Origin: a virus
Virus record (IMG/VR): IMGVR_UViG_3300011252_000306
Location: 1 to 26,855 of that record
Reading direction: 5' to 3' (one strand)
Length of the DNA stretch: 26,855 nucleotides
The notes under the pieces are model-generated. The model was not told the DNA's origin, did not search any database, and worked only from the letters and a program-made list of their open reading frames with translations. This document shows positions 1 through 26,855 of this stretch, in pieces (positions within the stretch are counted from its first letter, which is position 1; each line of letters starts with the position of its first letter). The translations under genes and the position numbers were made by a program.

Positions 1-27
1 AACATTAACGACAACGGGAGATAGTAG
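1..27 (+). repeat. Cassette repeat copy 1, carries the RBS of the first small gene
   Basis: First of five near-identical elements. The core AACGACAACGGGAGATAGT is present, with the Shine-Dalgarno GGGAG ending 7 bases before the ATG at 28. In one frame it reads N-I-N-D-N-G-R-stop, so an upstream gene outside the window may end here. The copy begins at the window edge and may be longer. Confidence 0.85.
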
Positions 28-210
28 ATGAGCTTAGAAATAACTGCGACTAGAGATAAGAAAAAAGTAATGATCCGTGATGACGGGTATGGGCTTGAAT
101 TACTTACAATGATAAACGGATTTCAATGGACTGGGCAACCTATTGATGATGAGGTGCTAGAGATGATCGAAGAAACTATAGACGCTTACCGTAAAGGCAA
201 AGAGTTATAA
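28..210 (+). CDS. Small acidic hypothetical phage protein (60 aa)
   Basis: I do not recognise this protein. It is 60 residues long, with a basic, polar N-terminus (Lys-rich around residues 11-14) and an acidic, probably helical C-terminal half (residues 39-60, with a D-D-E-V-L-E-M-I-E-E pattern). No signal peptide, membrane segment or cysteine is visible. The ATG is chosen because the cassette repeat places GGGAG 7 bases upstream. The TAA stop is followed directly and in frame by the next repeat, so mutation of that stop would add P-N-I-N-D-N-G-R. Its place among tiny early genes suggests a host-directed accessory role, but that is inference from position only. Confidence 0.75.
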   Translation: MSLEITATRDKKKVMIRDDGYGLELLTMINGFQWTGQPIDDEVLEMIEETIDAYRKGKEL

Positions 211-239
211 CCCAACATAAACGACAACGGGAGATAGTT
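211..239 (+). repeat. Cassette repeat copy 2
   Basis: Same core as copy 1, with ATA in place of ATT before it (a synonymous Ile change in the N-I-N-D-N-G-R frame). GGGAG ends 6 bases before the ATG at 240. It fills the whole gap between the first and second small genes. Confidence 0.85.
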
Positions 240-434
240 ATGAAAGAGAAAATTATTTTAGGTGTAATAGCTGTAGTGGTGGTAATTGGTTTGATTTTGG
301 GTGGCATGTATGTGCTTAGGTTTTTTAATGCTGCAACTTTGCATACGCAGATAATTACACCAAAAGCAGGTGTAGAGTGCGTGGTTGTAAGCGCATCAGA
401 TTCTACATCTGTTGATTGCTGGGAAGCGTTATAA
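240..434 (+). CDS. Small one-pass membrane protein (64 aa)
   Basis: Residues 2-4 are charged (K-E-K), followed by a hydrophobic helix at about residues 5-30 rich in Ile, Val, Leu and Gly. A soluble tail of about 34 residues follows, with two cysteines (in G-V-E-C-V-V-V and V-D-C-W). The layout fits an N-terminally anchored inner-membrane protein; the two cysteines could form a disulfide if the tail is periplasmic. A similar tail (G-V-x-C-x-V-V-S...S-V-D-C-W) occurs, as far as I recall, in small hypothetical proteins of other marine phages, but no function is known to me. The start is supported by the cassette repeat directly upstream. It does not look like a holin: there is one membrane segment and no lysis neighbour. 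Confidence 0.8.
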   Translation: MKEKIILGVIAVVVVIGLILGGMYVLRFFNAATLHTQIITPKAGVECVVVSASDSTSVDCWEAL

Positions 435-466
435 CACAGGGCTTAACGACAACGGGAGATAGTGAG
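435..466 (+). repeat. Cassette repeat copy 3
   Basis: Core AACGACAACGGGAGATAGT preceded by a diverged 5' flank (CAGGGCTT instead of CCAACATT). GGGAG ends 8 bases before the ATG at 467. Here the N-D-N-G-R frame is not the frame of the upstream gene. Confidence 0.85.
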
Positions 467-640
467 ATGAGTGATAGATGTAAGTGCGGTAAAGGCCATG
501 CCAGTAGCTATGATAACCTTTGTCGTTTTTGCCGAGAAAAACTATTTAGTCGTTCTGAAGCTAAAAGAGTTGGTGTAAGAACTAGGGGCGACGGTATGTC
601 TGTGGAACAGTACACCAACATTAACGACAACGGGAGATAG
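467..640 (+). CDS. Small zinc-ribbon-like protein (57 aa)
   Basis: The N-terminal third contains C-K-C-G-K-G-H followed ten or so residues later by C-R-F-C, a pattern that suits one zinc site (residues 5-22). The rest is basic. The last nine residues before the stop (Y-T-N-I-N-D-N-G-R) and the TAG stop are encoded by repeat copy 4, so here the repeat is translated. An earlier in-frame ATG at 416 lies inside the previous gene and lacks a Shine-Dalgarno; the ATG at 467 sits behind the cassette RBS and is preferred. Small zinc-ribbon proteins are often nucleic-acid or protein binders, but no target can be named. Confidence 0.78.
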   Translation: MSDRCKCGKGHASSYDNLCRFCREKLFSRSEAKRVGVRTRGDGMSVEQYTNINDNGR

Positions 641-642
641 TG
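613..642 (+). repeat. Cassette repeat copy 4, overlaps the 3' end of the zinc-ribbon gene
   Basis: Full-length copy (CACCAACATTAACGACAACG followed by GGAGATAGTG). It encodes the C-terminus and stop of the upstream gene and also provides the RBS of the next gene; GGGAG ends 6 bases before the ATG at 643. Confidence 0.88.
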
Positions 643-948
643 ATGGTAACTAAAGAAGAAGTTGACAAGGCTAGTGCTGCTTATGATGCTGCCTATGATG
701 CTGCTGCCGATGCTGCTTATGCTTATGCTGATGGTGATCCGATTGATAGCTTTGTTATATGCCCTAAGTGTGACAGACGATGGGCAAAGATAAGCGAGCA
801 AGGCGTTTCTGTGCAATGGCATGATGAATGTGTTGTTTGCAAGTTTACGACACAAGGAAAAGGCTCTAATGACGGAACTAAAGAAGAATTAGACTTAGTT
901 TCCGCAGAGTCTATGAAGCGAAGAACTGGGCAGCATGTGTGCATATAA
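643..948 (+). CDS. Ala/Tyr/Asp-repeat protein with four-cysteine zinc motif (101 aa)
   Basis: Residues 1-10 are a short charged helix. They are followed by a low-complexity stretch (about residues 11-31) of Ala, Tyr and Asp built from repeats of A-A-Y-D and A-Y-A, encoded by GCTGCTTATGAT-like units. Then comes a C-P-K-C ... C-V-V-C pair separated by 19 residues, a classic zinc-ribbon spacing, and a polar tail. The GTG at 640 is in frame immediately before the ATG; the ATG at 643 is preferred because all sibling repeats place the start 6-8 bases after GGGAG. I do not recognise the function. Similar Ala-rich helical repeats occur in small phage accessory proteins. Confidence 0.75.
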   Translation: MVTKEEVDKASAAYDAAYDAAADAAYAYADGDPIDSFVICPKCDRRWAKISEQGVSVQWHDECVVCKFTTQGKGSNDGTKEELDLVSAESMKRRTGQHVCI

Positions 949-980
949 CACCAACATAAACGACAAGGGGAGATAGTAAA
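949..980 (+). repeat. Cassette repeat copy 5
   Basis: Core with one substitution (ACAAGGGG instead of ACAACGGG), which turns the encoded N-D-N-G-R into N-D-K-G-R and extends the G-run of the Shine-Dalgarno. The run ends 8 bases before the GTG at 981. It directly follows the TAA of the upstream gene. Confidence 0.85.
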
Positions 981-1166
981 GTGAGTAAGGGTAGTAGACA
1001 AAGACCAGCAAACTTAGAGCGATTTAACGCAGAGTTTGATCGCATATTTAAACACAACGAGGTAAATAAAAATGCCGTACAAGAATCCAGCAGACCGCAA
1101 GTCACAGAAGAACCCCGCCGTGGGCACGAAAGAGCACGCAGCGAGAATGGAACGCCAACGAGCTAG
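981..1166 (+). CDS. Small basic hypothetical phage protein with GTG start (61 aa)
   Basis: The first 23 residues (S-K-G-S-R-Q-R-P-A-N ... F-D-R-I-F) match, from memory, a small conserved protein seen in many phages (K-G-x-R-Q-R-P followed by W/F-D-x-I-F), so this start and frame look real. The GTG is 8 bases after the Shine-Dalgarno of repeat copy 5. From about residue 31 onward the gene overlaps the next gene out of frame by 95 bases, and that part is Arg/Glu/Pro-rich with no recognisable feature. The usual family member ends soon after the F-D-x-I-F motif, so the tail may be a read-on after loss of an earlier stop. Function unknown. Confidence 0.68.
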   Translation: MSKGSRQRPANLERFNAEFDRIFKHNEVNKNAVQESSRPQVTEEPRRGHERARSENGTPTS

Positions 1167-1353
1167 ACGTGCGTTGGATAAAAAAGCCAAGAAGAATGGC
1201 GGCGACAAGAACGGTGACGGGCGTGCCGATAAACGTGAGGGTAAAGATGTCTCTCACAACAAAGCCCTGTCGAAGGGTGGCTCGAACAAAGATGGGTATA
1301 AGGTAGAGAGTTCTTCTGCTAACCGCAAACGCAACTACAAGAAGAAAAAATGA
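1072..1353 (+). CDS. Very basic Lys/Arg-rich protein, HNH-like relic motif (93 aa)
   Basis: Roughly a third of the residues are Lys or Arg, with almost no hydrophobic core, which suggests nucleic-acid binding. Residues 58-71 (K-D-V-S-H-N-K-A-L-S-K-G-G-S) resemble the first motif of HNH nucleases (D-x-x-H-x3-L-S-x-G-G), but the later Asn/His residues of a working HNH fold are not visible and the protein ends in a poly-Lys tail. It may be a DNA-binding or packaging-associated protein, or a degenerate HNH relative; I cannot decide between these. The RBS (AACGAGG, about 9 bases upstream) lies inside the previous gene. Its TGA stop overlaps the ATG of the helicase gene (ATGA), which implies translational coupling. 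Confidence 0.75.
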   Translation: MPYKNPADRKSQKNPAVGTKEHAARMERQRARRALDKKAKKNGGDKNGDGRADKREGKDVSHNKALSKGGSNKDGYKVESSSANRKRNYKKKK

Positions 1354-2882
1354 GAATATTTGAAAACAAAGCCCTACTGCTTAGGCTGCGTAACCCAGAA
1401 AAAGTAACGTCGGTAATACCAAAGAGTAAGGTGGTAGACAAAGATGTTGCTGTGCATTGGGGTTTAGACGAAGCGAAGACGCTACGTAACATGGACATAA
1501 AAGCGCCGTCCCCTATAGAGGGTAGGTACAAGTGGACAGGCAAGTACGAACCGTTCGCCCACCAAAAGAAGACAGCCGGCTTTCTTACTATGAACAGGAA
1601 GTCGTTCTGCTTTAACGAGCAGGGTACGGGTAAGACCGCCAGTGCTATATGGGCAGCGGACTATTTGATGAAGCAAGGAAAGATCAACCGCGTGCTGGTG
1701 ATATGTCCTTTGTCTATTATGGACAGTGCATGGCGCGCAGACTTGTTCACATTCGCTATGCACCGAACAGTTGACGTAGCGCACGGGGCGAAAGAAAAAC
1801 GCCGAAAAATAATCGAGGGTGGCGCAGACTTTGTCATCATAAATTACGACGGTGTAGAGATAGTGCAAGATGTCATAGCAGCGGGTGGGTTTGATTGCAT
1901 CATCATCGACGAAGCTACACACTATAAAAACCCGCAGACTAAACGGTGGAAGACCCTAAACAAGTTAGTCACGCCTGACACTTGGTTGTGGTTAATGACA
2001 GGTACGCCAGCCGCGCAAAGTCCAGTGGATGCGTACGGCCTTGCCAAGTTGGTCAACCCGCATGGAGTACCTAAGTTCGCGGGAGCTTTTCGTGACAGAG
2101 TGATGGTCAAGATAACCCAGTTTAAGTGGGTACCCAAAGATACGGCTACAGACGTTGTGTTCAAGGCGCTTCAGCCTGCGATACGCTTTACTAAGGAGGA
2201 GTGTTTAGACCTACCCCCTATGGTGTACGTTAAACGGCAGGTTGAATTGACCCGACAACAGAAGAAGTATTACAAGCAACTCAAGGATAAGTTGTTAGTC
2301 CAGACAAGCGGGGAAGATGTCACCGCAGTTAATGCGGCTGTTGCTATGAATAAACTACTACAGATAAGCGCCGGCGCAGTGTACACCGACACAGGTGAGG
2401 CGTTAGAGTTTGACATTACCCACAGGTATAGAGTGTTACGTGAGGTAATAGACGAGTCCAGTAAAAAGATTTTAGTATTCGTGCCGTTCAAGCATGTCAT
2501 CGACATACTCACAAACAAGTTACGGGCGGATGGTATAACGACTGATGTTATACGCGGCGACGTACCTGCAAAGAAACGCACCGAAATATTTAAACAGTTC
2601 CAAGAAACAGACAACCCGAAAGTACTAGTCATACAACCACAAGCCGCAGCACACGGAGTAACCTTAACTGCTGCAAACACAGTGGTGTGGTGGGGGCCGA
2701 CCAGTTCGTTAGAAACTTACGCACAGGCCAACGCACGGGTGCATCGCTCGGGGCAGACCCACAAATGCACGGTAGTACAGTTACAAGGATCGTTCGCGGA
2801 GAAACGCGTGTACCATTTACTAGACGGTAGAATAGACGTACACACAAAAATGATAGATTTATATAACGAAATACTTGAATAA
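1350..2882 (+). CDS. SNF2-like superfamily 2 helicase/ATPase
   Basis: Clear SF2 helicase of the SNF2-like type (510 aa). Motifs in order: a Q-like region with H-Q-K-K-T-A-G (71-77), Walker A G-T-G-K-T (92-96), motif Ia V-I-C-P-L-S (117-122), DEAH-type box I-I-I-D-E-A-T (184-190), motif III M-T-G-T-P (216-220), motif V H-G-V-T-L-T-A-A (435-442), and motif VI A-R-V-H-R-S-G-Q (462-469), the arginine-finger motif. Such proteins use ATP to translocate on double-stranded DNA. In phages they are thought to help replication, recombination or removal of bound proteins. The final residues contain no extra domain. The ATG overlaps the stop of the previous gene; the Shine-Dalgarno is weak (AAGAAG), so coupling probably drives translation. 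The family assignment is secure; the in vivo role is inference. Confidence 0.95.
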   Translation: MRIFENKALLLRLRNPEKVTSVIPKSKVVDKDVAVHWGLDEAKTLRNMDIKAPSPIEGRYKWTGKYEPFAHQKKTAGFLTMNRKSFCFNEQGTGKTASAIWAADYLMKQGKINRVLVICPLSIMDSAWRADLFTFAMHRTVDVAHGAKEKRRKIIEGGADFVIINYDGVEIVQDVIAAGGFDCIIIDEATHYKNPQTKRWKTLNKLVTPDTWLWLMTGTPAAQSPVDAYGLAKLVNPHGVPKFAGAFRDRVMVKITQFKWVPKDTATDVVFKALQPAIRFTKEECLDLPPMVYVKRQVELTRQQKKYYKQLKDKLLVQTSGEDVTAVNAAVAMNKLLQISAGAVYTDTGEALEFDITHRYRVLREVIDESSKKILVFVPFKHVIDILTNKLRADGITTDVIRGDVPAKKRTEIFKQFQETDNPKVLVIQPQAAAHGVTLTAANTVVWWGPTSSLETYAQANARVHRSGQTHKCTVVQLQGSFAEKRVYHLLDGRIDVHTKMIDLYNEILE

Positions 2883-2903
2883 TTAGTTTCTAGTAGTTAT
2901 ACT
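2875..2903 (+). promoter_or_regulatory. Candidate sigma70-type promoter at the helicase 3' end
   Basis: TTGAAT (2875-2880, 4 of 6 to TTGACA) and TATACT (2898-2903, 5 of 6 to TATAAT) are separated by exactly 17 bases. The -35 lies at the very end of the helicase gene, and transcription would start near 2910, about 25 bases before the next ATG. It would give the replication genes from 2935 a promoter separate from the upstream small-gene transcript. Confidence 0.6.
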
Positions 2904-2934
2904 CAACACCTAACACAAACTAATAGGGGGCAGT

Positions 2935-3327
2935 ATGTCAGACATAGATTTGGAACAATTAGTGCGCGTGCATCATAAGATAAAGGCTAGACGTGCGGAG
3001 ATAAGTAAGGAGTTTAAGGAAGCGGACGGCGCGCTTGCGACACAGCTTGATGCGGTTCGAGATGCGTTACTCAAGTACTTGGGGGACAACGGTATAGAGA
3101 GTATCCGCACTAGCGAGGGTACATTCTTTCGTTCAACCAAAACGCGGTATTGGACTAGCGATTGGGAGTCCATGCACAAGTTCATCATGGAGAATGAAGT
3201 CCCTGAGTTTCTCGATAAGCGTTTGAACCAAAAGAACGTGCGGGAGTACCTAGAAGAAAACCCAGATAAAGTTCCTATGGGGCTTAATGTGGATTCAGAA
3301 TACACTTTAGCAGTGAGGAAAAAGTAA
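2935..3327 (+). CDS. Conserved phage protein, N-terminal coiled coil (130 aa; Gp157-like layout)
   Basis: Residues 1-55 form a charged heptad-like helical region (repeated A, L, I with E/K/R), followed by G-I-E-S-I-R-T-S-E-G-T-F-F-R, an aromatic stretch (R-Y-W-T-S-D-W) and a C-terminal part with N-V-D-S-E-Y. A coiled coil followed by a short 'I-x-T-x-x-G-x-F' strand is also the plan of Siphovirus Gp157-type proteins, which are associated with phage recombination or defence evasion, but the similarity is only structural and I hold it loosely. The start has a good Shine-Dalgarno (AGGGGGC, 4-5 bases upstream). The stop and the next start share TAATG. It lies first in the SSB-containing operon, consistent with a role near DNA metabolism. 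Confidence 0.8.
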   Translation: MSDIDLEQLVRVHHKIKARRAEISKEFKEADGALATQLDAVRDALLKYLGDNGIESIRTSEGTFFRSTKTRYWTSDWESMHKFIMENEVPEFLDKRLNQKNVREYLEENPDKVPMGLNVDSEYTLAVRKK

Positions 3328-3566
3328 TGAGTGGATCAGTCGAAGAAACTCCAACGTACGTCCCTATCGAAGTGGTGGGTAGACGTTTATCGTTGGCTAT
3401 AACCACGCTACGGCAGTGGGTTAAGACGGGTGTTATACCAAGCGACACATACATCAAAGTAGGGCAGACGTATCGGTTTAACTTGCCCGCAGTAGTGCAC
3501 GCATTGTCTAGCGCGGAAGATGCCCCTAAAAGTGTAGTAGAAATTGCCCTTGACGAGGATATGTAA
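3327..3566 (+). CDS. Excisionase/MerR-like helix-turn-helix protein (79 aa)
   Basis: Residues 11-60 fit a small winged HTH of the excisionase/HTH_17 type: a Y-V-P-I-E-V-V opening helix, then L-S-L-A-I-T-T-L-R-Q-W as recognition region, V-I-P as the turn, and a Y-R-F-N-L-P-A-V-V wing plus helix. The remaining 20 residues are acidic. Such proteins bind DNA as accessory factors for recombination or as transcription regulators. No integrase is in the window, so a regulatory role in the replication operon is as likely as excision. It is joined to both neighbours by TAATG overlaps, which implies coordinated translation. Confidence 0.8.
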   Translation: MSGSVEETPTYVPIEVVGRRLSLAITTLRQWVKTGVIPSDTYIKVGQTYRFNLPAVVHALSSAEDAPKSVVEIALDEDM

Positions 3567-4204
3567 TGCGTAGGATTAGCTTACGCGACGGCATGTTCTC
3601 TAATAACAAACTGGAACTTGAGTGCGTTATTGTCAATGCAGCGAAAGTTTCACGCGCTTACTTCTCTGGCGAATTTGATCCCGCTAAGTTAGCTGCACCA
3701 ACTTGTTGGTCTAGCACTACGCAAACACCTGACCCTGATGTGCCGGACGAGCAAATACAAAGTCGTCGGTGTATGGACTGCCCGCAGAATGTGCGCGGTT
3801 CCTCGGGGGCGGGGAGGGCGTGTAGGTTTTCGCAGCGAATAGCCGTTGTTATGTTGGACGATTTAGAAAGGGTTTATCAAATTCAGTTGCCAGCCACTTC
3901 TATTTTTGGTAAAACTGTCGGGGGCAATATGCCGCTACAGAATTACGCTAAATTTTTGTCCGAACATAATACAACTGCTATATCTGTAGTAACAAAAATA
4001 TATTTTGACGAAGCCGCGGCGATACCTAAAGTCTTCTTCAAACCAGTACGTCCTCTCGAAGAAGCAGAGTTAAACCTTGTTACGGGTTTGGTTAACCATC
4101 CCGATACAATCGAAGCAATAACTTTGCCCAGCAATGAGCGAAGCGCAACCTCGTCACCCTTTGGAATTGTCGAAGGGTACGAACATCCAACCAACCATTC
4201 TTAG
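3566..4204 (+). CDS. Four-cysteine phage protein next to SSB (212 aa)
   Basis: The N-terminal half has a C-W (C47), then C-M-D-C-P (C69, C72), then a Gly/Ser-rich loop and A-C-R-F-S-Q-R-I-A-V (C86). This C-x21-C-x2-C-x13-C pattern could bind zinc or an iron-sulfur cluster. The same C-W...C-x-x-C-P...G-R-A-C arrangement is familiar to me from phage proteins encoded beside gp2.5-like SSBs, usually unnamed. The C-terminal half is mixed alpha/beta in character with a polar tail. The start overlaps the stop of the HTH gene (TAATG). A role in replication or recombination with the SSB is inferred from position only. Confidence 0.8.
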   Translation: MRRISLRDGMFSNNKLELECVIVNAAKVSRAYFSGEFDPAKLAAPTCWSSTTQTPDPDVPDEQIQSRRCMDCPQNVRGSSGAGRACRFSQRIAVVMLDDLERVYQIQLPATSIFGKTVGGNMPLQNYAKFLSEHNTTAISVVTKIYFDEAAAIPKVFFKPVRPLEEAELNLVTGLVNHPDTIEAITLPSNERSATSSPFGIVEGYEHPTNHS

Positions 4205-4215
4205 GAGAATGAGCA

Positions 4216-4941
4216 ATGCAAATGATCGACAATGTAGAAATATTATACCCACGTATTAACCGTACGTACCACTTTGACCAAGCAGAGAACCGTTCTGTAC
4301 CGTGTGACCCGCTGGCCGAAAACGCTGCGTACGAGACTAAGTTCTTGATGACCAAGGATCAAGCTAAGGCGCTGTTCAAGTGCATGGCCGAAGCGTACGC
4401 CGAGAAGCGTGAAAACAAATGGCCTGAGAAGTTAGATATGCCTTTCGAGAAGCACGACGACGGACGGTATATTGGTAAGGCTAAACTCAAGGGCGCGTAC
4501 AGTGGGGAGCCTACTAAGAAGCCGCTGCAAGTAGACGCTAAAGGTAAGGAGCTACCAGAAGACTTTCAGCTAACCACCGGCAGTACGTGTAACCTCGCAG
4601 TTATTTTCGTGCCCTACAACATGCGTGACCACGGTGTGTCTCTACGTTTGAAAGCTGTACAAGTTGTACAGTACGCGGAGATGAAAGCTGACAACCCATT
4701 CGGGGAAGTTGAAGGGTTTGACCAAGACGAGGGTAGCGACAATCCTTTCGCCACTAAAGTCGATGCCGTTGCTAAGACTAAGGAGTTGCCCGACGACGGA
4801 TCTGACGATCTGTTTGGCGACGACGAAGAACCAGCCGAAGCCCCACCAAAAAAAGTAGCTAGGAAAAAAGCTACCCCTAAAGTCGAAAAAGCAGATGCTT
4901 CCGATCTAGAAAGTTTAGTGAGTGGTTGGGACGACGAATAG
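4216..4941 (+). CDS. T7 gp2.5-like single-stranded DNA-binding protein
   Basis: The sequence resembles the phage gp2.5/DUF2815 type of single-stranded DNA-binding protein (241 aa). An OB-fold-like domain covers about residues 1-155, with L-Y-P-R-I-N-R-T-Y near the start and G-V-S-L-R-L-K-A-V-Q-V-V near its end. A flexible region follows with D-N-P-F and G-S-D-D-L-F-G-D-D-E-E, a Lys/Ala-rich linker, and a C-terminal acidic tip ending in G-W-D-D-E. Acidic tips of this kind contact polymerase and helicase in the T7 system. The protein would coat single-stranded DNA during replication. AGGAGA sits 7 bases before the ATG. The gene is followed by a strong terminator, suggesting it is made in excess. 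Confidence 0.88.
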   Translation: MQMIDNVEILYPRINRTYHFDQAENRSVPCDPLAENAAYETKFLMTKDQAKALFKCMAEAYAEKRENKWPEKLDMPFEKHDDGRYIGKAKLKGAYSGEPTKKPLQVDAKGKELPEDFQLTTGSTCNLAVIFVPYNMRDHGVSLRLKAVQVVQYAEMKADNPFGEVEGFDQDEGSDNPFATKVDAVAKTKELPDDGSDDLFGDDEEPAEAPPKKVARKKATPKVEKADASDLESLVSGWDDE

Positions 4942-4953
4942 TCTACCTCCGTG

Positions 4954-4992
4954 CTACGGTAGGGGGATTCCTCTACCGTAGTTATTTTACTT
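4954..4992 (+). terminator. Intrinsic terminator after the SSB gene
   Basis: CTACGGTAGGGG (4954-4965) pairs with CCTCTACCGTAG (4970-4981) through a 12-bp stem with one G-U pair and a four-base loop (GATT). It is followed by TTATTTTACTTT. This fits a Rho-independent terminator between the SSB gene and the primase-helicase gene. No good promoter was seen in the 64-base gap, so downstream expression probably depends on read-through or antitermination. Confidence 0.82.
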
Positions 4993-5005
4993 TCATGGGG
5001 GGACT

Positions 5006-7831
5006 ATGGACGCTTTATCATTTTTGAGGGAGGCATTAGCGGAGGGTAACTTCTATTGCCTGCTCGCGTTGAAAGACGGGGGAAAAGAAAAAGAAAATCG
5101 CCGGCAGGTATTTTTTAATAGTAGGGAGAAGTTGGTAGACGCCGCTGCAATATGGGATTCACGGGGGTGGGATACTTTCTTTGCGTTAGGATCTTTCGCA
5201 GACGCAGGTAGTCGAACCGCTGAGGAAGTACAGAACGTAAAATCGTTTTTTATAGACTTAGATATTGGGGACGACCCTAAAAAATACGCTACCCGAGATG
5301 AGGCTATAGCCGACCTACGTGCTTTCTGTAAGCAGTTTGATTTACCAAAACCTACTGTAGTTAATTCGGGTTACGGGGTACATGTTTATTGGATGCTCAA
5401 AGAACACGTACCTATGCACGATTGGTCATGCGCGGCTGCACAGTTTAAGAAAGTAATGTCGGAATATGGCCTACGTGCCGACCCTGCTGTAACTGCTGAT
5501 TGCGCCCGAGTACTTCGTATACCACTGACGCACAACCACAAACAAGATACACCCAAAGAAGTTACTGTGGCTATGCAGGGGGGTTTGGTTGACTTTGAAA
5601 CGTTCATTAGTAAGTTAGGCTTGGATTCGATACCTGTTCCTACTAAAGTTGAACAAGATGCGGCAAGTGCGTTTCTCGACGCGATAATACGTAATAAAGA
5701 AAGTAGTTTTAGAACTATACTTGAGAAGACGGCGGAAGGCAGGGGGTGTAGGCAGTTAGAGATAATCGTCACTGACCAAGAAAATACCAGCGAACCGATG
5801 TGGCGAGCTGGGTTGTCTATCGCTAAGTTCTGCGCCGACGGCAGAAAAGCTGCGAAGATAATATCTCATAAACATCCTGAGTACGACGAAGGGGATACCG
5901 CAGAGAAGTTCGACCGGATAAAGGGGCCGTACCTGTGCAGCACGTTCGATTCTAATTACGAGGGAGTATGCACCGACTGCCCTAACTGGGGGAAGGTAAA
6001 GTCTCCTATATCGTTAGGTTCGCGGGTTAAGGAGGCGGCTCCTAATGAAGTTATTGAGACCGCGACTAACTTACCCAACGCACCTAAACTTAATTATGTA
6101 ATCCCACAATACCCGAAACCTTACTTCCGAGGGGCTAACGGAGGAGTGTATATGCGCTCATCTAACGCTGACGGGGATGTGGAGGAAGAACTGATATACC
6201 ACAATGATCTTTACGTAACGCAGCGTATAAAAGACCCTGAGACTGGCGAGGTTGTCGCTATGCGACTACATAAGCCCCAAGACGGTGTTTCAGAATTTAC
6301 GATCCCACTAATGTCGGTCACTTCTCGTGAAGAGTTCCGTAAGGAGATGTCTAAACAAGGAGTAGCTGTACCGAAAGTGGATAAAATAATGCAGTACGTA
6401 CTATCGTGGGTAAACGAACTACAGGCGACACAAAAAGTGATAGATGCACATAGGCAGTTTGGTTGGACTGACGCAGAAAACAACAACTACGATACATTTA
6501 TTTGGGGCAACACTACGATAGAAGCTAACAGCATATCGTTTAACCCGCCATCGACGCAGACCGCCGGACTATTCCCCGCAATGGAGCCGAAAGGTTCGTT
6601 ACAGGGGTGGAAAGATTGTGTGAATTTCTATAACCGCGACGGGTTGGAGTTACACCAATACGTTGTAGGTACAGCGTTCGGCTCGATACTTATGCCGTTC
6701 TTCGGACGCGAGAAATGCGCGGCGCTGCATATCCACAGTAAAGGAACTGGGCACGGTAAGACTACGGCGTTGCACGCAGCGGCTACAGTGTGGGGGAGTC
6801 CTGAAGCATTAGTTATTGAGAAGACTGACACCCACAATACTAAGATGAACAGGGGCGAGATATACCACAACCTACCTCTGTATATGGATGAACTGACTAA
6901 CGAGAGTGGGGATAAACTTTCAGACTTAGTGTACCAGCTAACCACAGGTAAGCAGCGCAACCGAATGGTGGGTTCGGTGAACGCCGAACGTTTTAGGGGG
7001 CTACCTTGGCAGCTTCTAGCTGTTACCACAGGTAACACAAGTATTATCGAAGTCATTAGCATGCTCAAGAACTCCCCGATGGCCGAAGCGCAACGTATGC
7101 TGGAGTGTCACTGTAAGAAATCAATCTTTGCAAAGGAAGAGACGGACAAATTCAATGCCGCGTTGGGGGATAATTATGGGCAGGCAGCTATCCCGTACGT
7201 GCAGTACATAATGAATAACGTAGACGCCGTTGCCAAGTTGTGCATAGACGTACGGAAACGGATTGACGCCCTAGCTAAACTAGAGAACATCAATAGGTTC
7301 TGGTCTATCCATGCTGCCGCGACTATCAGCGGGCTACTTATCGCCAAGAAGGTTGGGTTGATAGACTACGATATAACCAAAACACAGAAGTTTATTGTTG
7401 GTGTTATCGAGGCCAATAAAGCTAATACCATTGATATGACCACTGATGTGGAACAACTCGTCACGGAATACCTCCTAGAACATTGGGGTAAATTTTTGAA
7501 GATAAAAAGCACCGACGACCTTCGTAAGGGTAATGGCAACGGGTTAGACCAACTAGTCATTCCTGAGATGATGCCCTCGCAAGACGTGTTCGGTAGGTAC
7601 GAGACTGACTTAAACAAGGTGTTTATCGTACCCAAATATCTGAAGAAGTGGTGTGGTAAGCAGCAGGTCAACTACGCGGAGTTCTTAAAGGAGCTGAAGT
7701 CTAAGTTAGGGGCGGAGACACTCAGAAAACGTATTATGAAAGGTACCCCCGCACAGGTGTTAGCGCAGCCGGTAATAACATTTATCATTAAGCTAGACGT
7801 TGAGCAGGCCAGTGAATCAGGGGATTCGTAG
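5006..7831 (+). CDS. Primase-helicase: AEP/PrimPol-like N-terminus with DUF927-like ATPase
   Basis: Large replication protein (941 aa). The N-terminus has the three signatures of archaeo-eukaryotic primases: F-F-I-D-L-D (81-86, metal-binding acids), N-S-G-Y-G-V-H (120-126), and R-V-L-R-I-P-L-T-H-N-H-K (168-179). A cysteine group at C311, C322 and C325 may bind metal and separates primase from helicase. The second half contains Walker A G-T-G-H-G-K-T (580-586) and Walker B Y-M-D-E-L (626-630) in a DUF927-like helicase/ATPase setting. It should make primers and unwind DNA, a one-protein initiator of replication. GGGGGG lies 3 bases before the ATG. Catalytic activity is inferred from the motifs; the exact order of the metal ligands was not modelled. 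Confidence 0.9.
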   Translation: MDALSFLREALAEGNFYCLLALKDGGKEKENRRQVFFNSREKLVDAAAIWDSRGWDTFFALGSFADAGSRTAEEVQNVKSFFIDLDIGDDPKKYATRDEAIADLRAFCKQFDLPKPTVVNSGYGVHVYWMLKEHVPMHDWSCAAAQFKKVMSEYGLRADPAVTADCARVLRIPLTHNHKQDTPKEVTVAMQGGLVDFETFISKLGLDSIPVPTKVEQDAASAFLDAIIRNKESSFRTILEKTAEGRGCRQLEIIVTDQENTSEPMWRAGLSIAKFCADGRKAAKIISHKHPEYDEGDTAEKFDRIKGPYLCSTFDSNYEGVCTDCPNWGKVKSPISLGSRVKEAAPNEVIETATNLPNAPKLNYVIPQYPKPYFRGANGGVYMRSSNADGDVEEELIYHNDLYVTQRIKDPETGEVVAMRLHKPQDGVSEFTIPLMSVTSREEFRKEMSKQGVAVPKVDKIMQYVLSWVNELQATQKVIDAHRQFGWTDAENNNYDTFIWGNTTIEANSISFNPPSTQTAGLFPAMEPKGSLQGWKDCVNFYNRDGLELHQYVVGTAFGSILMPFFGREKCAALHIHSKGTGHGKTTALHAAATVWGSPEALVIEKTDTHNTKMNRGEIYHNLPLYMDELTNESGDKLSDLVYQLTTGKQRNRMVGSVNAERFRGLPWQLLAVTTGNTSIIEVISMLKNSPMAEAQRMLECHCKKSIFAKEETDKFNAALGDNYGQAAIPYVQYIMNNVDAVAKLCIDVRKRIDALAKLENINRFWSIHAAATISGLLIAKKVGLIDYDITKTQKFIVGVIEANKANTIDMTTDVEQLVTEYLLEHWGKFLKIKSTDDLRKGNGNGLDQLVIPEMMPSQDVFGRYETDLNKVFIVPKYLKKWCGKQQVNYAEFLKELKSKLGAETLRKRIMKGTPAQVLAQPVITFIIKLDVEQASESGDS

Positions 7832-8039
7832 AACCTTCGATATTAACCCCGATGGGGTTTGGGTAGTAGTGAAGTGGGAGGACTTTGTAGTGGGGTCTTC
7901 CTTCTTCGTACCTTGTATAAATACTAAACGATGTGTACAGCAAGTAAAGGATGTCGTAACCCCCCGCGGCTACGATATTGTTCAAAACGTTACAGTAGAA
8001 AATGATCGTTTGGGGGTTCGCATTTGGCGATTATTGTGA
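7812..8039 (+). CDS. Small conserved phage protein (75 aa)
   Basis: Ends in G-V-R-I-W-R-L-L and contains W-E-D-F-V-V-G-S-S-F-F-V-P (about residues 22-34), a combination I recall from short phage proteins of unknown function (V-G-x-S-F-F-V-P ... G-V-R-x-W-R). The predicted content is beta-rich with one helix. It overlaps the primase-helicase 3' end by 20 bases in another frame. GTG at 7812 is chosen because an AGCAGG-like Shine-Dalgarno sits just upstream; TTG at 7800 would add four residues but has no visible RBS. It is the last gene of the rightward block. Confidence 0.72.
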   Translation: MNQGIRRTFDINPDGVWVVVKWEDFVVGSSFFVPCINTKRCVQQVKDVVTPRGYDIVQNVTVENDRLGVRIWRLL

Positions 8040-8088
8040 TAGATTGGCGTTGATTGTGCAGTTGCAGTCATTCTCCTATGTAAGGCCC

Positions 8089-8130
8089 AGCTACTCCGTC
8101 GGGTATCCCTCCCTACTTGGCGGAGTAGCT
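8089..8130. terminator. Bidirectional terminator candidate at the convergent junction
   Basis: Perfect 10-bp inverted repeat AGCTACTCCG (8089-8098) and CGGAGTAGCT (8121-8130), extendable to 12-13 pairs with G-U wobbles, around a loop of about 16-22 bases. It lies in the 99-base gap where the rightward and leftward blocks meet, the expected place for a two-way terminator. Neither side has a strong T-run, so the hairpin may be a weak terminator or a transcript-end protector. Confidence 0.6.
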
Positions 8131-8138
8131 ACTAAGGG

Positions 8139-11100
8139 TCACAGTCCCGCATCCAGATCCGCTTTTAGCTCCGCTATTGCTTCCCGCATATTCTTGTTGA
8201 TCACTACGCCGTTGTGCATGTTTACGCTAGTAGCCGCGTGCGATTTCAGCGACTTCTTAATAGCCTTACCACTTAACGCTGCGGTTGGGTGTTTGTCGTT
8301 AAACTTGTATATGTCGTCCATAATTTTGTCGGCGGTTTCAAAATCCCCCATTCGCTCTGCTATGTATAACTTCTTCGTGAGACTACTCCGCTTCTCATTC
8401 ACCGCTTTGTCTATGCGTTTGAACAACATGTTTTGTTCTTGCGCCCGAGTATATTCGACCGGAGCGAAACCTAGTATCTGCGCGCCCAAGTCTCCGAGGG
8501 TCATATCGGTGAAGATGGGGTCTCCTCGACGAGTCAATGCTCCGTCGTCTCGGGGGTATCGCACTAAGCCTTTGTACGCGTTACGGACAGCGGCGGGTAA
8601 CATGCTCTCTATACCACGTTCGTAGTTCCCCCTGCTTATGTCCTCCGTGCCGCGATAGATAGATTTCATCGTACTCCCAAAGGGGCCAGCGAGGTAGTGA
8701 AATATCTGCTCTTCTGGGGAGGCTTCAGGGTTATATTTGTTCGTCTGTATAAGTAGTCCTGCTAGTCCTATTCGGGAGGCTACATCTGCACCGAGCATGG
8801 CTGTAGGAACCCCCTTAAATAGCAATTCTGAACTAAGGTGCCTACGTACAGTAGTATCGAAGTCTTCCTCGTCATCGCCTGCGAACAGGTTAAACAATAG
8901 CCGCACTGCGCCGTACATTGGTATACCTTGTGCCCCCGCCATAAGTAGAGAGGTACCCAAAACACCTGCTAATTCCTTACGCGCTATACTTCGGTCTTCT
9001 TTCGACAGACTACTTGTCGCAGCATTAAACGATTGCAGCATGGTGTAATACATCTGCATACCGTAGTTCTTATACATAAGCGCGACGCGCCCAAGGTCGG
9101 TTTGCGCCAAACGAGAACCTGTTTCTGTAACCGCGCCACCGTTTGTTTGTGTCTCTCGGTACAACGCTGTGTCCGCCGCTTCTTGGTACTGTGCGGCACT
9201 GAGTTTCTTCTTAGGGTCGCCCTCACGAAGTCTGTCTAACTCTAACAAATATGCAGAGGTCATGGCTACTTGTCGGTTATAGATTTCGACGTTGTGAAAC
9301 ATGAACGCTGACATCTTAGTGGCTTTGTCCACAAAGGTTTGCGCCCGCCCTGACTGAGTCAACTCAAGTTCATCAGCTAGATAAGATTGGTTCAACCGCC
9401 CACGATCTAAAGCTGCCTGCACAAGGGGCTGTAGCTCTTGCACTCGTTTTTTAGTAGCCTCATCAGGGAACTTTATGTCTGTACGTAACTCAAGTATCCC
9501 CCCCGCATTGGGGGCAAAATAGTTATCAATACTAATTTGTCCCTTAACTGTCATTACGTCCTTGTCTTTACCTAAAGCGCGTAACTGCCGCGTGCTGGTG
9601 CTCGACGTTATTATCCGAGCCGCCTCTCTGATAGCCGTACCTGTCTTTTTGTACCCATACCTAGCACCAAAATATGGCATAACAAACAACGGTATCTGCG
9701 AGGCGTTGACCAATGCAGATGAAGCGTTAAACCCTATCGTATAGAAAAAAGCTAACCGGTTGGCTGCTTGAGACAAATTCTGGTAAGGAGTGGTGGGCTT
9801 TATGCCGAAATCGGTACGTTGTAGGATGCTAGTCGCAGCATTATCGAACCCTTTTAACCTCTCAGCCAATTTAGGGTCTGTCTCCATCTTCTTGTCCATC
9901 ACTTTCTTATATTCGCCAAGTTCAGCGCGTAGGTCTCGTAACGAGTTACCTACTTCAAGACGTGCCACTTGTCGCCCCAAATCATAGGCTTTACGGTTAA
10001 AGGTATACACGGCATCTACTTTATACCCCGGACTGCCTTCACGCGCCTTTAACGATTTGGCGTAGGACGACTCTGGCAAAGCGTCGATATACATGTTGAG
10101 TATCTGGTTAGTCACCGCAGAGTCTACTTGTGCCTGTTCAAGTTGCGTAAGTATGTTTCTCACGAAAGCTGTGGGAGGAACTGCATCTTTTGAGGTGTAG
10201 TCTATCTGCCCATTGTCCCCTATCTCGATCATTAGAGAGCCGTCCTCGTTACGCTCTACAGTAGGGTCATTTTCTAGTTTGGCAATAGCGCGTTCCCGCT
10301 CCTTACGAGTGTTGAACATAAGCACAGTTACCTTGTCCCGCTTAAACGCTCTTTCGTCTCTAGCGGTAGCTTCCAAAACCTCGGCTTTAGTCTCGTACAC
10401 TAGCTTGAAGTTACCTTCACGTAGTAACGGGAAATAAGGTTCCAGACTACGTTTGTCAAATAACTTACGGGTTAGTACATCGCCTAGCTTCTCGCCAGTT
10501 TTAGAGTCTTTAGCGTCGCCCGCCTCTGCCAACACAACGTCCTTTAGTCGGTCGAACAAAGATTTATATTGGTCTCGCATGTCTATGTAGACAGCTTGCC
10601 CTTCTGGGCCGAGTTTGTCCCACTTCTTGCGGAGTTCTTTATATACCGCTAACTTGGCTTCATTTTTTTCGTACTTACTTCTAGGGTTCGAGGGGTCTAC
10701 CTGTTCTGTAGTGCTGGTGTACACTACATCGTTGTACAAATCCTCTTTTTCTGGATGGCTCTTCATCCATGCAGCAGTTCTGTACGACGTAGCTTTCAGC
10801 CGGTCATCTACTTTTTGCAACTCTGCACGCTGTGTCTCTAAGGTTTTGTGTACCTTGTCCGCTAACTTGCCTAACGTTGCGTCTATCTTCTTGGCTTGGT
10901 CGGCTAGTGCTTGACTGCCTAACGCGTCGTACAATATCTTGCCCGCTCTATTTGAAGCGTTGACTACAAAGTCGTAAACCCTGTCCCCGAATCGAGTCTC
11001 CTCACTCCTAGTAAAAGAGTTACCAGTAACTTCTTTAATACCCTCAAGTATCTTGTTGACGTTCTCCTTTGTGCCGGACAACGCCGCGGGTTGGTTCATG

Positions 11101-14100
11101 TTCTCTTTCGTCGCGGCGGTACCAATGTTCGGCGCGGGGTTGAGTATCTGCTGAATCATAGCGTCAACCTGATCACCAGCAGAGCGCCCTTGCGCTAGGG
11201 CTTCAACCGTAATTTTGGACTTGCCCCTTAGTGCGCGAAACCAGTTCCCTATTATGTTAAGGAATCTACGTAAGGCGCTTACGTCTTTTGCGTCGGGGTA
11301 TATGCTATCTAACGCTACGCGGAATTCAGGATTGCCGAACGCTTCAGCGATAAACTCTTGTACGTCTATTGTGCCGTACGCGGTGCCTAGGTTAGGTTTA
11401 GTATCCGCAAATAATTTTTCCAACGCTTTAGTCATCGGATGAGAAGGGTTTCGTAGAGTCTCCAACGTAGCCGCGTGGGATAGTTCGTGTAGTAATGTTT
11501 CAGCCGTTATGTCTACAGGGCTAAGTACTATCGTGTTAGTCATACCCTCAAATGGCCGAGAGATGAAGAACCCTGCGATACTGTCCGCTGAGACGTTCGC
11601 TTCGTTCGCCTTTGCGATCAACGCACGGCGTGCGTCAGGGTCGTTGTATTCCGCCACCCGTACGTCTGTATTACCAGTATAGCGCGACAACAATGTAGCA
11701 ACTTGCCGTAGTCGAGTACTATCTACTGTAGCCCCTAATGCCAACACAGCGTTTTTGAGATCCCCTTTTCTAAGTAGGGCTTCGACGCTAGGATGCACTG
11801 GACGCCCCAATGCCTCGTAGTCCCGACGGTCTAACTTCATCGACAATGGAGTGTCGAACTGGTCGAAGTTGTTGTAGTATTCGTCGTACGTATCTGGATC
11901 GAGTATATCTACCTCACTAGGCAGCTCGAAATCTCTAGTGCGTTTAGTCTGGTCTTCCCGATATTCTTTATCTATTTCGACAGGCTCTACACCAGCTTCT
12001 TTATCGGCTTTAGCCTTATCCCTAGCTTCAGACTCAGCTTCGGTCTTCGCGTCTTGGCGTTTTAGTTGCCCGATACGTTTGTCTAGTTTGCGGACAACGT
12101 CTCCAGACAAGTTTTCTTTAGCCCATTTATACGCGAGCTTCGCATTGTTGCCGCCTTGCTGGGCGTACATAGCATTTAGTTCGGGTATGCTTTCCCCAGT
12201 TTTTTGGTATTTGGGTGTGTTAAATGCTATGTCATACGCCAAAAACTCTAAGGCATCCACTACACGGACACCTTTTCTAAAATAGGCTTGCATGCCCACT
12301 AGTTCTTTTTGGGTCTCCGTAAGAGCCGCTCTAGTGGACTTGCCCGTCCTAGGGTCTTTAGTACTCGCCCTAACCGGCTTTTCGTACGCAGCGGCGTATA
12401 CTTTCTCGATATTGTCGGAGGACACGTCGTTTAGATTAGTGTTAACCAACCCACTACGGACTTTCTCTACCGCGAGTTTTTGCGTTTTCTCCGTACCTAC
12501 GTACTTCGCTGCGATAGTATCTTCCTGCACATCACGTTTCTTCGACGCCGCGGATTTTTGCTTCTGGTCAACTTTTATAGAAACTTGTTTCTGTGCTGGC
12601 TTGACTTGTTTCGCCCCGGGCGAGGTACGAGAGGTCTTAGCACCAGAAGATGTTGTCTTAATTTTAGCAGTTGTTGTCTTGGTTTTAGCAGTTGTTCTTT
12701 TGGCTTTGGTTTGCGCCGCTGCCAACGCCTGTTTTACTTTAGGTACAGACTCCGCTATTACCTCTTGCCCGTTGTCTAACTTGGCGACAAACGCACCTGT
12801 GCCTACCTGCTTTCTATTTTTTATTACTCGCTTCTTAGGGCTGTATTTAACTCCCCCGACTACCTCGTCGCCATCTTTAACGTCGTAGGTGCTGTTCTCG
12901 GCAGTGCCGAACTTAGTCTGGTCTAGTTTTAGTGTACCGTATTCTCTTCTACCTCCTCTTGCAGGTACTGGAGCAGATCCCCCAACATCACCCAGTGGTC
13001 GCTCTTCAAGTGTAGTAGGTTGTCCGGTATCGGCAGTTTGCTCCACCCCTTCTCGCTGGCTATCTCTACCACTTCGAGCGCCAACTCCAACTCTTGTTGT
13101 GTCAGCTCCATCACTGACTCCACTGTCTCTGTCAGATAATCCGACGCTCGCTCTTCCGCCATCAGTAACTTCCTCTGCAACATTGCGTTCTTTTCGAGCA
13201 CGTTTTTCTGGGATTAACGACTCCAAAAGGGTTTGTTTTTCACTTGTAACGTCTGGTTTTCCAACGTCTCCAGACTGGGCAGCAGAGCGCCCTACGTTAA
13301 CAAAAATCCGTATCTTCGCACGTTCCGCAGGTGTTAGTGTTGGCTCCCCCGCACGAGGGCCACGCGCTTTCAGTGCCCGCTCAAACGTTTTTTCTAGCGT
13401 GTTGTAGTTTTTAGTGTCGGTCTCGTCCATGACCTTACGTAATGTAAACTCTCGTAACTGTTCCTGCGCGTTATTGGCACGGGTGTCTTGTAACAGGTTA
13501 AACGACTCTACCTTCGAGGCTTTCTTTACTGCCTCGTTCACCGCCGCCAACTCTTCTTTACTTTGTTTCTTGGGCTGCTCTTTATCTGCTGCCACCATAC
13601 GTTCTATTTCGGCGGTCTCATCAGCGTCTATTAGTTCGTCTATTTCTTGCGTCTCGGCTTGATCTACTAAATCCCCTTGCGCGGGCTTCTTAGCAGGTGC
13701 GTCTTTTTGCCGACGCCCGAACGGTGTGGAGGGAGCCTCTTCTTCGGGGGTACCTACTCTGCGCCGCGTTTGTTCTAGCTCTACAGCGAACATGTCCCCT
13801 TGGTCTTCGTCTAAACGCTCTCGCGCTTCAGCCTGCGCTTTTCGATCTTCTTCTGGATCAGGGAAAACAGTAGGCGGTTCTTCTACGGCAACGTCTTCTT
13901 CTGGTGAAGGAGTACTACGAGACCTCCCGGGTAACATGTCCACTAGAGCCTGAAAGATAAAGCCCGTAGCACCACCGTATCCGGCGGCTTCTTTCGCGTC
14001 GGCGAACAGTACCTTGTCTGGGTTGTACCCTTTTTCGACTACGTTCTGAGCAACGGTTTGGGCAAGTTCTTGTATGGCTTCCACACCACCAGTGGCACTT

Positions 14101-14810
14101 GCACTAGATAGTCGCTTTTGTATCCCCTTAACTTCGTCAGGACTAAATATCTTACCTAACTTAGCCTCCGCAGGTTTACTAAACTTGCCGATTGCTTTGA
14201 GGAAGGGGACGGTCTCTAGCGCACCTGCGCCGAGTATTCTTGGGTCAGTAATCGCTCTGTTGCGAGCTTCCTCTGACAAACCTTGAGCCCGCGCACGTTC
14301 ACTTGCTTCACCTACTTGCGTACCCACACCAGCAGCGGTACCTGCGGCGATTGCTCCTGCGGGGCCAGCCGCTAACCCACCAGCGAGTGTGGCCGCACCT
14401 GTGGTTGCTATACTACCTAGGCCGGAGCCTATGTTGTACAGGATAGATTCTGGATCACCTCCTTCAGGCCGCATTGCTTCCGCACTACCACGAATACGGT
14501 CACGTACAGCACTTTCGTTTCTTTCGTTTAGTAAAGTGGCTCCACCTAACGCTGCTTGCTCGTAGGTGTTAACCGCACCGGAACCAAATCCGGACATTAA
14601 GTTTTCTATAGGGCCAGACTCTAGCCGGCGAAGTCGGTCAAGACTCGCGCCGCGCTCCTTCCGTAGGCGTTGTTCTTCCTCTACAAAGGCTGGGCGTCGA
14701 GGAGCTAGTTGCCGGATAGCATCTTTTAAAATACGTACGTCTTCAGTATTCCCGGTGGCTTCAGCTAATTCCAGTGCTCGGTAGGCGCGGTCTAATGTTT
14801 TAGCAGACAA
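8139..14810 (-). CDS. Giant virion-type polyvalent protein with HExxH metallopeptidase motif (2223 aa)
   Basis: Order of features: an N-terminal helical motif (about 5-36, L-D-R-A-Y-R-A-L-E-L-A-E-A-T-G-N type); a Gly/Ala hydrophobic stretch (128-165); an acidic disordered region (about 290-420); a Gly/Asp/Arg-rich segment (about 550-627); a Lys/Thr/Ser-rich segment (about 700-770); L-L-H-E-L-S-H-A-A-T with H1108, E1109 and H1112, the zinc-binding HExxH of a metallopeptidase, with E-F-I-A-E-A-F downstream as a possible third ligand; then long helical regions. The last ~250 residues resemble C-termini of large marine phage virion proteins (M-Y-K-N-Y-G-M-Q ... R-R-G-D-P-I). Such proteins are thought to be packed in the virion and ejected into the host. 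The start is TTG, 4 bases after the previous stop, with only a weak GGA upstream; no in-frame ATG occurs before residue 72. Confidence 0.88.
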   Translation of the reverse strand: MSAKTLDRAYRALELAEATGNTEDVRILKDAIRQLAPRRPAFVEEEQRLRKERGASLDRLRRLESGPIENLMSGFGSGAVNTYEQAALGGATLLNERNESAVRDRIRGSAEAMRPEGGDPESILYNIGSGLGSIATTGAATLAGGLAAGPAGAIAAGTAAGVGTQVGEASERARAQGLSEEARNRAITDPRILGAGALETVPFLKAIGKFSKPAEAKLGKIFSPDEVKGIQKRLSSASATGGVEAIQELAQTVAQNVVEKGYNPDKVLFADAKEAAGYGGATGFIFQALVDMLPGRSRSTPSPEEDVAVEEPPTVFPDPEEDRKAQAEARERLDEDQGDMFAVELEQTRRRVGTPEEEAPSTPFGRRQKDAPAKKPAQGDLVDQAETQEIDELIDADETAEIERMVAADKEQPKKQSKEELAAVNEAVKKASKVESFNLLQDTRANNAQEQLREFTLRKVMDETDTKNYNTLEKTFERALKARGPRAGEPTLTPAERAKIRIFVNVGRSAAQSGDVGKPDVTSEKQTLLESLIPEKRARKERNVAEEVTDGGRASVGLSDRDSGVSDGADTTRVGVGARSGRDSQREGVEQTADTGQPTTLEERPLGDVGGSAPVPARGGRREYGTLKLDQTKFGTAENSTYDVKDGDEVVGGVKYSPKKRVIKNRKQVGTGAFVAKLDNGQEVIAESVPKVKQALAAAQTKAKRTTAKTKTTTAKIKTTSSGAKTSRTSPGAKQVKPAQKQVSIKVDQKQKSAASKKRDVQEDTIAAKYVGTEKTQKLAVEKVRSGLVNTNLNDVSSDNIEKVYAAAYEKPVRASTKDPRTGKSTRAALTETQKELVGMQAYFRKGVRVVDALEFLAYDIAFNTPKYQKTGESIPELNAMYAQQGGNNAKLAYKWAKENLSGDVVRKLDKRIGQLKRQDAKTEAESEARDKAKADKEAGVEPVEIDKEYREDQTKRTRDFELPSEVDILDPDTYDEYYNNFDQFDTPLSMKLDRRDYEALGRPVHPSVEALLRKGDLKNAVLALGATVDSTRLRQVATLLSRYTGNTDVRVAEYNDPDARRALIAKANEANVSADSIAGFFISRPFEGMTNTIVLSPVDITAETLLHELSHAATLETLRNPSHPMTKALEKLFADTKPNLGTAYGTIDVQEFIAEAFGNPEFRVALDSIYPDAKDVSALRRFLNIIGNWFRALRGKSKITVEALAQGRSAGDQVDAMIQQILNPAPNIGTAATKENMNQPAALSGTKENVNKILEGIKEVTGNSFTRSEETRFGDRVYDFVVNASNRAGKILYDALGSQALADQAKKIDATLGKLADKVHKTLETQRAELQKVDDRLKATSYRTAAWMKSHPEKEDLYNDVVYTSTTEQVDPSNPRSKYEKNEAKLAVYKELRKKWDKLGPEGQAVYIDMRDQYKSLFDRLKDVVLAEAGDAKDSKTGEKLGDVLTRKLFDKRSLEPYFPLLREGNFKLVYETKAEVLEATARDERAFKRDKVTVLMFNTRKERERAIAKLENDPTVERNEDGSLMIEIGDNGQIDYTSKDAVPPTAFVRNILTQLEQAQVDSAVTNQILNMYIDALPESSYAKSLKAREGSPGYKVDAVYTFNRKAYDLGRQVARLEVGNSLRDLRAELGEYKKVMDKKMETDPKLAERLKGFDNAATSILQRTDFGIKPTTPYQNLSQAANRLAFFYTIGFNASSALVNASQIPLFVMPYFGARYGYKKTGTAIREAARIITSSTSTRQLRALGKDKDVMTVKGQISIDNYFAPNAGGILELRTDIKFPDEATKKRVQELQPLVQAALDRGRLNQSYLADELELTQSGRAQTFVDKATKMSAFMFHNVEIYNRQVAMTSAYLLELDRLREGDPKKKLSAAQYQEAADTALYRETQTNGGAVTETGSRLAQTDLGRVALMYKNYGMQMYYTMLQSFNAATSSLSKEDRSIARKELAGVLGTSLLMAGAQGIPMYGAVRLLFNLFAGDDEEDFDTTVRRHLSSELLFKGVPTAMLGADVASRIGLAGLLIQTNKYNPEASPEEQIFHYLAGPFGSTMKSIYRGTEDISRGNYERGIESMLPAAVRNAYKGLVRYPRDDGALTRRGDPIFTDMTLGDLGAQILGFAPVEYTRAQEQNMLFKRIDKAVNEKRSSLTKKLYIAERMGDFETADKIMDDIYKFNDKHPTAALSGKAIKKSLKSHAATSVNMHNGVVINKNMREAIAELKADLDAGL
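12929..13162 (-). CDS. Possible overprinted gene inside the 2223-aa gene (77 aa)
   Basis: An out-of-frame ORF in the same direction as the large gene, over its low-complexity residues 550-627. ATG at 13162 has AGAGGA 8 bases upstream. The product is amphipathic and protein-like: acidic helix, L-T-Q-Q-E-L-E-L-A-L-E-V-V-E, W-S-K-L-P-I-P-D-N-L-L-H-L, then W-V-M-L-G-D-L-L-Q-Y-L-Q-E-E and a C-terminal V-H. A longer form from GTG at 13201 is possible. By contrast the main frame here is repetitive Gly/Asp/Arg/Thr. Other frames are also open in this region, so chance is not excluded. I do not recognise a function. Confidence 0.4.
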   Translation of the reverse strand: MAEERASDYLTETVESVMELTQQELELALEVVEIASEKGWSKLPIPDNLLHLKSDHWVMLGDLLQYLQEEVEENTVH

Positions 14811-14814
14811 TTTG

Positions 14815-16722
14815 TTATGTTCCGTATTTGTTTAAGACATCGTTAAACTGACCCGGATCTGCTAGTTGATCGACGCCCGCCTTAAAAGTCTGACCGTAGC
14901 CTAACGCATTCCCCGCAGTCTCTATCTGACCTAACAGCCCCGAACTTGCCGCTGCTTTGTTGACGGAAATCAAAATAGCTTCCTTTTTAAGTCTCGCTTG
15001 AAGCTCCAACTCCTCTCGCATTTTGGGGTTTGTTGCTTGGGCAGCCTTACGCATAAGTTGTGATACTTCTGTATCGTTGTCTTGCGCCTCTTTAATCGCC
15101 TTGAAAAGAACTTCAGCTCCTTTGCGGTATGTTTCTTCCAACTTGTTTCTCTTCTCAACACCAGCAGCTTTTATGGAACTAGCTTGCTCTATTGCGAGAG
15201 CAGTGCGGGCAAAATCGTTCTCAATATTCGCGGAGTCTATCTTTAAGGCTCTGTCCGCTGCGGCTACAGCCGTCCGCATGTCTTCATTTCGCATAGATGC
15301 CGCAGCGGAGTACAGAACCCGCTCGTTCTGAGCTAGACTATTAACCGCGTCTTCAACCGATTTTATAGCGGACTTACCAATATCTACGTCGCGTGCACGG
15401 AAATCGCTAGTTATCGCCCGATCGCTTTCTAAATATCCTTCTAGTATTCTTCGTTGGCGGTCACGTTCTTTTTTCGCGCCCGCACGCCCTGCTTGGGCAA
15501 AACCCGTCATACTGCCCTGTCCTAATCCAGCCATAACTCTTTCGGTGCCTATCGCTTTCTCACGTTCTTCAGGTGTCATACCGAACTCGTCTTTTAGCGC
15601 TTTTAACCCCTCCATTTGTCGGTCACGATCTTCTTTAATCCCTGCTCGGCCTAAGCGTTTCTCTGTCTCCGCTGCAAGGGCGTCACGTTGCTTGAGAGTA
15701 AGTTTCTCGGTATCGAGGCTAGGCAGTTGTGTAATACCACTAAAGTCTGGTTTGTAATCCTCCGCCTTGATTGTCTGTCTTGTGTCCGCACCGCCCCCTA
15801 GAGCACCACTAACGCTAGACTTTGTTCTGGTTGACGAAGAACCCGCCGGCATCGCTCCCATAGCAGGGGGAGAATCGGGTATATCTTTAGGTTTTAGCAC
15901 TCCTAAGCCGCCCATGTCTTCTCGGGGTACCGGAGCTGTTGGAGCTGGCGAAGTTGGTGTCGGCACCGCGGCGTTAGCCATTACGTCCGGCGAATCTTCG
16001 CCCCCCAATGCAGCAAGACCCAGACCCCCAGCACCCATAGACGTTGCGCTTGCTACTTTAGGTGCGCTAAGTGCAGTGGCCGTTGGGGATTTAGGAACGT
16101 TTGGCGCTATTTTCTTCTCAGTGGTGAGTAGTTTTTTCGCCATCTTCTGAGCTGCTTTCCCCGCAGGGCCAGCTAGTTTTGCTAACTTCGGTAGTACCAC
16201 AGCCGCGGCTCTTACCCCACCGCCAATGGCCCAACCAACCCCCGGCACGAACAACAGCCCGTAGGAAAGAGCTTCCGCTTTGTTATTACTTGCCCATTCC
16301 GCCAAATCCCCTACTACACTAACTGTATCGTCTACTACTCCACCCTCTTCATACCCGACAATGCCCCCTGCGGCCATACCTTGTACAGGTGGGCGGGCTT
16401 GTTGTGGCATAGCTTGTTGTGGAGCTTGTTGGGGTATTCCCATCTGTTGAGCACGAGCCGCTTGTTGCTGCTGTTGTTGCTGCCCAACACCACCTACGTT
16501 CTGAGCAACTTCTTGCTCACGTTGTTGCCGTACAGTGCTGTTGTTGGGTTGTGCGTTTAGGCTCTGCTGTCTTTTAGCTGCGTCTTGTTCCGACTTTATT
16601 CGCTGCAACGCAAGCAACGTGACCATGTCTTTGGTCATCGCGTATTTTTGTTGGAGTACTTGTGGTTTACCTCTATAGGCGTCCACCATAGTACTCACTT
16701 GCTCGTCTACGTTACCTATCAT
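14815..16722 (-). CDS. Virion-type protein with Gln-rich linker and A-A-G-G-I-V-G motif (635 aa)
   Basis: Residues 1-50 are helical. A Gln/Pro-rich linker covers 51-113, including seven consecutive Gln at 81-87. M-A-A-G-G-I-V-G lies at 116-123, followed by Y-E-E-G-G-V-V. A hydrophobic region at 153-190 (L-L-F-V-P-G-V-G-W) may insert in or lie on a membrane. Residues 200-320 are Ala/Pro/Ser-rich and disordered, and the C-terminal half (330-635) is long charged helices likely to form coiled coils. I know no named family for the whole; the layout fits an internal or tail-associated phage virion protein. The ATG has AGGG 7 bases upstream. It sits between the 323-aa and 2223-aa genes in the structural operon, 22 bases after the former and 4 before the latter. 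Confidence 0.8.
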   Translation of the reverse strand: MIGNVDEQVSTMVDAYRGKPQVLQQKYAMTKDMVTLLALQRIKSEQDAAKRQQSLNAQPNNSTVRQQREQEVAQNVGGVGQQQQQQQAARAQQMGIPQQAPQQAMPQQARPPVQGMAAGGIVGYEEGGVVDDTVSVVGDLAEWASNNKAEALSYGLLFVPGVGWAIGGGVRAAAVVLPKLAKLAGPAGKAAQKMAKKLLTTEKKIAPNVPKSPTATALSAPKVASATSMGAGGLGLAALGGEDSPDVMANAAVPTPTSPAPTAPVPREDMGGLGVLKPKDIPDSPPAMGAMPAGSSSTRTKSSVSGALGGGADTRQTIKAEDYKPDFSGITQLPSLDTEKLTLKQRDALAAETEKRLGRAGIKEDRDRQMEGLKALKDEFGMTPEEREKAIGTERVMAGLGQGSMTGFAQAGRAGAKKERDRQRRILEGYLESDRAITSDFRARDVDIGKSAIKSVEDAVNSLAQNERVLYSAAASMRNEDMRTAVAAADRALKIDSANIENDFARTALAIEQASSIKAAGVEKRNKLEETYRKGAEVLFKAIKEAQDNDTEVSQLMRKAAQATNPKMREELELQARLKKEAILISVNKAAASSGLLGQIETAGNALGYGQTFKAGVDQLADPGQFNDVLNKYGT

Positions 16723-16744
16723 TGTGGTACCCTATCGTTCGTAT

Positions 16745-17716
16745 CTAAATTAACTGACTTGTTGGGGCACTTTCAACGACTTCCGCTCCGCTAGAGCCGC
16801 CACCGCCGATTATACCTCCCAAAGCCGTACCCGCAGCACCAGCTAAGGTGCCACCTATGTTACCTATAATACCACCAAGACCCCCACTAACGTCCCCGCC
16901 GAGAGACTCGTATGTAGATATAAAATTATCCATCTCGCTTGGTTGAGAGTAGTTGTAAGACTGCGCTTCCAAAGGCATATTTTGGTACATAGATTGTTGA
17001 AACTGTAGCTGTTTGTAAGGGTACAACTGCTCCATCGAGTATTGGTCTATGTCGGCTTGTATGCCTTCTTGCTCTATACTTCGTTGCACCTCTCCTGCGC
17101 GTGACTGCGCGTCTAACCCGCGTAGCCCGTAATCTCGCATCTGCATAGCGTTATTTTGTAGTCGATCTTGTTCAGTATTAAACTGCTGTCGGCCTTGTTG
17201 GAACGCCGTGTTGTATCCTTCGCCTGTTATATCCGCAAGGTTACGGAGCATGTTACGTTGAGCCTCAGACTCCATTATAGCCTGCCTACCGCCACCAAAA
17301 GCCCCAGCCCTAGTAGCCGCAGTTCGATTTTGTAGATTAGAGATTTCCGCTTGTCGTCGCGCTTCTTCCAGTTGTGGATTTAGTGAACCTTGAAGATACG
17401 GGTTCATATACTGTTGTTGCGCCGCAGCATCAAAGGTGCCCGGATTGTACTGGCCTTGTTCTGCTGTAGGTAGCGATAACCCTGCCAACCCCTGAAAGGC
17501 TTGCTGCTGGAGAGCGGATTCATCTGCGGTTAGCTGCCCTGTGTACGCTTGGTACCCTTGTTCAGTTAGCGCCCGCGCCCTACCGAGCATATCGGTAATA
17601 TCTGCCCCCGCCCAATTAGACAGCGAGGATTCCCCACCTAACACTTCGCCGACCGGTTGTTGTTGACCAGCGTTTGCTGTTGGGGCTGGCCCGTTTGATT
17701 GTACTGGATCTGCCAT
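16745..17716 (-). CDS. Virion-type protein with A-G-A-F-G-G-G-R-Q motif (323 aa)
   Basis: Residues 100-180 contain Y-M-N-P-Y-L-Q, L-N-P-Q-L-E-E-A-R-R-Q-A-E-I, A-G-A-F-G-G-G-R-Q-A-I-M-E-S-E and L-A-D-I-T-G-E-G-Y-N-T-A-F, a chain of short motifs I recall from marine phage structural proteins of unknown exact role. Long helical regions flank it, and the C-terminus (about 268-305) is Gly-rich and hydrophobic (G-G-I-I-G-N-I-G-G-T-L-A-G-A), resembling membrane-active or virion-core segments. ATG at 17716 is preferred over GTG at 17719, since AGGAG lies 7 bases before the ATG. The preceding gene's TAG lies directly upstream, so coupling is probable. A role as tail or ejected internal virion protein is inferred. 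Confidence 0.82.
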   Translation of the reverse strand: MADPVQSNGPAPTANAGQQQPVGEVLGGESSLSNWAGADITDMLGRARALTEQGYQAYTGQLTADESALQQQAFQGLAGLSLPTAEQGQYNPGTFDAAAQQQYMNPYLQGSLNPQLEEARRQAEISNLQNRTAATRAGAFGGGRQAIMESEAQRNMLRNLADITGEGYNTAFQQGRQQFNTEQDRLQNNAMQMRDYGLRGLDAQSRAGEVQRSIEQEGIQADIDQYSMEQLYPYKQLQFQQSMYQNMPLEAQSYNYSQPSEMDNFISTYESLGGDVSGGLGGIIGNIGGTLAGAAGTALGGIIGGGGSSGAEVVESAPTSQLI

Positions 17717-17719
17717 CAC

Positions 17720-19162
17720 CTAGCTCCTAGTCGGAAAAAATTGTGTAGGATCTATTTCCCTACCTTGCTGAGTACTACCTGTGCGCTCTTGACGTACGTC
17801 TTCCAACATTTTGGATAACGCATCGGCACCTGCATTAGAGTTGCCGTTACCCATATGACTAACAACATCAGCCGGAATAACAAACTCACCGTCACTCAAT
17901 GCAGCAGGGGCGTTGTTGTCTATTGTAGCAGGCCGTTGGTCAGCCATACCATCAGTCCTACCGTTTAAGTACCTGCCCCCGTTACCATAAACTTCGTCCA
18001 TAACCGTTCCCCCCATAGATAATCCGACGATACCCCCAGCGTTATAGCGTCCGTCTCTTCCTGCTTGCACCTGCCCCCCTCGGGCTAAATTTGTAGGACG
18101 TTGACCTTGAGGCATTTGCCCCATCGGACGTTGTGGGGGACGTTGCCCCTGCATCGGAGGACGTTGACCTTGAGGCATTTGACCCATCGGAGGACGTTGC
18201 CCCTGCATCGGAGGGCGTTGTGGGGGACGTTGACCCTGCATCGGAGGGCGTTGCCCCATTTGTGGTGGTGGCCCGCCTTGCGGCATTTGTGGTGGTGGCC
18301 CGCCTTGCGGCATTTGTGGTGGTTTACCCTGTGGTTGTGGGGGTTTAGCCTGTGGTTGTGGGGGTTTAGCCTGCTGTTGTTGGCGTATTTTCTCCACTAC
18401 AGCCACAGGTTGCGCTTGTTGCGTACGTATTCGGTCTAGTATAGAGGACAATCCACCTGCACTCTTAGAGGTGTCCGTGTTGTTTCTACCCACTATGCCA
18501 CCCGCCGCAAGTTGTTGTATGCCGCCCGCACCCCCAGCCATAGCAGCGTACTGCGTCGGGGCTTGCTCCATTCCTTCTGGAGCCGCCGGAGACGCACCTT
18601 GATCGTAGGCGTTTTGCATATCTTCCATAAACTGTTGTTCTGTTCTAGCCGCCCGATTTTCCGCAGCTCTGTCATACATTTCGTCTCTACGAATAGGGTT
18701 GTTCTCGTTAAAGTCAAACAGGGCTTCCGCTTGTCGGTTCGTTAGACTACGCGCTGCTTCGTTAGCGAGGTCGTCGCCTTGTTTGGCGTAAGTAGTGTCA
18801 GTAAAGTACCTGCGTCCGTACGCTCCCGGCCTACGATTTTCCTCATAAGGAGTGTATTGTTGGCGGGTAATCTTAGGCGGCGATTTAAACCCACGTTGGT
18901 AATCTGTAGTGTTCGCACCTTCTAGGGTGCCACGAGTCAATCCTGTTGGTACGCCTTTACGATACGCAGTGTATCTAGGAATAGTCCCTTGGTAGCCAGT
19001 AGGTTTCGATTGAGACTGTGCAAAACTACTGTTCGCAAGACCGTAAGTAGCGGCCAACCTCGCAACATCTTGTACACCTGTATTGCCAAATGTGTTAGAT
19101 ACCCATTCCCCGAATCCTCCAAAAGTACCCGGGTTTGACCCCTCTGCGTTGTCTTCAGCCAT
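17720..19162 (-). CDS. Virion-type protein with Pro/Gln/Arg repeats and D-G-E-F-V-I-P-A domain (480 aa)
   Basis: Residues 1-200 are polar with many Arg/Tyr/Gln. L-A-A-G-G-I-V-G is at 218-225. Residues 265-357 are a proline-rich repeat array (P-P-M-Q-G-Q-R-P-P-Q-R and P-M-G-Q-M-P-Q-G-Q-R types, with K-P-P-Q-P-Q-A and P-Q-M-P-Q-G-G-P-P units at the start). A second A-G-G-I-V-G is at 375-380. Then comes a compact domain with L-S-D-G-E-F-V-I-P-A-D-V-V-S-H-M-G-N-G (422-440) followed by an N-A-G-A-D-A-L helix. That last domain is widespread, from memory, in marine phage structural proteins, including paralogues within one genome. Function is unknown; the Pro-rich array suggests an extended flexible linker. 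It starts 2 bases after the previous stop. Confidence 0.82.
   Translation of the reverse strand: MAEDNAEGSNPGTFGGFGEWVSNTFGNTGVQDVARLAATYGLANSSFAQSQSKPTGYQGTIPRYTAYRKGVPTGLTRGTLEGANTTDYQRGFKSPPKITRQQYTPYEENRRPGAYGRRYFTDTTYAKQGDDLANEAARSLTNRQAEALFDFNENNPIRRDEMYDRAAENRAARTEQQFMEDMQNAYDQGASPAAPEGMEQAPTQYAAMAGGAGGIQQLAAGGIVGRNNTDTSKSAGGLSSILDRIRTQQAQPVAVVEKIRQQQQAKPPQPQAKPPQPQGKPPQMPQGGPPPQMPQGGPPPQMGQRPPMQGQRPPQRPPMQGQRPPMGQMPQGQRPPMQGQRPPQRPMGQMPQGQRPTNLARGGQVQAGRDGRYNAGGIVGLSMGGTVMDEVYGNGGRYLNGRTDGMADQRPATIDNNAPAALSDGEFVIPADVVSHMGNGNSNAGADALSKMLEDVRQERTGSTQQGREIDPTQFFPTRS
18092..18370 (-). repeat. Pro/Gln/Arg tandem repeat array inside the 480-aa gene
   Basis: Two nested repeat families are visible. 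A 27-base unit (P-Q-M-P-Q-G-G-P-P; CATTTGTGGTGGTGGCCCGC on the + strand) occurs almost unchanged twice in a row near 18257-18310. A longer set of CATCGGAGG...CGTTG units encodes P-P-M-Q-G-Q-R-P-P-Q-R at least four times. Near-identical DNA copies suggest recent expansion or slippage. The repeats also generate long meaningless ORFs on the + strand. Confidence 0.85.
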
Positions 19163-19164
19163 AG

Positions 19165-22100
19165 TTACTTACCTAGTATGTTTAGTAGTTTATCAGTGGA
19201 CGACGGCACTAGGCCACCGCGTTTAGCTGCAAACCGCAAAGGTTGCGCCATACCCCCAAAAATTGAGTCTTCAGGATTTAGTGCCTGCCTTGCCCCACCT
19301 TCTGAAGAGGAGAAAGGGTTAACTGAAAACAACGATTCCTGTTCCGGGGTTGCAAAAATGCTGTTAAAGTCGTAAATATACTCTAATTCCCTAGCAGGTG
19401 CACTACTTACGCTAACTTGTCCCTGACGCATACCCGCCCGAACTGCTTGCCGTAGGGCGTTGTTCTGCTGCCTTGTAGCGATGTCTGTGGTAATTTGTGT
19501 GGTTACATCGGTAGCAGTGTCGATTATGGTGTCGTTTAGGGTATCGACACTTTCATCTAACTTGGTATTAACGTCAGAAACAGCGTCCCCCATCTGGGTA
19601 AACTGAGAGTTTGCTGTTGCTGTAGGGAAGTACGTGGCTATTTGGTCTTCTAGGGAAGTATCCCCAACAACACCCACGAACCGGTTCACGTCCTCTTGCG
19701 TGGGGGACTCTAACCCTGCATCTTGGTATGCCCGTAACACTTCTTCCTCGCTTGAGTATAGCGGATCTGCGTAACCAGATACCCGAGCGTTTAAGTCCGA
19801 TCCGTTAGGATCATTCGCTGCGACAAACTGAGTTACGTCCTCTTGTGTTGGTACGTACCCAGTCTCGCCAAAAGCCTGCACAATATCTTTGGTGTTGGAG
19901 TAATTACCGTCGATAACGCTTAATACATTAGATTGTGTATACGTGTCGTCTATACCAATAGCAGTTAGCCGGTTCTGTATGTCCTCAGTGAATGGGGTGG
20001 GGTCAAATTCAAAGTCTATTGGCCCTGAGTAGCCGCTCATCCCTCGCCCGTACTGGTAATTGTCAAACGCGGCGTCATACTCGGACTCATATTCAGACAA
20101 GATTTTGTTTAATTCCGGGTCAAGTTTCATCATGGTGTTAGAGAATAAGTCTCCGGTGTCCTGCAACACGCCTCCGACTAACCCACCCGCATCAGTGATT
20201 GTATTACCCACTCCTCCTGCGGCAAGGTACCCGCTGTACACGCCCCCGCTAACCCCTGTACCTACAAGCCCCTCTAGTGTGGCAGCGAAAGCCACTTCGT
20301 CTACTACGTCGATAGTTGGATCTAGTTTGTACAATTCTTTGGCTACATAATACGCAGGAAGCCCTCCTTCTACCGCTTCAGAGACGCCGCTACCTAATAA
20401 CACACGGCCTCCTTCTAGCACGCGGTTTGTAGCAATCTCGTTAGCTGCGTCGAGAAACACGTTGTTGGTTTTGCCGAGTACGACTTTATCCAACGCAAGT
20501 CCGCCTAAAGGTAGTGTAGCTAGTGTAGCTACTCCGGCCACCGCTCCTGCCTTGGTGCCAACATCTATGGCGTACGCGTCTGCTGCTTCCGGAGAACTGC
20601 CTAACTCTATTTGCAGATCATACGCTCGTTGGTACGCTTCTGTAGCATTCGCCCCAAAACTCTCCGCAAGGTCGGTAACTGCGCCCGCAGCAAGCCCCGC
20701 ACGAGTAGCATTCGCAGCAACAAACCCCGCTGCTTTAGCCGCAAACGTAGCGCCGCCCCCAACTAGGAGGGGGGCTACTTCCTGAAGGAGTTCTACCCCA
20801 ATCATCTCAGCAAGAAACGTACTGGGTTGGTCTACCGCAGCGCCGGCCACTTGCTTTGTTCTCGCCCAAGCTCGCTCCGCCCATGAAGCATCCTCCGCTA
20901 AATCTAACTCTGCGGACATGTTGTTTTTGAGGGCTTCTACTTGCGCTTTGTAATCTTCGGTGTTTGTCTCAGCGCCTAAATCTACTAACTGAGTGGCAAA
21001 GTTTGACAACGCTGTGCCTGTAGGAGCTACCCCAGCTAAAATAACTACCCCGTTAAACGCCGATAAGATGCCTCCAGTAGCGCGTAGGGCGTTGCCCACA
21101 AAGTTCTGGACACTTGTGTCCCCGCCAATGACGTTGTTGTCTATAAGTTTACCGAGGTTCTCTACAAACTGTATTTGGTCTCCGGTGTATTCGTTGTTAG
21201 CGGCGTACTTAACTGCAAAGTCAGTATTGCCCTCGTCGAGCATATCGGCAATAAATTGATCCCCAATGCTTCTATATCCAGTTACAGCAACATCTTGTAT
21301 CTCTGGTGGGGCTAGTGGGTTGCCGTCTGTATCTGTTGTCACCTGCACTAAGTTACCGTCTTCGTTTATCGACTGTATTGTTAGCACGGCTCCAAACTCA
21401 GGGGAATACGTTACATAGCTACCACCCCCTTCTAGCCCGCTGGTGTTTATGCCGGTCAGACCGTAGTAAAGGTTCTGGTTCTCGTCACGGAACACCCTAG
21501 CTTCACCATTTGCTACATTGGCTGCGGTCACGCCTTCCGCGTAGTAGGGGAGTTCTTTTTCTCGGAAAGCCACGTCGTTTTTTCGACCTGTTAGTATACG
21601 ATCCGCTTCGTCGTATATTTGAGACAGGTCATCGCCGTCAGCGATACCAACAGGTAGAGCATCGCCGCGTTCGATGATGCCTTGGTTTACGTAATTGTCG
21701 TAGACTATTGTGTAGTTAACCTCGTCAACTAATCCTCTACGTAACGACGTGTCGTTAAGTAAAGCGTCTACGTCTTCGGCACTCATGCCGCCGTCCCCAT
21801 ACCTGTCCGATATAACTTTGTCGAGTTCTTCAGGGGATATGTCGAATTGGTCGTACCCCCCTTCGCCAAGAATAGCGTCTATCGCGGTGGTGCGTTTTGT
21901 TATCGCCTCTTCTTCAGAGAAGAAAGATTTCCCCTGCATCCCACGGAACTGGATGTCATTGACGACACTTATTGTCCTGTCTAAGTTGTTTATCTCTCTA
22001 TATGTATCGAGGTCAATATCTAGCCCAAGACGTTCGTTTATAAGTCCTATATTGGTCTCGTCTTGTATCTTATTTGTCTCGACTGTTAAGTCGTCCAACG

Positions 22101-24234
22101 CAGTGTAGTACTCCTGATAAGCGTCACTTACGTCTTGTTGCCCAGTCGTGTACGCCTCTTGCGTACGATTAAATTCTGCTAACTTCTCGTCAAAAGCGGT
22201 TTTGGTCGGACTACCTTCCCCTGAATCGAAGTAGGTGGTTCCTAAACCAAACAGGGAGTTATATTTTGTTTCGTTGTAAGCGTCTACTTGTTCCTGCGAA
22301 GTAAACTCTGGAGGTAGCGCGAACAACTGCGCCATTACATCTGCGTCTTGGACAGCATCTTTCCAAAAAGATACCGCGTGAGCCTTACTAGCTATTACTG
22401 GGTTAAACGATTGTTTCCCTGACACCGCAGGCTGGTACGAATTGTCCACTCGGTAGTAATTACCCTCGCCATTGTTAGTAGCGGCGGATGACTCGTCAGC
22501 GTATATCTGCCCGTCGTCGCCTATAAATCCATGCCCTTGCTTCGCCACATAGTCTTCATTCGCAGGGTTAAATCCTTTTGTAGTGCCTTCCCCTTCATAT
22601 TGGTAAGTGGCACGTAATAGTAAGTCGCTTACAGAGTTAGGCACCGCATACGTGGTATCCGCAGACGACCCCCAACGACTCGCTATGTTAGGATATTCCT
22701 CTTTTATAGACTCAACGAACGCTGCTTCTTCAGCTTTAAATTTATCGTAGTCCAACACCGCCACATCTTCATATTGTTGCGTGCCCGGTATACGACGCGA
22801 CTCAATCTTATAGGAGTCAATCGGGTCTATTTCCCCCATGAATTCGGCGTATCTTTGGATAACGTTCTGTAAGTCTCCTGCCGACTCAGGGTCTTGTAAG
22901 TCTTTTAGCGCATTTACGGATAGGTAGTATTTATCCCGAAGCAGAGCCTCCTTTGCATCGTTGTATTCATTTTGTACACCGACGAAATCGTTCCCCGCTT
23001 CCTCCGTGCTAGTAAAGAACTCTTTTAGCTTGCCCCCTATCGTTGGGAGTATGTTCTTTATAAAATCTTCGTTTTGTTGATAGAACAGGTCTGTAGCGTA
23101 TTGGTCTAGCGCGGATTTTGCGTACTCCGCTGCACCTTGCCCAGTTTGCTCGTTAAGCCCATCTGTCAAAACAAGTCCAGCGGTGCGCTGCGCCGCACGA
23201 GTAATGTAACTCAACGCTAAATCGTTGGTCGGGGATATACCTAACTTTTCTAATCCACCCCCGACTAGTTCTGTTGTTACTATACCTCTGGCTAGGGCGT
23301 TGTTAAGCTCCGCCGCAGTTACGTCCCGCCCTTGTAACTCTGCGGATATAGTCGCGCCTATCATGTTTTGTGCAGCTTGCGGAAGAGGTTTAAGCTCCAT
23401 AGCAGGTTTAACGCTAGACCCCGCAGGTGGGGGGTACTGTATTACGTTCCCGTCTGTCCCTATCACGTCCCCGTTCACGTTTGTCTTGGGTTGGTTAAAC
23501 TTGCCGTTAAAACCGGTTTTCTCTGCTATAAACCCTAGTCCTGCACCTACCGCAGCAGTCAGCCCGCCGTTTATAAAAGCGTCAAGCGGGTCTTCCCCGT
23601 AGATAACCGCAGTTGTTGCACCAGCTACTCCTTGCCCTACTGCTGTCCCTATAAAGTCCGTCGCTCCCTGCCCTATAGCGTCTCCTAACCCCGAACCACT
23701 AATAAATTCCCCAGTCACATCTCCGAAGTAGCTTCCAACGCCTTGGGTTAAGTATCCGGTTGCTACAGTTGTCAAAACGTCGCCGAAGTCCCCTCCGTTA
23801 ATCGCTGTCTGTGCGCCGGATACAAGCGGGAGTAAGTGGAAGTTCCCCGTCGCTATAAGGGCTATCTTAGCTAACGATCCGAGTGGGTCGTCTGCCAATC
23901 CTTTGACAAAACCTTCGGCAAAGTCACCAACAGGTTTTATTACTTCTTCGTACGCCCACGAGATCGCGGGTTCCAATATTTCTTCATTCGCCCACTCAAC
24001 GCCGTCAACAACCCAATCAACGGGCTTGAATAACACGTCTTCAAATAAATCTTGTTGGAACTCGTATACGTCTTCTATTGCCCCACCAAAGGCATCGCCT
24101 ACGTCCTGAACAGCGTCATATACTCCACCTAATCCGAGAAACTCATCAAGTACCTCTTCTTCAAAAGACTTAAACCCTCGGTAGATAAAACTGTCGTCTA
24201 GCCCTGTGAGTTCGCCGAGCTTCCCGCCGCACAT
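19165..24234 (-). CDS. Very large virion-type protein starting M-C-G-G (about 1689 aa)
   Basis: Second-largest gene of the block. The N-terminus (M-C-G-G) is followed by amphipathic and hydrophobic stretches to about residue 260 (V-A-G-A-T-T-A-V-I-Y and G-L-T-A-A-V-G-A-G-L-G-F). A long acidic, helix-rich middle runs from about 300-1040, then another hydrophobic cluster (about 1050-1350, e.g. V-V-I-L-A-G-V-A, L-A-T-L-P-L-G-G-L-A-L). Two tandem repeats lie at about 1430-1530, each with P-T-Q-E-D-V-x-x-F-V. No enzymatic motif was found. Hydrophobic clusters in a giant phage protein beside other virion genes fit an ejected internal protein that may form a conduit. The ATG at 24234 follows the GNAT stop by 2 bases with GGAGGAGAG upstream; an upstream in-frame start at 24357 lies inside the GNAT gene and is rejected. 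Confidence 0.85.
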   Translation of the reverse strand: MCGGKLGELTGLDDSFIYRGFKSFEEEVLDEFLGLGGVYDAVQDVGDAFGGAIEDVYEFQQDLFEDVLFKPVDWVVDGVEWANEEILEPAISWAYEEVIKPVGDFAEGFVKGLADDPLGSLAKIALIATGNFHLLPLVSGAQTAINGGDFGDVLTTVATGYLTQGVGSYFGDVTGEFISGSGLGDAIGQGATDFIGTAVGQGVAGATTAVIYGEDPLDAFINGGLTAAVGAGLGFIAEKTGFNGKFNQPKTNVNGDVIGTDGNVIQYPPPAGSSVKPAMELKPLPQAAQNMIGATISAELQGRDVTAAELNNALARGIVTTELVGGGLEKLGISPTNDLALSYITRAAQRTAGLVLTDGLNEQTGQGAAEYAKSALDQYATDLFYQQNEDFIKNILPTIGGKLKEFFTSTEEAGNDFVGVQNEYNDAKEALLRDKYYLSVNALKDLQDPESAGDLQNVIQRYAEFMGEIDPIDSYKIESRRIPGTQQYEDVAVLDYDKFKAEEAAFVESIKEEYPNIASRWGSSADTTYAVPNSVSDLLLRATYQYEGEGTTKGFNPANEDYVAKQGHGFIGDDGQIYADESSAATNNGEGNYYRVDNSYQPAVSGKQSFNPVIASKAHAVSFWKDAVQDADVMAQLFALPPEFTSQEQVDAYNETKYNSLFGLGTTYFDSGEGSPTKTAFDEKLAEFNRTQEAYTTGQQDVSDAYQEYYTALDDLTVETNKIQDETNIGLINERLGLDIDLDTYREINNLDRTISVVNDIQFRGMQGKSFFSEEEAITKRTTAIDAILGEGGYDQFDISPEELDKVISDRYGDGGMSAEDVDALLNDTSLRRGLVDEVNYTIVYDNYVNQGIIERGDALPVGIADGDDLSQIYDEADRILTGRKNDVAFREKELPYYAEGVTAANVANGEARVFRDENQNLYYGLTGINTSGLEGGGSYVTYSPEFGAVLTIQSINEDGNLVQVTTDTDGNPLAPPEIQDVAVTGYRSIGDQFIADMLDEGNTDFAVKYAANNEYTGDQIQFVENLGKLIDNNVIGGDTSVQNFVGNALRATGGILSAFNGVVILAGVAPTGTALSNFATQLVDLGAETNTEDYKAQVEALKNNMSAELDLAEDASWAERAWARTKQVAGAAVDQPSTFLAEMIGVELLQEVAPLLVGGGATFAAKAAGFVAANATRAGLAAGAVTDLAESFGANATEAYQRAYDLQIELGSSPEAADAYAIDVGTKAGAVAGVATLATLPLGGLALDKVVLGKTNNVFLDAANEIATNRVLEGGRVLLGSGVSEAVEGGLPAYYVAKELYKLDPTIDVVDEVAFAATLEGLVGTGVSGGVYSGYLAAGGVGNTITDAGGLVGGVLQDTGDLFSNTMMKLDPELNKILSEYESEYDAAFDNYQYGRGMSGYSGPIDFEFDPTPFTEDIQNRLTAIGIDDTYTQSNVLSVIDGNYSNTKDIVQAFGETGYVPTQEDVTQFVAANDPNGSDLNARVSGYADPLYSSEEEVLRAYQDAGLESPTQEDVNRFVGVVGDTSLEDQIATYFPTATANSQFTQMGDAVSDVNTKLDESVDTLNDTIIDTATDVTTQITTDIATRQQNNALRQAVRAGMRQGQVSVSSAPARELEYIYDFNSIFATPEQESLFSVNPFSSSEGGARQALNPEDSIFGGMAQPLRFAAKRGGLVPSSTDKLLNILGK

Positions 24235-24236
24235 AC

Positions 24237-24704
24237 CTACTCTCCTCCGTCGTAGGAGTACACAGTACCCAGCATAGAGAAGCCTAGTTTCTCTAAAGCC
24301 GCTCCAGTTCTTTCTGGGAGTATGTTTGTAGTAGTTCCTATAAGAATATCGCCGCACTGCATAGATTCACCAAAAGCGATGAACGGAGCTATCATTTTCT
24401 TGCCTACACCAGTGCTTCTATGCCGCGGGGCGACATACCAAAATGCGTCAGATAGTATTAAGTAATCGCTAAAGAATTGTTTTTCCACAACCCCGACGAT
24501 GACTCCCACTATCCCCTCGTCGGCATTCTCAGCTACGTACACACAGGCTCGATCTTTAAGTACCGCCCGTACTAGAAACTCGCGCATCCTTTCTTCAACA
24601 AGGGGGAACTTTGAGTATTTGGGGGACTCTTGGTGAAACTGCCCTATGTGCCTATATATAGCAGCTACGTCGCTAACTTTTCCTGCACGTACAATAGTGC
24701 TCAT
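24237..24704 (-). CDS. GNAT-family N-acetyltransferase (155 aa)
   Basis: GNAT fold by pattern: an N-terminal V-R-A-G-K-V-S-D-V-A-A-I strand/helix, a central strand V-G-V-I-V-G-V-V (66-73), then D-A-F-W-Y-V-A-P-R-H-R-S-T-G-V-G-K-K-M (86-104), where R96-S-T-G99-V-G101 is the acetyl-CoA pyrophosphate loop (Q/R-x-x-G-x-G/A). The last strand is Y-D-G-G-E. It would transfer an acetyl group from acetyl-CoA to an amine of unknown target. GNAT genes inside phage structural operons are common and may modify virion or host proteins. The ATG overlaps the upstream stop (ATGA), and its 3' end holds the Shine-Dalgarno of the 1689-residue gene. The family is clear; the substrate is unknown. Confidence 0.9.
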   Translation of the reverse strand: MSTIVRAGKVSDVAAIYRHIGQFHQESPKYSKFPLVEERMREFLVRAVLKDRACVYVAENADEGIVGVIVGVVEKQFFSDYLILSDAFWYVAPRHRSTGVGKKMIAPFIAFGESMQCGDILIGTTTNILPERTGAALEKLGFSMLGTVYSYDGGE

Positions 24705-25264
24705 TGGGCAGCCTCACGTAATTCCGTCAACCCATTCCTGTATTTATTCACTAACGCGCCGAGTTTGGGTATGTTTTCTGAGGGTATTTTTTCTTTAGTA
24801 GGGGATATTAGTACGGATGCTTGCGTAGAGTCCTTCCCCTTAGTTAACACGGCGTTACCCCCGAGACCTTGGATGATCTTGCTGGCCATATTCACTATCT
24901 TGCCTAGAGAGTTATAATTCCCAAACACAAAAAACGCCTCTGAAATATTTTTATCCAACATATAGTTGTTGTACTTCAGTAGGTTTATTATAAAGTTGTC
25001 CACGGTGTCCACGTTGTACACGCTCACCATAACTCGTCCGGCACCTTTCTTAGTCCCCATAACACCTAGGAAAGCGGTGTTGCCTATCTGCACGTAATCG
25101 GCGTTAGGGGCTTGCGCGGTTAACGCTACCTTCTGCATCGCGGGAGCCATATCTACTGAGGATTTGTTGTTGGCTTCCCCAACTTTAGCAAAATACTCGG
25201 CCAGTAAGTTCGGCCCAGACAATAACTTCTGTTTGCTGTCGATTGGCTGTACTTTAGTTTGCAA
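24701..25264 (-). CDS. Unknown structural-block protein (187 aa, TTG start)
   Basis: No family recognised. The sequence is mixed alpha/beta, with K-G-A-G-R-V-M-V-S-V-Y-N-V-D-T-V-D (about 74-90) giving strands, a hydrophobic helix I-I-N-L-L-K-Y, and a C-terminal helix. There are no cysteines, membrane segments or repeats. The TTG start is chosen because AGGGGG lies 6 bases upstream and the next in-frame Met is residue 39. Its stop overlaps the GNAT start (ATGA) and it begins 10 bases after the stop of the tail-like gene, so the three are probably cotranslated. A role in the virion or its assembly is inferred from position. Confidence 0.72.
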   Translation of the reverse strand: MQTKVQPIDSKQKLLSGPNLLAEYFAKVGEANNKSSVDMAPAMQKVALTAQAPNADYVQIGNTAFLGVMGTKKGAGRVMVSVYNVDTVDNFIINLLKYNNYMLDKNISEAFFVFGNYNSLGKIVNMASKIIQGLGGNAVLTKGKDSTQASVLISPTKEKIPSENIPKLGALVNKYRNGLTELREAAQ

Positions 25265-25274
25265 TTAACACCCC

Positions 25275-26855
25275 CTAAGTTATGTCTGTGTTGTACGGTA
25301 TGAGTTTACTTGACTTCTGAATACCTGTATTCATTGTAATAAGGTTGGTTGCTATATTATCTAAAGACTTTACAAACACAGCAGGGGGGTTTATCTGTAT
25401 CGAGTCGCTTGCCGTTGCAATGATGCTCGCACCGTCGTCTCTGTCCACCCACAAATTATTAATTTGTAGCGGAGTCGATTTAATGTTGTCAAAAGTTATA
25501 GCAACCTTACCTGTCACATTGGTAATTCGATTTATCTGCGGCCAAACTAACGCCTGAAAAGCCTCGGCAATACCTGTCTCGGTTGTGATAAAGTAGTAGT
25601 ACCAAGCGCCTATGTCTGGGCCTTCAATAACATTGTCTGCCTCGTTGAAGTCAAACTGCATGTTGCCGCTATCCCAGCTAATACCGGTAACTGTCGAACC
25701 GTCTACCCCGTGTGCCGCGTATACCGCATTACTTTCTTGCGATACTAAAGCTGACCATCCTGTAGACGTTACAACAACTGTTGTCACAAACTCTAGCTTG
25801 TCAATCTTAGCTACACGTACATTTAGTACGTCACCTGCCGAATACCCTGTGCCCTCCGCGTAAGACGCTGTGTAACTTGTACCGGCCACCCCTGCGTTGT
25901 AAACCTGTGTCGATGTTGTCTCGTTGTAAATTCTAATTCTTGAGCCTGCCGACAAACCCGTGACCGAAACATTCCTTAACGGTAATACTGTGCCATTGGC
26001 GTCTGTTCGAGTGCCTGTGAATACTGCCCCATTAGATAAAGTTATTAACCCTGTAGTAGTCGCATCGCCGGTGTAAGTGCAACCGTCAACGGTCATGTTC
26101 CAATCATCTAAGTTAAACGAATTGCCTGTACGCACTAAATCCTCGGCATAAACCATGTTGGCTGTTTGGGCTAGTTGGTACTGGTAATAATCGTAAAGTT
26201 TTTGTGTGTCAGCATCCTGCGTTATCGTGATCGTTTCAGTAGTAAAGTTTAACGCAATGCCCGCAATCGCTGACGCCTGCGCCTCTGTTGATACTAACTC
26301 ACCATTATCTGCAAGCCTAACCTCCTGCTTAATTGGTTCGCTTACCGCAGATTGAAACCCAAGGTATGTATAACCATACTTGCGGATTCGGATATCAAAA
26401 GGAGCATAATTAATTGGTGTTGAAACATTATGGCTTTTTCGAAAGAATCTTGCATTAACGATATCGACTGTACCACTTGAGCTAGTTTTTACGCCTCCTC
26501 CTTGTACCCCGCCTACGTTATCGTAAACCGCTAACTTTGCGCCAGTAAGCCCCGTGCCGCCTGAATCCGTAATCGTGTAATTGATGCTTTTTAGCTGCTC
26601 GTAGTTGCCAGTATTGCCATTGATTTTACTTACGCCAAAAGTGGTGCAGTCAACAAAACTAAACAACAACCCAGACTGCGCCGACGCCTGAATAATGTAA
26701 GTGTTTGAGTCCGCAAAACGCGTGTTTGAAAACGTGCCAATATAGTCCGCGAGTGATTTAACTGCCGCAACGTTTTGATAAAAGAAAGCATTGTCGATGG
26801 GCCGCGTAAACGATGCGCCCAATGACCAAGCAACGTTGCCGTTTTCGTTGCCGCT
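25275..26855 (-). CDS. Tail/fibre-like structural protein, 5' end cut by the window edge
   Basis: The frame stays open without a stop to base 26855, so the true start is outside; a TTG at 26822 is only an internal codon. At least 526 residues are present. The visible part begins S-G-N-E-N-G-N-V-A-W and is beta-rich, with many Thr, Ser, Gly, Asn and Tyr, no cysteine-rich or membrane segments, and Ig-like or carbohydrate-module-like strands (for example residues with S-A-G-S-R-I-R-I-Y-N-E-T-T, then S-Y-T-A-S-Y-A-E-G-T-G-Y). Near the C-terminus N-L-W-V-D-R-D-D-G-A-S resembles, from memory, a domain in marine phage tail or fibre proteins. It probably forms part of the host-recognition or tail apparatus. 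TAG stop; the next gene starts 10 bases later. Confidence 0.82.
   Translation of the reverse strand, partial: SGNENGNVAWSLGASFTRPIDNAFFYQNVAAVKSLADYIGTFSNTRFADSNTYIIQASAQSGLLFSFVDCTTFGVSKINGNTGNYEQLKSINYTITDSGGTGLTGAKLAVYDNVGGVQGGGVKTSSSGTVDIVNARFFRKSHNVSTPINYAPFDIRIRKYGYTYLGFQSAVSEPIKQEVRLADNGELVSTEAQASAIAGIALNFTTETITITQDADTQKLYDYYQYQLAQTANMVYAEDLVRTGNSFNLDDWNMTVDGCTYTGDATTTGLITLSNGAVFTGTRTDANGTVLPLRNVSVTGLSAGSRIRIYNETTSTQVYNAGVAGTSYTASYAEGTGYSAGDVLNVRVAKIDKLEFVTTVVVTSTGWSALVSQESNAVYAAHGVDGSTVTGISWDSGNMQFDFNEADNVIEGPDIGAWYYYFITTETGIAEAFQALVWPQINRITNVTGKVAITFDNIKSTPLQINNLWVDRDDGASIIATASDSIQINPPAVFVKSLDNIATNLITMNTGIQKSSKLIPYNTDIT

Follow-up and report, generated by a model that had tools for sequence, protein, structure and literature searches.

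A short linker between variable small genes in a virus record and in other phages

The left end of the window, a 26,855-bp linear virus record from IMG/VR, carries a row of small genes that each start just behind a copy of the same short sequence. This raises the question of why different genes should have the same upstream sequence, and whether, as the original prediction proposed, they form an array of cassettes that are gained or swapped by recombination between their shared ends. The proposal is now well supported by cassettes found with different neighbours, by the homology break points and by the capture of gene 3. The repeated sequence, here called the linker, is probably a mobile boundary sequence used for assembling accessory genes from a common pool via homologous or short-homology recombination. 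The data are metagenome contigs, several of which end inside the linker.

Sequence and position of the linker

The five near-identical elements first noticed are all present. The linker core AACGACAACGGGAGATAGT is found exactly at 7-25, 220-238, 445-463 and 623-641, and with one mismatch at 959-977. All five copies are on the plus strand within the left 980 bp, and a search of the whole 26.9-kb window found no core outside the array; in 100 shuffles there were zero matches (0 expected by chance). The parts of the array and the resident genes next to it are as follows.

1-25, plus strand: linker copy 1, its 5' end cut by the contig start
28-210, plus strand: cassette gene 1, 60 aa (MSLEITATRD...), no relative found
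207-238, plus strand: linker copy 2, with the gene 1 stop codon, the linker and the gene 2 RBS
240-434, plus strand: cassette gene 2, 64 aa, hydrophobic N-terminus, likely membrane-bound as judged by eye
430-463, plus strand: linker copy 3, ACAGGGCTT form
467-640, plus strand: cassette gene 3, 57 aa, zinc-ribbon-like, phrog_13804, compared below with L192 and L193
608-641, plus strand: linker copy 4, translated as the end of gene 3, RBS for gene 4
643-948, plus strand: cassette gene 4, 101 aa, Ala/Asp/Tyr-rich MVTKEEV-type N-terminal repeat joined to a CxxC zinc-ribbon-like part
944-977, plus strand: linker copy 5, the joint to the resident gene; identity with L010 starts at base 963, inside this copy
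981-1166, plus strand: resident gene MSKGS, on the recipient side; it follows the nuclease also in L010, L011, L012 and L016
1350-2882, plus strand: resident SNF2-type helicase (PF00176, PF00271), with 593 relatives, the anchor for the comparison of relatives

The small genes of the window gave almost no matches in the family search, and the host-directed role suggested for them in the original prediction is conjectural. MVTK relatives of gene 4 are found in L006, L008, L010 and L103. The resident genes downstream of copy 5 are MSKGS, MPYKN, the SNF2-type helicase, a gene with a weak match to a ssDNA-binding family and one encoding a primase/helicase-like DUF927 protein. Further into the window, at 8139-14810 on the minus strand and hence opposite to the replication genes, a 2,223-aa protein with LPD39 and DarB-like (polyvalent, antirestriction-type) matches is encoded. 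The region 14815-26855, also on the minus strand, encodes large, probably structural proteins with zero PHROG matches, and within it lies a GNAT acetyltransferase-like gene (24237-24704).

The consensus of the linker in the window and its relatives is ATAACACAGAGCTTAACGACAACGGGAGATAGTG-ATG, and there is a second form in which ACACCAACATAAACG replaces ACACAGAGCTTAACG. The likeness among the window copies reaches upstream to about TATAACACAG or ACACCAACAT, and the linker is about 30-34 nt long. While the five copies are real, the extent originally assigned to them has to be revised to about 32-34 nt, a length which in copies 2, 3 and 5 takes in the stop codon of the preceding gene. Of the 23 copies in the window and its relatives with the 5' end TAAC, 17 use the TAA as the stop of an open frame 20 codons or more in length. 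Each window copy supplies an RBS 6-8 nt before a start codon, as had been predicted, the distance from GGGAG being 7, 6, 8, 6 and 8 nt for copies 1-5. In the window and in the viral contig scans the linker is specific and always precedes small genes. Neither a promoter-like site nor a terminator was found in the linkers, and folding gives them as unfolded (z 0.13).

The remarks made earlier on the coding capacity of the element hold for the window. All five copies can be read in one frame as N-(I/L)-N-D-(N/K)-G-R-stop; in copy 4 translation of gene 3 runs through this tail and ends with it, and in copy 2 the sequence reads in frame after the TAA of gene 1. The tail is not a fixed property of the linker family, however, since many copies in relatives end otherwise. 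In-frame gene endings of the linker type are also found in L006 (LNDNGR) and L121 (LNDSGR).

Close relatives, gene 3 and the break points

In L010, L011, L012 and L016 the gene before MSKGS encodes a nuclease (PF12705 in L010). The nuclease gene ends C-P-H-N-G- (C-P-H-N-G-R) in 29 of 80 helicase relatives, and its last codons, which in many relatives read CACAACGGGAGA, double as the RBS of the next gene. This native junction and the linker have ACAACGGGAGA in common, in the same frame. An array is absent from all 61 relatives whose sequence reaches 1 kb or more beyond the helicase on its upstream side, a lone two-mismatch match being the only hit. The array is therefore a local addition, made at a place where the native junction already resembles half of the linker. 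According to the original prediction, the repeat arose from the 3' end of one gene joined to the RBS of the following one; the native nuclease end makes this plausible, but leaves the 5' half TAACACAGAGCTT unexplained. Judged by its sequence, the nuclease-end junction is as plausible as a landing site as it is as the origin of the linker.

Close relatives differ in their small genes at this site. L007 is 93% identical to the window from the helicase onward, while L010 shows 83% identity overall and 96% beside the joint. Upstream, L010 has the nuclease and a KGDEL/MVTK pair, and four other small genes stand there in the window. The L007 array is made up of some 17 small genes with 14 linker copies and runs straight into the helicase start, which is TTG instead of ATG; MSKGS and MPYKN are missing there. 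No homologues of the window cassette genes were found among the L007 genes. The small genes of these three close relatives are thus completely different at one place.

Two further features were seen on the minus strand of L007. At 3592-3645 there is a remnant of a SKLK cassette, in which the linker and the first codons are kept and are followed by foreign sequence and an early stop. At about 2515-2665, between two linkers, the place of a gene is taken by a stretch that resembles a tRNA and has a perfect inverted repeat of 22 bp, TGTGTTTTGTTGAGTGCTGTAG, on its two sides; ARAGORN found no tRNA in it, and Rfam gave no match at the curated threshold.

Gene 3 is a case of capture. Its relatives in L192 (82% identity) and L193 (81%) have no linker, and their protein goes on to finish in a sequence such as LMAIETKKRGK. 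The window's homology to them ends at base 611, the linker follows directly, and the gene's own 3' end is lost from base 612. Because the homology ends at the linker, gene 3 now ends YTNINDNGR in the linker frame. As read from the sequence, this joint is a direct footprint of joining at the linker; donor and direction are known for gene 3 only. A conserved short sequence at the boundaries of exchanged genes was also found when homology break points between array contigs were placed, as 19 of 25 merged points fall in the linker against 3.9 expected from its share of the arrays, a figure that is to be taken as a guide, as both the places and the limits of the arrays were chosen manually and the phages cannot count as independent samples.

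The linker and its cassettes in other phages

Linker scans covering 2.9 million viral contigs of IMG/VR found the linker in at least five types of phage that otherwise differ. In all the contigs below it stands before small genes.

L104, L006, L135, L164: T7-type helicase-primase and family A polymerase (PolA)
L137: another family A polymerase and an exonuclease
L103: N4-like RNA polymerase and DNA ligase
L102, L131: primase-like protein and tape measure
L121, L136, L183: DnaB and O-like initiator
L008: prohead protease

The variable stretch of the T7-like contigs L006 and L104 is bounded by the helicase stop and the small gene preceding the polymerase, and its right-hand joint is found in L135 and L164 as well. 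The same cassettes recur in different company. The MELK cassette lies between linker copies in L102, L131, L103 and L121 with differing neighbours, and other neighbours are also found for SKLK (L103 and L121), MDNLDL (L007, L008, L104 and L137), MAGIEE (L121 and L164) and the KGDEL/MVTK cassettes (L103 and L010). The G+C content of the arrays is 0.40-0.42 in the seven contigs measured, as against 0.37-0.51 for the resident DNA, as if the cassettes had been drawn from one pool. DNA searches with the left end of the window and the L007 array gave no match among deposited phages and plasmids. The MNLYLISQ cassette had four distant matches in a bacterial search, and its family is present in deposited phages with up to 47% identity.

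L008 carries on its minus strand, at 9340-12080, a row of Ala/Asp-rich MVTKEDV paralogues, several of them behind a repeated promoter-like block, TTGAC...TATAATATAACCATACCAACCCAAATGAGGAAAG. One MDTLDL cassette has been inserted at this block via ACCAAC and GCTT.

Such sharing could be ordinary phage mosaicism, with the linker kept as a regulatory start-associated element for the translation of early genes. The distance from the RBS to the start is fixed in nearly all linker copies, and a selected role in translation could also conserve the sequence. Cluster K mycobacteriophages offer a parallel in their Start-Associated Sequences, GGGATAGGAGCCC, a repeat before start codons whose role is given as unknown (PMC3203893). 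Conservation of the linker, however, goes about 20 nt further upstream than the RBS and covers the stop codon of the gene in front; close relatives manage without the linker (0/61), it is common to unrelated phages and always found with variable genes, and break points cluster in it. An exclusively regulatory explanation is therefore improbable, and a translational role beside recombination is possible. The linker resembles the Start-Associated Sequences in being a one-direction repeat just before the starts of different small genes, but differs from them in sequence and in host phages; they are described for a single phage cluster, and in the passages covered no exchange of cassettes across unrelated phages is reported.

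It might also be asked if repeats common to the phages of one sample have made the assembler join unrelated pieces, as several array contigs begin or end in a linker (the window at base 1, L121 at its last base). This is extremely unlikely. L102 and L131 are about 10% diverged, come from different samples and have the same cassette at the same place, and shared cassettes are 87-96% alike, not identical, in most pairs. L121, L136 and L183 also agree, although reads may be common to them, and gene 3 is in frame through the linker.

Recombination at the linker and known systems

Sequence comparison establishes the element and where it lies, and shows that several phage types have cassettes in common, that homology breaks off at the element and that gene 3 was captured. 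We infer recent recombination, homologous or annealing in type, acting on the linker itself, and a benefit of the genes to the phages. The proposed unit of about 30 bp would consist of one gene's stop codon, the fixed linker and the RBS of the next gene. Homologous or short-homology (annealing) recombination would add, remove or swap small genes singly or in small groups, made possible by the common ends of the cassettes and by the match of the linker to native junctions with ACAACGGGAG. The genes would come from a pool common to unrelated phages, and each would land behind a working RBS. As the RBS comes with the joint, a phage may be able to take in a small gene and translate it at once.

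Joints fall at several places within the linker, and at the left border of an array often only the 3' half of the linker remains, attached to a native gene end, as in L137 (CCAACAACGGGAGA), L006 (TACTACAACGGGAGA) and L121 (GTAACAACGGGAGA); both features fit crossing-over between short homologous stretches. The L121 and L183 records encode an Erf (Rad52-like) annealing protein. No Erf was found in the window record, and it was seen in one phage type only, these records being fragments. No tyrosine or integron integrase was found in any of 14 records (TIGR02249, PF00589), which are likewise fragments. The lack of an integrase, the scattered joints, the 3'-half left ends and Erf together point to homologous or annealing recombination.

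Cassettes derived from integrons, with the linker as a shortened attC moved by a host-supplied integron integrase, would also account for single small genes in one direction and, by analogy with attC R'' boxes, for a 5' end (TAACAC) that contains a stop codon. Between cassettes on the minus strand of L007 there are in fact two hairpins resembling attC, one of 59 nt (1368-1426; z -2.7) and one of 49 nt (2257-2305; z -3.7), with paired 7-nt ends and an inner stem. Such hairpins are rare elsewhere (18 matches in 3.24 million strand-bases; about 0.03 expected in the L007 stretch), and one L007 joint consists of the linker 5' half and an attC-like end. Even so, we give this origin little probability, since the linker does not fold, the L007 hairpins are without the exact GTTRRRY core, integrases are absent from the 14 records, the joints are not at one place, and the common linker form has no exact match in bacterial contigs taken as one genome per species (genome_contigs). 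The linker as an attC site was rejected by folding and by the scan with its background rate. It works like a cassette end, yet is not attC, and some cassettes may have arrived via host integrons.

Phages with attC clusters and no integrase (CALIN) are known (PMC9892861), and the arrays resemble these integrase-less one-direction rows of small cassettes. An attC after each gene, with bottom-strand folding, was not seen apart from the two L007 hairpins, and unlike a folded attC the linker carries the RBS of the next gene. A bolder reading, rather unlikely in our judgement, is that of an integrase-free cassette system in many unrelated phages, where the linker would be a standard plug for trading small genes one by one among phages living in the same waters, with its own dedicated recombination step and possibly fed by host integrons.

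In T4-type phages, PeSL elements (Arbiol 2010, Comeau 2014) are short intergenic repeats, each made up of a promoter and a terminator stem-loop, that reportedly mediate the shuffling of small-gene modules. The linker differs from them in being an unfolded RBS linker in which no promoter or terminator was found.

For lambdoid phages, short conserved sequences at gene boundaries were proposed long ago as sites of homologous recombination, and it has long been disputed whether they drive phage mosaicism, because most mosaic joints show none (PMC3029335). The linker is similar in being a short conserved boundary sequence around which gene content varies and for which no special recombinase is needed. 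It is different in that up to 14 copies stand in a row, in holding a stop codon and an RBS, and in occurring in several unrelated phage types instead of one family. The idea of recombination at boundaries is thus old, while the linker, the array form and the spread across unrelated phages appear to be new. With many linker copies, several phage types, and recipients and one donor relative identified, the boundary idea becomes directly testable.

The relatives of gene 3 have another recurring small-gene joint of their own, GAGGAAAATGAGNATGAGTAA (L192 2974-3180, L193 150-180), and perhaps each phage group has its own linker.
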